Assembly (NCBI RefSeq): GCF_011762155.1
Contig: NZ_JAASQL010000001.1
Span: 1,674,001-1,738,000, forward strand
Direction of reading: 5' to 3'
From: Wenyingzhuangia heitensis
GTDB taxonomy: Bacteria; Bacteroidota; Bacteroidia; Flavobacteriales; Flavobacteriaceae
Length of the DNA: 64,000 nt
Position 1 is the stretch's first letter; each line of letters begins with the position of its first letter. Position numbers and translations under genes: made by a program. Below, piece after piece: positions 1-64,000 of this stretch. A model generated the notes under the pieces. The model was not told the DNA's origin. It did not search any database and saw nothing but the letters and a program-made list of their open reading frames with translations.

Positions 1-670
1 TAATTTACATGAGCTATTAATGTCTCATGTCTTGTTTTATCAAAAATTAAAAGATGAGGACAAGCTATTGTTTAGAGATAAAATAACAATATTTTTAAGC
101 AAGACTTATATAGAAACCATAGAGTTTAAAAGACAAGATATAGATATTGTTTTGGTGGCTGCAAGTGCTATAATTCCTGTTTTTTATTTCAAGGATTGGC
201 ACTACTCAAATTTATCTTCAGTGATTATCTATCCTAATAATTTTAGTGAAGATTTAAATTTTATAGAAGGAAATAGAAACATTGGTGGTTTGGTAGGAAC
301 AGGTAGGTTTAAAAATCAAATGATTTTATCACGCAGAGCATTACACCATGGTTTTGCCAATAAAACGGATAAAGGAAATACTGGAATTCATGAATTTATT
401 CATTTGATAGATAAAATGGACGGAGATACAGATGGGATTCCAAAATTATTATTATCAAATACATATCTAATCCCTTGGTTAAATTTAATTCACAAAGAAA
501 TAGAGCACATAAATAATAATGAGTCGGATATTAGAGCCTATGGAGGAACCAATCAGCAAGAATTTTTTGCCGTTGTATCCGAGTACTTTTTTGAACGTCC
601 AGACCTACTCAAAGAAAAACATCCAGATTTGTATAAAATGATGGAAATGTGTTTTTGTAAACAGAATTAA
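1..670 (+). CDS. MtfA-like zinc-dependent peptidase (M90 family), 5' end cut by window
   Basis: Probable zinc aminopeptidase of the MtfA/M90 family. Counting from the Met at position 20, the HEFIH motif (H124, E125, H128) fits the HExxH zinc site, and the preceding LVGTGRFKNQMILSRRAL block is typical of the family. The reading frame stays open to the window edge (first full codon at position 2), and family members normally carry another 30-50 N-terminal residues including a membrane segment. The gene therefore probably starts upstream and the Met at 20 is internal. In Escherichia coli MtfA acts with the Mlc repressor; no Mlc homologue is visible here, so the role is unknown. It is followed by the separate CoA-disulfide reductase promoter. 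Confidence 0.8.
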   Translation, partial: NLHELLMSHVLFYQKLKDEDKLLFRDKITIFLSKTYIETIEFKRQDIDIVLVAASAIIPVFYFKDWHYSNLSSVIIYPNNFSEDLNFIEGNRNIGGLVGTGRFKNQMILSRRALHHGFANKTDKGNTGIHEFIHLIDKMDGDTDGIPKLLLSNTYLIPWLNLIHKEIEHINNNESDIRAYGGTNQQEFFAVVSEYFFERPDLLKEKHPDLYKMMEMCFCKQN

Positions 671-706
671 AATACTATTTACTCCTTTATGTGACTTTTG
701 TTACTG

Positions 707-734
707 TTGTTTTTTTAATTGACGATTACATTTG
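707..734 (+). promoter_or_regulatory. Flavobacterial sigma-A-type promoter of the CoA-disulfide reductase gene
   Basis: A TTG (707-709), 17 bases, then TACATTTG (727-734) match the Bacteroidota -33/-7 consensus TTG...TAnnTTTG. The Met codon at 755 lies 20 bases after the -7 box. This rules out the upstream in-frame TTG at 719 as the start, because it lies inside the promoter. Confidence 0.6.
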
Positions 735-754
735 TCATAAGAAAAACATACAAC

Positions 755-2413
755 ATGAACTTAGATATTATAGTAATAGGAGGTTTATCTGCAGGTCCCT
801 CTGCAGCAGCCAAAGCAAGAAGACAAAATGAAAATGCAAACATTAAAATGTTTGAAAAATGCAAGAATATAAGTTATGCTACTTGTGGAATTCCATATGC
901 TTTGTCTGGAGTTATAAAAACTAGAGAAAAATTATTGGTTGTAGAAGCCGATTTACTTAGAAATAGATTTAATATTGATGTGTGTTTAGAAGAAGAAGTA
1001 ATTGAAATTTTACCAGAAGAACATAAAGTAATCACCACCAAATCAACCTATACCTATGATAAATTGGTATTTACTACAGGTGCAAAAACGATTGTTCCCA
1101 AAATTATCAACCTAGAAAAAGCAACCAATTGGTCTCCTTGTAGAACCTTAGAAGATTTTGATAAAATTATGCAGAAAGGAGCTATAGATAAGGCTGAGCA
1201 TATTACCATTATGGGGGCTGGTTTAATTGGAGTTGAAGTTGTTGAAAACCTAATAGAACTAGGGAAAAAAGTAACTTTAATAGAGGGAGGAGATGGTGTT
1301 TTACCTATGTGGTCTTCAAAATTTAGAAAATTTGCTCAAAATACTCTTGAAGAGCATGGAGTAGAAGTGATTACAAACACATTTGTTAAAGAGGTTGATG
1401 TAAAAAAAGGAAAAATAACGTCTGTATTGACTCCTTTAAAAAAGGTAGTAACAGATTTTGTAATTATGAGTGTGGGTATAAAACCCAATACAGATTTATT
1501 AGTCTCTAAAGGGGCAGCTCATTTAAAAAATGGAGCGTTAACAGTAAATGAAAAAATGGAAACATCTGTACCAGATATTTATGCTGCTGGAGATTGTGCA
1601 AGTATAAAAAACACGTTAACCAACGAGCATGATTATTTACCATTAGGAACGCATTCTAATAAAGGAGGTAGAACAGCAGGTGCCAATGCAGCAGGAGGGA
1701 ATGAGAATTTTAAAGGAGGGTATAAAACAGCCATCATACAAGTATTTCAAAATACATTGGGGAGAACAGGTTTATCTTTAGATTATTTAAAGAGCAATAA
1801 TTATGATTTTAAAGTTAGCTTGATAGTTGCGGGAGCTACACCAGGTTATTTTCCAAATCAAAAAGACTTGATAATTGAAATTTATTATGATGCTAAAACA
1901 GGAAAAATATTGGGTTGTGAAGCTTTTGGTGAACATGGAGTAGATAAGAGAGTAGATGTAATGAGTACAGCAATTTATGGAGGGTTAACCATAGAAGATT
2001 TACCTAATTTAGACTTAGCATATGCTCCACCTTTTTCGCCAGCAAAAGATCCGGTAGTGGTTGCTGGTTTTGTGAGTAACAATTCTTTTCATAATGATTA
2101 TAAAGAAATTTCTGTAGAGGAGCTACAATCTAAAATTAATAAGAATTCAAATATCCAAATTATAGACGTAAGAGCTAAAAACGAAGTAGAAAGTTTTGGA
2201 GCAATCCCCAACAGCATCAATATTTCATTAGATATTATAAGAAATTCTACAATAGAAATGCTTGATACAAGCAAAGAGACAGTTGTGTACTGTGCTAAAG
2301 GAATGCGTGGTTATTTGGCAAGTTTACAATTGAAACACAAAGGATTTACCAATATTAAAAATCTATCAGGAGGTTTTAAAATATGGAGTACATTATATCC
2401 AGTTAAAGAATAA
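755..2413 (+). CDS. CoA-disulfide reductase / rhodanese fusion (CoADR-Rhd)
   Basis: FAD- and NAD(P)H-dependent oxidoreductase of the CoADR/persulfide reductase type, 552 residues. The N-terminal Rossmann motif VIGGLSAGPSAAA binds FAD. The single redox cysteine C44 lies in YATCGIPYALSG, the signature of the single-cysteine CoADR group. A second nucleotide motif (MGAGLIGVEV) is near residue 155, and the FAD motif AAGDCA follows. The last ~100 residues are a rhodanese domain with active cysteine C513 in VYCAKGMRG. Fusions of this kind reduce CoA disulfide, CoA persulfide or polysulfide. The start at 755 is chosen because the promoter covers the upstream TTG. The sulfur-related DsrE-like gene follows two genes later. 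Confidence 0.88.
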   Translation: MNLDIIVIGGLSAGPSAAAKARRQNENANIKMFEKCKNISYATCGIPYALSGVIKTREKLLVVEADLLRNRFNIDVCLEEEVIEILPEEHKVITTKSTYTYDKLVFTTGAKTIVPKIINLEKATNWSPCRTLEDFDKIMQKGAIDKAEHITIMGAGLIGVEVVENLIELGKKVTLIEGGDGVLPMWSSKFRKFAQNTLEEHGVEVITNTFVKEVDVKKGKITSVLTPLKKVVTDFVIMSVGIKPNTDLLVSKGAAHLKNGALTVNEKMETSVPDIYAAGDCASIKNTLTNEHDYLPLGTHSNKGGRTAGANAAGGNENFKGGYKTAIIQVFQNTLGRTGLSLDYLKSNNYDFKVSLIVAGATPGYFPNQKDLIIEIYYDAKTGKILGCEAFGEHGVDKRVDVMSTAIYGGLTIEDLPNLDLAYAPPFSPAKDPVVVAGFVSNNSFHNDYKEISVEELQSKINKNSNIQIIDVRAKNEVESFGAIPNSINISLDIIRNSTIEMLDTSKETVVYCAKGMRGYLASLQLKHKGFTNIKNLSGGFKIWSTLYPVKE

Positions 2414-2425
2414 GTTGATTTTGTG

Positions 2426-2454
2426 AATCCCTCTAAAATTATTTTAGAGGGATT
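2426..2454 (+). terminator. Rho-independent terminator after the CoADR gene
   Basis: Perfect 13-bp stem (2426-2438 with 2442-2454) with a 3-base loop, ending in TCTTTTAT. It lies 13 bases after the stop codon. Confidence 0.75.
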
Positions 2455-2519
2455 TCTTTTATACAAAATAAGATTTACTGTAAGGACTAAATATTTTATC
2501 GAACTAATTAGAAAATATA

Positions 2520-2551
2520 ACCGAACGTTTGTTCTGAAATATGTACATTTG
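2520..2551 (+). promoter_or_regulatory. tetR promoter with candidate TetR operator
   Basis: The -7-like box TACATTTG (2544-2551) ends 4 bases before the chosen Met codon at 2556, so the mRNA may be nearly leaderless. Just upstream, ACCGAACGTTTGTT (2520-2533) is an imperfect palindrome (10 of 14 positions symmetric) of the ACCGAA(C/T)GTT type. A related copy precedes the DsrE-like gene at 3138-3151. No good -33 TTG was found at the right spacing. Autoregulation by the TetR protein is inferred. Confidence 0.5.
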
Positions 2552-2555
2552 TTAT

Positions 2556-3116
2556 ATGAGACCACAAAAAGTAAATGATGTTGAGTTACTAAGTAGATTA
2601 ATGTCAGTAATTAGATCTAAAGGATATGATGGAGCGAGTTTAAATGACTTGGCAGCAGTATCGGGTTTAAAAAAAGCTAGTTTGTACCATAGATTTCCAG
2701 GAGGTAAAAAAGATATTGTTTTAGCAGTTCTAGGTTATGTAGACGATTGGTTTGTAAAACATATTCAAGAAATTGTATATGCTAAAGATATTTCTAAAGA
2801 AGACAAATTGTCTCGAGTTTTAAATAGCATTAATGAATTGTATGCTTGCGGACTAGAGTCTTGTATTGTTGGAGCCCTAACTTTAGGAGGAGGAATTTCT
2901 CTTTTCACAAATGAATTGAAAACAGGAATAGAAAGTTGGTTAGACTGTTTTTCTAAAATAGGTACTGATTTTGGTTACGATAAAGAAGAATCAAATCAAA
3001 AAGCAATACAAGTTTTGGTCAAAATACAAGGATCCCTTATTGTATCTAAAGCCTGCGGAAGTACACATCCGTTTAATGAATCTATAAAAGAAATTAAGGA
3101 ATTATATATTTCTTAG
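2556..3116 (+). CDS. TetR/AcrR-family transcriptional regulator
   Basis: Repressor-like protein of 186 residues. The N-terminal third is a TetR helix-turn-helix: RLMSVIRSKGYDGASLNDLA, then AAVSGLKKASLYHRFPGGKKD. The C-terminal ligand-binding half resembles the YxaF/LmrA branch. An upstream in-frame ATG at 2541 overlaps the -7 box, so the second Met at 2556 is preferred. Related palindromes lie in its own upstream region and before the next gene, suggesting that it controls itself and the downstream DsrE / FMN split-barrel / SnoaL genes. The ligand is unknown; reactive electrophiles or sulfur species are possible given the neighbours, but this is inference. Confidence 0.85.
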   Translation: MRPQKVNDVELLSRLMSVIRSKGYDGASLNDLAAVSGLKKASLYHRFPGGKKDIVLAVLGYVDDWFVKHIQEIVYAKDISKEDKLSRVLNSINELYACGLESCIVGALTLGGGISLFTNELKTGIESWLDCFSKIGTDFGYDKEESNQKAIQVLVKIQGSLIVSKACGSTHPFNESIKEIKELYIS

Positions 3117-3137
3117 TTTTTTTTAATATTTTATTTT

Positions 3138-3151
3138 ACCGAATGTTCTGT
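3138..3151 (+). promoter_or_regulatory. Second candidate TetR operator, upstream of the DsrE-like gene
   Basis: ACCGAATGTTCTGT is an imperfect palindrome (10 of 14 positions symmetric) and shares its left half ACCGAA and central GTT with the sequence at 2520-2533. It lies 31 bases before the DsrE-like start codon. Binding by the adjacent TetR protein is inferred. Confidence 0.45.
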
Positions 3152-3182
3152 AATTAAAATAATTAATAAATAAAAAAGTAAA

Positions 3183-3548
3183 ATGAGTAAAGTAGCAATT
3201 GTATTATTATCAGATCCAAAAACAGGAGCAGAAGAATCATTAGGAAGATTGTTTAATGCTTTAGCAGCCGTGTATGATTTTAAAGAATCAGGAGTAGCAG
3301 TAAAATTAATTTTTCAAGGAACTGGAACAAGATGGCCAGAAGTATTACAAAATGAAGAACACCCTGCTTACAAAGTGTTTAAAGCTGTAGAAGATAAAGT
3401 GGAAGGAGTTTCTAGTGCTTGTGCAGACGTTTGGGGAGCAAATCCATCTGGTTATGATCTTATTACGAATAACCCGTTGCCCAACACATCTGGAATTTCT
3501 AGTTATGCCAAATTAATTGAAGAGGGGTATACAGTTATCAATTTTTAA
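3183..3548 (+). CDS. DsrE-like family protein
   Basis: Small cytoplasmic protein of 121 residues with a DsrE/DsrF-like alpha/beta fold: VAIVLLSDPKTG at the start, the GVAVKLIFQGTGT strand-loop, and an alanine/cysteine-rich GVSSACADVWG segment. Family members often act as sulfur carriers or in persulfide handling, although many lack the transfer cysteine. Here the candidate cysteine is in SSACADVW. It lies between the TetR gene and an FMN split-barrel gene, with a candidate operator upstream and a strong hairpin right after it. The upstream CoADR-rhodanese gene makes a sulfur or thiol-redox role plausible but unproven. Confidence 0.75.
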   Translation: MSKVAIVLLSDPKTGAEESLGRLFNALAAVYDFKESGVAVKLIFQGTGTRWPEVLQNEEHPAYKVFKAVEDKVEGVSSACADVWGANPSGYDLITNNPLPNTSGISSYAKLIEEGYTVINF

Positions 3549-3554
3549 AAATAA

Positions 3555-3587
3555 AACACACCTATTTTTTATTAGAATAGGTGTGTT
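3555..3587 (+). terminator. Hairpin after the DsrE-like gene
   Basis: Perfect 12-bp stem (3555-3566 with 3576-3587) with a 9-base loop, starting 6 bases after the stop codon. No U-tract follows, so it may be a weak terminator, attenuator or 3'-end stabilizer between the two genes. Confidence 0.5.
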
Positions 3588-3605
3588 GAGCTAAAACAAA
3601 AAATT

Positions 3606-4532
3606 ATGTTTCATAAAGGAGAATTAGCATTTCAGAAAAAAATGGGAGTCGATCATATAGCTCATAAAGCAATTAAAATGATTTCTAATGAAATAATAAA
3701 AGGAGCAATTCCTTTTATAGAAAAGCAAACTATGGCTATTGTAAGTAGTCAGGATAAAGAGCAAAACGTATGGATTTCAATTTTATTAGGAGCAAATGGT
3801 TTTGTTGCTGTGCCAACTCCTAGTAGTTTGACTGTTAATTTGACAAAAATTGTGAGTGATAAAAAGGATGTTTTTTATAAAAACATACAACAACACACAC
3901 AAATAGGAACCTTATTTATAGAATTAGCTACAAGAAGAAGGTTAAGAGTTAATGGAGTTTTAACTGTTAATGGAGAGAATATCAATATTAAAGTGGAGGA
4001 ATCTTATCCCAATTGTCCAAAATATATTCAACAAAGAGATGTTCAATCACCCATAAATGCAAAACAAAATAGTTCAATACAAAAACATGGAAATGTGTTA
4101 ACGGATGCCCAAAAAGATTGGATCTTAAAAGCAGATACTTTATTTGTGGGAAGTGCAGGTTTGGATGGGAAATTGGATGCATCGCATAGAGGTGGTACTC
4201 CAGGTTTTATAGATATTATAGATGATAATATATTAAAAATTCCAGATTATAAAGGAAATAATATTTATAACACTTTTGGCAATTTTACAGAAAATTCAAA
4301 GGGGGGAGTTTTGTTTATAGATTTTGAAAATAAAAGTACGTTACAGCTAACAGGAACTTCAAAAATTATACATAATTTAAGCAACAAAGATGATTTATCT
4401 AAATCGGGAGGAACAGGTAGGTTTTGGTTTTTTAAAATTGATAAATGGATAGAAACTCAAAATCATCACAATTCCGAATGGAGTTTTATAAGTTATTCTA
4501 AATACAACCCAGAAGAAAATAAAAACACATAA
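3606..4532 (+). CDS. Pyridoxamine 5'-phosphate oxidase-like FMN-binding split-barrel protein
   Basis: Protein of 308 residues from the PNPOx-like superfamily. The N-terminal half (about 40-130) has the flavin-barrel pattern [20 protein letters not shown]. The C-terminal half repeats it as [20 protein letters not shown], followed by [18 protein letters not shown]. No signal peptide is seen. Such two-part proteins act on unidentified substrates; some reduce or sense oxidized cofactors. It is followed after one base by the SnoaL-like gene, so the two are probably co-transcribed. A true PdxH role is unlikely because the length and domain layout differ. Confidence 0.75.
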
Positions 4533-4533
4533 A

Positions 4534-4947
4534 ATGGAACAAAAACACCCTTTACCGCCTTTTACAGCGGAAACAGCCCAACAAAAAATACAAATGGCAG
4601 AAAATGCCTGGAACTCTAAAAATCCACAAAAAGTAGCCATGGCTTACACAATAGATAGCGAATGGAGAAACAGAGATCAATTTGTAAACGGAAGAGAAGA
4701 AATAGAAGCTTTTTTGCAAGATAAATGGAAAAATGAATTGGATTATAAGTTAAAGAAAGAATTATGGGCTTTTAGAGAAAACCGAATTGCTGTTCGTTTT
4801 GAATACGAATACAGAAATGCATCAGGGCAATGGTTTCGTGCTTATGGAAACGAAAATTGGGAATTTGATGAAAACGGTTTCATGCAAAAGCGTTTTGCGA
4901 GTATTAATGATTTGGAAATACAAGAGAAAGATAGGAGACTAGTTTAA
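4534..4947 (+). CDS. SnoaL-like / DUF1348 nuclear-transport-factor-2 fold protein
   Basis: Protein of 137 residues. The sequence [20 protein letters not shown], then [20 protein letters not shown], is the typical start of DUF1348 proteins, with a helix that closes an alpha+beta barrel and the WRNR motif. The middle matches [20 protein letters not shown]. These small barrels bind or isomerize hydrophobic ligands, but no function is established for this subfamily. It ends the TetR-linked gene group and is followed by a bidirectional terminator shared with tRNA-Phe. Confidence 0.8.
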
Positions 4948-4961
4948 CTTAATAAAAACAA

Positions 4962-4991
4962 AAAAACCACAACAATTAAGTTGTGGTTTTT
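4962..4991. terminator. Bidirectional terminator between the SnoaL-like gene and tRNA-Phe
   Basis: Perfect 12-bp stem (4962-4973 with 4980-4991) with a 6-base loop. T-rich runs lie on the 3' side in both directions, the stronger on the minus strand, where it would end tRNA-Phe transcription. Confidence 0.75.
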
Positions 4992-4995
4992 GTTG

Positions 4996-5068
4996 TGGTG
5001 CCTCCAGGAATCGAACCAGGGACACAAGGATTTTCAGTCCTTTGCTCTACCAACTGAGCTAAGGCACC
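4996..5068 (-). tRNA. tRNA-Phe (anticodon GAA)
   Basis: A 73-base cloverleaf can be folded on the minus strand: acceptor stem GGTGCCT/AGGCACC with discriminator A, D-arm GCTC-AGTTGGTAGA-GAGC type, anticodon loop CTGAAAA with GAA, and a T-arm with GGTTCGATTCC. The 3' CCA is not encoded, as is usual in this phylum. Confidence 0.95.
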
Positions 5069-5215
5069 ATGCTTAACTTAGCGGTTGCAAAAATAAACTT
5101 TTTTATAGATAAATAAAGGAATTTAAAGGAAAAATAATAGTTTTTTTTAAGGATTATAATATCTATTTCATAATGAGGTTTTTAGCTAATCATTTTTTTT
5201 GATAGTACTTTATTT

Positions 5216-5246
5216 TTGTCAAACCCGTAAGTTAACGGTACTTTTG
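5216..5246 (+). promoter_or_regulatory. bshA promoter
   Basis: TTG (5216-5218), a 20-base spacer and TACTTTTG (5239-5246) fit the flavobacterial consensus. The start codon lies 26 bases after the -7 box. Confidence 0.6.
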
Positions 5247-5272
5247 CGTACATATATAGAAACTATTTTAAT

Positions 5273-6409
5273 ATGCGTATAGGAGTTGTTTGTTATCCTA
5301 CTTTTGGAGGAAGTGGTGTGGTAGCTACAGAAATAGGAATGGCTTTGGCTAATAAAGGTTATGAAGTACACTTTATTACCTATAATTTACCTGTTAGGTT
5401 AGATTTAATTTCTAGTGGAATTCATTTTCATCAGGTGCAAATAGAAGAATATTCTTTGTTTCATTATCAACCGTATGAACTTGCGTTGTCTAGTAAAATG
5501 GTACAAGTAGCAGAAAAATACAATTTAGAATTATTGCATGTACATTATGCAATTCCGCACGCGTATGCTGCCTATATGGCCAAACAAATGTTGCGAGAAA
5601 AAGGGATAGATATTAGAGTGGTTACTACACTACATGGTACTGATATTACTTTGGTAGGAAGTCACCCCAATTATAAAACAGCAGTTGAGTTTAGCATCAA
5701 TCATTCGGATGTGGTGACTACAGTTTCTAAAAGTTTAAGAGATGATACCTATCGTTTGTTTGACATAAATAGAGAGATTGAAGTTGTTTATAATTTTATT
5801 GAAATTGATAAATATGCAAAACACCCTATGGGAGGTGAAGATTGCGAAAGAGGAAGCATAGCTACTGAAGATGAATTTATTTTGACTCATATAAGTAATT
5901 ATAGACCTGTTAAGAGAGCTAAAGATGTAATAAAAATATTTGCTAAAGTTTTAGAAAAAAAGCCTGCAAAATTGATGTTGGTAGGTCAGGGGCCAGATAT
6001 GGTAGAGGTAAAACAATTAGCGAGAGAATTAGGAGTTTATGATAAAATTTTATTTTTAGGAAATAGTTTAGAAGTAAACAAAATATTATGTTATTCGGAT
6101 GTGTTTATCTTACCCTCTAAGTCTGAAAGTTTTGGATTGGCTGCATTAGAAGCAATGGCTGCTAGAACTCCTGTTATATCTACAAACACAGGAGGATTAC
6201 CCGAAGTTAATATACATGGAGTTACAGGTTTTTTAAGCGATGTAAAAGATGTAAATGATATGGCTAAAAATACTCTAAAGTTAATTGAAACAAGAGATAT
6301 TTTAGAAGGCTATAAACAGAATGCGTTTGAAAGAGCTAAGACCTTTAGTATAGATCAAGTATTGCCACAATACGAAGCTATTTATAAAAGTTTGGTAGTA
6401 CCAGCTTAG
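5273..6409 (+). CDS. bshA: N-acetyl-alpha-D-glucosaminyl L-malate synthase BshA
   Basis: GT4-family glycosyltransferase of 378 residues that joins UDP-GlcNAc and L-malate in the first step of bacillithiol synthesis, in the cytoplasm. The N-terminal CYPTFGGSGVVATEIGMAL, the HVHYAIPHAYAAYMA segment, VVTTLHGTDITLVG, and the C-terminal donor-site SESFGLAALEAMAARTPV with the GGLPEV loop are all characteristic of BshA. It has its own promoter and terminator and stands alone; bshB and bshC are not in the window. It suggests the cell uses bacillithiol as its main low-molecular thiol, in keeping with the redox genes upstream. Confidence 0.93.
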   Translation: MRIGVVCYPTFGGSGVVATEIGMALANKGYEVHFITYNLPVRLDLISSGIHFHQVQIEEYSLFHYQPYELALSSKMVQVAEKYNLELLHVHYAIPHAYAAYMAKQMLREKGIDIRVVTTLHGTDITLVGSHPNYKTAVEFSINHSDVVTTVSKSLRDDTYRLFDINREIEVVYNFIEIDKYAKHPMGGEDCERGSIATEDEFILTHISNYRPVKRAKDVIKIFAKVLEKKPAKLMLVGQGPDMVEVKQLARELGVYDKILFLGNSLEVNKILCYSDVFILPSKSESFGLAALEAMAARTPVISTNTGGLPEVNIHGVTGFLSDVKDVNDMAKNTLKLIETRDILEGYKQNAFERAKTFSIDQVLPQYEAIYKSLVVPA

Positions 6410-6440
6410 AATAAAGATATGAGTACTTGATATATAAAAT

Positions 6441-6478
6441 AAAAAAGGTCTTCATAAAATATTATGAAGACCTTTTTT
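6441..6478. terminator. Bidirectional terminator between bshA and the convergent membrane protein gene
   Basis: Perfect 17-bp stem (6441-6457 with 6462-6478) with a 4-base loop, A-rich on one side and T-rich on the other. It can serve both converging genes. Confidence 0.85.
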
Positions 6479-6500
6479 GTGAGTGATATAGATTGTATAA

Positions 6501-7016
6501 TTAGATCTTTTTCATCTGATCTTTCATCAATTTAATTTGATCTGCTAACATACCGTGTTTGTCTAATTTTTTAGCCTCGTTTAAAAGCGTTGTTGCTTCT
6601 CTTTTTCTACGCTTACTCATAGCAATACCGGCTAAGTTTAATTTAGCCATGGCAACATCATGTCCCATACGTAAACCTAAACCTAAAGCTTTTTTTAATA
6701 ACTTTTCTCCTTGAGTCATATTTCTTTGTACAACCATTAATCCTTGTAGGTAATAAAAATAGGCTTGTTGAGAAGTGATTAAAGCCATTTCTGGTTTTTT
6801 TATTTTATTTAACCATTTTTCTGTTCCTTCTAAATTTTGTTTTCTCATTTGTAAAAATGCCAATAATAAAATTTCATTTTTAAAATATAAAAAGACAAAG
6901 ATTCCTGCTAATAATAGTAACAAAATACCGTTCCCGATATTTTCATCAATAAATTGTAAAACAGCTAATACTGTTACTAATGCTGCTATAACTAATTTTA
7001 AATACTTGTGAAACAT
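6501..7016 (-). CDS. Small membrane protein with TPR-like C-terminal region, function unknown
   Basis: Protein of 171 residues. Two hydrophobic helices near the N terminus (about 7-22 and 29-45) are followed by a cytoplasmic helical part that looks like two or three degenerate TPR units: ALITSQQAYFYYLQGLMVVQ, NMTQGEKLLKKALGLGLRMG, then DVAMAKLNLAGIAMSKRRKR. I do not recognise a named family beyond this. It could be a membrane-anchored scaffold. It is a single gene just downstream, in transcription order, of the ccsBA gene (7082-10288), from which a 65-base gap separates it. Confidence 0.6.
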   Translation of the reverse strand: MFHKYLKLVIAALVTVLAVLQFIDENIGNGILLLLLAGIFVFLYFKNEILLLAFLQMRKQNLEGTEKWLNKIKKPEMALITSQQAYFYYLQGLMVVQRNMTQGEKLLKKALGLGLRMGHDVAMAKLNLAGIAMSKRRKREATTLLNEAKKLDKHGMLADQIKLMKDQMKKI

Positions 7017-7081
7017 GTTAGTTGTTTGTGATTATAAGATTTGCGAATTTACATTTTTAATAGCAGATTTAATAATCCTAT

Positions 7082-10000
7082 TTATTTTTTGTAATATTTT
7101 TTAAATTTTAGATATGCTAATACTCCAATAACAGCTACAATTCCTACAGAATAATATACAAAGTTAGGTGTTACTACTTGGTCTCCACTAGCGTAAGAGT
7201 GCAATCCTGATAAGTAAAAATTCACTCCAAAATACGTCATCATAATGCTAGCAAAAGCATAAATAGAAACAATGTTAAATGTAAATTTACTTCTTAAACC
7301 AGGAACCAAACGCATATGTAGTACAAATGCATATACCATAATACTAATTAGAGCCCAAGTTTCTTTAGGATCCCATCCCCAGTAGCGACCCCAACTTTCG
7401 TTAGCCCACATACCACCTAAAAAGTTACCAATGGTTAACATAATAACACCAACAGTCATACTCATTTCGTTGATTATTGTTAACTCGTCTATTTTGTGTT
7501 TTAGAGATTTTTTGTTTTTATCAGTTGTTAAAATCATTAAAATTAAAGCAACCAATCCTAAAATCATACTTAAGGTAAACGGTCCATAACTAGCTACAAT
7601 AATGGCTACGTGAATCATTAACCAATATGAGTTTAATACAGGTTGTAAATTAGCAATTTGTGGATCCATCCAGTTCCAGTGTGCAATCATTAATATCATA
7701 GAAGCAACAAAGGCTGTGGCTGCAATGGTTAACGATGATTTTCTACCAAAAATTAATCCAAATAACATAGTTGCCCAAGCAACATATATAATAGATTCAT
7801 AGGCATCAGACCAAGGAGCATGTCCACTAATAAACCACCTAACTCCTAAACCAGCTGTTTGCAATGCAAATAAGAAAATAACAATTCCAATTGAACCTTT
7901 AATTACTAATTTAATTCCTTTTCCATCTTTAAATATTTGAACAATAATAAATAGAAATAACAAAGCACTGATGTACATATAGTAAGAAAAAAGCTTCTTA
8001 AAAATGTCGTATTTATTATACGTAATTTCAAAGTCAATTTTCTTTTCACTAGGATATACTTCTGCACCGTATTTTTTTTGAAAGTTTTTAATTCCTCCTA
8101 AAATTTCATTAGCTTCTGCATAATTACCAGAGTTTTTTGCTTGCCACAAAGTTTGTCTGTAAGCAGGAATAATTTGTTTTACAAAAACAGAATCAATTCC
8201 TGTAAATCCAGCGGTACTTAATTCTAATTGAGAAACCCACTTGTTGTTGTTGTCGTTCATTTTAGGGAAAATACGCATAATACTTCCGCTAATAGCAGTG
8301 TATAGTAAACCTACTCTTTTGTCTATATTAATTACATCTTTTTCAAAAGCACTTTTCTTTTGATTTTTTTCTGCATCAGCTACATAAGAAGTTAACTTAT
8401 AGTTTCCTGAAGGATCTATAAAATTAGATAATGCAGCATATTTAGTATCTTGATTTACTCCTAAAATGGTTCTAATTTTAGTGTCTTTTTTTTCTAAATA
8501 AATAATAGGAGCTTCATACCACATTCTAGGGTTTTCTACCATAGATAAAAATACCTGATTGGCATCTAAATCATTATAGGTATCTTTTTTGCTTACTTTT
8601 CTTAACAATTCACTCGCAAAAGTATTGATAGGTTTCATTCTACCACCAGCATCTTGAATTACCAATTTACTAAACTCTAAAGCGTGTTCTGGTTTTACAG
8701 CATATTTAAGAATAGCTGCTTTTACCTCTTCAGGAGTCATTACTTTTTGTGCCGTTGAAGTTGTTTCTTCACTATGCTCTGCATGGTTGTGTGCCTCGTG
8801 GTTATGACCCTCATGATCGTGTTCATCGTGATTGTGCTCTTGTGCAAAACCAAAAGAAGTCATTAATCCAAATAGCAAAGCAATTACAGTGGTTTTGTTT
8901 TTAAGTTTGTTTAAACGCTTGCTTAATTGTCCAAAACGAGTTTCTTTCATAAATAAGGTTAATAACAATCCTGCATACAAAGAAAAATAACCAATGTAGG
9001 TAATAATGGTTCCGGCAGCATCGTGGTTTACAGATAATCTAGTTTCTTCTTTAGGTCCTGATAAATCGTAACTAGATTGAAAAAATTTATATCCTTTATA
9101 ATTTAAAATATGATTCATAAAAATTCTAAAATCAAACGTATTATTGTCTTTTTCGTCAATTAAAGTAATTTCACTAGCATAAGAAGCAGCAGATTCTGAA
9201 CCAGGGTATTTTTCTAATTGAAAATCGTTTAGTTTGATGTAAAAAGGAAGTTCTAACATTCTAGATCCGTAAGAAACATTAAAATTCAAATCGGCCAAGG
9301 TAAAAGGAACGGGCTTGTTAGAGGTGTATTGACCACCTTTTACTTGCACCAAGGTCATTTTATCTTTAGAGGTAACTTTTAAAGTTAGCATTGCTTCGGG
9401 AAAAGATTTTTTGTCTTTGGCAGAAATTACTTTCATTTCTCCGGTAATTGGTTTTTCGGGAACCACAAAACTCAATCCCGCAATTTGATGTAAACTTAAA
9501 TAATTAAATTTTTGAGTTTCACCTTTTACAATTTCTCCATTAAATCTATCGGCCATTCTCATAAATGTACCGTTGTGTTTAGATTCTAAGTAAAGCTCTC
9601 CATCAACTTCTGTAAAATTAACAGAGGTTTCTTTTCCGTTTTCGTAACCTACTAATACTCCATGAATATTTTCTATTTCTCCTTTTTTAATATAATGATC
9701 GTGTCTACTACCAGAACTAGATTCTACAAAGTGAATGTATTGATCACCTATTTCTGATTTTGTAAATTCCGTTTTTGCATTTGGAATATAATCAGTTAAT
9801 TCTATATCTATTTCTTGACCTCTAAAATCTGTAGAAAAGTGATAAGAAGCTTTTCCTTTGGCAGATAAAAGTATAGGTGCGTGTACGTTTTTTTCTTCTT
9901 TAAAGTTATGAAAGTTTAAATTTAAGTACGTTTTTTCAGAAAAGAATACATTTGATTTTTCTCCTTCCAAAATAGGCATCACTCCCTCATAACTAATGTA

Positions 10001-10288
10001 TCTGGTAACAGCAGCACCAATAATAATTAATAAAAAAGAAAGATGAAATAATAATACAGCCCATTTGGCTCTTTTGTATAGCCTATATTTAAAAATATTT
10101 CCTAAAAAATTAACCACAAATAAAGCCATAATAGCCTCAAACCACCAAGTATTATAGACTAATGCCTTAGAGGTTTCTGTACCATAATCATTTTCTATAA
10201 ATGTAGCTATGGCCATTGCTGTTCCAAAGGCAATAAATAGCACTGCCATTAAGCGAGTACTGTAAATAAGATTCCAGATTTTTTTCAT
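7082..10288 (-). CDS. ccsBA: Fused cytochrome c biogenesis protein CcsB-CcsA (ResB/ResC-like)
   Basis: Integral membrane protein of 1068 residues for System II cytochrome c maturation, which moves heme across the membrane and attaches it to CXXCH motifs. The N-terminal half is ResB/CcsB-like: several membrane helices and a large periplasmic domain (about 90-420). The C-terminal half is CcsA-like, with multiple helices and the tryptophan-rich heme-handling WWD motif WGRYWGWDPKETW near residue 965. Between them, at about residues 482-507, lies a stretch dominated by His, Asp and Glu with repeated HNHDEHDHEG-like units. The fused form is usual in Bacteroidota and epsilonproteobacteria. The start is supported by the first hydrophobic helix beginning directly after it. 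Confidence 0.92.
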   Translation of the reverse strand: MKKIWNLIYSTRLMAVLFIAFGTAMAIATFIENDYGTETSKALVYNTWWFEAIMALFVVNFLGNIFKYRLYKRAKWAVLLFHLSFLLIIIGAAVTRYISYEGVMPILEGEKSNVFFSEKTYLNLNFHNFKEEKNVHAPILLSAKGKASYHFSTDFRGQEIDIELTDYIPNAKTEFTKSEIGDQYIHFVESSSGSRHDHYIKKGEIENIHGVLVGYENGKETSVNFTEVDGELYLESKHNGTFMRMADRFNGEIVKGETQKFNYLSLHQIAGLSFVVPEKPITGEMKVISAKDKKSFPEAMLTLKVTSKDKMTLVQVKGGQYTSNKPVPFTLADLNFNVSYGSRMLELPFYIKLNDFQLEKYPGSESAASYASEITLIDEKDNNTFDFRIFMNHILNYKGYKFFQSSYDLSGPKEETRLSVNHDAAGTIITYIGYFSLYAGLLLTLFMKETRFGQLSKRLNKLKNKTTVIALLFGLMTSFGFAQEHNHDEHDHEGHNHEAHNHAEHSEETTSTAQKVMTPEEVKAAILKYAVKPEHALEFSKLVIQDAGGRMKPINTFASELLRKVSKKDTYNDLDANQVFLSMVENPRMWYEAPIIYLEKKDTKIRTILGVNQDTKYAALSNFIDPSGNYKLTSYVADAEKNQKKSAFEKDVINIDKRVGLLYTAISGSIMRIFPKMNDNNNKWVSQLELSTAGFTGIDSVFVKQIIPAYRQTLWQAKNSGNYAEANEILGGIKNFQKKYGAEVYPSEKKIDFEITYNKYDIFKKLFSYYMYISALLFLFIIVQIFKDGKGIKLVIKGSIGIVIFLFALQTAGLGVRWFISGHAPWSDAYESIIYVAWATMLFGLIFGRKSSLTIAATAFVASMILMIAHWNWMDPQIANLQPVLNSYWLMIHVAIIVASYGPFTLSMILGLVALILMILTTDKNKKSLKHKIDELTIINEMSMTVGVIMLTIGNFLGGMWANESWGRYWGWDPKETWALISIMVYAFVLHMRLVPGLRSKFTFNIVSIYAFASIMMTYFGVNFYLSGLHSYASGDQVVTPNFVYYSVGIVAVIGVLAYLKFKKYYKK

Positions 10289-10460
10289 CGGATGCGTAAA
10301 TTTTTAAAGTTGCTAAATTACGTAATATTGAACGAAATACTCAGCAATAATAGAGCCAATAAACTTAATATTGAATACATTTTTTTATTTAGAACGGTAT
10401 TCAGTTTTTAGTACTGTGTTTTTTGATAGAATGAATTATATTAGCGATAAAAAATAATAC

Positions 10461-11606
10461 ATGAGCACATTTGATGTAGCTGTTGTAGGGAGTGGACCTT
10501 CTGGTGCTTCTGCAGCATTTCACTTAGCCAAAGCAGGACTTAAAACGGTAATTTTAGAAAAAGAGACGTTACCCAGATATAAAGTTTGTGGTGGAGGTTT
10601 TGTGTATAGAGGTAGAAAAAATATGCCTTTTGATATTTCTGAAGTTGTAGATATAGAGTTCAATAAAGTAGATATCTATATGGGAGATAAATTTCATTTT
10701 GTAACAGAACGTGAAAACCCAATAATCTCTTTAGTAATGAGAGATGCTTTTGATAATTTAATGGTAAAGAAAAGTCAAGAGCTAGGTGTAGAATTGATAG
10801 AAGATTGTAAAGTAACTAAAGTTGTAAATAAGAAAGATGTTGTTGAATTAGAAACTACCAAAGGAGCTATTTCGGCCACTTATGTAATTGCTGCAGATGG
10901 TGTGTACAGCCAAATGGCTAAAATGGCAGGTTGGACCAATGATACTAGAACTTTAATTCCTGCATTGGAATATGAGGTTGAAGTAAATGATGCCGATTTT
11001 AAAAGACTGTCTAAAGAAATTCGTTTTGATATTGATGCAATTCCTGCAGGTTATGGATGGTGTTTTCCTAAAAAAAATCATCTATCAATAGGAGTAGGGG
11101 TTATTATTAAAGATGATAAAAAAATTAAAGAATACTGTGCAGAGTATATTAAGTTTTTAGGAATAGAAGAGATAATCAGTATAGAAAAACATGGGTATCA
11201 AATTCCCGTAACCCCAAGAACAGATGGTTATGTTAAAAATAACGTCTTTTTAATTGGTGATGCTGCAGGTTTTGCAGATCCGTTAACAGCCGAAGGAATT
11301 TCTAATGCAATATATAGTGGTAAATTAGTCGCTAAGGCAATTGCAGAGGCTGGTGATGATAAAGAGAAAGCTGCAAAAACTTACACAGATATTATTGAAA
11401 GCACAATAATGCCAGAGTTATTAACTTCTATGAAGTTGGCTAAATTGTTTTATGGTAGTAAGCTAGTCAGAAAAGCTATTATGAAAAAATACGGACAGCG
11501 ATTTAGTGAAGTGATGACTGATATTTTTATGGGTGAAAAATTGTATCCCAAAGATATTATGGGAAAACTAAAAGAAAAATTGAAAGAGAAAATTATTTCA
11601 ATTTAA
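10461..11606 (+). CDS. Geranylgeranyl reductase-family FAD-dependent oxidoreductase
   Basis: Flavoprotein of 381 residues from the GGR/ChlP group. It has the FAD-binding VAVVGSGPSGASAAFHLAKAG motif at the start, the family motif PRYKVCGGGF with its conserved cysteine near residue 42, and the second FAD contact GDAAGFADPLTAEGI around residues 265-280. Family members reduce isoprenoid double bonds or act on related lipids. The substrate here is unknown; quinone or carotenoid-type lipids are possible. It is transcribed alone and ends in a strong hairpin shared with the convergent gene. Confidence 0.82.
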   Translation: MSTFDVAVVGSGPSGASAAFHLAKAGLKTVILEKETLPRYKVCGGGFVYRGRKNMPFDISEVVDIEFNKVDIYMGDKFHFVTERENPIISLVMRDAFDNLMVKKSQELGVELIEDCKVTKVVNKKDVVELETTKGAISATYVIAADGVYSQMAKMAGWTNDTRTLIPALEYEVEVNDADFKRLSKEIRFDIDAIPAGYGWCFPKKNHLSIGVGVIIKDDKKIKEYCAEYIKFLGIEEIISIEKHGYQIPVTPRTDGYVKNNVFLIGDAAGFADPLTAEGISNAIYSGKLVAKAIAEAGDDKEKAAKTYTDIIESTIMPELLTSMKLAKLFYGSKLVRKAIMKKYGQRFSEVMTDIFMGEKLYPKDIMGKLKEKLKEKIISI

Positions 11607-11650
11607 AACATAAAAAACGCTTAGCATTTGCTAAGCGTTTTTTATGTTTT
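11605..11650. terminator. Long bidirectional terminator
   Basis: Perfect 21-bp stem (11605-11625 with 11630-11650) with a 4-base loop. It overlaps the stop codons of both converging genes, so the two genes share it. Confidence 0.85.
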
Positions 11651-12008
11651 ATACGGTTTGTTTTGTTTTTTTACCTTGAAACAAATAGATAACACATATT
11701 AGAATAACGACTAGTAGAATAGAAACACCATATTTATGTAACCAAGCTACAATGGTTTCAAAGTGTTTGCTCGTTAGCCAGAAATAAAGAATACCGGCTA
11801 TAACTCCAATAACACCACTAATTCCATATTTTTTACCACTTGTAAGGCTTTTAATATTTTGTAGCAATGCCGAAAAAGAAAAGGCTACTATTACAACAAC
11901 AACTAAGGTACTTACAAAACTAATACTGTTAGAGTTTATATTTAATGAGGTTAACATTAAAATTAACAATTCACTTACGATAATAGTGATTAAAGCTCCA
12001 ATTTTCAT
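11649..12008 (-). CDS. Small four-helix membrane protein, function unknown
   Basis: Protein of 119 residues that is almost entirely hydrophobic. Four membrane helices are readable, at about 4-22, 27-47, 60-80 and 92-112, with short basic loops (TSGKKYG, QGKKTKQ). I do not recognise the family. It lies between the terminator of icd and the terminator it shares with the GGR-like gene, so it is probably transcribed alone. Its coding frame is supported by consistent membrane-helix spacing rather than by homology. Confidence 0.6.
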   Translation of the reverse strand: MKIGALITIIVSELLILMLTSLNINSNSISFVSTLVVVVIVAFSFSALLQNIKSLTSGKKYGISGVIGVIAGILYFWLTSKHFETIVAWLHKYGVSILLVVILICVIYLFQGKKTKQTV

Positions 12009-12052
12009 ATGATTGATTTTATTTTTGGATAAAGATATTATTTTAAAACCAA

Positions 12053-12080
12053 AAAGCCTCGCTACTTTTAGCGAGGCTTT
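12053..12080 (-). terminator. Terminator after icd
   Basis: Perfect 12-bp GC-containing stem (12053-12064 with 12069-12080) and 4-base loop, followed on the minus strand by a T-rich run. It lies 21 bases past the icd stop codon. Confidence 0.8.
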
Positions 12081-12101
12081 GGTTTTTATGTGTTATTGCA
12101 A

Positions 12102-14321
<2,220 letters not shown>

Positions 14322-14375
14322 TTAATATTTAATTTTTATTGTTGAATACTATAAACACAAGGCTTATAAGTTTTG

Positions 14376-14383
14376 CAAATGTA
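14376..14383 (-). promoter_or_regulatory. Candidate -7 box of the icd promoter
   Basis: TACATTTG on the minus strand, 63 bases before the icd start codon. No convincing -33 TTG was seen at standard spacing. Confidence 0.4.
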
Positions 14384-14462
14384 CTAATATATTTAGCTTT
14401 TTTGACTACCTGTTAAAATCATAACGATTTTATAAAAAACTGTGCTATTTTAAATTTATAAA

Positions 14463-14492
14463 AAAAGCTCAATACAGTTGTATTGAGCTTTT
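14463..14492 (-). terminator. Terminator after rplS
   Basis: Perfect 13-bp stem (14463-14475 with 14480-14492) and 4-base loop, followed by a T-run on the minus strand. It lies 21 bases past the rplS stop codon. Confidence 0.85.
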
Positions 14493-14513
14493 AAAGTTGT
14501 GGAATAAAAGAGA

Positions 14514-14867
14514 TTATTTACGTCTAACTTCTTTAATTCTTGCTTTTTTACCAGTAAGTTCTTTAAAGTAGTAAATTCTAGCTCTACGAACTTTACCTTG
14601 TTTGTTCAATTCGATTTTTTGAATAGCTGGTAAGTTGATTGGGAAGATACGCTCTACACCAATAGTTCCAGACATTTTACGAATTGTAAATGTTTCTGAT
14701 GCTCCAGTTCCTCTTCTTTGGATTACTACCCCTTTAAAGAACTGAGTTCTTGTTTTAGCCCCTTCTTTAATTTCGTAGTATACAGTAATTGTATCTCCTG
14801 ATTTAAAAGCTGGCATTTCTTTTTTTGCTACAAACTCGTCTTGTACAAATTTTACTAAAGATTCCAT
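14514..14867 (-). CDS. rplS: 50S ribosomal protein L19
   Basis: Ribosomal protein of 117 residues, located at the interface of the two ribosomal subunits. FKSGDTITVYYEIKEGAKTR, QFFKGVVIQRRGTGASETFTIRK and the C-terminal KARIKEVRR are standard L19 segments. In most bacteria rplS directly follows trmD. Here trmD lies on the same strand but about 17.7 kb upstream (32616-33293), with the polysaccharide locus in between. A -7-like box at 14937-14944 suggests it now uses its own promoter. Confidence 0.97.
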   Translation of the reverse strand: MESLVKFVQDEFVAKKEMPAFKSGDTITVYYEIKEGAKTRTQFFKGVVIQRRGTGASETFTIRKMSGTIGVERIFPINLPAIQKIELNKQGKVRRARIYYFKELTGKKARIKEVRRK

Positions 14868-14936
14868 TTTATATAATTTAATGGTTGTTGTCTAAAATAA
14901 CATTCACGGATATCGTCAGAGGTTAATTCAGGATTG

Positions 14937-14944
14937 CAAAAATA
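14937..14944 (-). promoter_or_regulatory. Candidate -7 box of the rplS promoter
   Basis: TATTTTTG on the minus strand, 69 bases before the rplS start. No clear -33 element was found. A local promoter is expected because the gene is cut off from trmD. The remainder of the interval to 15145 is AT-rich and shows nothing else I can support. Confidence 0.35.
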
Positions 14945-15145
14945 AGAATAATAATTTAAATATTAGTGTTTGGTGAATGTAAAATAAATCAATTTTGACT
15001 TATTTTACAGTAATAGAGGTTTGCTACTTTTTTTAAAGAGAGTACTTTATTGTTTTGTCTATTTATATTGTATAATATTGTTTGTTGTAGTTGTTAATAG
15101 TAAGTTTTAGTCTTAAATTATTTTGTTTAGTTGTATCCAATTTAT

Positions 15146-18100
15146 ATGCGATTATTGTATCATTTTCTGTTTTTCTTATTTTATTTCGGCTTTAATACTT
15201 ATGCTTTTCAGCCTACATTCCATCATTTAACTACAGAAAATGGTTTGGGATCTAACATTGTTCGCTGGGTGTATCAAGACAACGATGGTTTTATTTGGAT
15301 TTCTACCAAAGCAGGTTTGTCTCGTTATGATGGATATGAAATTAAAAATTATGAGGTAAGTAATTCTCAAAAAGGATTTTTAAGAGATATGGTTATTAGT
15401 GAGCCTATAGAATTAGATAATCGCTATTTGCTATTTACATCAACTAAAGGAATTTTTAGTTATGATAAACAAAAGGATACCTTTCAGTATTTATCAAATC
15501 ATTTAAAGGAATTAAACGGAACAAAATTTTTAACTTATGATGATGATAAAAATGTATGGACAGCAAAAAACAATGTTGGTTTTTACAAATTAATTTATAA
15601 CAAAGATAGCATTCAAAAAGTAGACTTTGTAAATGGAAAACAATTTGGTTTTTCTATGAGAAAAGCTAATATGATTCATACAGATAGTCAAGGAGATGTT
15701 TGGTTGTTTTCTTCTGGTTTTATTGCAGTGGTAAGAAATAAGACCCAAAGTATAGAAATGGTTAAAAATTGGTCTATAGGTTATGCAAGTTTTTATGAAC
15801 TATCTGATAAAAACTATATAATTACAGATACTGCAGGTTTTTACTATTCTTTAAATCCAAAGACTTTAGAGATAACACCCTATCAAAATAATTTTACTAA
15901 AAACAGAGACATTCGTCATAACTTTAAAAGCGTTTTTTTAGATACAAAAACTATTTTAGGAATTTCAAGAAGAGACGGATTGTTTTATTTAACACATAAT
16001 TCTGAAAAAAAACAAATTAGTCTCGTTCATAATTTTCAAAAACAACCTGGAGTTAAGCAGGCTTTAAGTAGTAATAATATTAGGCATGTTTTTGTAGATA
16101 AAGCCAACAATGCTTGGTTGTCTACAGATGGTGGAGGTGTGTGTTATTTTAATTTAAAACCCAATAAATTTAAACATATAAAATACAATGGTAAAAAAGG
16201 AGGCCTAAGTGATAGTTATATATCTTCTCTTTATGAAGATAAATATTGCAATCTATGGGTGTCTGTTTGGCAAAGCGATGTAAATGTGTTACCAGCAGGA
16301 AATTCTTATGACAATTTTAAATATTTAAAAAATGAAGACATTACCTCTAGCAAATCTTTAGGATATGGTACTGTTGCTTCTTTTGCAGAATTTAATCAAC
16401 ATCAAAAATCTGTAATGTTGTTGGGAACTAGTAATTATAAGTACTTAAAAAATTATAGAGAATTAAATTTTAAAAACCCCTTAATTAAAAATTTAGAAAC
16501 AAAAAGTTTACATAGAAAATCTAGAATAGAAGATTTTTTGATAGAGGATGAAACACTTTGGATTTGTAGAGCCGAATTAGGGCTTGAAAAACACACTTTA
16601 GATGCTAAAGGAAACATAATTAAAAGTGAGTTTTTTAAGGAGATTCCTAAATATGTTGAGCTTTATAAGGAGGCAGGACAGTGTCATTATATTCATAAAG
16701 ATGCAAACGGAATTATTTGGGTAGTACACGAGTCTTCCGTTTTTAGAATCATAAATACAAATAATATTTATGATGTAAAAGCCCTAAATATTGCTGATAG
16801 ATTGCAAATGATGCATGAAGATTCAAGAGGTTATTTGTGGTTTGTTACCAAAGGAAAAGGATTGATTAAATTAAAGGTAGATGCTTTAGGTACTATTATT
16901 TATAAAAAACATTTTACAACTCAAAATGGTTTTGCAGATGATTTTTTATACGCAATTATAGAAGATAAAGAAAATTATTTATGGATTGCTTCCAATATAG
17001 GTTTGATAAAACTAGATCCTATCACAGAAAAATATAAAGTATACGGAAAAGGAGATGGAGTCTTTGGTAAAAATTTTGTAGAACGTTGTTGTGTTTATCG
17101 AAAAAATGGTGAAATGGTATTTGGGACTACCAATGGAATGTATGTGTTTACGCCAGAAGAAATAGTAAATAATACAACAAGCCCAGAAACCGTAATTACA
17201 GGTTTTTATGTTTTTGATAAAAAAATGCAGGTTGGAGAAGAGTTGTTTGGACAACAAATTTTATCTAGTAATATAATTAAGACAAAACAAATAGAAGTTC
17301 CGTACAAAGCAAATGTACTAGCGTTTGAATTTGCAGCTTTGCATTTTGCCAATCCCAACGGGAATAAATTTGCTTATAAATTAGAGGGGTTTGATAAAAT
17401 ATGGAGAACTAGTAGTGCTAAAGAACGTAAAATTACCTACACTAATTTAAGAGAAGGGAAGTATACTTTTTTAGTAAAATCGGCTAACAAAGATGGAGTA
17501 TGGGATACTAGCCCAGCAAAAATAATAGTAACTGTAAAGCCTCCATTCAGGAGAACGTTAATAGCCTATGTTCTTTATTTAATAGGAGTTTTTTTATTTG
17601 TTTTGATAATATGGATCTATTATTCTAAACGTTTAAAAATGAAACAAGCATTAGAAATGGAGCGTTTTGAAAAAACAAAAATAGAAGAGCTTTCACAAAT
17701 GAAAATGCGATTCTTTACCAATATATCACACGAGTTTAGAACTCCTTTATCTTTAATTAAAGCGAGTATTGAAAGTCTTTCTGAAAGGTCTAAAGAAGAT
17801 AAAAAAGACAAAGAATATGTTAAAATTACCAATCGAAATATCTCTATATTATTAAGATTGGTCAATCAATTGATTGATGTTCGTCGTTTTGATCAGAAAA
17901 AAATGAAACTAGAAAAAGAAGAAACAGCTATTGTTTCTTTTGTAGAAGACACGGCACAATCTTTTTTAGCCGTGGCAAACAAGAAACAGGTCTTGTTTGA
18001 GTACAAAGCAACAAACGCTTCTTTGGTTACAGAAATAGATCAAGATAAAATTGAAAAAGTAATTTACAACTTACTTTCTAACGCATTTAAACACACCAAT

Positions 18101-19297
18101 GCCAAAGGAAGTGTTAAAATAGAAGTGCTAATAAAAGAAAATATATTTGAAATTGTAGTTACAGACACAGGGAAAGGAATTCCTGAAAAACACAGAGCTT
18201 CTATTTTTGAACGTTTTTACCAAGGTGAAAAAGTAAAATCAGAAAACATGGGAAGCTCTGGTATAGGACTCTCTTTAACCAAAGATTTTGTAGAAATGCA
18301 CGGAGGAACCATATCTTTTATAAGTAAAGAAAATGTGGGAACTACGTTTACAGTGAGCATTCCTACAACTACTCAGAACATAGAAAACAAGGAACTCTTA
18401 ACGCTTGTTCAGAATGAGGTTGCTACAACAAAACCAGTCAGTCCAACAGTGTTTGATCCTGATAAAAAAACTCTTTTAGTAGTAGAAGACAACCTAGATT
18501 TACGAGAGGTATTGTGTAAAGGTTTGAGTGACTTGTACAATATTATTGAAGCAGAAAACGGAGAAATAGGTGTAGAAAAATGTACCCATCCAGATGATGA
18601 AATAGAAATAGATTTGGTGATTAGTGATGTAATGATGCCTGAAAAAAATGGATATCAATTGTGTCAGGAATTAAAAACAAATACAGAAACAAGTCACATT
18701 CCTATAATTTTATTGACCGCCAAAACAGCTGATGAACACAAGTTAGAAGGGTTTGATAAAGGAGCGGATGCTTATATAGAAAAACCGTTTAATTTTGAAT
18801 TGTTAAAGGCTCAGGTAAAAGCTATTTTAGATTCTAAACAAAAGCTAAGAGATTTTTATAGACAATTTCAAACAGAAAAAGTGTCTACTAAAAAATCTCA
18901 AGCAACTATTAAATGTTCCAAAAAAACGGTTAAAAATACTTTAGAAGTCAGTGATTATGACAACGAGTTGATGCAGAAAATAAAAGAAACCATTCAGGAA
19001 AAAATGCAAGAACCTACTTTTTCGGTAGAAGTTTTAGCCAAGGTTTGTGCTGTGTCAGAATCTACTTTAAGACGAAAAGTAAAGGCCTTAACAGGAGAAA
19101 GCCCTAGCTCTTTAATCAGGAATTATAAAATTCAGTTTGCAGGTGAGCTATTGCAACAAGAAAGCTACACAGTGTACAGTGCCATGCATGATGCTGGTTT
19201 TTCTAACTATGCCAATTTTTCTAAACTGTTTGCCAAAGAATTTGGAAAAACACCGGGAGAATATAGAAAAGAACAACATCCAGATTTGAAAAATTAG
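15146..19297 (+). CDS. Hybrid two-component system regulator (HTCS)
   Basis: One-protein sensor, kinase and regulator of 1383 residues in the inner membrane. In order: signal/anchor helix at the N terminus; about 14 periplasmic two-bladed propeller repeats (for example GSNIVRWVYQDNDGFIWIST, then KAGLSRYDG); a Y_Y_Y domain ending near residue 800; a membrane helix at about 803-826; HisKA with H862 in NISHEFRTPLS; HATPase_c with DTGKGIP and GIGLSLT; a receiver domain with D1161 in VISDVMMP; and a C-terminal AraC-type double helix-turn-helix (about 1275-1375). HTCS proteins bind oligosaccharides directly and switch on the adjacent locus. Here the target is presumably the GH86 operon beginning 177 bases downstream. 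The Met at 15146 is preferred over a TTG five codons earlier because the signal helix follows it directly. Confidence 0.93.
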   Translation: MRLLYHFLFFLFYFGFNTYAFQPTFHHLTTENGLGSNIVRWVYQDNDGFIWISTKAGLSRYDGYEIKNYEVSNSQKGFLRDMVISEPIELDNRYLLFTSTKGIFSYDKQKDTFQYLSNHLKELNGTKFLTYDDDKNVWTAKNNVGFYKLIYNKDSIQKVDFVNGKQFGFSMRKANMIHTDSQGDVWLFSSGFIAVVRNKTQSIEMVKNWSIGYASFYELSDKNYIITDTAGFYYSLNPKTLEITPYQNNFTKNRDIRHNFKSVFLDTKTILGISRRDGLFYLTHNSEKKQISLVHNFQKQPGVKQALSSNNIRHVFVDKANNAWLSTDGGGVCYFNLKPNKFKHIKYNGKKGGLSDSYISSLYEDKYCNLWVSVWQSDVNVLPAGNSYDNFKYLKNEDITSSKSLGYGTVASFAEFNQHQKSVMLLGTSNYKYLKNYRELNFKNPLIKNLETKSLHRKSRIEDFLIEDETLWICRAELGLEKHTLDAKGNIIKSEFFKEIPKYVELYKEAGQCHYIHKDANGIIWVVHESSVFRIINTNNIYDVKALNIADRLQMMHEDSRGYLWFVTKGKGLIKLKVDALGTIIYKKHFTTQNGFADDFLYAIIEDKENYLWIASNIGLIKLDPITEKYKVYGKGDGVFGKNFVERCCVYRKNGEMVFGTTNGMYVFTPEEIVNNTTSPETVITGFYVFDKKMQVGEELFGQQILSSNIIKTKQIEVPYKANVLAFEFAALHFANPNGNKFAYKLEGFDKIWRTSSAKERKITYTNLREGKYTFLVKSANKDGVWDTSPAKIIVTVKPPFRRTLIAYVLYLIGVFLFVLIIWIYYSKRLKMKQALEMERFEKTKIEELSQMKMRFFTNISHEFRTPLSLIKASIESLSERSKEDKKDKEYVKITNRNISILLRLVNQLIDVRRFDQKKMKLEKEETAIVSFVEDTAQSFLAVANKKQVLFEYKATNASLVTEIDQDKIEKVIYNLLSNAFKHTNAKGSVKIEVLIKENIFEIVVTDTGKGIPEKHRASIFERFYQGEKVKSENMGSSGIGLSLTKDFVEMHGGTISFISKENVGTTFTVSIPTTTQNIENKELLTLVQNEVATTKPVSPTVFDPDKKTLLVVEDNLDLREVLCKGLSDLYNIIEAENGEIGVEKCTHPDDEIEIDLVISDVMMPEKNGYQLCQELKTNTETSHIPIILLTAKTADEHKLEGFDKGADAYIEKPFNFELLKAQVKAILDSKQKLRDFYRQFQTEKVSTKKSQATIKCSKKTVKNTLEVSDYDNELMQKIKETIQEKMQEPTFSVEVLAKVCAVSESTLRRKVKALTGESPSSLIRNYKIQFAGELLQQESYTVYSAMHDAGFSNYANFSKLFAKEFGKTPGEYRKEQHPDLKN

Positions 19298-19353
19298 ATA
19301 GTCGTTGTTTATACCTGTTGAATTGTTAGGTAAAGTCTAGTTGTTTATAGACT

Positions 19354-19400
19354 ACAAAATCGGTCAATGTTTGAATATTTCAAATGTTGACCGATTTTGT
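19354..19400 (+). repeat. Long inverted repeat between the HTCS gene and the first GH86 gene
   Basis: 14-bp perfect outer arms (19354-19367 with 19387-19400) continue, after two bases that can pair as U-G wobbles, into a 6-bp inner stem (19370-19375 with 19379-19384) with a 3-base loop. The whole can fold as a 22-bp hairpin. It lies 57 bases after the HTCS stop and 75 bases before the GH86 start. It could be the HTCS terminator, although no U-tract follows, or the HTCS binding site; HTCS proteins are known to bind upstream of their target operon. Confidence 0.6.
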
Positions 19401-19417
19401 CATTAAAACTACAGCTG

Positions 19418-19448
19418 TTGTGTGGTAATTTAGGTGAGTCTAATTTTT
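19418..19448 (+). promoter_or_regulatory. Candidate promoter of the GH86 operon
   Basis: TTG (19418-19420), 20 bases, then TAATTTTT (19441-19448), one mismatch from the -7 consensus. The start codon lies 26 bases downstream. A weak -7 box fits a promoter needing an activator such as the HTCS protein, whose candidate site lies just upstream. Confidence 0.4.
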
Positions 19449-19474
19449 AGGTGCTACTTAAAACACAATATATC

Positions 19475-21457
19475 ATGGCTAAAAATTTATTTTCATTTCT
19501 ATTCGTTTTGGGAGCCTTGGCAAGTTCTTGCTTTGCTCAAAAAACAAGTACTGCTAAAGAAATAAACATCAATGTAGAACTAAATACCAAACATATTGTA
19601 AATGGTATTGATGAATTTGATAGAGAAAAATATATTACCATTCATGCAGATTTAAGTGGTAGTGATTGGGAAGGAGATAATTTAATTAATGATGTAAGAA
19701 CAGAGTTCTTAGAAAAATACGATGTCTATTTAGGACGTGAGTCTGGTGGATTAACGGGAGCATTAAAAAGAGCTGCAGAAGATCCAAACCGTCCAGGATA
19801 TATAGATGTAGAAAAATTAAAAAAACAGGGAGAAAATGCTCGTAAAAGTTATGCTCAAAAAAAGAAGAATTTTGAGCACTTAGAGTATAGAACTAAAAAT
19901 ATGTTGGTGGTGAATCAGTTTCACCCCATTTGGCCTACCGATCATTATAAAAATAAATTAGGTTGGTCTATTTCTGATGAAGACACCAAAAAGAATCCTT
20001 TTGGTTCTGCCTCTGCCGAATTTGTTTCTACTTATATGAAAAACTACTTTGGTGGAGAAGGAGAACCTCGTCCAAAATACTTAGAGGTCATCAATGAACC
20101 TTTGTGGGATTTAATTCCGATTAAAGACAGAGGAGACGAGAAAAAAGAAAGAGCAGCCATAGAAAAATTGGCGAAATTCCATAAAACCATTGCAACCAAA
20201 GTAAAAGCAGAAAATCCAGATGTATTGGTTGGAGGTTTGACATGTGCTTTTCCCTATTTTGAAATGTATGATTTTAAGCGTTGGGAATACCGTTGGAAAA
20301 ACTTTATTGATCTGGCTGGAGATGATATGGATTTTTGGTCTATTCACTTGTACGATTTTCCCTGTAAAACTTTAGGAGGTGGGAAAATTCACAAAAGATG
20401 GAGAAAAGGAAGTAACATGGAGGCAACTTTAGACATGTTAGAGCAATATAGTATGATGAAATATGGAAACTTAAAACCCATCATTATTACAGAATACGCT
20501 GCACAAACACACCAAGTAAAGTTTGACCCTTGGACTCCTTACAGAGATTGGTTGTATATTAAAAGTGCCAATTCTATGATGATGTCTTTTATGGATCATC
20601 CGCAAAGTGTTGCTATGGCCATTCCATATATTATGTTAAAATGTGAATGGGGACGTGGAAAAGATGGAAATCCGTATAGAAGTAGATTGTTCCGTCAGCA
20701 GTTTGAAGGAGAAGGTGAAAAAGGAGATAAATGGGTGTATAGTGATATGGCTAAGTTTTACATGCTTTGGGCAGATGTAAAAGGAAAACGTTTAGATATT
20801 ACTGCAAACAATGTAGACCTACAAACAGATGCTTATGTAAACAAAAACAAAGTATATGTTATTGCCAACAACTTACTTCCAGAAAAAAACACGTTGAATA
20901 TTGCTTTAAATGGGAATAAAAATAATCCATTAATCAGTATTAAAAAGAAACATTACCACGCACCTGTAGAGGGTAAAGGTGGAGTGATTGATGAAGAAAA
21001 CTACACAGAGAACAAACAGATTGAATTAGGAAAAGAAGCAACTGTTATTTTAGAATATACCTATGAGAAGCCTTTGGAATTGACACATATTTCTGAAGAA
21101 GTAAAATACTATGCAGAAGAATATTATCAGCCAATAAAAGGAGAGAAAAAGAACAAGTTCAACTTAAAGGATGTAGTAGCAAATAGCAACAGTAGAGCTA
21201 CCTTAAGAGTAAGTATTGCACGTGACCACGGTCAGAACTTAAGCCCCATAATATGGGTAAATGGAACCAAAATAACTGTTCCAGAAAATTACAAAGGATT
21301 GCCACAAACAGACCGTAATAGATTCTACGGAACATTAGACATTCCGGTTCCTGCCAACATATTAAAGAAAAATAACAAAGTAGCAGTGTTGTTTCAAGAA
21401 GATGGAGGTCAGGTAGCAAGTGTAACAATGAGAGTATTTAATAAAAAACAACAATAA
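19475..21457 (+). CDS. GH86 endo-beta-galactanase (beta-agarase/beta-porphyranase type), first copy
   Basis: Exported glycoside hydrolase of 660 residues with a signal peptide ending near SSCFAQ. The catalytic TIM barrel shows the GH86 pattern: FDREKYITIHADLSGSDW, EKYDVYLGRESGGLTGAL and WSIHLYDFP. The likely acid/base is E208 in VINEPLW and the likely nucleophile E340 in ITEYAAQ, as expected for clan GH-A. Two C-terminal beta-sandwich parts follow (about 440-660). GH86 enzymes cut beta-1,4 links in agar, porphyran or funoran backbones by a retaining mechanism. The second copy at 23347-25341 is about two thirds identical by eye. The ATG at 19475 is chosen over an upstream GTG because the signal peptide starts there. 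One base separates its stop codon from the sulfatase start. Confidence 0.82.
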   Translation: MAKNLFSFLFVLGALASSCFAQKTSTAKEININVELNTKHIVNGIDEFDREKYITIHADLSGSDWEGDNLINDVRTEFLEKYDVYLGRESGGLTGALKRAAEDPNRPGYIDVEKLKKQGENARKSYAQKKKNFEHLEYRTKNMLVVNQFHPIWPTDHYKNKLGWSISDEDTKKNPFGSASAEFVSTYMKNYFGGEGEPRPKYLEVINEPLWDLIPIKDRGDEKKERAAIEKLAKFHKTIATKVKAENPDVLVGGLTCAFPYFEMYDFKRWEYRWKNFIDLAGDDMDFWSIHLYDFPCKTLGGGKIHKRWRKGSNMEATLDMLEQYSMMKYGNLKPIIITEYAAQTHQVKFDPWTPYRDWLYIKSANSMMMSFMDHPQSVAMAIPYIMLKCEWGRGKDGNPYRSRLFRQQFEGEGEKGDKWVYSDMAKFYMLWADVKGKRLDITANNVDLQTDAYVNKNKVYVIANNLLPEKNTLNIALNGNKNNPLISIKKKHYHAPVEGKGGVIDEENYTENKQIELGKEATVILEYTYEKPLELTHISEEVKYYAEEYYQPIKGEKKNKFNLKDVVANSNSRATLRVSIARDHGQNLSPIIWVNGTKITVPENYKGLPQTDRNRFYGTLDIPVPANILKKNNKVAVLFQEDGGQVASVTMRVFNKKQQ

Positions 21458-21458
21458 A

Positions 21459-23309
21459 ATGAACAAGTATTTTTTAATAGTAAGTTCAGTTTTGTGTTTT
21501 GTTTTGGGTGTGTCTAGTTTCCATGCCCAAACAAAGCCAAATATTTTATGGATTATTACAGACGACCACAGAGCAGATGCTTTGAGCTGTTTTAACCAAG
21601 CAACTATAGGAAAGTCAGACAGTCCGTTAGGGTATGTGTCTTCTCCAAATATTGACAAATTAGCATCCGAAGGAGTATTGTTTGTAAATGCATTTAGCAA
21701 CTCACCTGCTTGTGGTCCTTCTAGAGGTTCTATGACCTCAGGTCGTTATCCTTTTAGAAACGGGCATTATGCGTTTGAAGTTACACATAAAGAGCCAGAT
21801 TTTGTAAAACCAACAATACCTCAAGTTTTAAGAAAACAAGGTTATGGAACCGCAGTATTTGGAAAAGAAGATTCTTATATTTTTAAATGGAAAGGAAAGC
21901 AAGGGTATTATGATACAGGAATGTACGATTACAAAGTACATTTTAAACACGATTTGCAAGACAATGGTTTAGGGGATATTTATACCAAAAGTAACTTTGA
22001 GTACATTAAAGGATTTAGAAAGAAAACAGGAAGCAAAGAGAATATTGTTTTTAAAGATGGAACTAAGAAGTCTTATGTAATCTATAGAAAAGGAACAGAT
22101 TTAAAACCAGAAGAAATTGCAACTAAAAAAGGAATTGACAAAGAGTTTGACATCTTAAGAGCGTATACCCAAGGAATGAAAGACTTGATTTATGGAGGAG
22201 TAAACCCACAACCTGCAGAAAAAACGGTAGATGCCAATATTCTTACCGAGTTTAAAAGCTATTTAAACAACCAAGATCAAGGGTTTAAAACATTATGGGG
22301 TAAAAAAGCAAAAGGAGCCAATTCTAAAAAACCGTTAATGGTAAATCTTGGTTTTCACTTGCCACATACACCTGTATTGCCTCCAAAAAAGTTTAGAGAT
22401 CAATTTAAAAACAAGAAATACAAAATCCCTGCTTTTAGTAATGAGGAATTGGAAAAACTTCCTGTTCAGTTGAAAAAAATATACAAGGGGATGAAAATCA
22501 ATACCATGAAAGCCAAGGATAAGCAACAAGCTATTCAAGATTATTATGCTTTCTGTGCTTTTGGAGATTATTTAATTGGAGATGCAGTAAAAACGTTTAA
22601 AGACTATTGTAAAAAGAATGAGCAAGAATACTTAATTGTTTTTACGGTAGGAGATCATGGATGGCATTTAGGAGAACAAGGAATAGAGTCTAAGTTTGGA
22701 CCTTGGGACAAGTCTATTCACAATGCAGCCATTGTAGTTTCTTCGGACAAAACAAAATATCCTGCAGGAAAGATTAATAAAAATACTATTGAGTTTGTAG
22801 ATTTTGCCCCCACTATCTTAGATGCTGGTGGTGTAGATGTAACAAGTAAAGAATATAATTATTTGGATGGTTTTGTTATTTCTGATGTAATGAATGGGAC
22901 TAAAAAAAGAGATTATGTATTGGGAGAAATGAACTTGGTATGTGGACCTCGTGCTTATTTAAGAACCAAAGATTTTGCTTTTTCTATGCAAACAAGACCT
23001 ACCAGAAAAGAACCTAGTGGTTTAGAAATGAATAAAAATATAGAATGGGCTTTGACTTGTGATATGAAAGAGATTAGTCCTGCTTTGTACGATTTACGCA
23101 AAGATCCACTAGAACGAAATAATGTTGCTGATAATCAAGAGTATAAAGAATTAGTGACTTGGTTCCGTAATAAATTAGGAAATATTGTTTTGGGAGATGG
23201 TCGTGTAGAGTGTGATTGGTCACAAGCCAATAGTTATGCCATCAGTAATTTTGCAGGAGGTGCAGATGATAAAAAGATTGAAATTCCAACAGCTATAGTA
23301 CCAAAATAA
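21459..23309 (+). CDS. Exported S1-family formylglycine sulfatase
   Basis: Sulfatase of 616 residues with a signal peptide (about 1-24). C85 in the motif CGPSRGSMTSGR is the residue converted to formylglycine, and R89 follows as required. D35 and D36 in WIITDDHRAD and the later GDHGWHLGEQ provide metal ligands. It removes ester sulfate from sugar residues in the periplasm or outside. Placed between two GH86 genes, it probably acts on sulfated galactose or galactose-6-sulfate units of a red-algal galactan; the S1 subfamily cannot be assigned by reading. The maturase that would modify C85 is not in the window. Confidence 0.93.
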   Translation: MNKYFLIVSSVLCFVLGVSSFHAQTKPNILWIITDDHRADALSCFNQATIGKSDSPLGYVSSPNIDKLASEGVLFVNAFSNSPACGPSRGSMTSGRYPFRNGHYAFEVTHKEPDFVKPTIPQVLRKQGYGTAVFGKEDSYIFKWKGKQGYYDTGMYDYKVHFKHDLQDNGLGDIYTKSNFEYIKGFRKKTGSKENIVFKDGTKKSYVIYRKGTDLKPEEIATKKGIDKEFDILRAYTQGMKDLIYGGVNPQPAEKTVDANILTEFKSYLNNQDQGFKTLWGKKAKGANSKKPLMVNLGFHLPHTPVLPPKKFRDQFKNKKYKIPAFSNEELEKLPVQLKKIYKGMKINTMKAKDKQQAIQDYYAFCAFGDYLIGDAVKTFKDYCKKNEQEYLIVFTVGDHGWHLGEQGIESKFGPWDKSIHNAAIVVSSDKTKYPAGKINKNTIEFVDFAPTILDAGGVDVTSKEYNYLDGFVISDVMNGTKKRDYVLGEMNLVCGPRAYLRTKDFAFSMQTRPTRKEPSGLEMNKNIEWALTCDMKEISPALYDLRKDPLERNNVADNQEYKELVTWFRNKLGNIVLGDGRVECDWSQANSYAISNFAGGADDKKIEIPTAIVPK

Positions 23310-23346
23310 TATACGTCCCAATGAAAAGGGATTATCAAGAGAAATA

Positions 23347-25341
23347 ATGATACAGAAAAAGATAAAAAAGAACTTGTTCCTATTAGGAATGTTGTTCGTT
23401 GCAGGAACTTCTTGTTTTGCACAATATGGTGATGCTCCAGAAACAAAAATCAACGTTACACTAAACACCAATCACGTAGTAAATGGGATAGATTCTTTTG
23501 ATAGAACCAAATACATCACATTACATGCAGATTTAAAAGGATCCGATTGGCAAGGAGACAATGTAATACCAGATGTAAGAGCAGACTTTTTAGAAAAATA
23601 CGATGTGTATTTAGGTCGTGAATCTGGTGGCTTAACAGGAGCTTTAAAAAGTGCAGCAGAAGATGCAAATCGTCCTGGCTATGTAGATTTGGCAAAGTTG
23701 CGTGAATCTGGAGAAAAAAATCGAAAGCATTACAGTTGGAAAAAGAAAAAGTACGGTTTTGAACATTTAGAATACAGAACCAAAAACATGATGGTGGTAT
23801 CTCAATTCCATCCACTTTGGCCTAATGGCTATAAAAATAAATTAGGTTGGACCTTGTCTGATGAGGATACCAAAGAACATCCTTTTGGAACGGCATCTGC
23901 TGAGTTTGTAGCTGCATATATGAAAAACTTTTTTGGTGAAGAAGGAGAACCAAGACCCAAATATATGGAAGTGATTAACGAACCTTTGTGGGATTTGTTA
24001 AAAGAAAGAGGAACTCCAGATATGGAGTTTGAGAGAGCTACCACTACACAAATGGCGGAGTTTCATAATGTGGTTGCTAAAAAGGTAAAAGAAATAAATC
24101 CAGATGTAAAAGTAGGAGGATTTGCAACTGCTTTTCCACATTTTGAAAAGTTTGATTTTAAACGATGGGACTATAGATGGAAGAATTTTATAGATGTTAC
24201 AGGTAACAATCTAGATTTTTGGTCTATTCATATTTATGACAACCCTAATCATTTAAGAAAAGATGGTACGGTGTACCAAAGATGGAGGAAAGGGAGTAGT
24301 GTAGAAGCCACGTTAGATTTATTGCAACAATACAGCATGATTAAATTGAACAAAGTAATGCCTTTGGCCATAACAGAATATACGGTACAGGTAGGACATC
24401 ATTTAAAGTTTGCTCCTTGGTCTCGTTACAGAGATTGGTTGTATGTAAAAAGTGTAAACTCTTTGTTGATGAGTTTTATGGATCAACCACAAAACATAGA
24501 ATTGGCCTTGCCATTTTTTATGCTAAAATGTGAATGGGGAAGAGATAAAAAAGGAAACCCTTATAGAAGTAGATTGTTACGTCAGCAATTTGAAGCTGAA
24601 GGAGAAACAGGAGACAAATGGGTGTATACAGATTTGGTTAAATTCTATCAACTATGGTCAGACGTAAAAGGAAAACGTTTGGATATTGCTACCGATAATA
24701 TAGACATACAAACAGATGCCTATGTAGATAAAAACAAGGTGTATGTAATTGCAAACAACTTATTACAAGTAGAAAATATGTTGGATATCAATTTAGAAGG
24801 AACTAAAAAAAATAAATTGATAAGTATAAAAAAGAAACATTACCACGCACCAGATGGTAAAGTAGGAGTGATTGATGAAGAAGTATATACCGAAAACAAA
24901 AAAGTAACAATAGACAAAGAGGGAACCGTAATTTTAGAATACACATTTAAGAAAAAAGTCAAGTTGACTCATATCTCTAAAGAATCTAAACATTATTCAG
25001 AAGAATATTTACAACCTATTGTAAGTCATCAAAAAGCGACTTTTAACATTAATGAAGTTGTTGTTAGTAAAGAAAGTAAAGCCGTGTTAAGAGTCAGTCT
25101 TGCTCGTGATCATGGTCAGAACTTACACCCAAAAGTATTAGTGAACGGAACAGAAATTAACGTTCTAGAAAATTATAGAGGAGAACCACAAACCCACAGA
25201 GATAGATTCTTTGGTGTGATTGAAATTCCTGTAGCAACTCAATTGTTACAAAAAAACAACAAGGTAGAAGTGTTGTTTCAAGATAATGGAGGTCATGTTG
25301 TAAGTGTTACCCTAAGAGCATTTAATAGAAGTAAAAAGTAA
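23347..25341 (+). CDS. GH86 endo-beta-galactanase, second copy
   Basis: Exported enzyme of 664 residues with a signal peptide ending near TSCFAQ. It repeats the layout of the first GH86: FDRTKYITLHADLKGSDW, GRESGGLTGAL, acid/base E212 in VINEPLW, nucleophile E344 in ITEYTVQ, and the same C-terminal beta-sandwich region with RDHGQNL. Differences cluster in loops, for example KDRGDEKKERA in copy one against RGTPDMEFERA here, and DFPCKTLGGG against DNPNHLRKDG. Such loops line the substrate cleft, so the two may prefer different sulfation or methylation patterns. The pair arose by duplication around the sulfatase. Six bases separate it from the MFS gene. Confidence 0.82.
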   Translation: MIQKKIKKNLFLLGMLFVAGTSCFAQYGDAPETKINVTLNTNHVVNGIDSFDRTKYITLHADLKGSDWQGDNVIPDVRADFLEKYDVYLGRESGGLTGALKSAAEDANRPGYVDLAKLRESGEKNRKHYSWKKKKYGFEHLEYRTKNMMVVSQFHPLWPNGYKNKLGWTLSDEDTKEHPFGTASAEFVAAYMKNFFGEEGEPRPKYMEVINEPLWDLLKERGTPDMEFERATTTQMAEFHNVVAKKVKEINPDVKVGGFATAFPHFEKFDFKRWDYRWKNFIDVTGNNLDFWSIHIYDNPNHLRKDGTVYQRWRKGSSVEATLDLLQQYSMIKLNKVMPLAITEYTVQVGHHLKFAPWSRYRDWLYVKSVNSLLMSFMDQPQNIELALPFFMLKCEWGRDKKGNPYRSRLLRQQFEAEGETGDKWVYTDLVKFYQLWSDVKGKRLDIATDNIDIQTDAYVDKNKVYVIANNLLQVENMLDINLEGTKKNKLISIKKKHYHAPDGKVGVIDEEVYTENKKVTIDKEGTVILEYTFKKKVKLTHISKESKHYSEEYLQPIVSHQKATFNINEVVVSKESKAVLRVSLARDHGQNLHPKVLVNGTEINVLENYRGEPQTHRDRFFGVIEIPVATQLLQKNNKVEVLFQDNGGHVVSVTLRAFNRSKK

Positions 25342-25347
25342 AATTGT

Positions 25348-26952
25348 ATGAAAGCAAACAATTCAAAAAGAGTTTTATATGTTGCTATTGTAGTCACTTT
25401 AGGAGGTTTTATATTTGGTTTAGATGTAGCATTAATTTCTGGAACCGTAGATTTTTTAAAAGTAGAATTTGGTTTATCTGAATTTGAAAAAGGATTGATT
25501 GCAAGTGCCTCTGCCTGGGGAGCTTTAGTCGCATTGCCATTGGCAAGTGTTATAAGTGAACGCTTGGGAAGGAAATCTGCTTTGATTATGGTAGCTGCTT
25601 TGTATGTAGTTTCTGCGGTATCATCAACCTTTGCAACAAGTTTTAATACCTTGTTTGCGGCTCGTTTCTTGGGAGGTTTGGCATTTTCGTCTCTCTCTTT
25701 AGCAAGTATGTACATTGGAGAGGTTTCTCCTCCAAAAATGAGAGGGAAGTTGGTGTCACTGAATCAGATCAATATTGGAGTAGGGTTGTTGGCTGCGTAT
25801 TGCATCAACTATATTATATTACACGGTGCAAATTCTGGTGCCGATTGGGCAATCTCTTTAGGAGTAGATCAACATACTTGGAGATGGATGTTGGGAGTAG
25901 AAATTATTCCTGCTACTATTTGGTTGATTTTATTGTTTACTATTCCCAAAAGTTCACGATGGTTATTGTACAAATCAAGAGTAGAGGAAGCTAAAAAAGT
26001 ATTGTTTCGATTGTTGCCAAGTGCTACAGGAGAACAAATTACCGAAATGGAAGTGAATGCAAAAGTTATTTCTATTCAAAAAAGTATAGAGAACGAAGGA
26101 GTAAAAGGTTCGGCTTGGTCACAGTTAAAAGAGTTATTTACACCTCGTTTAAGAAAAGTTTTATTGATTGGAGTTAGTATCGCATTGGCACAACAAATTA
26201 CAGGGATCAATGCTATTAAATATTACGCTCCTAGTTTGTTTGAACAATTAGGAATTGGTCGTGATAGTGCTTTTATGAGTGCTATTTGGGTAGGATTGTC
26301 TAGTTTTTTAGCTACACTTTTATCTTTAGCTTTTATAGATAGATTAGGAAGAAAACCAATTGCTATTGGAGGTATTGCTATGATGGTTATTTGTTTGGGA
26401 GTTTGTTCTTACGGATTTAAATCTGCAACCTATACTATTAGTAATAATGCTTTGGTTCAACTAGAAGAAATTCCAAACGTATCGGCATTAAAACCACTTG
26501 AAAACAAAACATTTTACAGCGATGTGAACTTTAAAAAAGCATTAAAAGAAGCTCTTGGGGAACAAGAAGCTCATAAATATGCGAGTTTGATCTTACAAAA
26601 AACAGCAAACATCAATTCGATACTTATTTTAATTGGAGTGATTTTATTTGTAGCTGCGTATAATTTTTCATTAGGACCTATTATGTGGGTATTGCTATCA
26701 GAAATTGTACCTACATCTTTGCGAAGTGGAGTAATTCCATTTTTTGCATTGATAACGGCACTGGTCAGTGCCTTTGCTCAGAATTTATTTCCTTGGCAAT
26801 TAGAAGTGTTAGGAGCAGGAAATACCTTTTTAATTTTTATGGCATTTGGAGTTGTAGGTTTTGTGTTGCTGAATAGAAATCTAGTAGAGACAAAAAACAA
26901 ACCTATTGAAGAGATAGAAGCAGAATTGATAGGAATGTCTAAAAAGAAATAA
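25348..26952 (+). CDS. MFS sugar-porter family transporter
   Basis: Inner-membrane proton or sodium symporter of 534 residues with twelve predicted helices. Sugar-porter signatures are visible: GLDVALISG in helix 1, ERLGRKSA after helix 2, ISLA-type AQQITGINAIKYYAPSLF in helix 7, and DRLGRKP after helix 8. A soluble insert of about 50 residues (around 365-420) lies between helices 9 and 10, longer than in most porters. With no SusC/SusD in the locus, this is the only visible importer for the products of GH86 cleavage or for monosaccharides. Substrate is inferred from context only. Confidence 0.88.
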   Translation: MKANNSKRVLYVAIVVTLGGFIFGLDVALISGTVDFLKVEFGLSEFEKGLIASASAWGALVALPLASVISERLGRKSALIMVAALYVVSAVSSTFATSFNTLFAARFLGGLAFSSLSLASMYIGEVSPPKMRGKLVSLNQINIGVGLLAAYCINYIILHGANSGADWAISLGVDQHTWRWMLGVEIIPATIWLILLFTIPKSSRWLLYKSRVEEAKKVLFRLLPSATGEQITEMEVNAKVISIQKSIENEGVKGSAWSQLKELFTPRLRKVLLIGVSIALAQQITGINAIKYYAPSLFEQLGIGRDSAFMSAIWVGLSSFLATLLSLAFIDRLGRKPIAIGGIAMMVICLGVCSYGFKSATYTISNNALVQLEEIPNVSALKPLENKTFYSDVNFKKALKEALGEQEAHKYASLILQKTANINSILILIGVILFVAAYNFSLGPIMWVLLSEIVPTSLRSGVIPFFALITALVSAFAQNLFPWQLEVLGAGNTFLIFMAFGVVGFVLLNRNLVETKNKPIEEIEAELIGMSKKK

Positions 26953-26963
26953 TTATTTTAAAG

Positions 26964-27812
26964 ATGATTTTTAAAAAATACCTAGCTATTGTTTTAGCAT
27001 TCTTTCCTTTGCTATTATCGGCACAATATAAAACTGCAGGAGCAGATCAATTGGGTTGGGAATTGGCTGTGCATTCAGTTTGTTTTAGCAAGAATACGTT
27101 AGAACAGGCAATGGATAGTATCAAAGCTACGGGAATAACTTCATTTATAGCATATAGAGGAGCTCAGCAAGTAGAGACTTTAAAAGAGCGAATGAATTAT
27201 ACAATAGCACAAAGCAAATTATCTAAACTTCAAAAAATAATTCAAAGAAAAGGATTGTCTCTAAAGCATTTTAGTGTGATTAACGTAGAAAGCAAAGAAG
27301 AATGGAAAAAACTATTTGAGTTTGCCAACGCTATGAATGTTAAAATGATTTTGAGCGAACCAGCGTATGAGCACTTACCTTATATTGATACACTTGCGCA
27401 AGCTTATAAAATTAAAGTAGGAATCCACAATCATTCGGTACCTTCTAGATATTGGCATCCACAAACTGCGATTTCTTACCTCAAGAAATACAATTTGAGC
27501 AAGTATATTGGTTTGTATCCAGATACAGAAAATTGGATAAGATCTGGGTTGGATCCTATAGAAATGTTAAAGTTAGCTGAAGGAAGAATTATAGCAATAC
27601 AACTAAAAGATCGATATAAAAAACCTGCACCATTAGGTTTAGGAAAAATACCTGTTTCGGGAATATTACACGAGTTGAAACGTCAAAAATTTAAAGGGAT
27701 TATTTCTCTAGAATTTTTTAGCAGTTCAGAATACAAGGTAGCTCATATAAAAAAATCTGCTGACTATTTTTATGAGGTTGCCAATTATTTGGTCTCTGTT
27801 CCTAGTAAGTAA
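26964..27812 (+). CDS. Exported sugar phosphate isomerase/epimerase-like TIM-barrel protein
   Basis: Protein of 282 residues with an N-terminal signal peptide ending LLLSAQ. The rest matches the xylose isomerase-like/AP-endonuclease-2 TIM barrel: GWELAVHSVCF, MILSEPAYEHLP, KVGIHNHSVPSRYWHP, YPDTENWIRSGLDP, AIQLKDR and GIISLEFFSS, with His, Asp and Glu positions that usually hold a divalent metal. Exported members of this superfamily are frequent in algal-polysaccharide loci, but their reactions are mostly unknown. It lies 11 bases after the MFS gene and 26 before GH117. Periplasmic isomerization of a free sugar is possible. Confidence 0.78.
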   Translation: MIFKKYLAIVLAFFPLLLSAQYKTAGADQLGWELAVHSVCFSKNTLEQAMDSIKATGITSFIAYRGAQQVETLKERMNYTIAQSKLSKLQKIIQRKGLSLKHFSVINVESKEEWKKLFEFANAMNVKMILSEPAYEHLPYIDTLAQAYKIKVGIHNHSVPSRYWHPQTAISYLKKYNLSKYIGLYPDTENWIRSGLDPIEMLKLAEGRIIAIQLKDRYKKPAPLGLGKIPVSGILHELKRQKFKGIISLEFFSSSEYKVAHIKKSADYFYEVANYLVSVPSK

Positions 27813-27838
27813 AAGCTACTTTATAAATATATATTATT

Positions 27839-28915
27839 ATGACACAAAAACTAAGTGCAGCAACCATTAGAGCACAAAAATATAGTAAAGATTCAACATG
27901 GTATTGTGAATTCAAAACCTCAGAAATCACGGGAGTTTTAGGAACCCAAGAAAAAGGTGTAGTACGTCGTGATCCTAGTGCGGTTATTAAGGTAGATGGA
28001 GCTTACCATGTTTGGTATAGCAAATCTACAGGAAGGAGTTTTGGTTTTGGAAGCGGAGATGCAAATAACAAAACCTTTCCTTGGGATTATTGCGAAATAT
28101 GGCATGCCACTAGTAATGATGGTTGGCATTGGGAAGAACAAGGAGTTGCCGTTACTAGAGGAGTAACTGGTTCTTATGATGAACGTAGTGTCTTTACTCC
28201 AGAAGTATTGGCTCATAATGGAAAATATTATTTGGTGTATCAAACAGTAAAGTCACCTTATGTGAGACGTTCGTTTGAAAGTATTTCTTTAGCAGTTGCA
28301 GAAAGTCCAGAAGGACCATGGAAAAAAGTAGATGGCCCTATTTTAGAACCTGTAAAAGATGGAAAGTGGGAAGGAGAAGAAGACAATCGATTTAGAGTAG
28401 AACTAAAAGGAAGTTTTGACAGTCATAAAGTGCACGATCCTACGTTAATGGCTTATAAAGGAAAGTTCTATTTGTATTACAAAGGAGAACCAATGGGAGA
28501 GCAAATGCACGCAGGAGGTAGAGAAACCAAATGGGGAGTAGCTATTGCAGACCAACCTGAAGGACCTTATGTACGAAGCGAGTATAACCCTGTAACCAAC
28601 TCAGGACATGAAGTTTGTATTTGGCATTACAACGGAGGAATAGCAGCAATGTTAACTACAGATGGGCATGAAAGGAATACCCTTCAATGGTCATCAGACG
28701 GAATTAATTTTGAAATCATGTCTCATATTAAAGGAGCTCCAGAAGCAAACGGATTGTACAGGTTTGAAGAAAGTTTTGAAAAGCCTTTGCAAGGATTGAG
28801 CTGGGGATTGTGTCATGAAGTAGACAGTCAAACAGGTTTTATGAAGCGGTTTGATTTGGATGAGTACATGAAACAGTGTTATACAAATAAAGAGAATTAC
28901 ATTTTTAGAAAATAA
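27839..28915 (+). CDS. GH117 alpha-1,3-(3,6-anhydro)-L-galactosidase-like enzyme
   Basis: Five-bladed propeller enzyme of 358 residues that releases the non-reducing-end 3,6-anhydro-L-galactose, or a related alpha-L-sugar, from neoagaro-type oligosaccharides. Key residues fit the family: D45 in RRDPSAV, D200 in KVHDPTL, H257 and E258 in SGHEVCIW. Their spacing (155 and 58) equals what I recall for characterized GH117 enzymes, where the histidine serves as the acid. The conserved N-terminal [10 protein letters not shown] helix, used for dimerization, is present. No signal peptide is seen, and an in-frame stop lies just upstream, so no longer start is possible. The enzyme is therefore likely cytoplasmic, which is unusual for this family. 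Confidence 0.92.
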
Positions 28916-28921
28916 AATAAG

Positions 28922-31738
28922 ATGAAAATTAAAGAATATTCAAATAAGTTAGTTTTACTGATCCTTTTGCTTTTAACAGGGGTGGTAAGTTCGGCACAAG
29001 AATCCTTTTTTAAAAAATTAGAAAAGGAGTCCGTGGCATCTACAAATACCGTTGTATGGGAATCTATGTCTGCAGGAAATTCGGGTTTTGCTAATTTATT
29101 GCGTTACCATCCAACCATTCCAAAATTAGTGGCTTTTTGTCCGGATATGTGGAATGCCTATCAAACAGAAAATAATGGAACGAGTTGGTATGGAACTACT
29201 GACCCTGATGGTGATGGCTCTTTTTATCATTTAAGAGACTTAGGTTACTCTGTAAGTGAACCTACTTTTGCGTTGGCTTTAGGACGATCAGAATTGTGGC
29301 AAAGTACAGATACAGGAAAAACCTGGAAAGTTGTGCCTAATTGTCCTTGGTATAAAGTAGATACGGATGGAAGCGATTTAGAAGGATGGAAACCTAAAAT
29401 GGCTACTTTGGCTATTGATCCTACAGATAAAAATGTTTGGTATGCAGCAGGTGGTGCTAATGTAAAAAGACAAATGTGGGTTTCTTCTTTTCAGAAAAGT
29501 ACAGCAGCAACACCACATGGAAATAGTGCTCTGTTAGAAGGGAAATTATGGAGAACTAAAAATGGAGGTAAAAGTTGGTATCTGTCTAATAAAGGAATTC
29601 ATCCTAAAGCACAAGTAGGGAATATTATTGTAAATCCAACAAATTCTAAGCAGGTTTTTGCGGCTTCTAACTACGGATTGTATCGTTCTGATAACGGAGG
29701 AAAAAGTTGGAAGCATATTTCTAAAGGAAAGTTAGAGAATGATATTATTAGAGATATGGACTTTTATTACAATGCCAAAACAGGTCAGTTTATTTTGTAT
29801 CTAATAGACCAGGTTCATTACCAGCCTATGGGTAAAACAACTACTTGTACCGGAGGAATTTTTTATTCAGAAGATGAAGGAGTAACTTGGAGAAAAATGA
29901 ATGGAGATTTAGGGTTAGATATCAATCAATTGAGTGGTGGAGTACCACAAAACTATTACAAATACATTGCCAAATGGTTTGGGATTTCGTCTAGTAAAGC
30001 AAAAAAACTATATCCTGAATTGCCTAAAAATGCTGTACAAAGTTTTAATATGATTTGTGCAGACCCAAGTCGAGAAGGAGCTTTATATATTGGTTTTGCA
30101 GATCCTCAAAAATCGTATTCTATTTTACCAGGTCGTGTTTGGACAACAGATAATTATGGAAGAAAATGGACAAATACTGCAAGAATGTATACTGATGCTT
30201 GGGAAAAAGACAAACAGTATTGGAAATCTAGAAACAATCCTACACATCAAAATATGACCGTAGGACATTATTCTCCGCATATGCGTTTTGGAACCGATTA
30301 TGCTTTACGTTCTTTAAGAGCAATGGATGTTGGTGTGGATGGAAGTGTGATGATGGTGTCTGACCATAGTACTATGTTAAGTACAGACCACGGAAAAAGC
30401 TGGCATCAAGTAGACGAAGATACAACACCTTCTGGAGCAATTGTAGGACGTGGAAATAGTAATTTACCAGCGTTACATATAGCACAAGACAAACGATTTA
30501 AATCGACTCTTTTAGGTTCTAGTGAAAATTATCTTTGGATTCCTACTGGAGAAAAATTGAATGGAACTCAAGCTTTACAATTTGTAAACAGCACACAATC
30601 GTCTGTAAACTGTATTGCTTTTGATCCTTATGATGCAAAAACGGTATATTCTACTTCTAGTCGACAAGAAGAAAAACAATACATGTATAAAAGTAAAGAT
30701 GGCGGACAAAATTGGAAGGAGTATTCTGTAGCTACACCTGCAACTAAAAAATGGTTTGATGATTTTTATACCAATGGATTGACTATAGATCCTATCAATA
30801 ATCAATATATGTATTATGGAATTACTCAAATAGTAAATGCTAAACGCGGATTAGAAGGAGGTTTTTTTGTATCTAAGGATTATGGAAAAACGTTTCAGCA
30901 AAGCAATGCTGGTTTGCCTTCTCCTAGCAGAATTAACGATATTGAATTTGACCCAAGAGATGAAACACGTGCTTCTTTATTTGCGGCAGCTCAACACAGT
31001 CAGTCGGGATATTTTAAAGAAGCTCCTAATACAAAAGAAGGAGGCTTATATCATTCAACAAACCGAGGAACAACATGGACTAAAATTAATACTCCTAAAA
31101 AGGTAAAAGGAGTTCATTTTATAACAATAGATCATACCAACCGTATGTATATTTCTACAGGATACAGAAAAGCTAAAACAGGAGGTGTTTGGTATACAGA
31201 TGATTTTGGATACTCTTGGAATCAAATATTTACCTACCCAGAAGTAGAATGTGTAGAGGTTTCTCCTTTTGATCATAACCTAATTGCTGTAACGGTAAAG
31301 TTCACTGCTAAAAACCCAGGAGTATTTATCAGTCGTGATCGTGGAAAAACTTGGACTAAGAATAATAAAAATATTGGAATTCCGCATCAAATAGAAGATA
31401 TAAAATTTGATATACACAATGCAGGTGAGCTGTGGTTGGCTTCTAGAGGTTGTGGTTTTTACAAAGGAAAAATAGAAAATGGAGACAAGGTACAAGTGGT
31501 TAAAGTGTCTCAGGATGTTGTGGAAAGTAAAGATCGTAAAAAGGTGCAATTAAGTGCTAAGATTATTAATTCAGATTATTACGGACAAAAGATTGTTTGG
31601 AAATCGGAAAACCCAGGTATTGCGAAAGTCAACAAAAAAGGAGAAGTTACTCCAGTAAGCAAGGGACAAACCAAAATATGGGCTACAACCAAAGACGGTC
31701 GTTTTTCAGATTTTAGTGTGATTACCGTTTTTCCTTAA
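28922..31738 (+). CDS. Large exported Asp-box (BNR) propeller protein with C-terminal Big2 domain
   Basis: Exported protein of 938 residues with a signal peptide ending VVSSAQ. At least eleven Asp-box motifs are readable, such as STDTGKTW, TKNGGKSW, SDNGGKSW, SKDGGQNW and SRDRGKTW, spread over about 110-840. This points to two beta-propellers or one large one, like GH74 xyloglucanases, sialidases or sortilin-type proteins. The last ~80 residues resemble a bacterial Ig-like Big2 domain (IVWKSENPGIAKVNKKGEVT). I cannot assign a known enzyme family. Position after GH117 suggests a further galactan-acting hydrolase, lyase or binding protein. Six bases separate it from GH117. Confidence 0.7.
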   Translation: MKIKEYSNKLVLLILLLLTGVVSSAQESFFKKLEKESVASTNTVVWESMSAGNSGFANLLRYHPTIPKLVAFCPDMWNAYQTENNGTSWYGTTDPDGDGSFYHLRDLGYSVSEPTFALALGRSELWQSTDTGKTWKVVPNCPWYKVDTDGSDLEGWKPKMATLAIDPTDKNVWYAAGGANVKRQMWVSSFQKSTAATPHGNSALLEGKLWRTKNGGKSWYLSNKGIHPKAQVGNIIVNPTNSKQVFAASNYGLYRSDNGGKSWKHISKGKLENDIIRDMDFYYNAKTGQFILYLIDQVHYQPMGKTTTCTGGIFYSEDEGVTWRKMNGDLGLDINQLSGGVPQNYYKYIAKWFGISSSKAKKLYPELPKNAVQSFNMICADPSREGALYIGFADPQKSYSILPGRVWTTDNYGRKWTNTARMYTDAWEKDKQYWKSRNNPTHQNMTVGHYSPHMRFGTDYALRSLRAMDVGVDGSVMMVSDHSTMLSTDHGKSWHQVDEDTTPSGAIVGRGNSNLPALHIAQDKRFKSTLLGSSENYLWIPTGEKLNGTQALQFVNSTQSSVNCIAFDPYDAKTVYSTSSRQEEKQYMYKSKDGGQNWKEYSVATPATKKWFDDFYTNGLTIDPINNQYMYYGITQIVNAKRGLEGGFFVSKDYGKTFQQSNAGLPSPSRINDIEFDPRDETRASLFAAAQHSQSGYFKEAPNTKEGGLYHSTNRGTTWTKINTPKKVKGVHFITIDHTNRMYISTGYRKAKTGGVWYTDDFGYSWNQIFTYPEVECVEVSPFDHNLIAVTVKFTAKNPGVFISRDRGKTWTKNNKNIGIPHQIEDIKFDIHNAGELWLASRGCGFYKGKIENGDKVQVVKVSQDVVESKDRKKVQLSAKIINSDYYGQKIVWKSENPGIAKVNKKGEVTPVSKGQTKIWATTKDGRFSDFSVITVFP

Positions 31739-31775
31739 GAGTTAGTAAACAAAGTCAAAGATTAAAATAGATAAA

Positions 31776-32615
31776 ATGAATCAAAAAATAATTGTAATAA
31801 CAGGAGCTAGCGGCGGTGTGGGAAGTATGCTAGCTTTGGGATTAGCTAAAAAAGGAAATTATATTGTTTGCTTGGGAAGAAACAAGGAGGCTTTGTTAAA
31901 TCTTGCAAATAAAATTAATAACGAAACTCAATCCGTAGGTGGAGAAGCTACTATTGAATTGGTAGATATGATGGATGCTGAAGCCGTTGAGGTGGTAGCT
32001 AAGAAAATAAAAAAACAGTTTGGTAGAATAGATGTTTGGATTAATAATGTAGGAGTAAACAACCACAATGCTATTGGACCTACTTGGGAATTAGAGCCTA
32101 AGAATTGGTGGAATGAAGTAGCACTGAACTTAAACACAGCCTATATTGGATCTGCAATTGCCATTAATCTAATGAAAGCTAAAAATTACGGGTATGTAAT
32201 AAATCTAGGAGGAGGTGGTGTACAAAAGCCAAAATCTTATGGTTCTGCATATGGAGCTGCCAAAACTGCCATTGTGAAATTTACGGAAACATTAGCATTG
32301 GAATTGGAAGCTGAAAATTTAGAAATTAAAACTTTTGCTTTTAATCCAGGGTTTATACGTAACAAAAGAACCGAGAAATTGGTGGATTCTGATGTTTGTA
32401 AAAAATACATGCCAAGGTTAGAGAATACGTTAAAACATGGTAAGATGTCTAATATAGAAGATTCTATAGAAATGATAGAGGTATTAATAAGTGGAAAAGC
32501 CAATGCTTTGACAGGTCGCTATTTTTTAGCAGATGATGATGAAATGAAAGCTGTTTTGTTGGATGTTGATAAGTATGTACAAAAAGGATTAGGGTTGTTG
32601 CATTTAAAAAAATAA
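31776..32615 (+). CDS. Short-chain dehydrogenase/reductase family protein lacking the usual catalytic serine
   Basis: Cytoplasmic NAD(P)-binding protein of 279 residues. The Rossmann glycine motif is ITGASGGVG, the NNVG motif is in INNVGVNN, and the catalytic pair Y159/K163 lies in YGAAK. The serine normally 13 residues before the tyrosine is replaced by glycine in the run LGGGGVQ (145-148). The enzyme may use another residue, act on an unusual sugar, or have lost activity. As the last gene of the galactan locus it could oxidize or reduce a released sugar such as anhydrogalactose. Its TAA stop abuts the convergent trmD stop codon with no spacer. Confidence 0.82.
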   Translation: MNQKIIVITGASGGVGSMLALGLAKKGNYIVCLGRNKEALLNLANKINNETQSVGGEATIELVDMMDAEAVEVVAKKIKKQFGRIDVWINNVGVNNHNAIGPTWELEPKNWWNEVALNLNTAYIGSAIAINLMKAKNYGYVINLGGGGVQKPKSYGSAYGAAKTAIVKFTETLALELEAENLEIKTFAFNPGFIRNKRTEKLVDSDVCKKYMPRLENTLKHGKMSNIEDSIEMIEVLISGKANALTGRYFLADDDEMKAVLLDVDKYVQKGLGLLHLKK

Positions 32616-33293
32616 TCAATCCTCTAACAAGTCAGGTCTTACTCTTTCGGTAAGTTCTAAAGCTTTGTCAGCTCTCCATTCTTCAATTTTTGGAAAGTTA
32701 CCACTTGTTAAAACCTCAGGGACTTTGGTTCCTTTATAATCAGCAGGTCTAGTGTATACAGGTGGTGATAACAAATCGTCTTGAAAAGAATCTGTTAAGG
32801 CAGAAGTTTCATCACCTAAAACACCAGGGATTAATCTAAGAATAGTATCACATAAAACAGCTGCACCTAATTCTCCACCACTTAGTACATAATCTCCAAT
32901 AGATATTTCTTTGGTAATAAATAAATCACGTACGCGTTGGTCTACTCCTTTGTAATGTCCACACAAAATAATTATGTTTTCTTTCATAGAAAGATGGTTG
33001 GCGGTACGCTGGTTTAGAGTAGGGGCATCGGGAGTCATGTAAATAATTTCATCATATTCTCTTGCTGCTTTTAGTTTGCTAATACAAGCATCAATAGGTT
33101 CTATCATCAAAACCATACCTGCACCACCACCAAATTGCATATCATCAATTTTACCGTAATCATTAATGGCATAATCTCTTAAATTATGAAAGTGAACTTC
33201 TGCTAAACCTTTGTCTTGTGCTCTTTTCATGATAGAGTGTTCAAACGGGCTTTTTATTAATTCTGGAGATACGGTGATGATGTCTATTCTCAT
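32616..33293 (-). CDS. trmD: tRNA (guanine37-N1)-methyltransferase TrmD
   Basis: SPOUT-class methyltransferase of 225 residues that methylates G37 next to the anticodon of several tRNAs and prevents frameshifting. Characteristic are the N-terminal [16 protein letters not shown], the [12 protein letters not shown] loop, and the trefoil-knot SAM site [13 protein letters not shown]. Its stop codon touches that of the SDR gene. In most bacteria rplS follows at once; here rplS is about 17.7 kb further on, beyond the galactan locus, which marks the locus as an insertion. Confidence 0.97.
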
Positions 33294-33383
33294 GTTGAAA
33301 ATTTTTGTAAAAGTAGTGTTTTAGTAAAGAGTACAAAGTATTAAATGTAAAGTTACTTAGTGCTATGTGTTGAGTCCTATGTA

Positions 33384-34229
33384 CTAAAAAGAGGCTTTGA
33401 TCATTCTATCGTTTCCAAATACATCTTTTTTTAGTTCAATATTTTTAAATCCAAGATTTTGTAGCAATTCAACCGTTTCTTTTCCTAGGTATTGATTTAT
33501 TTCGTAATACAATATTCCATTTGGTTTTAAGGCCGTTTTTGCTAGTTGAGCAATGTGTCTGTAAAAAACTAAAGGATCGTCATTGGAAACAAAAAGAGCA
33601 AGATGAGGTTCAAAATTTAACACATTTTTTTGAATTTCTATTTTTTCTAAATCTCTAACATAAGGAGGATTGCTAACAATTACATCGTATTGATTGGTTA
33701 GTTTTTTGGTCGCTAAAATATCTTGGTGAATAAATTGAATAGTTGCATTGTTGGTGGTTGCATTTCTTTTTGCGGTTGCAATTGCTTTTATGGAAACATC
33801 TATAGTAGAAACATTGGCATTTTTCATGTTTGTAGATAGGGCAATGGGAATACAACCAGACCCCGTACCAATATCTAACACATCAATTGGGGTGTTGTTT
33901 TTAAAATCATCCACAATCCAATGGACCAATTCTTCAGTTTCGGGTCTAGGAATTAAAACATGCTGATTTACTTCTAGTTTTAAATCCATAAATTCTGTAA
34001 AACCAATTAAATGTTGAATGGGTTGATGTTGTTCTAATCCTTTTATAATATCATCAATTTCATCACTTTTTTGATCCGAAATAGTTGAATTAGGTTCTAA
34101 GGCAAAGTCAATTTTAGACAATTTTAAAACATCTTCTAAAATAATTTTAAAAAAAGAATCTAGTTCCGTTTTAGGGTAATGACTCTCTAAAGTGGTATAC
34201 AATTTTTGTTTAAATGTTAGTAAAGTCAT
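33384..34229 (-). CDS. prmC: Peptide chain release factor N5-glutamine methyltransferase PrmC
   Basis: SAM-dependent methyltransferase of 281 residues that methylates the GGQ glutamine of release factors 1 and 2. It has a helical N-terminal domain (about 1-75), the SAM site DIGTGSGCIPIAL near 120, and the substrate-binding NPPYV motif near 190. A 90-base gap separates it from trmD downstream. The divergent LEA-like lipoprotein gene begins 50 bases away. Confidence 0.95.
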   Translation of the reverse strand: MTLLTFKQKLYTTLESHYPKTELDSFFKIILEDVLKLSKIDFALEPNSTISDQKSDEIDDIIKGLEQHQPIQHLIGFTEFMDLKLEVNQHVLIPRPETEELVHWIVDDFKNNTPIDVLDIGTGSGCIPIALSTNMKNANVSTIDVSIKAIATAKRNATTNNATIQFIHQDILATKKLTNQYDVIVSNPPYVRDLEKIEIQKNVLNFEPHLALFVSNDDPLVFYRHIAQLAKTALKPNGILYYEINQYLGKETVELLQNLGFKNIELKKDVFGNDRMIKASF

Positions 34230-34278
34230 TAATTGGTTTATTTATTGATATTTTTGTTGCGATTACAAATATACACAT

Positions 34279-34746
34279 ATGAATTTCGTAAAAATAAGTT
34301 TCCTTTTAATAGCTACACTTTTTGTAGTGTCTTGTTCTAATTTAAAAGCTCCAGAGTACAGAGGAGTTGGAGATGTTAAAGTATCTAAAATTATTAATGA
34401 TTCTATTACGATAAAAGCAGGTTTAAAATTTAACAATCCTAATAGAGTGGGAGGAAAAATGTCTTTAATAGATTTGCATGCAGTGGTTAACGACATTGAT
34501 TTAGGAAAATTAAAAAATCAGGAAGTTAAAGTTCCGTCTAGAAAAGACTTTTCGGTTCCTTTAGAAATTAAGTTGTCTTATGGTCAGTTATTCGATTCTA
34601 AAAAAGGGTTATTAGGATCTATTTTAAGCAGTATTATATCCAATCAAATTGATGTGAAGTTAGATGGAAAGGCAACTTTTAAAAAAATGTTAGTCAAAAA
34701 AGAGTATCCAATTCATTTTTCTGAAAAAGTTAAAATTTTAAAGTAA
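34279..34746 (+). CDS. LEA type 2-like lipoprotein
   Basis: Probable lipoprotein of 155 residues. The signal ends in the lipobox FVVSC with C19, followed by SN, an arrangement common for sorted Bacteroidota lipoproteins. The mature part has the water-stress/LEA-2 beta-sandwich pattern: KINDSITIKAGLKFNNPNRVG, DLHAVVNDIDLGKL and RKDFSVPLEIKLSYGQL. Function is unknown; such domains occur in envelope proteins. A TATTTTTG box (34249-34256) lies 22 bases upstream, but a -33 element at standard distance is missing. Its stop codon overlaps the ribD start by one base (TAATG), so the two are co-translated. Confidence 0.75.
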   Translation: MNFVKISFLLIATLFVVSCSNLKAPEYRGVGDVKVSKIINDSITIKAGLKFNNPNRVGGKMSLIDLHAVVNDIDLGKLKNQEVKVPSRKDFSVPLEIKLSYGQLFDSKKGLLGSILSSIISNQIDVKLDGKATFKKMLVKKEYPIHFSEKVKILK

Positions 34747-35795
34747 TGGATGCAATGCATTTAAAATACATGCAACGAGCGATTGCTTTGGGGCATAAAG
34801 GAACAAGATTGTCTTACCCTAATCCGTCTGTAGGAGCTGTAATAGTTTGTAATGATGTAATTATTGGTGAAGGTTATACAGATGCTTATGGAGGACCCCA
34901 TGCAGAGGTAAACGCAATCAATTCAGTAAAAGATGAGAGTTTACTAAGCAAATCTACCATGTATGTTACCTTAGAACCTTGCTCGCATTACGGAAAAACG
35001 CCCCCTTGTGCTAATTTGATAGAGGCAAAAAAAATCCCGAAAATTTACATTGGTTGCATGGATACTTTTTCAAAAGTATCGGGTAAAGGAATAGAAATTT
35101 TGTTGAAAGCGGGTAGAGAGGTACATGTAGGAATTTTAGAAGAGGAGTGTTTAGAATTGCACAAACGTTTTTTAACATTCCATAACAAACAAAGGCCTTA
35201 TGTAATTTTAAAATGGGCAGAAACTAAAGATGGATTTATAGATAAAGAAAGAATTGTTGATGGAATAGAAGATGCTAAACCCACATGGATTTCTAACGAA
35301 TTGTCACAACAAAAAGTACATCAAATTAGAGCAGAAGAGCATGCTATTTTGGTAGGAACCAAAACGGCTCTAAAAGACAACCCTAGTTTGACGACAAGAA
35401 GTGTTGCAGGAGCATCTCCTATTAGAATTCTGGTAGATAGAACGCTTAAAGTGCCACAACATTATAGCTTGTATAGCGGAGAAGTAAAAACTTTTGTGTT
35501 TACCGAGCAAAATGCAGTTCATGAAAATGTGGTGTTCAAACAAATAGATTTTTCTAAAAGTATTTTGCCTCAAATTTTGGCAGAATTGCATCAAGAAAAC
35601 ATACAGTCTGTATTGGTAGAAGGAGGAAAACAATTACTAACTTCTTTTATTGAGGAAGATTTATGGGATGAAGCTTTGGTTTTTGTGGGGAAATCTCAAT
35701 TTACCAAAGGAGTAACTGCTCCAGAAATAAAATTAAAACCAATAAAAGAATCTTATTTGCAAGGAGATTTGTTAAAACATTATATTTCTAGCTAA
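34746..35795 (+). CDS. ribD: Bifunctional riboflavin biosynthesis protein RibD (deaminase/reductase)
   Basis: Cytoplasmic enzyme of 349 residues catalysing the second and third steps of riboflavin synthesis. The N-terminal cytidine-deaminase-like domain has zinc ligands H52 in HAEVN, C79 in EPCSHYGKTPPC, and C88, with E54 as the proton shuttle. The C-terminal reductase domain (about 150-349) has the NADPH-binding pattern PYVILKWAETKDGFI and the LVEGGKQLL motif. It is translationally coupled to the lipoprotein gene upstream and followed after one base by a membrane transporter gene. Confidence 0.96.
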   Translation: MDAMHLKYMQRAIALGHKGTRLSYPNPSVGAVIVCNDVIIGEGYTDAYGGPHAEVNAINSVKDESLLSKSTMYVTLEPCSHYGKTPPCANLIEAKKIPKIYIGCMDTFSKVSGKGIEILLKAGREVHVGILEEECLELHKRFLTFHNKQRPYVILKWAETKDGFIDKERIVDGIEDAKPTWISNELSQQKVHQIRAEEHAILVGTKTALKDNPSLTTRSVAGASPIRILVDRTLKVPQHYSLYSGEVKTFVFTEQNAVHENVVFKQIDFSKSILPQILAELHQENIQSVLVEGGKQLLTSFIEEDLWDEALVFVGKSQFTKGVTAPEIKLKPIKESYLQGDLLKHYISS

Positions 35796-35796
35796 A

Positions 35797-36663
35797 ATGG
35801 TTTATCTCTTACTAAGCATTTTTTTTACAACGGCAGCTTTTTTAACACTAAAAGAGTTTAATAGGTTTAAAATAGACAACCTTGTAGGAATTGTAGTTAG
35901 CTATTTTACAGCATTGCTTATAGGTAGTTTTTTTAGTGGTTCTTTTACTTTTACTACTTTTTATGTAGACAAACCTTGGGTTTGGGGAGCTGTTGGAATT
36001 TCCACAATTTTTATTATTGTATTTAATTTAATGGCACTTACCGCTCAGAAAGGAGGTTTGTCTGTAATGTCTGTTGCCAATAAAATGAGTGTGGTAATTC
36101 CCATAAGTTTTGGTGTTTTGTTGTATAATGAGGCATTAGGACCTTTAAAAATACTAGGAATTGTAGCAGCTTTGTTAGGAGTTTGGTTTACGTCTAAAAA
36201 AGAAGGAGTAGATAAGTTTGACAAACGTTTTTGGTATTTGCCTTTCTTTATCTTTATTGGGAGTGGTTTGGCAGATTCATTAATCAATCACATGCAAACT
36301 TTTTTAGTTCCTCAGGATGAAATTGCCATTTTCTCAACTTCTTTGTTTTGGTTTTGTGGAGTCATAGGAGTAGCGTTATGTTTGATAAAATACGCTCTGG
36401 GCAAACTCCGTATTACATTTAAAAGTATTGTTGGTGGTCTGGTTTTGGGAGTTCCTAACTATTTTTCTATTTATTATATTTTAAAAGCTTTGTCTTACGG
36501 AACAATACAAACAGCATTGGTATTTTCATTAAATAACTTGCTAGTGGTGTTGCTTTCTGTTTTTTTAGGAGTGGTTTTGTATAAGGAAAAATTAAGCAAA
36601 CAAAATTATATAGGAATAGCAATGTCTGCATTTGCAATTGTTTTATTATATTTTGCCATATGA
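35797..36663 (+). CDS. EamA/DMT-family transporter
   Basis: Membrane protein of 288 residues with about ten predicted helices in two repeated halves, as in the EamA drug/metabolite transporter group. The first half ends near VAALLGVWFTS and the second near IGIAMSAFAIVLLYFA, both matching the helix-5 and helix-10 pattern. The substrate is unknown. It starts one base after ribD and overlaps the YigZ-like gene by four bases (ATGA), so it belongs to the ribD operon. Flavin export or uptake is only a guess from the context. Confidence 0.82.
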   Translation: MVYLLLSIFFTTAAFLTLKEFNRFKIDNLVGIVVSYFTALLIGSFFSGSFTFTTFYVDKPWVWGAVGISTIFIIVFNLMALTAQKGGLSVMSVANKMSVVIPISFGVLLYNEALGPLKILGIVAALLGVWFTSKKEGVDKFDKRFWYLPFFIFIGSGLADSLINHMQTFLVPQDEIAIFSTSLFWFCGVIGVALCLIKYALGKLRITFKSIVGGLVLGVPNYFSIYYILKALSYGTIQTALVFSLNNLLVVLLSVFLGVVLYKEKLSKQNYIGIAMSAFAIVLLYFAI

Positions 36664-37280
36664 GTAAAGAATTAACAACTTACAATACAATAGACACACC
36701 CGTAACTCAAGTATTGTATAAAGACAAAGGGAGTAAGTTTATTGGTTTTTTGTTTCCGGTAACTACCGAAGAAGAGGTTAAAGAACGTTTAGAAGAAATA
36801 AAAAAACAATACCACGATGCTAGACATTGGTGTTATGCATATCGATTAGATTTTGATGGATTAACGTATAGGGTAAATGATGACGGTGAACCTAGCAACA
36901 CGGCAGGACAACCCATTTACGGACAATTATTGGCAAAAGATGTGACCAATGTGTTATTGATTGTGGTTCGTTATTTTGGGGGGATAAAATTGGGTGTAGG
37001 AGGTTTGATAAAAGCTTATAGAACTTGTGCTGAAGAAACTTTAGCAGAAGCAAACATACAAGAAAAAACAATAAAAAAATCTTTTCTAATAAATAGTTCT
37101 TATGAGCATGTAGATAAAGTAATGCGAATTATTAAGACCTACGATCTTGAAATTGAAAAGCAAGAAATGTATTTAGACTGCAATTTTACATTACTTTCTC
37201 CTGTGGCTATTTTTAACAACGTAATTCAAGCTTTTGAAGAATTACGTTGTGTTAAAATTACTGTTGCAGATGAAGAATAA
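36660..37280 (+). CDS. YigZ/IMPACT family protein
   Basis: Protein of 206 residues. The N-terminal IMPACT (UPF0029) domain shows SKFIGFLFPV, YHDARHWCYAYRL and NDDGEPSNTAGQPIYGQL. The C-terminal part (about 140-206) is the DUF1949 ferredoxin-like domain. YigZ-type proteins bind nucleic acids or translation components, but no precise role is established. It is the last gene of the ribD operon and converges on the thioesterase gene with a one-base gap. Confidence 0.92.
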   Translation: MSKELTTYNTIDTPVTQVLYKDKGSKFIGFLFPVTTEEEVKERLEEIKKQYHDARHWCYAYRLDFDGLTYRVNDDGEPSNTAGQPIYGQLLAKDVTNVLLIVVRYFGGIKLGVGGLIKAYRTCAEETLAEANIQEKTIKKSFLINSSYEHVDKVMRIIKTYDLEIEKQEMYLDCNFTLLSPVAIFNNVIQAFEELRCVKITVADEE

Positions 37281-37281
37281 C

Positions 37282-37683
37282 TTATTGATTTAAAATTGTT
37301 TTTAAAATATTTTCAGGACATCTAATAGGTCTGTTTCTTTGCATGTCTACAAACACCAATGTAGATTCTCCAGTTGTTAACAATTCATCGTGCTGATTAT
37401 ACACTTTATAGGTAAATATAATTTTAACATCGGGAGTCTGTTTTATAGCAGTTTTTATCGTTAAAAAATCATCGTATTTTGCAGGTTTTTTAAAAGTAGT
37501 TTTTAAGTCTACCACAGGTAGCATTACACCCATGTCTTCCATACTTTTGTAAGAGATTCCAACTTCTCTAAGATACTCTATACGAGCGGTTTCAAAGTAT
37601 CTAGCATAGTTGCTATGATGCACATATTGCATCTTGTCTGTTTCGTAATATTTTACTCTAAAACTATAGTTTTTAGTTATCAT
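37282..37683 (-). CDS. YbgC-like acyl-CoA thioesterase
   Basis: Hot-dog fold thioesterase of 133 residues. The segment YYETDKMQYVHHSNYARYFE, continuing TARIEYLRE, is the 4HBT/YbgC signature, with D16 as the likely catalytic acid and a tyrosine/histidine pair following. It hydrolyses short- or medium-chain acyl-CoA; the precise substrate is unknown. It is divergent from dnaA, with about 190 bases between the two start codons. Confidence 0.88.
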   Translation of the reverse strand: MITKNYSFRVKYYETDKMQYVHHSNYARYFETARIEYLREVGISYKSMEDMGVMLPVVDLKTTFKKPAKYDDFLTIKTAIKQTPDVKIIFTYKVYNQHDELLTTGESTLVFVDMQRNRPIRCPENILKTILNQ

Positions 37684-37763
37684 GTGTTAATTGTAAAATT
37701 AATATTAGTGTATGTAAAAAAAACATGAAATACAATAGGCAAAGGGTTTTTTTATAATGAATT

Positions 37764-37772
37764 TTATTCACA
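37764..37772 (+). other. Single DnaA box upstream of dnaA
   Basis: TTATTCACA fits the DnaA box TTATNCACA and lies 105 bases before the dnaA start. Only one clear copy is present in this interval, so autoregulation of dnaA is more likely than a replication origin. Confidence 0.4.
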
Positions 37773-37876
37773 CTTTTGTAGTCCCCAAGAAGTACCTTGT
37801 TTATTTGATTTAGGTTCGCTAAACTAGGTGCAAAAATAAAGAATAAAACTAAACGAATTAAGTGCTAACGAATACT

Positions 37877-39307
37877 ATGATAAAAACAGCCGAAGATGTG
37901 TGGGCTTCCTGCTTAAGATTTATAAAGGACAATATTACTCCAGTTGGTTACAAAACTTGGTTTGAACCTATTGTACCCGTTAAATTAGAAGGTGGAGCTT
38001 TAACAATTCAGGTCCCTAGTAAATTCTTTTTTGAATTTCTAGAAGAGAACTACGTTAAAATCATGAGGAGTGCATTGGTTAGAGAATTGGGGAAAGATGC
38101 TAGGCTTTTGTACGATGTACGTTTAGAAAACTCCTACAGTAGTAAAGTACCACAAACTGTAAAAATACCAAGTTCTAACAGAGCTCCTATGAAAGCTCAG
38201 AATGTTACTTTTCCTGCTAAAAATATTAGTAGAGAAGTTAAAAATCCATTTATTATTCCAGGTTTGCAAAAAGTAAAGGTGGAGTCTAACTTAAACCCAA
38301 ATTACTGTTTTGAAAATTTTATGGAAGGAGAATCTAATCGATTAGGAAGATCTGCAGGTATGGCAGTTGCCAACAAACCAGGAGGTACTTCTTTTAATCC
38401 CTTAATGATTTATGGTGGAGTAGGATTGGGTAAAACACACTTAGCACATGCTATTGGTGTTCAGGTAAAAGATAAATATCCAGACAAAACGGTATTGTAT
38501 GTATCTACCGAAAAGTTTATTCAACAATACGGAGATGCTGTTTTAAAGAACAATAACAGAAATGATTTTTTACATTTTTATCAAATGATAGATGTATTAA
38601 TTGTAGATGATATTCAGTTTTTATCAGGGAAAACAAAAACTCAAGATGCTTTTTTCCAAATTTTTAACGAATTGCATCAAAATGGTAAGCAAGTAATTTT
38701 AACATCAGACAAAGCTCCTGTAGATATGCAGGATATAGAGCAACGTTTGTTGTCTCGTTTTAAATGGGGATTGTCTGCAGAGTTACAAGCACCTGATTAC
38801 GAAACAAGAATTCATATTTTAAAAAACCGTTTGTACAGAGATGGTGTAGAAGTTCCTGATGATGTTATTGAGTTTATTGCCAAACACATAAAAACAAATG
38901 TTAGAGAGTTAGAAGGAGTTGTTACTTCTTTAATTGCGCAATCTGCATTTAATAAAAAAGAATTTAGTCTTTCTTTGGCTAAAACTATTGTTGATAAATT
39001 TGTTAAGAATACTAAAAAAGAAGTTTCTGTAGATTATATTCAGAAAGTTGTTTCTAAATATTTTGAAATAGATTTAGCAACCTTACAATCTAAAACCAGA
39101 AAACGGCACATTGTACAAGCAAGACAATTGGCGATGTATTTCTCTAAGAAATTAACAAAGTCGTCTTTGGCAAGTATTGGAGCGCAAATAGGAAAAAGAG
39201 ATCACGCTACTGTGTTACATGCTTGTAAAACGGTTGATAATTTAGCAGCTACAGACAAGAATTTTAAAACGTATGTAGAGGAAATTTCTAAAAAATTATC
39301 ATTCTAA
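37877..39307 (+). CDS. dnaA: Chromosomal replication initiator protein DnaA
   Basis: AAA+ ATPase of 476 residues that binds DnaA boxes and opens oriC. Domain I starts with AEDVWASCLRFIKDNI. Domain III has Walker A GGVGLGKTHLAHA and Walker B LIVDDIQFL, and domain IV ends with the DNA-binding signature RDHATVLHACKT. The Met at 37877 is preferred to a GTG five codons earlier, because relatives start just before this helix. It is followed within 2 bases by a tyrosine phosphatase gene. No dnaN or recF lies nearby, as expected for Bacteroidota. Confidence 0.97.
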   Translation: MIKTAEDVWASCLRFIKDNITPVGYKTWFEPIVPVKLEGGALTIQVPSKFFFEFLEENYVKIMRSALVRELGKDARLLYDVRLENSYSSKVPQTVKIPSSNRAPMKAQNVTFPAKNISREVKNPFIIPGLQKVKVESNLNPNYCFENFMEGESNRLGRSAGMAVANKPGGTSFNPLMIYGGVGLGKTHLAHAIGVQVKDKYPDKTVLYVSTEKFIQQYGDAVLKNNNRNDFLHFYQMIDVLIVDDIQFLSGKTKTQDAFFQIFNELHQNGKQVILTSDKAPVDMQDIEQRLLSRFKWGLSAELQAPDYETRIHILKNRLYRDGVEVPDDVIEFIAKHIKTNVRELEGVVTSLIAQSAFNKKEFSLSLAKTIVDKFVKNTKKEVSVDYIQKVVSKYFEIDLATLQSKTRKRHIVQARQLAMYFSKKLTKSSLASIGAQIGKRDHATVLHACKTVDNLAATDKNFKTYVEEISKKLSF

Positions 39308-39309
39308 AA

Positions 39310-39771
39310 ATGAAACCCACTAAGGTTTTAATGGTTTGTTTGGGGAATATTTGTAGATCTCCATTAGCAGAAGGAATTTTAAAATCTAAACTAGATTCTA
39401 AAAATATACAAGTTGATTCTGCAGGTACAGGTGCCTATCATGTTGGGAATTTACCTGACTCAAGATCTATACAAGTTGCAAAAAAATACGGAATAGATAT
39501 TACAGATCAACGAGCAAGAAAAATTCAAGTATCCGACTTAAGTACATTTGATTATATCTATGCAATGGATGAATCTAATTATAGAAATATATTAACATTG
39601 GCCAGTACAGAAGCTGAAAAAGCCAAAGTTTTTATGATTATGAATGAATTGCATCCGGGAGAGGATATTTCTGTTCCCGATCCATATTATGGAGAAGGTA
39701 ATGGATTTGAAAATGTGTATCAAATGTTAGACAAAGCCTGTGAGGTTATCATTCAAAAAATAAGTCAGTAA
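39310..39771 (+). CDS. Low-molecular-weight protein tyrosine phosphatase
   Basis: Cytoplasmic phosphatase of 153 residues. The P-loop is VCLGNICRSPLAEG, with nucleophile C10 and R16 (CX5R), and the acid aspartate lies in SVPDPYYGEGNG. Substrates are unknown. It starts two bases after dnaA and is followed after one base by the RsmI-like methylase, so the three genes form one transcription unit. Confidence 0.94.
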   Translation: MKPTKVLMVCLGNICRSPLAEGILKSKLDSKNIQVDSAGTGAYHVGNLPDSRSIQVAKKYGIDITDQRARKIQVSDLSTFDYIYAMDESNYRNILTLASTEAEKAKVFMIMNELHPGEDISVPDPYYGEGNGFENVYQMLDKACEVIIQKISQ

Positions 39772-39772
39772 T

Positions 39773-40477
39773 ATGAAAGGAAATTTATATTTAATACCTA
39801 CTACTTTAGGAGATAATGAACCATTGGAAGTAATGCCAATATCGGTAAAATCTGTGGTAGAAAGTTTGAATCATTTTATTGTAGAAAATGAGAAATCTGC
39901 TAGAAGGTTTATTAAAAAAATAACACCATCAAAGTCTCAACCTGGTTTAGAGTTAAAGCTAATTGATAAATATGTAGATGCTGTAGAGGTTAATACTTAT
40001 TTAGATGTTTGTATGGAGGGGCAATCTATTGGTTTATTGTCAGAAGCTGGAGTTCCTGCTGTTGCAGATCCTGGTTCTGATGTGGTTGCTTTGGCTCATA
40101 AAAAAGGAATTAGAGTAATTCCTTTAGTGGGACCTTCGTCTATATTGATGGCTATGATGGCGAGTGGTATGAATGGACAAAGTTTTGCTTTTAATGGTTA
40201 TTTACCTATTGATAAAGCGGAAAGAAAAAGAGAGATTAAAAGATTAGAGCGTTTGTCTAAAGAGCACAAACAATCTCAGATTTTTATAGAAACTCCTTAT
40301 CGTAATCATAAAATGTTAGATGATTTAAAAGCAACGTTATCACCAAATACAAGTTTGTGTATTGCTGCGGATATAACTATGCCTAAGGAATATATTAAAA
40401 CATATACGGTGGCAGAATGGAAACATCAAAATCCAGAATTACATAAAATTCCTGCAATTTTTATTATACACGCATAA
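39773..40477 (+). CDS. RsmI-like SAM-dependent methyltransferase (tetrapyrrole-methylase fold)
   Basis: Protein of 234 residues. GNLYLIPTTLGDNEPLEVMP at the start, GLLSEAGVPAVADPGSDVV near 90-108, and LVGPSSILMAMMASGMNGQS define the RsmI/tetrapyrrole methylase fold. It lacks the C-terminal extension of full RsmI (about 280 residues), so 2'-O-methylation of C1402 in 16S rRNA is likely but not certain. Short forms of this kind are common in flavobacteria. It ends the dnaA unit and is followed by a terminator. Confidence 0.85.
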   Translation: MKGNLYLIPTTLGDNEPLEVMPISVKSVVESLNHFIVENEKSARRFIKKITPSKSQPGLELKLIDKYVDAVEVNTYLDVCMEGQSIGLLSEAGVPAVADPGSDVVALAHKKGIRVIPLVGPSSILMAMMASGMNGQSFAFNGYLPIDKAERKREIKRLERLSKEHKQSQIFIETPYRNHKMLDDLKATLSPNTSLCIAADITMPKEYIKTYTVAEWKHQNPELHKIPAIFIIHA

Positions 40478-40498
40478 AACTATTTTTATAGTGATATA

Positions 40499-40533
40499 AA
40501 AAGCCAAATCTTATTATTAAAGATTTGGCTTTT
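40499..40533. terminator. Terminator after the RsmI-like gene
   Basis: Perfect 14-bp stem (40499-40512 with 40520-40533) with a 7-base loop, followed by TTTTG-rich sequence. It can also end the convergent gene at 40563. Confidence 0.8.
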
Positions 40534-40562
40534 GTGTTTTAAGACTTTAAGTAAAAAATATT

Positions 40563-41594
40563 TTAGTCTAAACTTATTTTGTTAATTGTAAAGTTTAGAG
40601 CATCAATAGGTCCATTTACTTCGTTAATTCTAGAGTTGGTATAATACAGTTCGTTGTTATAAATACTAAATGTATCTGCCCATTTTATTTTTGTTCCTTC
40701 TGCAAACACTTCTATTTTATGGGTAGTTGTGTTTAATTTCATTATTTTGTTTTTTTCTAAATCAGCCAAATATAAATTTCCAGATTTGTCTACAATCATT
40801 CCATCTGGTGCAGGTGTTTTTTTGATAAATTGAACATTTTCTTGAATTTCTTTTTCAGAACCATTTATTAATATTTCTGTAGAAATAGCGTAAAGATTGT
40901 ACCCTGTTAAGGAATGATAGTACAATATATTTTTGTTAGTGTCTAAAGCAATACCATCAGAATGTACGGTGTTGTTCCATATACCTCCATCAAAATTTAA
41001 ATGATTTGTTTCTGCTAGGGTAGAGGTATGGTTGTCTAAAACTCTTTTAAAAACACCAGATGTTAAGTCTAAAATTAAAAGTCCTGCATGTCCCGAATCG
41101 GTAAAGTAGGCTTTGTTGTTTTTAGCATCTATGCGTAAATCATTGATGTATGAATCTTTATGAAAACTGTCTTTAGAAAGTGTGTAAATTCTGTCTACTT
41201 TATTTGTATTTAAGTCAAAAACAAACACTCTAGGATTGCTTTGTACTCCTTTAAAAAATGGATTTCGAGTGTCTAAAACATATAAAAAATTATCAAAAGC
41301 AACAACAGATTGTATAGCCACAAAAACAGAATCTGTAATAGGAGTATTCATTCTCCATGTATTCCATTCTTTATTTGGATAAGGAGTTGCTGCTCCGTTT
41401 TTATCAATTTGTACAACTGAGTTTTTAACACCTTGTCTCCATCTAGGAAAGTTGGCAAAAATTTTACCTTGGTTAGTTACCGTTACTCCGGTAACTTGTT
41501 GTCCTTTAAAAGAAGCAACTTCTGTAATTTTTTTTTGCTCAGTTTTACAACTAATTAAAAATAGCATGCAAATGGTAAAGAGAAATTTTTTCAT
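40563..41594 (-). CDS. MRJP/yellow-like (SMP-30-type) propeller lipoprotein
   Basis: Probable lipoprotein of 343 residues with lipobox LISC (C16). The mature part is a six-bladed propeller of the major royal jelly/yellow type. GVTVTNQGKIFANFPRW at the start, NDLRIDAKNNKAYFTDSG and SDGIALDTNKNILYYHSLTG are typical blade edges. Bacterial members are often called L-dopachrome tautomerase-related, but substrates are unknown; some SMP-30 relatives hydrolyse lactones. It lies 21 bases after mltG and may be co-transcribed with it. Confidence 0.8.
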   Translation of the reverse strand: MKKFLFTICMLFLISCKTEQKKITEVASFKGQQVTGVTVTNQGKIFANFPRWRQGVKNSVVQIDKNGAATPYPNKEWNTWRMNTPITDSVFVAIQSVVAFDNFLYVLDTRNPFFKGVQSNPRVFVFDLNTNKVDRIYTLSKDSFHKDSYINDLRIDAKNNKAYFTDSGHAGLLILDLTSGVFKRVLDNHTSTLAETNHLNFDGGIWNNTVHSDGIALDTNKNILYYHSLTGYNLYAISTEILINGSEKEIQENVQFIKKTPAPDGMIVDKSGNLYLADLEKNKIMKLNTTTHKIEVFAEGTKIKWADTFSIYNNELYYTNSRINEVNGPIDALNFTINKISLD

Positions 41595-41615
41595 AATTAA
41601 GATATATTATAGGTA

Positions 41616-42638
41616 TTATCTATGTACTCTGTTGTTGTTTAACCAACGTTGATATGCGTAAGCGTTTCTATTGTGTTGACTTAGTGTTTTAGCAAAATTA
41701 TGAGTTCCAAAATTTTTTGGACTTGCACAAAAATAGTAATAAGAGTGTCTTTCGGCATTTAAAACAGCATCAATAGCATCTACATCTGGCATGGCAATAG
41801 CAGATGGAGGAATTCCTCTGTTTAAATATGTGTTGTAAGGAGAGTTGTGTTTCAAATCCTTTTTAAGGACTCTTTTGATGACAGTGTCTCGTCCATATTT
41901 TTCTTTTAAAGCATAAATAATAGTTGGGTCTGCTTGTAAAGGCATTCCCACTCTTACTCTGTTTAAATACACACCGGCTACTCTTTTTCTTTCGGGCTTA
42001 TGTTGTGTTTCTTTGTGTACAATAGCAGCAATGGCAATTACTTCGTTTTTAGATAAGTTTAAATTATTGGCTTTGTTTACTCTATCTTGATTCCAAAAAC
42101 GATGATAAGCGTTAAGTAGTTTTGTTCTTAGCGCATTGGGAGAAATATTCCAATAACAGTCATAGGTGTATGGCATGCATATATTTAGCACTGTCTTATG
42201 AGTAAAACCTTCTTTTTTTAAAAAACTAGTATCTGTTAAACTGTTTAAAATAGATATAGAATCTGCTTCTACTTGGTGTGACAATCGTCCTGCTAAATCT
42301 TCTATATAATTCTGATTATTAAACGTTACTTTTATAGGAGTTTGTTTTCCGCTTCTTAATAAATTGATTAATTGATTAGCATTGGTTCCTTCTTTTAAAA
42401 TATACATTCCAGGTTTAACGTGGTTGTATTTTTTTAAAGAAATCACTTTTTTTACATCGTCAATATCATTACATATAGTGTCAAGTGTCGCAATAACACT
42501 TTCGACAGTATCGGTAGATTTTAGGTATATTTTTGTTTGATGATCTATTTGACTACTATATATAATTGTATAAAAATAAAGTCCGATAGTGATAATGCAT
42601 AAAGAGAAAATCCCTAGGCTGTAATATATTTTTTTCAT
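41616..42638 (-). CDS. mltG: Endolytic murein transglycosylase MltG
   Basis: Inner-membrane enzyme of 340 residues that cuts nascent glycan strands and so ends peptidoglycan chain growth. It has one N-terminal membrane helix (about 5-27), a LysM-like part, and the YceG catalytic domain. The catalytic glutamate is E210 in AIVHKETQ, followed by RVAGVYLNRVRVGMPLQADP and the C-terminal YYYFCASP-FGTHNFAKT signature. It follows the GNAT gene by seven bases. Confidence 0.94.
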   Translation of the reverse strand: MKKIYYSLGIFSLCIITIGLYFYTIIYSSQIDHQTKIYLKSTDTVESVIATLDTICNDIDDVKKVISLKKYNHVKPGMYILKEGTNANQLINLLRSGKQTPIKVTFNNQNYIEDLAGRLSHQVEADSISILNSLTDTSFLKKEGFTHKTVLNICMPYTYDCYWNISPNALRTKLLNAYHRFWNQDRVNKANNLNLSKNEVIAIAAIVHKETQHKPERKRVAGVYLNRVRVGMPLQADPTIIYALKEKYGRDTVIKRVLKKDLKHNSPYNTYLNRGIPPSAIAMPDVDAIDAVLNAERHSYYYFCASPKNFGTHNFAKTLSQHNRNAYAYQRWLNNNRVHR

Positions 42639-42645
42639 GAATAAT

Positions 42646-43167
42646 TTAAGCGTGAATCAATTGATAAAAGGCAACATCTTTAAATGTTTTATTGCTAAAA
42701 ATCCAGTCTTTTTTAATTCCGGTTTTTTGGTATCCTAACTTTTCAAAAAGCAGTATACTTTTTTTATTGTCTGTAGATATATTTGCATATAGTTGCTTAA
42801 GGTTTAAGATAGAAAAAGCATAGTTGTTTAAAAGTTGAATAGCTTCTGTAGCGTATCCTTTTTCTTGGTGTTTTTTATCAATTAAAACTCCTACACCTGC
42901 TCTTAAATGTTGTGGGTTATAATCAAATAAGTCAATCATGCCCACAAGGTTCTTTTTTTTATCTTCTACAACAAATCTAAGTTGTTTAGCTTCGTAAATA
43001 TCTAAATGACTGTTTTCTATATATTGTTTTAAAATATAGCGAGAATAGGGAGCTTGTGTGTTACTAACTTCCCAATAAGTCTGATTGTTTTCTATATTAT
43101 ATAAAACATCCAAATCTTCGGGTTCTATCGCACGCAAGCTTACTAATTGTCCTGTTAATTTACTCAT
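42646..43167 (-). CDS. GNAT-family N-acetyltransferase (RimJ/RimL type)
   Basis: Acetyltransferase of 173 residues. Acetyl-CoA binding is shown by RAGVGVLIDKKHQEKGYATE near residues 88-107, preceded by VGMIDLFDY and followed by NISTDNKKSILLFEKLGYQK. The substrate, possibly a protein N terminus, an amino acid or an antibiotic, is unknown. Its start overlaps the end of dapF by eight bases, so the two are translationally coupled. Confidence 0.9.
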   Translation of the reverse strand: MSKLTGQLVSLRAIEPEDLDVLYNIENNQTYWEVSNTQAPYSRYILKQYIENSHLDIYEAKQLRFVVEDKKKNLVGMIDLFDYNPQHLRAGVGVLIDKKHQEKGYATEAIQLLNNYAFSILNLKQLYANISTDNKKSILLFEKLGYQKTGIKKDWIFSNKTFKDVAFYQLIHA

Positions 43168-43945
43168 TATAATTTATAGTTCCTTTAAATACAAAAGTGG
43201 CAGGTCCTTTTAAGAAAACATCTTTGTATCCGTTTTTTGTAGGAGTAAAAGAAACTTCTAGTTCTCCTCCTTCTACTTTTAATGGAATTTTGGTATTGGT
43301 TGTTTGTTTTTGTTCAAACATGGCAATGGCAACAGCAGTTACACCTGTTCCACAAGCTAAAGTTTCATCTTCAACACCTCTTTCGTAGGTTCTAACTCTA
43401 AAAGCTCCTTCTCCTATTGATTCTACAAAGTTTACATTGGTTCCTTCTTTAAAATACGGAGCACCGTAACGAATTTCTGATCCGTTATTTTTAACATTGT
43501 AATTTCCTATATTTTCTACTAACTGAACGTGATGTGGAGATCCTGTATTTAAAAAACAGTGAGTTTTGTAAACTTCTACAGTATCAACATCAATCATTTG
43601 TAGATTGGTAATACCATCTTGATACGATGCATAATGCAAACCATCAACGGCATCAAAAGTAGTTTCATTTTTAAAAATCTCCAATTTATGAGCAAAAGCA
43701 ACCAAACATCTACCACCATTACCACACATGCTACTTTCGGTACCGTCAGAGTTGTAGTAGACCATGGTAAAGTCATAAGTGTCTGATGGATTTAACAACA
43801 TTAATCCATCTGCTCCTATACCAAATCTTCTGTCACACAGAAAGTTAACTAGTTTTGTGTTTTCTCTAGGAAAGCTTAAATCACGATTGTCTATGACAAC
43901 AAAATCGTTTCCTGTCCCTTGATATTTATAAAAAGTAATTTCCAT
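43160..43945 (-). CDS. dapF: Diaminopimelate epimerase DapF
   Basis: Cytoplasmic enzyme of 261 residues that converts LL- to meso-diaminopimelate for lysine and peptidoglycan. The paired catalytic cysteines are C74 in MCGNGGRC and C198 in LACGTGVTA, and FYKYQGTGNDFVVID opens the protein. It is the first gene of a dapF-GNAT-mltG group, a sensible grouping around cell wall synthesis. Confidence 0.97.
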   Translation of the reverse strand: MEITFYKYQGTGNDFVVIDNRDLSFPRENTKLVNFLCDRRFGIGADGLMLLNPSDTYDFTMVYYNSDGTESSMCGNGGRCLVAFAHKLEIFKNETTFDAVDGLHYASYQDGITNLQMIDVDTVEVYKTHCFLNTGSPHHVQLVENIGNYNVKNNGSEIRYGAPYFKEGTNVNFVESIGEGAFRVRTYERGVEDETLACGTGVTAVAIAMFEQKQTTNTKIPLKVEGGELEVSFTPTKNGYKDVFLKGPATFVFKGTINYNE

Positions 43946-43966
43946 TTATCTTTTAAATTGTAAGAA

Positions 43967-43974
43967 CAAAAATA
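43967..43974 (-). promoter_or_regulatory. Candidate -7 box of the dapF promoter
   Basis: TATTTTTG on the minus strand, 21 bases before the dapF start. No -33 TTG is visible at the usual distance. Confidence 0.4.
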
Positions 43975-44063
43975 CAAAGAAAAATGAGTAGAGTAGAATA
44001 GAGAACGATTTTGAACAAATTATTTTATATCGTTAAATAGAATTGTAACTTTAAAAGAAAAAT

Positions 44064-44411
44064 ATGAACTATATAATACAATTGTTAGTAAGTGCATTAG
44101 CAGTAATAATTATTGCTAATTTTTTACCCGGAGTACAAGTAGATAATATTTCTACCGCTATATGGGTAGCGTTGGTTTTAAGTGTTTTAAATTTATTGGT
44201 AAAACCAATTTTGGTGATTTTAACTTTGCCAATAACAATATTTACATTAGGAATTTTTTTATTAGTAATTAATGCTATTATTATAAATATGGCAGCTTAT
44301 TTAACATCTGGTTTTTCTGTAAGTAGTTTGTGGGTAGCGTTGTTGTTTAGTTTGCTATTGTCTGTATTACAGTCTTTGCTTTCTTCTCTTTTTGGATTGG
44401 AAAAAAAATAG
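44064..44411 (+). CDS. Phage holin family IV-like membrane protein (PF04020 type)
   Basis: Small membrane protein of 115 residues with four predicted helices. The sequence LVSALAVIIIANFLPGVQVD, then NISTAIWVALVLSVLNLLVKPILVILTLPITIFTLG, matches the widespread PF04020 family, named after phage holins but encoded by many chromosomes without prophage. No phage genes lie nearby, so a lysis role is unlikely. It ends within a long palindromic terminator shared with the convergent oxidoreductase gene. Confidence 0.88.
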   Translation: MNYIIQLLVSALAVIIIANFLPGVQVDNISTAIWVALVLSVLNLLVKPILVILTLPITIFTLGIFLLVINAIIINMAAYLTSGFSVSSLWVALLFSLLLSVLQSLLSSLFGLEKK

Positions 44412-44443
44412 GATTAAAAGCAAATTTGCTTTTAATCCTATTT
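44404..44443. terminator. 40-bp perfect palindrome acting as bidirectional terminator
   Basis: The two 20-base halves (44404-44423 with 44424-44443) are perfect reverse complements with no spacer. It starts inside the last codons of the holin-like gene and has T-runs at both 3' ends. Confidence 0.75.
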
Positions 44444-44468
44444 TAGGAATTTATAAAATCAAAAAGAC

Positions 44469-45797
44469 TTATAATTTAGGTTCCCAACCTTTTTCGTATT
44501 CACGTTTGTAAAGTTTAAGAGCTTGTTTGTCTTTCTTAACTTTACCTGTTTTGGTATCTATATTTAATGTACGTCCTACTTCTTGAGAAATATTACCTAA
44601 GTGACAAGTCATGGTAGTAATACTAGCATCTGCAATAGGAGAATTCTGTTTTTCTCCTATACGAATCGCATTAAAGAAATTGGCAATATGTTTTACATCT
44701 AAACCACCACCACCAGCAGTTCCAAGAGTAACACTCTTTCCTTTTTCATCAACTCGTTTTACTAATTTTCCGCTCAAATCAAATAATTGATAAGCATTTC
44801 TACTTAGCATGATAGAACCTTCGCTACCATAAATAGTGGCTCCACGTCCTGGTTGATTTGGCATTATTTTTCCACGACTGTGTCCTGTCCAAGTAATAAA
44901 TTTATCATCATCATAGGTAAAAGTTGCTTGTTGGTTGTCTGTGTATTCCCAATCATCTTTATAAGTGTATTTTCCACCAACAGAACTAACGGTCTTAGGA
45001 ATGTCTACTCCTAAAGCCCATCTACAAATGTCAATTTCGTGAGTTCCATTATTGTGAATTTCTCCTGTACCCCAAGTTTTGAACCAATGCCAGTTGTATG
45101 GGTGAATATTGTCTCTATAAGATTCTCTTGGGGCTGGTCCTTGCCATAAATCCCAATCTAACGTTGTTGGAACTGCAATTTTTTTCCCAATACCAATATC
45201 ACCTCTATTGTTAGAGTAGTAAGCTTCTCCTTTGTAAACAGTACCAATAATACCCTCTTTAATTTCTTCTACAGCTTGTTTACTTGTAACAGCAGATCTT
45301 TGCTGGTTTCCCATTTGAACTACTTTTCCATATTTTTTTTGAGCCTCTACTAACATTTCGTTTTCAAAAAGGTTGTGACTACAAGGTTTTTCTACATATA
45401 CGTGTTTACCTGCTTGCAAAGCCATAATAGCCATAGGGGCATGCCAGTGTTCAGGAGTTGCAATAAAAACGGCATCTACACTTTTGTCTTCTAGTACTTT
45501 TCTAAAATCTTTTTCTGTTTGAGGAATGTAACCAAGAGTTTCTTGACAGAATTGATTGTTTTTTTGAAGAATAACATCATCTACATCACAAGTATATGCT
45601 ACTCTAGCTTCTTTATATTTACTAATGGCTTTGGTTAAAGATTTAGCTCTACTACGTACTCCAATAACGGCTACGTTTAACCTTTCGTTCGCTCCTAGTA
45701 TATTAGAATATCCTATATTTGGTAATAAAGATGCTCCTACAATTAAGCCAGCACTACCTGCAGCAGTTTTTTTAATAAATTCTCTTCTTGTATTCAT
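44469..45797 (-). CDS. Gfo/Idh/MocA-family oxidoreductase with Tat-type signal
   Basis: Exported NAD(P)-dependent oxidoreductase of 442 residues. The N terminus NTRREFIKKTAAGSAGLIVG fits a twin-arginine signal, implying export with bound cofactor. The Rossmann motif LNVAVIGVRSRAKS follows, then VFIATPEHWH, the conserved lysine in YVEKPCSHN, and the substrate-side GEIHNNGTHEIDICRW. Secreted members of this group are believed to work on 3-keto sugars or acetal-protected glycans. It lies five bases after the double DUF1080 gene, so the two probably act in one pathway. Confidence 0.88.
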   Translation of the reverse strand: MNTRREFIKKTAAGSAGLIVGASLLPNIGYSNILGANERLNVAVIGVRSRAKSLTKAISKYKEARVAYTCDVDDVILQKNNQFCQETLGYIPQTEKDFRKVLEDKSVDAVFIATPEHWHAPMAIMALQAGKHVYVEKPCSHNLFENEMLVEAQKKYGKVVQMGNQQRSAVTSKQAVEEIKEGIIGTVYKGEAYYSNNRGDIGIGKKIAVPTTLDWDLWQGPAPRESYRDNIHPYNWHWFKTWGTGEIHNNGTHEIDICRWALGVDIPKTVSSVGGKYTYKDDWEYTDNQQATFTYDDDKFITWTGHSRGKIMPNQPGRGATIYGSEGSIMLSRNAYQLFDLSGKLVKRVDEKGKSVTLGTAGGGGLDVKHIANFFNAIRIGEKQNSPIADASITTMTCHLGNISQEVGRTLNIDTKTGKVKKDKQALKLYKREYEKGWEPKL

Positions 45798-45802
45798 TTC
45801 TC

Positions 45803-47149
45803 TTAGTGTTTTTTAATTTTTATATTTCTAAACGAGACTAAATCTCCATGATCTTGTAATAAAATTTGACCTTTGTCTAACAATCCAAAACCTTTCCATT
45901 TTTTGTATTTACTTTCGGATACTAATTTTTTAAAGTCATTACTTTTTCTTTCGTATTCTAAAACCTTTACTCCATTTAACCAATGTTCAACATGGTTGTT
46001 TACAGATTTAATATATGCTGTATTCCATTCCCCAATTTCTTTTATAGGTTTATTAGTATCTGCTTGAATTAAATCATATAAAGAAGAAACGGTTCTGCTT
46101 CCTTGGTGACTTCCTTTTTTAGCATCAGGATGTAAAGCATCATCTAAAATTTGATATTCTAGACCAATAGAAGAGCCAGCTCCTTTGTTAATGTTAGTAT
46201 CTACATAATATTTAATTCCACTATTGGCACCTGGAGTTAATTTAAAATCAACCTTTAGTTCAAAATCTTTGTAAGACTCTGTTGTAACAATATCTCCACC
46301 TGCTGCAGATTCTGCTCCTCCAGAAGATAAAACAGATAGAATTCCATTTTTAATTTTCCATCCCTGCTTTGGAAATTTGTCTAATTTGGCTCCTTTCCAG
46401 CCCTTTTTAGTTTTTCCATCCCATAACAGTTCCCATCCTTGTTCTTTTTCTGCTTTAGATATAGTATTGCGTTTTACCATTACAGGAACAGGGGTTTTTG
46501 TACTGTATTGTTGTGCGTTTTTAGAAATAATTCTAATATTTTTCCATTTAATTTGTGTTCCTTCTTTACCTCTGTGAACTTGAAGTCCAATAAAACCAGA
46601 AGCAGTTTCGTTATCTACTAAATGAGCAGCAGGTACATCATTTATCCATGTTTTGATAGTGTCACCAATAGCTTCAATTCTGTATTTATTCCAATCGTTT
46701 TGTTTAAAAGCTTTTTTAGCAGCAGTATTGTCTTCTAAATCATTTAGCCATCCTCTTTTTCCTTCTTCAAAAATACCACCACTCCATGCTCTTTCCGATG
46801 GGTCTATTTCTACTTGATATCCGTGAACTCTACCTTTTTTATATTCAGGAAAACTATTTGTTCTAATTTGTATTCCCGAATTAGCTTTGGGATCTACCAA
46901 GTATTCTATTTCTAATATAAAGTCACCATAATGTTCGTTAGTTGTTAAAAAAGTATTGGGAGTGTTTTTACCTGTTGTACCTGTAATAACACCATCTTTT
47001 ACATGGTATGTAGATTCTCCACCTTTAATATTCCATCCTTCTAGCGAATTGTTAATGATTAAATTTTTCCAAGGAGATTTGCTTTCTTGCTGTTTACAAG
47101 ATGTTAAAAGGGTAAACAGAGTGACAGCTGAAATAAATAGTCTTTTCAT
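45803..47149 (-). CDS. Double DUF1080 (3-keto-disaccharide hydrolase-like) lipoprotein
   Basis: Probable lipoprotein of 448 residues with lipobox LLTSC (C18). It has two DUF1080 jelly-roll domains: about 27-208, with DFILEIEYLVDPKANSGIQIRTN, and about 238-447, with DFELKVDFKLTPGANSGIKYYVD. DUF1080 proteins include glucanase-like and 3-keto-glycoside hydrolases that cleave sugars after oxidation at C3. Pairing with the adjacent exported oxidoreductase suggests an oxidation-elimination route for sugars in the periplasm. The tandem duplication inside one chain is less common than single domains. Confidence 0.88.
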   Translation of the reverse strand: MKRLFISAVTLFTLLTSCKQQESKSPWKNLIINNSLEGWNIKGGESTYHVKDGVITGTTGKNTPNTFLTTNEHYGDFILEIEYLVDPKANSGIQIRTNSFPEYKKGRVHGYQVEIDPSERAWSGGIFEEGKRGWLNDLEDNTAAKKAFKQNDWNKYRIEAIGDTIKTWINDVPAAHLVDNETASGFIGLQVHRGKEGTQIKWKNIRIISKNAQQYSTKTPVPVMVKRNTISKAEKEQGWELLWDGKTKKGWKGAKLDKFPKQGWKIKNGILSVLSSGGAESAAGGDIVTTESYKDFELKVDFKLTPGANSGIKYYVDTNINKGAGSSIGLEYQILDDALHPDAKKGSHQGSRTVSSLYDLIQADTNKPIKEIGEWNTAYIKSVNNHVEHWLNGVKVLEYERKSNDFKKLVSESKYKKWKGFGLLDKGQILLQDHGDLVSFRNIKIKKH

Positions 47150-47346
47150 TTTTTATTTTAATTAAATAAGGTTTTCGTGTTCGTGCACGATTGTAAATTT
47201 ATTAAAAAAAATAATATAAAATTAACTATAATGATGAATTATGTTTTTTTCTTAATAAGATGTGTTAAATAATACACTTTTGTCTAATGTTTTGCCTTGG
47301 CATAGTTTTTGAAAAATTGCTATTTAGATATTTAAAATTTAAAAAC

Positions 47347-48732
47347 ATGAAACAGAATATTAAATTATTTGTAATAGCATTATTAGGTGGTTTTGTGTCG
47401 ATTATTATATACAATCAACTCATAAAACCAGAAGTAAATGTAGAAGCGGAAAGTTCTAATTCTAGAGTAGAGCATTTTCCTGTTTATACAGCTAACACAA
47501 AATTGGTGGCGGCTGAAAATTTGACAGATTTTACGACAGCAGCAGAAGCAACAGTAAACTCGGTAGTACACGTAAAAAACACTTCTGTAGGAGTGCAACA
47601 AGATCCTTTTGCAGAATTGTTTTTTGGACAAGGATATGGAGGTAGAAAATATGAGAGAGTAGGAACGGGAAGTGGAGTTATTATTTCGCCGGATGGTTAT
47701 ATCATTACCAATAATCATGTAATAGAAAATGCATCGGATATAGAAATTGTTTTAAATAATAAAAAGAAGTATACCGCAAAATTAATAGGAGCTGATAAAT
47801 CTACAGACATTGCATTGGTAAAGATTGATGCAAAAGATTTACCATTTGTTACTTTTGGAGACTCTGATATTTCGAAAATTGGTGAATGGGTGTTGGCAGT
47901 AGGAAACCCTTATAATTTAACTTCTACAGTAACCGCGGGTATTATTAGTGCAAAAGGAAGAGATTTGGAGGGGAATAATAATATAGAATCTTTTATTCAG
48001 ACAGATGCAGCAGTTAATCCAGGAAATAGCGGAGGAGCATTGGTAAACACAAGAGGAGAATTGATAGGTATTAACACGGCTATTTCTTCTCAAACAGGAT
48101 CTTTTGTTGGATATTCTTTTGCAGTGCCATCTAACATAGCAAAAAGAGTGGTTGAAGATTTAATGGAGAATGGATCTGTAAAAAGGGCTGTTTTAGGAGT
48201 AACTACACAAGCAAAATCGGATATTGATGGAGTTTATATTTCGGATATTTCTAAAGGAACAGGAGCTGATAAAGCAGGGATGAAATCTGGAGATGTAATT
48301 AAGAAAATTAACTCAGTTAAAATTCATAAGTTCTCCGATTTAGTGGGGCAATTGGTGGCAAAACGACCAGGTGATGAAATCTTAGTGACTATAGATAGAG
48401 ACGGAGTAGATAAAGTCTTAAAAGTAAAATTATCTGAAATAAGTGAATTGATAACAGAAGCTTTCGGAATTCAATTTAACGAATTAAAATCTGAAGAAAA
48501 GAAAAAAATAGGAGTTTCTAACGGAGTTAGAGTAACTAAAATAAATAATAAAGACCTTCAGAAGTTAGGAATTAGACCAGGCTATGTAATTGTTTCAATC
48601 AATAATTATGAGTTAAATACACTAACAGATGTTGAGGGAGTTAAAGAAACAATTAAAGAATCTGACAATATTAATAAGTTAGTTATTATAAATTTAAAAG
48701 GGGAACGAGAAACTTTTTCCAGAGGTTGGTAA
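47347..48732 (+). CDS. HtrA/Do-like serine protease
   Basis: Periplasmic, membrane-anchored protease/chaperone of 461 residues. After an N-terminal helix (about 5-23), the trypsin-like domain has H124 in TNNHVIENA, D154 in STDIALVKI and S228 in NPGNSGGAL. Two PDZ domains follow, at about 262-350 and 365-455. It degrades or refolds damaged envelope proteins. The Met at 47347 is preferred to the one 20 codons upstream, since it directly precedes KQNIKLFVIALLGG. It stands alone with no clear consensus promoter found. Confidence 0.93.
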   Translation: MKQNIKLFVIALLGGFVSIIIYNQLIKPEVNVEAESSNSRVEHFPVYTANTKLVAAENLTDFTTAAEATVNSVVHVKNTSVGVQQDPFAELFFGQGYGGRKYERVGTGSGVIISPDGYIITNNHVIENASDIEIVLNNKKKYTAKLIGADKSTDIALVKIDAKDLPFVTFGDSDISKIGEWVLAVGNPYNLTSTVTAGIISAKGRDLEGNNNIESFIQTDAAVNPGNSGGALVNTRGELIGINTAISSQTGSFVGYSFAVPSNIAKRVVEDLMENGSVKRAVLGVTTQAKSDIDGVYISDISKGTGADKAGMKSGDVIKKINSVKIHKFSDLVGQLVAKRPGDEILVTIDRDGVDKVLKVKLSEISELITEAFGIQFNELKSEEKKKIGVSNGVRVTKINNKDLQKLGIRPGYVIVSINNYELNTLTDVEGVKETIKESDNINKLVIINLKGERETFSRGW

Positions 48733-48843
48733 TATTATACAAGTATGTTACTGAAAATTAGACACCTTGTTAATTTATGTTAAATAATTACACCTTATTT
48801 GTTATGGAGTATTTATTTAGTGGATATTCTCTAAATAAAATAG

Positions 48844-48851
48844 TAAATTTG
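48844..48851 (+). promoter_or_regulatory. Candidate -7 box of the dapA promoter
   Basis: TAAATTTG lies 37 bases before the dapA start. The -33 element is not obvious. Confidence 0.4.
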
Positions 48852-48888
48852 CAGGCTAGCACAAATTATTAAAGAGCATAAGTAAAAG

Positions 48889-49773
48889 ATGAGTAGTTTT
48901 TTGGGAACAGGAGTTGCATTGATAACCCCTTTTGATAATGATGGAAATATAGATGTTCAAACTTTAGAAAAGTTAGTTGAATTTCAGATAGATAATGCTG
49001 TTGAATATTTAGTAGTACTAGGTACTACTGCAGAGGCGGTTACCCTAACAAATGCAGAAAAAGAAATAGTAAAAGCAACTATTATTAATGCAAATGCAGG
49101 AAGATTACCTATTGTATTAGGTATTGGTGGAAATAGCACTAGTGCCGTTATAGAAGAAATAAAAGGAACTGATTTTACAGCAGTAGATGCTATATTATCA
49201 GTTTCTCCTTTTTACAATAAACCTTCTCAAGAAGGAATTTATCAACACTATAAAGCAATTGCAGAGGCTTGTCCAGTGGATATTATTTTATATAATGTAC
49301 CAGGAAGAACAAGTTCTAATGTATTGCCTAAAACAGTGGCAAGATTAGCAGCTATTCCAAATATTATTGGAGTAAAAGAGGCGAAAGGGGATATGGATCA
49401 AGCTTTAAAATTAATTAAAGCAGTTCCAAAAGATTTTCTAGTAATTTCTGGTGATGATATGTTGGCATTGCCAATAACAATTGCAGGAGGAGCTGGAGTA
49501 ATTTCTGTTGTAGGGCAAGCGTTTCCTGGAGAGTTTTCTCACATGATTCGTTTAGGTTTGTTAGATAAAGGAAGAAAAGCATTTCATACACAGTATAAAA
49601 TTCAAAAAAGTATCGGTTTAATTTTTAATGAAGGAAACCCTGTTGGAGTAAAAGCTTTATTAGAAATATTAGGATTGTCTAACGCTAAAGTAAGATTGCC
49701 TTTAGTAGAAGCGACTCCAAAATTAAAAGCAGACTTAAGACAATTTGTAGAATCGTTTTACGTTGCTTCCTAA
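48889..49773 (+). CDS. dapA: 4-hydroxy-tetrahydrodipicolinate synthase DapA
   Basis: Class I aldolase of 294 residues that condenses pyruvate and aspartate semialdehyde, the first committed step to diaminopimelate and lysine. The Schiff-base lysine is K163 in GVKEAKGD, the catalytic tyrosine Y135 is in LYNVPGRT, and GTTAEAVTL holds the pyruvate-binding threonines. It leads the chain dapA-bamD-rpoZ-coaBC-DUF4835-recN. Ten bases separate its stop codon from the bamD start. Confidence 0.96.
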
Positions 49774-49783
49774 AAAAATAAAT

Positions 49784-50599
49784 ATGTATAAAATTTTTAA
49801 GTATAGTTTAATTGTTGTTTTAGCAACTGTTACCTTGTCATCTTGTGGGAAATATAACAAGGTGTTAAATAAAGGTACAGGGTTAGAGCGTTACAACATG
49901 GCAAACTCTTTGTATAAAGAGGGAGATTATGACAAAGCAATTCGTTTGTATGAATTGGTAATGCCACAATATGCTAGCAAACCCCAAGCAGAAGTAATTA
50001 CTTTTCGTTTGGCAGACTCAAACTATAATATTAAAGATTATTTAACAGCCGTTTATTACTACGAAAAATTTATAAGAAGCTATCCTAAAAGTACTGAAAT
50101 AGAAAGTGGACAGTATAGAATAGCAGAGAGTTATTTTCAGTTATCACCAAAGTACAGTGTAACACAAACAGATACTCAAAAAGCACTAGAAGCTTTTCAA
50201 AATTTTATAGACAATAATCCAGACTCTAAAAAAATTGCAGAAGCCAATAAAAGAGTAGACGAATTAAACTTAAAATTAGAAAAAAAAGCATTTGAAATAG
50301 CAAAGCAGTACTTTAAAATAGGAAACTATAAATCTGCCATTGTAGCTTTTGATAATGTGATTTTAGATTATTTAGGAACGTCATACAAAGAAGAAGCAAT
50401 GTTTTACAAGTTTAAATCTGCCTATGAATTGGGGATTAACAGTGTAGTTCATAAAAAAGAAGATAGAATTAAAGATGCTTTAAAAGCTTATACTAGATAT
50501 AAAAAAGCATTTCCAGCATCGGAATATTTAAAAGAAGCAGATGGGTTGTATGAAAAGCTTATTAAAGAAAAACAACCAAAACAACAACAAAATAGTTAA
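49784..50599 (+). CDS. bamD: Outer membrane protein assembly factor BamD
   Basis: Outer-membrane lipoprotein of 271 residues with lipobox LSSC (C21). The mature part consists of TPR repeats, e.g. GDYDKAIRLYELVMPQYASK and YNIKDYLTAVYYYEKFIRSY, and works with BamA to insert beta-barrel proteins. The Met at 49784 is preferred to an upstream TTG overlapping dapA, as the signal starts there. Position before rpoZ is typical for flavobacteria. Confidence 0.93.
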   Translation: MYKIFKYSLIVVLATVTLSSCGKYNKVLNKGTGLERYNMANSLYKEGDYDKAIRLYELVMPQYASKPQAEVITFRLADSNYNIKDYLTAVYYYEKFIRSYPKSTEIESGQYRIAESYFQLSPKYSVTQTDTQKALEAFQNFIDNNPDSKKIAEANKRVDELNLKLEKKAFEIAKQYFKIGNYKSAIVAFDNVILDYLGTSYKEEAMFYKFKSAYELGINSVVHKKEDRIKDALKAYTRYKKAFPASEYLKEADGLYEKLIKEKQPKQQQNS

Positions 50600-50616
50600 G
50601 ATTATTATATAATATT

Positions 50617-50937
50617 ATGGATTACAAAAAAACAGAAGCTCCGTTGTCTACAGTTACTTATGACAAGTCTAAAGTAGAAGCAGAAACGCAAAATATTTAT
50701 GAAGCGATTTCTATTATTTCTCAAAGAGCTACTCAAATTGGTGGTGATTTAAAGAAAGAGTTGGTAGATAAATTAGAAGAGTTTGCTACTTATAACGATA
50801 GTTTAGAAGAAGTTTTTGAAAACAAAGAGCAAATTGAAGTTTCTAAGTTTTACGAAAAATTACCAAAACCACATGCAATAGCAGTAGAAGAGTGGTTAGA
50901 AGGAAAAGTTTACCATAGAAAACCAGAACAAGAGTAG
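50617..50937 (+). CDS. rpoZ: DNA-directed RNA polymerase subunit omega (Bacteroidota type)
   Basis: Protein of 106 residues, the RNA polymerase omega/Rpb6-like subunit. NIYEAISIISQRATQIGGDL is the conserved core. The C-terminal VSKFYEKLPKPHAIAVEEWL is found only in the Bacteroidota version. It aids polymerase assembly. It lies between bamD and coaBC with short gaps of 17 and 6 bases. Confidence 0.93.
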   Translation: MDYKKTEAPLSTVTYDKSKVEAETQNIYEAISIISQRATQIGGDLKKELVDKLEEFATYNDSLEEVFENKEQIEVSKFYEKLPKPHAIAVEEWLEGKVYHRKPEQE

Positions 50938-50943
50938 TTTTTT

Positions 50944-52155
50944 ATGAGCATATTAAGTGGGAAAAAAGTTTTATTGGGTGTTAGTGCAGGCATTGCAGCC
51001 TATAAAACTGCTCATTTAGTAAGGCAATTTATAAAAGCAGGTGCCAATGTACAAGTTGTGCAAACACCTGCTTCTAAAGAATTTGTGACACCGTTAACAC
51101 TTTCAACGTTGTCTAAAAATCCTGTTCATTCTACTTTTTACAATCAAGAGGATGAAAATGCTGTATGGAACAATCACGTAGACTTAGGTCTATGGGCAGA
51201 TCTTATGATTATTGCTCCTGCAACAGCAAACACGTTGGCCAAAATGACCAATGGAGTTTGTGATAACCTTTTATTAGCTACTTATTTATCTTCAAAATGT
51301 CCCGTGTATTTTGCACCGGCTATGGATTTAGATATGTACCAACATCCCTCTACCAAAGACAGTATAGAAAAACTAATTTCTTTTGGAAATATTCTTATTC
51401 CTCCAACTAGTGGTGAATTAGCAAGTGGTTTGGTTGGAGAAGGAAGGTTGGCAGAACCCGAAGATATTCTTGCTTTTATAGAAAAGGACATTCAGTCTAA
51501 ATTACCTTTAAGAGGTAAAAAAGTTTTAATAACAGCAGGACCTACTTATGAGGCTATAGACCCTGTTCGTTTTATAGGAAATCATTCCTCTGGAAAAATG
51601 GGATTTGAGATTGCGAAGTGTGCAGCCAATTTAGGTGCAGAAGTAGTTTTGGTTTCAGGACCTTCTTTTCAGCAAGTTAATCATTCTTTTATAAAACGTA
51701 TTGATGTTGTTTGTGCAGAAGAAATGTACAATGCATGTCATAACTACTACAATAATGTAGACATTGCTATTTGTTCTGCAGCAGTAGCAGATTATAAACC
51801 TGCAGTAGTTGTTCATCAAAAAATAAAAAAGAAAGATGCCAGTTTGCAAATTGAATTGGCACCTACAAAAGATATTTTGGCTTCTTTAGGACAGTCTAAA
51901 AAAAATCAATTGCTAGTTGGTTTTGCTTTAGAAACTAATAATGAAGAAGAAAATGCAAAAGGAAAAATACAACGAAAAAATTTAGACTTAATAGTGTTAA
52001 ATTCTTTAAAAGATAAAGGTGCTGGCTTTGCAAAAGATACCAATAAAATCACTATTATTGATAAAGATTTTATGATTCAAAAATTTGAAACGAAATCTAA
52101 AACAGAGGTTGCAGCAGATATTTTAAACGTTATTATTAATAAACTAAATGTATAA
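50944..52155 (+). CDS. coaBC: Bifunctional phosphopantothenoylcysteine decarboxylase/synthase CoaBC
   Basis: Cytoplasmic coenzyme A biosynthesis enzyme of 403 residues. The N-terminal flavin-dependent CoaC domain (about 1-185) has GVSAGIAAYKTAHLVRQF and the WADLMIIAPATANTLAKM motif. The C-terminal CoaB domain has GPTYEAIDPVRFIGNHSSGK and the CTP/peptide loop IKKKDASLQIELAPTKDIL. Its end overlaps the DUF4835 start by eight bases. Confidence 0.96.
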   Translation: MSILSGKKVLLGVSAGIAAYKTAHLVRQFIKAGANVQVVQTPASKEFVTPLTLSTLSKNPVHSTFYNQEDENAVWNNHVDLGLWADLMIIAPATANTLAKMTNGVCDNLLLATYLSSKCPVYFAPAMDLDMYQHPSTKDSIEKLISFGNILIPPTSGELASGLVGEGRLAEPEDILAFIEKDIQSKLPLRGKKVLITAGPTYEAIDPVRFIGNHSSGKMGFEIAKCAANLGAEVVLVSGPSFQQVNHSFIKRIDVVCAEEMYNACHNYYNNVDIAICSAAVADYKPAVVVHQKIKKKDASLQIELAPTKDILASLGQSKKNQLLVGFALETNNEEENAKGKIQRKNLDLIVLNSLKDKGAGFAKDTNKITIIDKDFMIQKFETKSKTEVAADILNVIINKLNV

Positions 52156-53044
52156 ATCGTTTTTTTTATGGATTTTTTTGCTTGTTTTTACAGGAATAAA
52201 AGCACAAGAATTAAACTGTAGCGTAACGGTTAATGCAGATCAGATATCTGTTTCTAACAATCAAGTTTTTAAAACGTTAGAAAATTCTATCACAGAATTA
52301 ATCAATCAAACCAAATGGACTAAGATTGATTTTGAAGAACACGAACGTGTAAAGTGTGCTTTTACTATTTTGTTAACAGAACAAACAGGAACTAATTCTT
52401 ACAAAGGAACGGTTCAGGTACAGGCATCTAGACCTGTTTTTAATTCGGTCTATTATAGTCCAATTATCAATCATCAAGACAATAGTTTTACCTTTAGATA
52501 TACAGAATTTCAGCCTTTAAATTTTAATGTGAATGTATACGAGTCTAATCTAATCTCTGTAATATCTTATTATAGTTATTTGATATTAGGAATCTATGCA
52601 GATACTTTTAGTAATTTAGGAGGAGAAGCTTATTTAAAAACAGCACTATCTATTGCCAATCAAGCGCAACAATCTGGATCTATAGGTTGGGATAATAAAA
52701 TAAATAGTGTAACTCGTTTTACGTTAATAGATCAACTGTTAACACAAAGTAATGAGTCTTTTAGAAAAATTTATTATAGCTATCACTTTGAAAGTTTAGA
52801 TACTTTTGAGAGAAATCAGAAAACAGCTGTAAAAAAATTAATTGCAGATGTAATTTTGCTTAAAGAAATTTATGATGACAATCCTAACAACATTTTAATC
52901 AGAATGATGATGGATGCCAAAGCGGATGAAATTGTAAATGTCTTTAGAAAAAATAGAGGAGTAGATGTTGCTCCGTTAGTTTCAGTCTTAAAAAAAATAG
53001 CTCCCAACAATTCTAAAAAGTGGAAGCAAATTTATTCTAATTAA
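52148..53044 (+). CDS. DUF4835 family exported protein
   Basis: Exported protein of 298 residues with a signal peptide ending GIKAQ. The mature sequence starts ELNCSVTVNADQISVSNNQV and contains DSFTFRYTEFQPLNFN-type and ISYYSYLILGIYADTF segments known from DUF4835. The family occurs almost only in Bacteroidota and nearly always between coaBC and recN, as here. A role in the envelope is likely, but none is established. Confidence 0.9.
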   Translation: MYKSFFLWIFLLVFTGIKAQELNCSVTVNADQISVSNNQVFKTLENSITELINQTKWTKIDFEEHERVKCAFTILLTEQTGTNSYKGTVQVQASRPVFNSVYYSPIINHQDNSFTFRYTEFQPLNFNVNVYESNLISVISYYSYLILGIYADTFSNLGGEAYLKTALSIANQAQQSGSIGWDNKINSVTRFTLIDQLLTQSNESFRKIYYSYHFESLDTFERNQKTAVKKLIADVILLKEIYDDNPNNILIRMMMDAKADEIVNVFRKNRGVDVAPLVSVLKKIAPNNSKKWKQIYSN

Positions 53045-53057
53045 AACCTAAGTATAT

Positions 53058-54716
53058 ATGTTAGTTTCTTTATCTGTTCAAAATTATGCTTTGATCAAGA
53101 GATTACGAGTGGATTTTACCAAAGGGTATTCTGTAATTACAGGAGAAACCGGAGCAGGTAAATCTATTTTGTTAGGTGCTTTAGGTTTGGTTCTTGGTAA
53201 TAGAGCCGATTTATCGAACTTAAAAGACAAGGATAAAAAATGTGTAATAGAAGCTGAATTTGAAATTGGAGCTTATGCATTAGAGCAAATTTTTGAAAAC
53301 TTAGAATTAGATTACGAACAATCTACCATTGTACGTAGAGAGTTATTGCCTAATGGTAAAACCAGAGCTTTTGTAAACGATACCCCTGTAAATTTAAAGG
53401 CTTTACAAGGGTTAAAAGAATATTTGTTAGACATACACTCTCAACACAATACCATGGCTTTGTCAGACAAACACTATCAATATTATGTGGTAGATGCTTT
53501 GGCTGATAATAATACGTTGTTAGTTGATTATAAATTAGCCTTAAAAGAATACAAAAAAGCAGTAAAAGAATTAAAGGTGCTAAAAGCTAATCAGCAAGAA
53601 GCACAACAGCAATATGAATACAATTTGCACTTGTACAAAGAATTACAAACTGCAAAATTAAAAGAGATTGATGAAATTGAAACCTTAGAAGTTGAAATAG
53701 AAAAACTATCACATGCAGAAGATATAAAAATTGGATTGTTTGATAGTTTACAAGTTTCTACCGAAGAACAAATAGGTTTACAAACCTTGTTAAATCAATT
53801 GCAAACATCTTTATCTAAAATAGCTCCTTTTGATTCAGAATACAAATCGATACACGAAAGAGCACAAAGTTTAAAAATTGAATTGGATGATTTGGTTTTT
53901 GAATTAGAAAAACACGCAGAAGGAGTAGAAGCAAATCCTGAAGAATTAGAAGCTTTAAATGATAGGTTGTCTTTGTTGTTTTCTTTACAAAAAAAACATT
54001 TTGTAACATCTTTACAAGAGCTAATTGCTGTTAGAGATGGTTTGGCTATAAAAGTTGGACAGGTTGAAGATGCTGCTGATTTGTTGGCAGAAGCTGAAAA
54101 AAACATGAACACAAAAGAAAATAAAACTTTTAATATTGCATCAAAAATATCATCAAACAGAAAAAATATAGTTGCCAATTTTAAAAATGAGTTAGAGCTT
54201 ATATTAAGTAAATTAGGAATGGAAAATGCTCAATTTAACATTGCTATAGAAACCACAAAAGAATTGACTGAGTATGGAATTGATGATATTGCATTTTTAT
54301 TAGCATCTAACAAAGGATCTGATTTTGGTTTGTTAAAAAAAGTAGCTTCGGGAGGAGAACTTTCTAGAGTAATGCTAGGTATTAAAATGATCTTGTCTAA
54401 GTTTGTTAGTTTGCCTACTATTTTATTTGATGAAATTGACACAGGAGTATCTGGAGAAGTAGCTACTAAAATAGCAGATTTAATGAAAGCAATGGGAGAC
54501 AATATGCAGGTAATAACCATTACACATTTACCACAAGTAGCTTCTAAAGGACAGCAACATTATAAAGTTTACAAGCAAGTAGAGGGAGAAGAAACGGTTA
54601 CTTATTTAACTCAATTAGATGTGAAAGAAAGAGTTAACGAAATTGCAGAAATGTTAGGAGGTAAAGAAAAATCTCAGTCTGCAATAGAACATGCAGAACA
54701 ATTACTAAGTATTTAA
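53058..54716 (+). CDS. recN: DNA repair protein RecN
   Basis: SMC-like ATPase of 552 residues active in double-strand break repair. Walker A GETGAGKSILLGAL is near residue 29, a coiled-coil arm fills about 150-370, and the signature LLKKVASGGELSRVMLGIK and Walker B ILFDEIDTGVSG follow near the C terminus. It lies 13 bases after the DUF4835 gene and ends the dapA-recN chain; fabI has its own -7 box. Confidence 0.96.
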   Translation: MLVSLSVQNYALIKRLRVDFTKGYSVITGETGAGKSILLGALGLVLGNRADLSNLKDKDKKCVIEAEFEIGAYALEQIFENLELDYEQSTIVRRELLPNGKTRAFVNDTPVNLKALQGLKEYLLDIHSQHNTMALSDKHYQYYVVDALADNNTLLVDYKLALKEYKKAVKELKVLKANQQEAQQQYEYNLHLYKELQTAKLKEIDEIETLEVEIEKLSHAEDIKIGLFDSLQVSTEEQIGLQTLLNQLQTSLSKIAPFDSEYKSIHERAQSLKIELDDLVFELEKHAEGVEANPEELEALNDRLSLLFSLQKKHFVTSLQELIAVRDGLAIKVGQVEDAADLLAEAEKNMNTKENKTFNIASKISSNRKNIVANFKNELELILSKLGMENAQFNIAIETTKELTEYGIDDIAFLLASNKGSDFGLLKKVASGGELSRVMLGIKMILSKFVSLPTILFDEIDTGVSGEVATKIADLMKAMGDNMQVITITHLPQVASKGQQHYKVYKQVEGEETVTYLTQLDVKERVNEIAEMLGGKEKSQSAIEHAEQLLSI

Positions 54717-54727
54717 TAGGAAAAACT

Positions 54728-54735
54728 TATATTTG
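54728..54735 (+). promoter_or_regulatory. Candidate -7 box of the fabI promoter
   Basis: TATATTTG lies 47 bases before the fabI start. No -33 TTG is seen at the standard distance. Confidence 0.4.
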
Positions 54736-54782
54736 CCAAAATCTATTTTAGATTATAGAACACACTATTTTAAACAATATAT

Positions 54783-55598
54783 ATGTACAATTTATTAAAA
54801 GGTAAAAGAGGAATCATTTTTGGAGCTTTAGACTCTAATTCAATTGCTTGGAAAGTAGCAGAATCTGCACATGCAGAAGGAGCAACTTTTGTATTAACAA
54901 ATGCACCTATCGCTATGCGTATGGGAGAAATTAAAGAATTGGCTGATAAAACAGGTTCTGAAATTATACCTGCGGATGTTACTAAATTAGAAGATATTGA
55001 AAACTTAATTGAAAAATCAGTTGAGATTTTAGGAGGAAAAATTGATTTTGTTTTACACTCTATCGGGATGTCTGTTAACGTACGTAAAAAAATTCACTAT
55101 ACAGATAATAACTACGATTTTACACACAAAGGTTTTGATATTTCTGCATTGTCTTTTCATAAAGTAATGCAAGTTTTATATAAGAAAGATGCAATGGCAG
55201 AATGGGGATCTATTGTTGCTTTAACTTACATGGCTGCACAAAGAGTATTTCCAGATTATAATGATATGGCCGACAATAAAGCATATTTAGAGTCTATTGC
55301 TCGTTCATTTGGATATTTCTTTGGTAGAGATCATAAAGTACGTGTAAACACTATTTCTCAATCGCCAACGGCTACTACTGCTGGTAACGGAGTAAAAGGA
55401 TTTTCTGGGTTTATTAACTATGCAGAAAAAATGTCTCCATTAGGAAATGCATCAGCTCAAGACTGTGCAGATTATACAATTACATTGTTTTCTGATTTGA
55501 CTAAAAAAGTGACTTTACAAAACTTATTCCATGACGGTGGATTCTCTAATATGGGAGTTTCTAACGAAATTATGGCTGCTTTTGAAGAGCAAGAATAG
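54783..55598 (+). CDS. fabI: Enoyl-[acyl-carrier-protein] reductase FabI
   Basis: NADH-dependent SDR-fold enzyme of 271 residues completing each cycle of fatty acid elongation; the target of triclosan in many bacteria. The nucleotide motif is RGIIFGALDSNSIAWKVA, the FVLHSIG motif follows, and the catalytic pair is in YNDMADNK (Tyr-x6-Lys), the FabI arrangement. The usual MGLAKA sequence is MADNKA here, as is common in Bacteroidota. A terminator follows at once. Confidence 0.96.
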   Translation: MYNLLKGKRGIIFGALDSNSIAWKVAESAHAEGATFVLTNAPIAMRMGEIKELADKTGSEIIPADVTKLEDIENLIEKSVEILGGKIDFVLHSIGMSVNVRKKIHYTDNNYDFTHKGFDISALSFHKVMQVLYKKDAMAEWGSIVALTYMAAQRVFPDYNDMADNKAYLESIARSFGYFFGRDHKVRVNTISQSPTATTAGNGVKGFSGFINYAEKMSPLGNASAQDCADYTITLFSDLTKKVTLQNLFHDGGFSNMGVSNEIMAAFEEQE

Positions 55599-55619
55599 TT
55601 TTTGTAACACAATATATAT

Positions 55620-55648
55620 AAAAGGCTTCACATTTTGTGAAGCCTTTT
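55620..55648. terminator. Bidirectional terminator after fabI
   Basis: Perfect 13-bp stem (55620-55632 with 55636-55648) with a 3-base loop and a following T-run. It lies between convergent genes. Confidence 0.85.
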
Positions 55649-55664
55649 TTGTGTGTTTAAAATG

Positions 55665-56711
55665 CTATTTAATATTGTATTTCTTCATTATTTTTTCTTT
55701 TAAATAATGATCTATTTTTTTGGGTGGATCAAATCGATAACCAAAATAAAGGTTTAGTTTCAGTTTTTCTTCAATTAAGGTTGATGTACTTCTTTTTTGA
55801 AAATACTTATCAAATTTTTGACTTAAATTAAAGCCACCATAAAAACGACTATTATCATAACCTAAAGTAAAATAAGTTTCTGTTTGTAAAAAATTATTAT
55901 GGTTTGTACTAGTCTCTATATTGTTGTTGTTAATAGATAATTTGGTGTATTTGTAACCAGGTCCAACAGAAACTCCTGCTGATAAAAAAATAGATTTTGT
56001 AAGCACATAATTATACATGTAACCTAAATGAAGAATAAATTCTAAATTGTTAGAATTTTGTTTGCCATTATTAGCCGTAACAGTTTCTTGATTATTGATA
56101 GTGTAATATTTATAAGCAATAGAAGGAACAAAACTGCCCAAACTAAGCCTTTGTTTTTCACTTTGATTGGTTAATGATTTAAGAGAAAAATTAGGGTTTA
56201 ATGCAAAAGTAGAAACCCCAGAATACTCTCTGTAAACCATATCTGAAAATTGAATATAATCATCTTTTTTAGGATTCCAATTCTCTATAAAGTCTTGAGT
56301 GTTTTTTAAATAATATCCCTCTGTTTTTTGATATAAAAAGTAGTGATGCCAATGAGGCATAAAAATATTTAATCCAATATCTGTAGTTTTGGTTTTGCCT
56401 TTTCTACTATCAAAATTATTGATGTAATTAATAATTGGGAGGGTTATTTGAACGGATATAAATTGATAATTCAATCCGATTTTAGGAATTTGTTTAGACT
56501 GTGGAGATAAAGTATATTCTGTATTAGGAGATGTAATGGTAAAACTTTTGGCATTATTACTACTACTTAATTTGATGGCAAAATATTCTTTAAATGTTTT
56601 AATGTATAGACTGTCTTTGTTTCTTTTTTGTGCGTGTACAAAAGAAATAAAGAATAAAAGAAGGTATAAAATGTATCTGTTTAGTTTCAATAAAACAATT
56701 TTTATTTGCAA
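55665..56711 (-). CDS. DUF4421-like outer-membrane beta-barrel protein
   Basis: Exported protein of 348 residues with a signal peptide ending FVHAQ. The rest alternates hydrophobic and polar residues in many strands with aromatic girdles, e.g. IGLNYQFISVQITLP, KTTDIGLNIFMPHWHHYF, FSLKSLTNQSE and FYGGFNLSQKF, and ends in a strand-like YFGYRFDPP. This is typical of a small outer-membrane barrel; it resembles DUF4421, but the family call is tentative. It lies 16 bases downstream of modA and could be part of the same unit. Confidence 0.65.
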   Translation of the reverse strand: MQIKIVLLKLNRYILYLLLFFISFVHAQKRNKDSLYIKTFKEYFAIKLSSSNNAKSFTITSPNTEYTLSPQSKQIPKIGLNYQFISVQITLPIINYINNFDSRKGKTKTTDIGLNIFMPHWHHYFLYQKTEGYYLKNTQDFIENWNPKKDDYIQFSDMVYREYSGVSTFALNPNFSLKSLTNQSEKQRLSLGSFVPSIAYKYYTINNQETVTANNGKQNSNNLEFILHLGYMYNYVLTKSIFLSAGVSVGPGYKYTKLSINNNNIETSTNHNNFLQTETYFTLGYDNSRFYGGFNLSQKFDKYFQKRSTSTLIEEKLKLNLYFGYRFDPPKKIDHYLKEKIMKKYNIK

Positions 56712-56727
56712 AAATACAAATTGACTT

Positions 56728-57483
56728 TTAATAAGTCTGAGTAGTATAACCGTGTTTTTTTAAAATTTGTTGTGCTTTTTTAGAAAACATAAAATTATAA
56801 AAGGATAAGGAATTTTTTAATTGATTATCGTTTTGTTTGATAATTACAATTCCTTGTTGCATTGGAGTATAATCATTGTTAGAGATTTGGAACCAAGAGT
56901 TCTTAGAATTGGTGTTTTTTTGATAAATAACAGATTTACTAGTAAAACCAATTTGAGTTGCTTTGGTACTAATAAACTGATTTACTTGTGATATGCTTTC
57001 TCCAAAAACCAATTTATCTTTTAGAACCGAGTATAAATTGTGTTTTTTTAAGACTTCTATAGCAGCAGTTCCATAAGGAGCTGTTTTAGGGTTTGCAATA
57101 GCTATGTTTTTTATTTTATTACTAGTTAAACTATTTAGATTGGGTTGTAAACTGTCTCTAGTTGTCCAAATAATTAAAGTACCTAGAGCATATACTTTAG
57201 GTTTGTTTAACGTTAAACTATCTTTATGTAAAGAGCTAGGGAATTTCATGTCTGCAGATAAAAAAACATGATAAGGAGCACCTTGTTGTATTTGAGCTGT
57301 TAATTTACCAGAAGAGGCTATAATAAAGTTAGGCAAAATACCAGATTGTTTGGTAAATGCTACACCAATTTCTTTGATAGCATATTGCATATTTGCAGCA
57401 ACTGCTATGTTTAGTTTTTGATGTTTGGGGCTTTGACAAGCAACACAAATAAAAAGTGAGAATATGATGTAGAAAAACCTCAT
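56728..57483 (-). CDS. modA: ModA-like molybdate/tungstate-binding lipoprotein
   Basis: Periplasmic-type binding protein of 251 residues with a lipobox ending VAC (C16). LNIAVAANMQYAIKEIGVAF opens the mature part, and the oxyanion-binding serines are in IIASSGKLTAQIQQGAPYHVF and GFTSKSV. The segment IANPKTAPYGTAAIEVL is also typical for ModA. It starts one base after the Alginate_exp gene ends. No ModB permease or ModC ATPase lies in the window, so the pair either works with a distant transporter or has another use. Confidence 0.85.
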   Translation of the reverse strand: MRFFYIIFSLFICVACQSPKHQKLNIAVAANMQYAIKEIGVAFTKQSGILPNFIIASSGKLTAQIQQGAPYHVFLSADMKFPSSLHKDSLTLNKPKVYALGTLIIWTTRDSLQPNLNSLTSNKIKNIAIANPKTAPYGTAAIEVLKKHNLYSVLKDKLVFGESISQVNQFISTKATQIGFTSKSVIYQKNTNSKNSWFQISNNDYTPMQQGIVIIKQNDNQLKNSLSFYNFMFSKKAQQILKKHGYTTQTY

Positions 57484-57484
57484 T

Positions 57485-58801
57485 TTAGTTACGAATGTTT
57501 AATAGGTTTGGGGTCCAGCTAATAGCTAAGTAAGTAAATTGAGCAATTTTATTAGTGTCTCCATCTTTACCGGTATCAATAGCAGAAATACTATTAGTTG
57601 GAATTAAGAATAAATGAGAAAATTCAATTTTAGTATACTTATTGGGTTTGTAAAAAAATCTAAAATCGTTTTCCCAAGCGTAAAATCTATCTAGTTTTTG
57701 GGTTGTCGTATTCACTGTTTTTGTTAGTTGTGTTTGTGAACCTAACAAATGACTTTGCCAGTTTAAACTAAACTTAGGAAAAAAGGTAAAATCTTGCATA
57801 ATATATGGATTTATAATTCCCTCATGTTCATTAGTTCTTACTGTTTTTTGAGTGTAATCCATTCCACCATTATGTCTGTGAAATGCTCCGTACTGTGCCA
57901 AGAAAGAAGTAGATTTTTGGTCTGTTTTATCCTTATCACCACTAAATATTTGAGCACCAAACTTAACACTATATTTATCGCTTTTTTTCCATGTAAGCTC
58001 TGGTTCTATATAGTATGCACTATGCTGTTTACCATTTTCAATTTTCCCCCATTGATAATAGCTAGCTAGTGTATATGTTAATTTATTTTTTTGATACGTA
58101 ACTCTCCCTCCGTTGGTAGATTTCCAATAACCTTTGATATTATTTGTACTAGGGTCTGTGTATTCATCAGCAATATTAATAGCTGTTAAAGTAAGATTTT
58201 TATTGGCTTTGTATTTTATAAAGTTTGCAGCCATTGCTCTATAAATATCCCAATCAACATCATAAGAAATATCAGTTTCACTTGCTTGGTTTTGATTGTA
58301 TGCTCCAATTAAGTCTACATTTAGTTTTTCTTTTTTGTAAATAAACCGAACGGCATCATGTTGACCACCAGCTTGTCTCCAGTTATTTTCTGCAAATAGT
58401 CTTTGATTATCATACATTATTCTTTGCCTACCTACACGAACAGATAAGTTATGGGTAATACTAGGTTCTACATAAAATTCATAAAACTGTGCTTTTCCGG
58501 TATCGTCTCTAGGGTCTGTATCTCCCCAAACTCTTATATCTTGTAAGGTTGTGTGAAATAAAAATTTTTCGTTTTTAAAATCAATATTAATTCTAGCTCT
58601 GTGAGATATAAAAAAAGCGGCATCAGAATCTTGTTCGGGTAAACTTCTGTATCCTTTACGATATTCTGCTCTAGGTCTATATTCTAAACTCATATTAAAT
58701 TCTGAGTTTTGAGTATTAAAAAAAGTGTTGTTACTCTGAGAAAAAGAGCAATAGGTAATAACTAAAAATAGTTTAAAAATATTTTTTTTTGTAATAAACA
58801 T
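57485..58801 (-). CDS. Alginate_exp-family outer-membrane porin
   Basis: Predicted outer-membrane barrel of 438 residues with a signal peptide ending YCSFSQ. FNMSLEYRPRAEYRKGYRSL at the start, RARINIDFKNEKFLFHTTLQDIRVWGD and VGRQRIMYDNQRLFAENNWR match the alginate-export (AlgE-like) domain, and the chain ends in strands to the C terminus. Although named after alginate, the family includes porins for many anions and sugars. Its tight linkage to modA suggests that it may pass molybdate or tungstate through the outer membrane. The start codon is preceded by an inverted repeat. Confidence 0.85.
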   Translation of the reverse strand: MFITKKNIFKLFLVITYCSFSQSNNTFFNTQNSEFNMSLEYRPRAEYRKGYRSLPEQDSDAAFFISHRARINIDFKNEKFLFHTTLQDIRVWGDTDPRDDTGKAQFYEFYVEPSITHNLSVRVGRQRIMYDNQRLFAENNWRQAGGQHDAVRFIYKKEKLNVDLIGAYNQNQASETDISYDVDWDIYRAMAANFIKYKANKNLTLTAINIADEYTDPSTNNIKGYWKSTNGGRVTYQKNKLTYTLASYYQWGKIENGKQHSAYYIEPELTWKKSDKYSVKFGAQIFSGDKDKTDQKSTSFLAQYGAFHRHNGGMDYTQKTVRTNEHEGIINPYIMQDFTFFPKFSLNWQSHLLGSQTQLTKTVNTTTQKLDRFYAWENDFRFFYKPNKYTKIEFSHLFLIPTNSISAIDTGKDGDTNKIAQFTYLAISWTPNLLNIRN

Positions 58802-58838
58802 TTAGGTTTGAAATCTAGTTAATAATTTACAAACCTAA
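58802..58838 (-). promoter_or_regulatory. Inverted repeat and -7 box upstream of the porin-modA unit
   Basis: Perfect 9-base arms TTAGGTTTG and CAAACCTAA (58802-58810 and 58830-58838) are separated by 19 bases and touch the porin start codon. On the minus strand the upstream arm contains TAGGTTTG, a consensus -7 box (58830-58837). A regulator bound here would cover the promoter. The sequence does not resemble the known E. coli ModE site. No -33 TTG was found. Confidence 0.45.
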
Positions 58839-58920
58839 GCAAAATCTAAATAATTAACACCTTTTAAAAGAACAGTCTATTTTGTATTGTTTATAGAAGG
58901 TTTTAGAAAATTTAGTATGG

Positions 58921-59910
58921 TTATTTGTTTTCTAACTTCCATGTTCTTACCCAGTCATATTTTGTGGTTAAATCATCAAAAGAACCTGTTTCAAAAATAC
59001 TTCCGTCAGGATCTAGAGGATTCCAATCATAAGTTTCTATAGCCATTGTTATATATCCTTCTATGTCAAAATCTGTAGTAGGAGTAATGGAGTATACGTA
59101 TGTTCCATCTAGATAAAATAAAATTTCTGTAGGAGATTTCCACCAGCAACCGTAAACAAAAAATCTACTATTGTTTTGTTCTGTTAAATTAATTTTACCG
59201 GATTTTCTAGTTTCTTGACCAATATCACAACTACGATTATGTCTAATAGCATTTGAGTGGTATATTTTATCCCAATGGCTAGCCCACGAATCTGTGTTTT
59301 TATGAGTACGTCCTACACATTCTTGTATGTCTAATTCTAGTTTTCTTATGTGGCCGTTGTTACAGTTTTGTTTAAAAGCAATCCAAAAAGTTGAAGACAT
59401 TATTGTTTTGTTGGCTTTCATTCTACATTCGTAATACAGACCTTGTTTAGCAGTTGCTTTAGATCTAATAATTGCTCCACCGTGTGTCCAATTTGTGTTT
59501 TTTACATTTTTTGGAGTTTTATATTTTAAAGTGGTCACATTCAAATTTCCATCACTCACACTTACATTTTCAGATTCAAACAAAGCAGGTGGCCTACCGT
59601 ACCATCCAAAACCATCTGTAGCGGGGTTCCTGTGCCATTTATCATCATCAAAAGTTGTGGTGTTAAATTCATCAGATAGATTTTCTACTTTTACCCACTT
59701 TTTTTGATTAGATATTGGGTTTTGATTTGTTAAGAAATAAGGCTCATCAGAGGGAGATGTTGTATCTTCTTCTTTATCCGTTTCCTGTTCTTTGGTATTG
59801 TTTGTTGGTGGAATAAAATTTGAGTTGCTATTTTCTTTATTACATGCTGTAATTAGTAAATAAGAAAGGAATAGTGGATATTTTAAGTATTGTAAGATGA
59901 ATAAAAGCAT
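58921..59910 (-). CDS. GH16 endo-galactanase-like lipoprotein (agarase/porphyranase type)
   Basis: Predicted surface lipoprotein of 329 residues with lipobox ITAC (C23), followed by an acidic linker of about 35 residues rich in Thr, Glu and Asp. The jelly-roll catalytic domain (about 70-329) opens with LSDEFNTTTFDDDKW and has the GH16 active-site motif ELDIQE: nucleophile E192, D194 and acid/base E197. GFGWYGRPPALFESENVSVS and THGGAIIRSKA recall red-algal beta-agarases and beta-porphyranases rather than laminarinases. The precise subfamily is uncertain. It lies 26 kb from the GH86 locus and may feed it. The start codon is inside a 23-bp hairpin stem. Confidence 0.82.
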   Translation of the reverse strand: MLLFILQYLKYPLFLSYLLITACNKENSNSNFIPPTNNTKEQETDKEEDTTSPSDEPYFLTNQNPISNQKKWVKVENLSDEFNTTTFDDDKWHRNPATDGFGWYGRPPALFESENVSVSDGNLNVTTLKYKTPKNVKNTNWTHGGAIIRSKATAKQGLYYECRMKANKTIMSSTFWIAFKQNCNNGHIRKLELDIQECVGRTHKNTDSWASHWDKIYHSNAIRHNRSCDIGQETRKSGKINLTEQNNSRFFVYGCWWKSPTEILFYLDGTYVYSITPTTDFDIEGYITMAIETYDWNPLDPDGSIFETGSFDDLTTKYDWVRTWKLENK

Positions 59911-59957
59911 ATTTACTATTTAATTATAATTACAAATTAAATAGTAAATATGCTTTT
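59903..59957 (-). repeat. 23-bp perfect inverted repeat covering the GH16 start codon
   Basis: Arms 59903-59925 and 59935-59957 are perfect reverse complements with a 9-base loop. On the minus strand the hairpin begins 53 bases after the stop codon of the kinase gene and ends in CTTTTATT, so it can serve as its terminator. The GH16 start codon (59908-59910) is within the 3' arm. Confidence 0.75.
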
Positions 59958-60009
59958 TAAGGGTAACAAAGAATTTATTTAACAAGACATTGGTTGAATA
60001 TTATGTTTT

Positions 60010-63000
60010 TTACAACCAAGTTCTTATTTTTTCTAATAATTCTGCTCTAATAATAGGTTTTGTTACATAATCTACAGCTCCTAGTTGTAAAGCTCTTTCT
60101 TTTTCTTCGGCTCTTACAAAGGCAGATTGAACAATAATTTTAGTATTAGGATAATTCTTTAAAATTTCTTGCATGGCATCAAAACCGTTAAGAATAGGCA
60201 TTCTAATATCCATTAGAATTATGTCAATTTTATCATGTTGTTCGTTATAAATTTCGACAGCTTCTGCTCCGTTTTCTGCAAATATTAAATTGATATCGAT
60301 GTTTTTAAATACTTGTTGAAAGAATATTCTAATTAATTTTTCGTCTTCAGCAATTAATATTGTTTTGCCTAATAATACATTGTTGTTGTCCACTTTAGGT
60401 TTTTCTATAATTTCTTTTTTAGGAATTAAAATTGTTTCTGATGGTTTTAAAGGGATTTGGATGGTAAACTCTGTTCCTACACCTAAAGCTGATGTAAAAG
60501 AAATATCTCCTCCTAATAAATCAATAATACCTTTACAAATGGTTAAACCAAGCCCTGTACCTCCATATTTAGCATTGTCTTGATAATTAACTTGTTTAAA
60601 GCGTTCAAAAATTTCATTGTATTTATGAACAGGGATCCCTATTCCTTCATCTTTTACAAAAAGATTAAGATTGTTTTCTATTAGATTAAAACCAAAAGTA
60701 ATTATTCCTTTTTCTGAAAACTTTAAAGAGTTGTTTAGCAAGTTAATTATGACTTGTTTAATTCTTAATTTGTCTGTTGTAATTTGAATATGGTTGTATT
60801 CTTTGGGAACAATTAATTTAAACTCAATATTGTTCTTGTTCTTATTTAATTTAATTTGATTAACGGTTTGTAATATTTCATTTAATAGCTTAGGTAGGTT
60901 AAAAATTTCGTTAATTATTTTTAATTCACCAGATTCTATTTTAGCAATATCAATAATATCGTCTATAAGGTTTAGCAACTGTTTAGAGTTGTTATCTATA
61001 ATTTTTAAGAAATTGGTTTTGTCTTTATCATTGATGTTTTTTTCTTTTAACAATTCAGAAAAACCAATTACAGCATTCATAGGAGTTCTAATTTCGTGAC
61101 TCATATTTGCAACAAAATGATTTTTTTGTGAATTGGCATTTTCTGCTGTTTTTTTAGCTAAAATTAATTCCTCTTCAATTACTTTTCTTTCGCTAATGTC
61201 TTGAGCAGCTCCTCTAAGTTTTACAATTTTACCTGATTCATCTTTTACAGCTTCTCCAATAGCCCACATCCAACCTTCGGTGCCATCTTTTCTAATTGTT
61301 TTTAGTTCTAACTCATAAGGGATACCTGTTTCTATGGTTTTGTTTAAAGATTCTGTAAGTGTATCCCAACTTTCTTTTATAAATAATTTTTGATGTTCAG
61401 GATAAGGAGGTACTGGTTTATTAAAGTCAAATCCATACATTTTGTAGAGTTCTTTACTCCATAATACTTCGTTGGTTTTTATATCTAAAGACCAACTACC
61501 TACGTGTGTTATTTCTTGAATTTTTTGTAATTCTTCTTTGTTGTTCTGTAATTCTTGTTCTTTTTTCTTTATTTCTGTAATGTCTGCAAAAGTAGCTGCA
61601 AATTCACCTTTTTTAGGAGAAAATACGTGAACTATATAATATCTGTCAAAATCTACAGAATAATTTTCAATAAACTGTTCTTTACCCGTTATAGCTGTGT
61701 CTCCGTACATTTCAATCCAATTAGCAGGATCGTTTTTAATATTTGGTAAAATAGTACTTACGTTTTTACCTATTACATCTATCGCTTTTAGGCCTGTTTG
61801 TTTTTCAAAAGCAGGGTTTACATTTAAATATTCCCAATCTATTGGTTTTCCATTTTCATTGGTTACAATTCGGGCATGTATAAAACCTTCGTTTAGATTT
61901 TCAAATAGATTCTTGTAACGTTTTTCTGTTATGGCTAGTTGTTCTTCTGTTTTTCTTAATTGATTGATGTCTATGATAGTAATTACAACACCTTCTATTT
62001 TTTTATCAGTAGTAATAAAAGGAAGAATACGTTTTAGAAAAATGTTACCATCTAGGTCTACAATTTCTTTTTCTATGGTAATTAATTTGTCTAAGACTTC
62101 TTTAGAATCGTTAATGATAGCAAGTTTGGTGTCTTCTCCAAAATTAGAGGTAAAGCTAGTAATAGATCTACCAATATCTGTATCTTGTAGGTTAAAGTGC
62201 TTTTTTAGGGAAGGAGTAAACTTTCTAATGTCTAAACTTGTGTCTAAAAATAGAGTGGCTATATTGGTACTGTTTAAAAAGTTGGTAATATCGTTGTTAA
62301 GGTATTCTAACTCTTTATTTTTTTCTTGTAATTCTGAATTTACAGTATATAATTCTTCGTTTACAGATTGTAATTCTTCATTGGTACTTTGTAGTTCTTC
62401 GTTAGAAGCCATTAATTCTTCATTACTGGATTGTAATTCTTCATTGCTGGTTTCTAGTTCTTCAACTACATTTTGAAGCTCTGAACGTGTTGCTTTTAAT
62501 TCAATTTCTAATTCTTCATAATGTTGTTTAGAAATTTCTTCAATAGGAAAATCACTAATAATAATAGTGTTTTCTTCGTCTTGAGATTCTTTACTAAATT
62601 CAAGAATATAGGTTTCTTTTAAATCGGTATTGTTTTTAGATTTATGTATTGTTAAGTCAAAGGTGTAAGTTTTATCATCTTTTTTATTAACAATGTTTTT
62701 TATGGTAATATCTTTTCCCTCTTTTTCTACTTTTTGAACGCTACTTCTTATAATAGCAGCCAAGTCTGGCTTAACAATTTTTAGTAAATTGTTTTGAAAC
62801 AATCCTTCTGCATGACTTAATTTAGTACCCGCTTCACCTATTATAAATAAAATATTAAAATGACTATCTATAAAAATAGAATCAGGACTGTGTTTTTTAC
62901 TTAGGTATTTGTGATATGCCGATTCTGTATTTTCTTTAGGCTTGTAATCTGTTAAGTAAGAAGTTTTTCTTAAAGGGCTACTATGGTAATTAAAGGTATT

Positions 63001-64000
63001 AACCTCGTTGGTTTGATTGGTTTCAATATATCTAAATTTTTCATCGGATATATTTTTATAGACTTTCCATTTGGTATCAATAACATCGTAACATTTAGAT
63101 ATTTCTCCCAAAGACTCACTATTTCCTAAAAATAAATACCCATTTTTATTTAATGCAAACTGAAAGTTATACATAATCTTTTTCTGAGCATTATTAGTTA
63201 TGTATATTAACAGGTTTCTACAAGAAATAAGATCCATTTTAATAAATGGAGGATCACTTAATATATTATGGTTTGAGAAAACTATTTTTTCTCTTAAGTT
63301 TTTAATAACACTTATGTTATCACCAGATTTTATAAAGTATTTTTCTAAATATTTTTTTTCAATTTCTGTAATGGTATTTATATTAAAATAGCCAGTACTA
63401 GCTATAGATAAAGCATCGTTGTCTATATCTGTAGCAAATATTTTAAAATCTAATTGAAGTTTGTTTTGAGTAATATAATCATCAAAAAGCATAGCCAAAG
63501 AGTAAACCTCTTCTCCTGTAGAACAGCCTGCGGTCCAAACCCTAATGGTATCTAAAGGTTTTTTTGTGGCACATATGTTAGGTATTACTTTATGCTTTAT
63601 AACATTAAAAGCTTCTTCATCTCTAAAAAAACGAGTAACACCAATTAAAAAATCTTGTTTTAAAGCTGATTTTTCGGTATTAGATTTACGCAAGAATTTT
63701 AAGTAATCAATAATTTTTTCAATATTATTAATGTTCATTCTTTTCTCAATTCTTCTTACAATAGTGTTCTTTTTGTAGTTTTTAAAATTGATATTGGTAT
63801 GCTTGTAAATTTCATCTAAAATAGAAAATAGCAACTCTTCATTACTTTTAGCAATCAACTCCTCATCTAAGGATGTAAATTTATTATTAAAAGGTATTTT
63901 TTTTATAACGGTTGCAATTCCTTCGGGGTCTAAAACATAATCGACTAATTTTGTTTTAATTGCAGAGTTAGGCATCCCATCAAACTGAGAGGAAATAGGA
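60010..64000 (-). CDS. CheB-CheR-PAS-histidine kinase-receiver chimera, 5' end cut by window
   Basis: Large cytoplasmic signalling protein; at least 1329 residues are in the window. The frame is open to the right edge, and the residues just before the Met at 63975 (SSQFDGMPNSAI) fit the end of a CheB methylesterase domain, so this Met is internal. Numbering from it: CheR methyltransferase at about 40-290 (SAM site WTAGCSTGEEVYSLA); a coiled coil at about 478-555 with ELQSSNEELMASNEE-type heptads; three PAS-like parts at about 555-930; HisKA with H960 in NMSHEIRTPMN; HATPase_c; and a receiver with D1256 in LMDIRMP. No classical chemotaxis genes lie nearby. It probably senses a small signal through PAS and phosphorelays to a partner elsewhere. 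Confidence 0.9.
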   Translation of the reverse strand, partial: PISSQFDGMPNSAIKTKLVDYVLDPEGIATVIKKIPFNNKFTSLDEELIAKSNEELLFSILDEIYKHTNINFKNYKKNTIVRRIEKRMNINNIEKIIDYLKFLRKSNTEKSALKQDFLIGVTRFFRDEEAFNVIKHKVIPNICATKKPLDTIRVWTAGCSTGEEVYSLAMLFDDYITQNKLQLDFKIFATDIDNDALSIASTGYFNINTITEIEKKYLEKYFIKSGDNISVIKNLREKIVFSNHNILSDPPFIKMDLISCRNLLIYITNNAQKKIMYNFQFALNKNGYLFLGNSESLGEISKCYDVIDTKWKVYKNISDEKFRYIETNQTNEVNTFNYHSSPLRKTSYLTDYKPKENTESAYHKYLSKKHSPDSIFIDSHFNILFIIGEAGTKLSHAEGLFQNNLLKIVKPDLAAIIRSSVQKVEKEGKDITIKNIVNKKDDKTYTFDLTIHKSKNNTDLKETYILEFSKESQDEENTIIISDFPIEEISKQHYEELEIELKATRSELQNVVEELETSNEELQSSNEELMASNEELQSTNEELQSVNEELYTVNSELQEKNKELEYLNNDITNFLNSTNIATLFLDTSLDIRKFTPSLKKHFNLQDTDIGRSITSFTSNFGEDTKLAIINDSKEVLDKLITIEKEIVDLDGNIFLKRILPFITTDKKIEGVVITIIDINQLRKTEEQLAITEKRYKNLFENLNEGFIHARIVTNENGKPIDWEYLNVNPAFEKQTGLKAIDVIGKNVSTILPNIKNDPANWIEMYGDTAITGKEQFIENYSVDFDRYYIVHVFSPKKGEFAATFADITEIKKKEQELQNNKEELQKIQEITHVGSWSLDIKTNEVLWSKELYKMYGFDFNKPVPPYPEHQKLFIKESWDTLTESLNKTIETGIPYELELKTIRKDGTEGWMWAIGEAVKDESGKIVKLRGAAQDISERKVIEEELILAKKTAENANSQKNHFVANMSHEIRTPMNAVIGFSELLKEKNINDKDKTNFLKIIDNNSKQLLNLIDDIIDIAKIESGELKIINEIFNLPKLLNEILQTVNQIKLNKNKNNIEFKLIVPKEYNHIQITTDKLRIKQVIINLLNNSLKFSEKGIITFGFNLIENNLNLFVKDEGIGIPVHKYNEIFERFKQVNYQDNAKYGGTGLGLTICKGIIDLLGGDISFTSALGVGTEFTIQIPLKPSETILIPKKEIIEKPKVDNNNVLLGKTILIAEDEKLIRIFFQQVFKNIDINLIFAENGAEAVEIYNEQHDKIDIILMDIRMPILNGFDAMQEILKNYPNTKIIVQSAFVRAEEKERALQLGAVDYVTKPIIRAELLEKIRTWL

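Follow-up and report, generated by a model that had tools for sequence, protein, structure and literature searches.

An inserted agar-type galactan locus without SusC/SusD in Wenyingzhuangia heitensis and its probable reliance on a remote SusCD pair

Loci for red-algal galactans without a susCD pair of their own are known. In Zobellia galactanivorans, the carrageenan PUL ZGAL_3145-3159 contains no susCD, and a distal susCD is co-induced with it according to the accessible part of the report (PMC5698469). For Saccharophagus degradans, the portion available of another paper describes a GH117 enzyme without a secretion signal (Aga117F), which is predicted to be cytoplasmic, and a putative sugar transporter (AgaT), which is proposed for the import of neoagarobiose made by exo-agarases (PMC3124978). 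The agarose PUL of Bacteroides uniformis NP1 combines SusC/D/E and a surface GH16 with GH117, an HTCS (hybrid two-component system), sulfatases, and a GH86 that is predicted to be periplasmic and placed at the neoagarobiose-producing step. In the sections available, its GH117B is placed in the periplasm and its MFS proteins are proposed for galactose import (PMC5849685). The same text notes that some systems use GH117 ahead of transport and others after it, which means that either route is already known in general terms (PMC5849685).

We analyzed a 64,000-nucleotide stretch of the W. heitensis genome, hereafter the window. Nine plus-strand genes, all with intact frames, fill positions 15146-32615. 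The HTCS (15146..19297) has Reg_prop, Y_Y_Y, HisKA, HATPase, receiver, and AraC-type HTH domains (Pfam). It is followed by GH86a (19475..21457, PF18206/PF18040), a sulfatase (21459..23309, PF00884), GH86b (23347..25341, 66% identical to GH86a), an MFS sugar porter (25348..26952), a xylose-isomerase-like TIM barrel (26964..27812, AP_endonuc_2), a GH117 of the 3,6-anhydro-alpha-L-galactosidase type (27839..28915), an Asp-box/sortilin-like propeller protein with a Big_2 domain (28922..31738), and a short-chain dehydrogenase/reductase (SDR, 31776..32615) predicted to be cytosolic. The ORF caller offers alternative starts for the HTCS (TTG, 15131) and GH86a (GTG, 19451). ORFs and domain matches agree with the original prediction of co-directional, tightly spaced genes in this order; the eight genes it listed are correct, but the isomerase-like gene had been overlooked. 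As in a canonical PUL, the CAZyme genes run in the same direction as an HTCS-type regulator, but the adjacent susC-susD pair of a SusCD-defined canonical PUL is missing from the window.

Intergenic gaps are 1-37 bp from GH86a through the SDR, whereas 177 bp separate the HTCS from GH86a. This gap contains a plus-strand hairpin (19354..19400) with a 22-bp stem, a 3-nt loop, and an A run and a T run in its arms (fold z = -6.2; 0/200 shuffles as stable). The hairpin is a probable terminator, or else an operator. Given the gap with its hairpin, the HTCS is probably transcribed separately from the eight-gene operon. A search for repeats of the hairpin motif in the genome's own stretches gave only one 9-base match (L058). 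Promoter-like sites (69 vs 73.1 in shuffles) and terminator-like sites (10 vs 8.3) were no more frequent than expected by chance.

The block exactly fills the space between two minus-strand genes, rplS (ribosomal protein L19; 14514..14867, TIGR01024) on the left and trmD (32616..33293, NF000648/TIGR00088) on the right. We compared gene order in relatives, as had been suggested with the original prediction, and the block is absent from four genomes of the same genus, in which rplS and trmD are 163 (G397), 121 (G398), 121 (G228), and 130 bp (G399) apart; the distance in the window is ~17.7 kb. The block is therefore an insertion. In another genome of the genus (G383), the two genes enclose 1.7 kb and a single ORF, sulfatase-like by eye, and a further genome (G400) gave no trmD match. 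Outside the genus, the distance is 213 bp in G025 and 1.7 kb in G002, and the 3 kb examined of G033 contained no rplS. The GC content of the operon genes is 0.33-0.38 compared with 0.31 in the flanks, and no syntenic copy was seen among the fetched loci.

We searched the whole genome (3.67 Mb, 26 contigs) for SusC and SusD. None of its 15 SusD matches and none of its 48 TonB plug matches lies within the window, as expected from the original prediction of a locus without SusC/SusD. The nearest SusD is at C1:1264519, 427 kb from the HTCS; the nearest TonB plug (C1:1769436, an 812-aa frame) has no SusD match near it. The 15 SusD matches led us to reject the idea that the genome has no SusCD at all. 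The genome has nine Y_Y_Y/HTCS matches, and six have a SusD at most 8.4 kb away. The other three (the window HTCS, C3:279055, and C1:1639290) have no SusD within 70 kb, so the SusCD-less layout is not unique in this genome, and PUL surveys anchored on susCD overlook such loci.

As references, we used SusC and SusD of the agar cluster of B. uniformis pBUN1. A pair on contig C3 (C3:172044-176868) gave the best own match to both: 354 bits for SusD among all 15 SusD loci (next 204), and 834 bits for SusC among six full-length proteins and fragments (next 709). The search for SusCD near GH86 or GH117 genes that had been suggested earlier also leads to this pair, since the distance from the C3 SusD is 22 kb to a GH117 and 28 kb to a GH86. 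As a whole, the pair lies 10-25 kb from GH86, GH117, GH2, RhaT, and the likely anhydrogalactose pathway. One GH86 with a T9SS tail and the second closest GH117 (56%, lipoprotein-type) are at C3:147-155 kb. Beside them are genes for GH2, RhaT, a protein of the GH29-type fucosidase family, a member of the enolase superfamily, a zinc ADH, an SDR, an aldehyde dehydrogenase, and, judged by eye, an aldose-epimerase-like protein. The dehydrogenase and enolase genes likely form an anhydrogalactose pathway, judging by their neighborhood and by the gene list in the accessible part of PMC10163077. The genome contains four GH86 and nine GH117-like matches in total.

The SusCD serving the window locus is thus probably encoded elsewhere, with the C3 pair as candidate. 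This alternative had already been raised in the original prediction and is well supported by the homology-based substrate match. The window locus therefore resembles a distal-SusCD PUL, with no local susCD and, by homology, a substrate-matched susCD elsewhere. Among 50 named GH86 loci, a C3-type SusC or SusD (at least 45% identity) lies within 10 kb of GH86 in 18, with incomplete flanks in 14 of the 50. Where the 10-kb flanks were complete, a SusC- or SusD-like gene was present in 19/36 loci and absent from 17/36.

The window locus and the Zobellia PUL, as far as the accessible text describes it, are both red-galactan loci without susCD that contain sulfatase(s), anhydrogalactosidase(s), inner-membrane transporter(s), and a regulator. 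The Zobellia locus is served by a distal SusCD, and we propose the same arrangement for the window locus. However, Zobellia has GH127 and GH129-like enzymes and an AraC-family regulator where the window locus has GH86/GH117 and an HTCS, and co-induction with the distal susCD is shown there, whereas the pairing of the window locus with C3 is proposed here by homology. The claim that the gene mix matches no known locus stands for the exact mix and fails for the general type, since a SusCD-less red-galactan locus with a distal SusCD was already published (PMC5698469, as far as accessible). The window locus is a variant with agar-type GH86/GH117; its layout is unusual, yet known for carrageenan, a related seaweed sugar. 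With the B. uniformis NP1 PUL, the window locus shares predicted periplasmic GH86, GH117, HTCS, and sulfatases, but not the SusC/D/E, the surface GH16, or the periplasmic placement of GH117B (PMC5849685, available sections).

Both GH86 proteins are nearer to the agarase entries 5ta1 and 8h97 (577 and 559 bits for GH86a; 583 and 527 bits for GH86b) than to the GH86A porphyranase 4aw7 (215 and 203 bits). The PDB matches for GH86 and GH117 have E values below 1e-120. Residues E216 and E348, which we take to be the GH86 catalytic residues, are invariant in nine sequences; with the full-length relationship to 5ta1 and 8h97, they place both proteins in GH86. The entry 5ta1 is listed as GH86 in the portion available of PMC10163077. 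A search of 397 family genomes for GH86 relatives (E <= 1e-30) was positive for 21, with no identity above 45% outside the own genome. A scan of genome contigs with only the two window GH86 gave 122 pattern matches, and a scan of viral contigs gave 90, in both cases with no relative; a wider GH86 alignment as scan basis yielded the 50 loci above. The sulfatase contains CGPSR, presumably the sulfatase active-site motif, and a PDB search found only distant relatives of it that did not indicate a substrate class.

Judged by eye and hydropathy, signal peptides are present in GH86a, GH86b, the sulfatase, the isomerase-like protein, and the Asp-box protein, and none of these proteins has a T9SS tail (Pfam, E <= 0.001). 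The remaining two GH86 of the genome carry such a tail, as do two of three scanned relatives. The closest relative of the window GH86 that we found (Flavobacterium sp. UMI-01, L124, 53% identity) also has no T9SS tail. The window GH86 pair, predicted beta-agarases in the case of GH86a, and the sulfatase look periplasmic. Their signal peptides without T9SS tails mean that they would need oligosaccharides that have passed the outer membrane.

The MFS protein scored 292.9 bits against TIGR00879 (curated cut-off 237.8), which makes it a sugar porter, and its relatives include XylE and GlcP. Sugar-porter MFS proteins are inner-membrane carriers. The window MFS is therefore no substitute for SusCD, which acts in a different membrane, and we rejected this idea together with the earlier title framing of an MFS importer used instead of SusCD for outer-membrane uptake. 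We propose that the MFS imports neoagarobiose or a derivative. In a tree of 47 rows, the window protein has a long branch and attaches basally in a clade of 28 rows, a placement that the tree program flagged as unsure. Of the other 27 rows in this clade, 23 belong to loci with a GH127-like gene (carrageenan-type loci), and the MFS adjoining GH50-like and GH117 genes form a separate clade. Because the window MFS groups with carrageenan-linked proteins, it may carry a sugar other than neoagarobiose. No GH50 was found within the locus, and a search of the six other genomes of the genus gave no MFS match above 51%.

The GH117 has no signal peptide, and the sequence upstream of its start leaves space for only four more codons; the first N-terminal residues present in its relatives are missing. 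It is predicted to be cytosolic. Its RRDPSA, SGHE, and TTDG motifs align with 4ak5, and the H-D spacing of 18 matches PpGH117. It thus has the residues of an anhydrogalactose-releasing GH117, corresponding to the general base Asp90 and the acid dyad His302/Asp320 in PpGH117 numbering. The best PDB match is 3r4y, which we take to be the structure of S. degradans Aga117F; S. degradans belongs to a different phylum from W. heitensis. In both organisms, a GH117 predicted to be cytoplasmic occurs with a sugar transporter proposed for neoagarobiose import. The S. degradans system differs in its neoagarobiose-producing exo-agarases, and the text available mentions no HTCS (PMC3124978). The roles of Asp90, His302, and Asp320 in PpGH117 are those given in the accessible part of PMC11574756.

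We sampled 397 family genomes for GH117 (55 matches, E <= 1e-85) and MFS (61 matches, E <= 1e-105). The 46 fetched GH117, two of them from the own genome, were examined, and the nine unfetched ones were excluded. The N-terminus has no hydrophobic stretch in 6/46 and has one in 40/46. An MFS lies within 5 kb of four of the six signal-less GH117 compared with one of the 40 with a signal (Fisher p = 4.4e-4, ignoring kinship); an MFS weaker than the E cut-off would escape detection in either group. The four are the window GH117, G320, G246, and G119; for the signal-less G169 and G326, the 5-kb surroundings contain no such MFS. The one exception with a signal (G017) has a lipoprotein-type signal, with RhaT alongside its MFS. 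The clusters of Algibacter mikhailovii (L147, G246), G320, and G119 resemble the window locus in having a signal-less GH117 a few genes from an MFS but differ in containing a GH50-like agarase (weak Agarase_CBM match and BLAST). The A. mikhailovii MFS is in another clade than the window MFS, and those of the other two (G320:C4, G119:C69) are outside the tree.

These neighborhoods suggest, tentatively and at somewhat less than even chances, two routes in Flavobacteriaceae. In the commoner one, a lipoprotein GH117 would act in the periplasm and RhaT would import anhydrogalactose. In the second, GH117 would have shifted to the cytosol along with an MFS disaccharide importer, so that neoagarobiose would be imported and then split inside. 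The W. heitensis genome would have both, and the window operon would be a mobile, HTCS-controlled form of the second that uses another locus for outer-membrane uptake. If true, the sugar that passes the inner membrane could be predicted from the GH117 signal peptide and from the type of transporter next to it (MFS or RhaT), a testable rule for the use of agar. In the literature searched, with subscription papers mostly outside it, the phrase "neoagarobiose transporter" appeared only in PMC3124978, and there was no account of a signal-less GH117 beside an MFS in Bacteroidota.

We consider it fairly probable that the inserted island encodes the half of an agar-type galactan pathway that runs from periplasm to cytosol, and that it borrows remote SusCD uptake, with C3:172044-176868 as the best candidate. 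A remote SusCD most simply solves the uptake puzzle. Agarases encoded elsewhere would yield oligosaccharides, which the C3 SusCD would import. The HTCS, by its domains, would sense a periplasmic oligosaccharide and induce the eight-gene operon. The GH86 pair and the sulfatase, assigned to their families, would then cut and desulfate the oligosaccharides in the periplasm. The disaccharide that the MFS would then pass through the inner membrane is probably neoagarobiose or a modified version of it, and the signal-less GH117, with its catalytic residues in place, would release galactose and 3,6-anhydro-L-galactose in the cytosol. The C3 pathway genes, recognized by their families, would degrade the anhydrogalactose. 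The window locus and C3 would be co-regulated. The isomerase-like protein, the SDR, and the Asp-box protein are outside these six steps. The MFS clade, the lack of a GH50 in the locus, the G169, G326, and G017 exceptions, and the missing N-terminal residues of the GH117 are points against the model, as is the SusC- or SusD-like gene beside GH86 in 19/36 of the fully flanked loci.

Uptake could instead be independent of SusCD, with small oligosaccharides or disaccharides released externally by other cells or surface enzymes entering through porins to feed the locus. In favor of this, the locus brings a sensor and an inner-membrane carrier of its own but lacks an outer-membrane pair, and S. degradans is proposed to take up neoagarobiose produced extracellularly (PMC3124978, accessible text). 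We regard this as unlikely, since the periplasmic GH86 without T9SS tails would be nearly idle if only disaccharides entered and an agar-type SusCD is present in the genome. There is a small but real chance that the target is not plain agarose but a galactan of sulfated or hybrid type (porphyran, funoran, or an agar/carrageenan hybrid), with the MFS transporting another sugar that may have been desulfated. The sulfatase in the operon, the prevalence of GH127 loci in the MFS clade, and a sister locus (L192) which has isomerase, sulfatase, MFS, and SDR without GH86/GH117 all agree with it; the agarase-like GH86 pair and the anhydrogalactosidase-type GH117 do not, and no GH127 match was reported in the locus (Pfam).

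The insertion at rplS/trmD that four same-genus genomes lack, the GC difference, and the lack of a syntenic copy among the fetched loci would also fit a patchwork of acquired parts whose genes are not expressed together as a pathway. This is very improbable in view of the nine intact frames, the short operon gaps, and the recurrence of four genes together in the sister locus.

The sister locus is in the same genome (C1:1552195-1564346), and its counterparts are 47% (isomerase), 54% (sulfatase), 52% (MFS), and 59% (SDR) identical to the window proteins. It has two agarase-like proteins with an Agarase_CBM domain, presumably GH50, and an FAD oxidoreductase where the window has GH86/GH117. Among the fetched loci of at least 10 kb and at the thresholds used, the quartet occurs only in the window and the sister locus, and an MFS-SDR pair is found in L250; these loci were picked for other matches and are no census. 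Given the MFS clade placement and the sister locus, the shared core may act on a disaccharide that carries modifications, not on unmodified neoagarobiose. Database matches of the SDR and the isomerase-like protein indicated no pathway role. Foldseek ranks 1-24 of the Asp-box protein are GH74, xyloglucanase, or xyloglucan-acting chains (TM-score on query 0.54-0.57, 13-15% identity), consistent with a GH74-like predicted fold, and its Pfam and NCBIfam matches include no GH74 model. We rejected it as a locus marker since its five closest relatives (53-65%) are in neighborhoods without a GH86 match. Two of these five are in the own genome, and several adjoin ribosomal-protein or amino-acid genes by eye.

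The window locus is not the only glycan region of this genome without SusCD, and C1:1552001-1660000 is a further one. This long region, whose gene content was read from the sister locus L192 and the stretches L202-L205 except for 1590-1605 kb, holds many sulfatase, GH2-like, GH43, and Asp-box genes. A Y_Y_Y/HTCS match lies inside it at C1:1639290, and domain searches of the genome gave no SusD or TonB plug match within its limits. On contig C3, an HTCS gene (C3:276823-281046) occurs together with sulfatase and GH117-like genes in C3:240001-290000 (stretches L059, L212, and L060), with no SusD in the nearest 74 kb around it. The window sulfatase has a 52% relative in this region, on the minus strand at L212:6066-7925. 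At C4:72102-74893, the Asp-box gene has its third close copy, which appears as two overlapping ORFs of 99 and 846 aa and may contain a frameshift.

In the same-genus genome G383, the trmD-rplS junction (C1:1876001-1879000, L332) carries a different insert from that of the window, with one 471-aa ORF that appears sulfatase-like by eye. Because the inserts differ, this junction may have taken up foreign DNA more than once.

Within the window, at 44469-47149 and 12 kb downstream of the locus, a 3-keto-disaccharide hydrolase domain protein (PF06439) adjoins a Gfo/Idh/MocA oxidoreductase. A single protein at 60010-63975 combines CheR methyltransferase, PAS, histidine kinase, and receiver domains.
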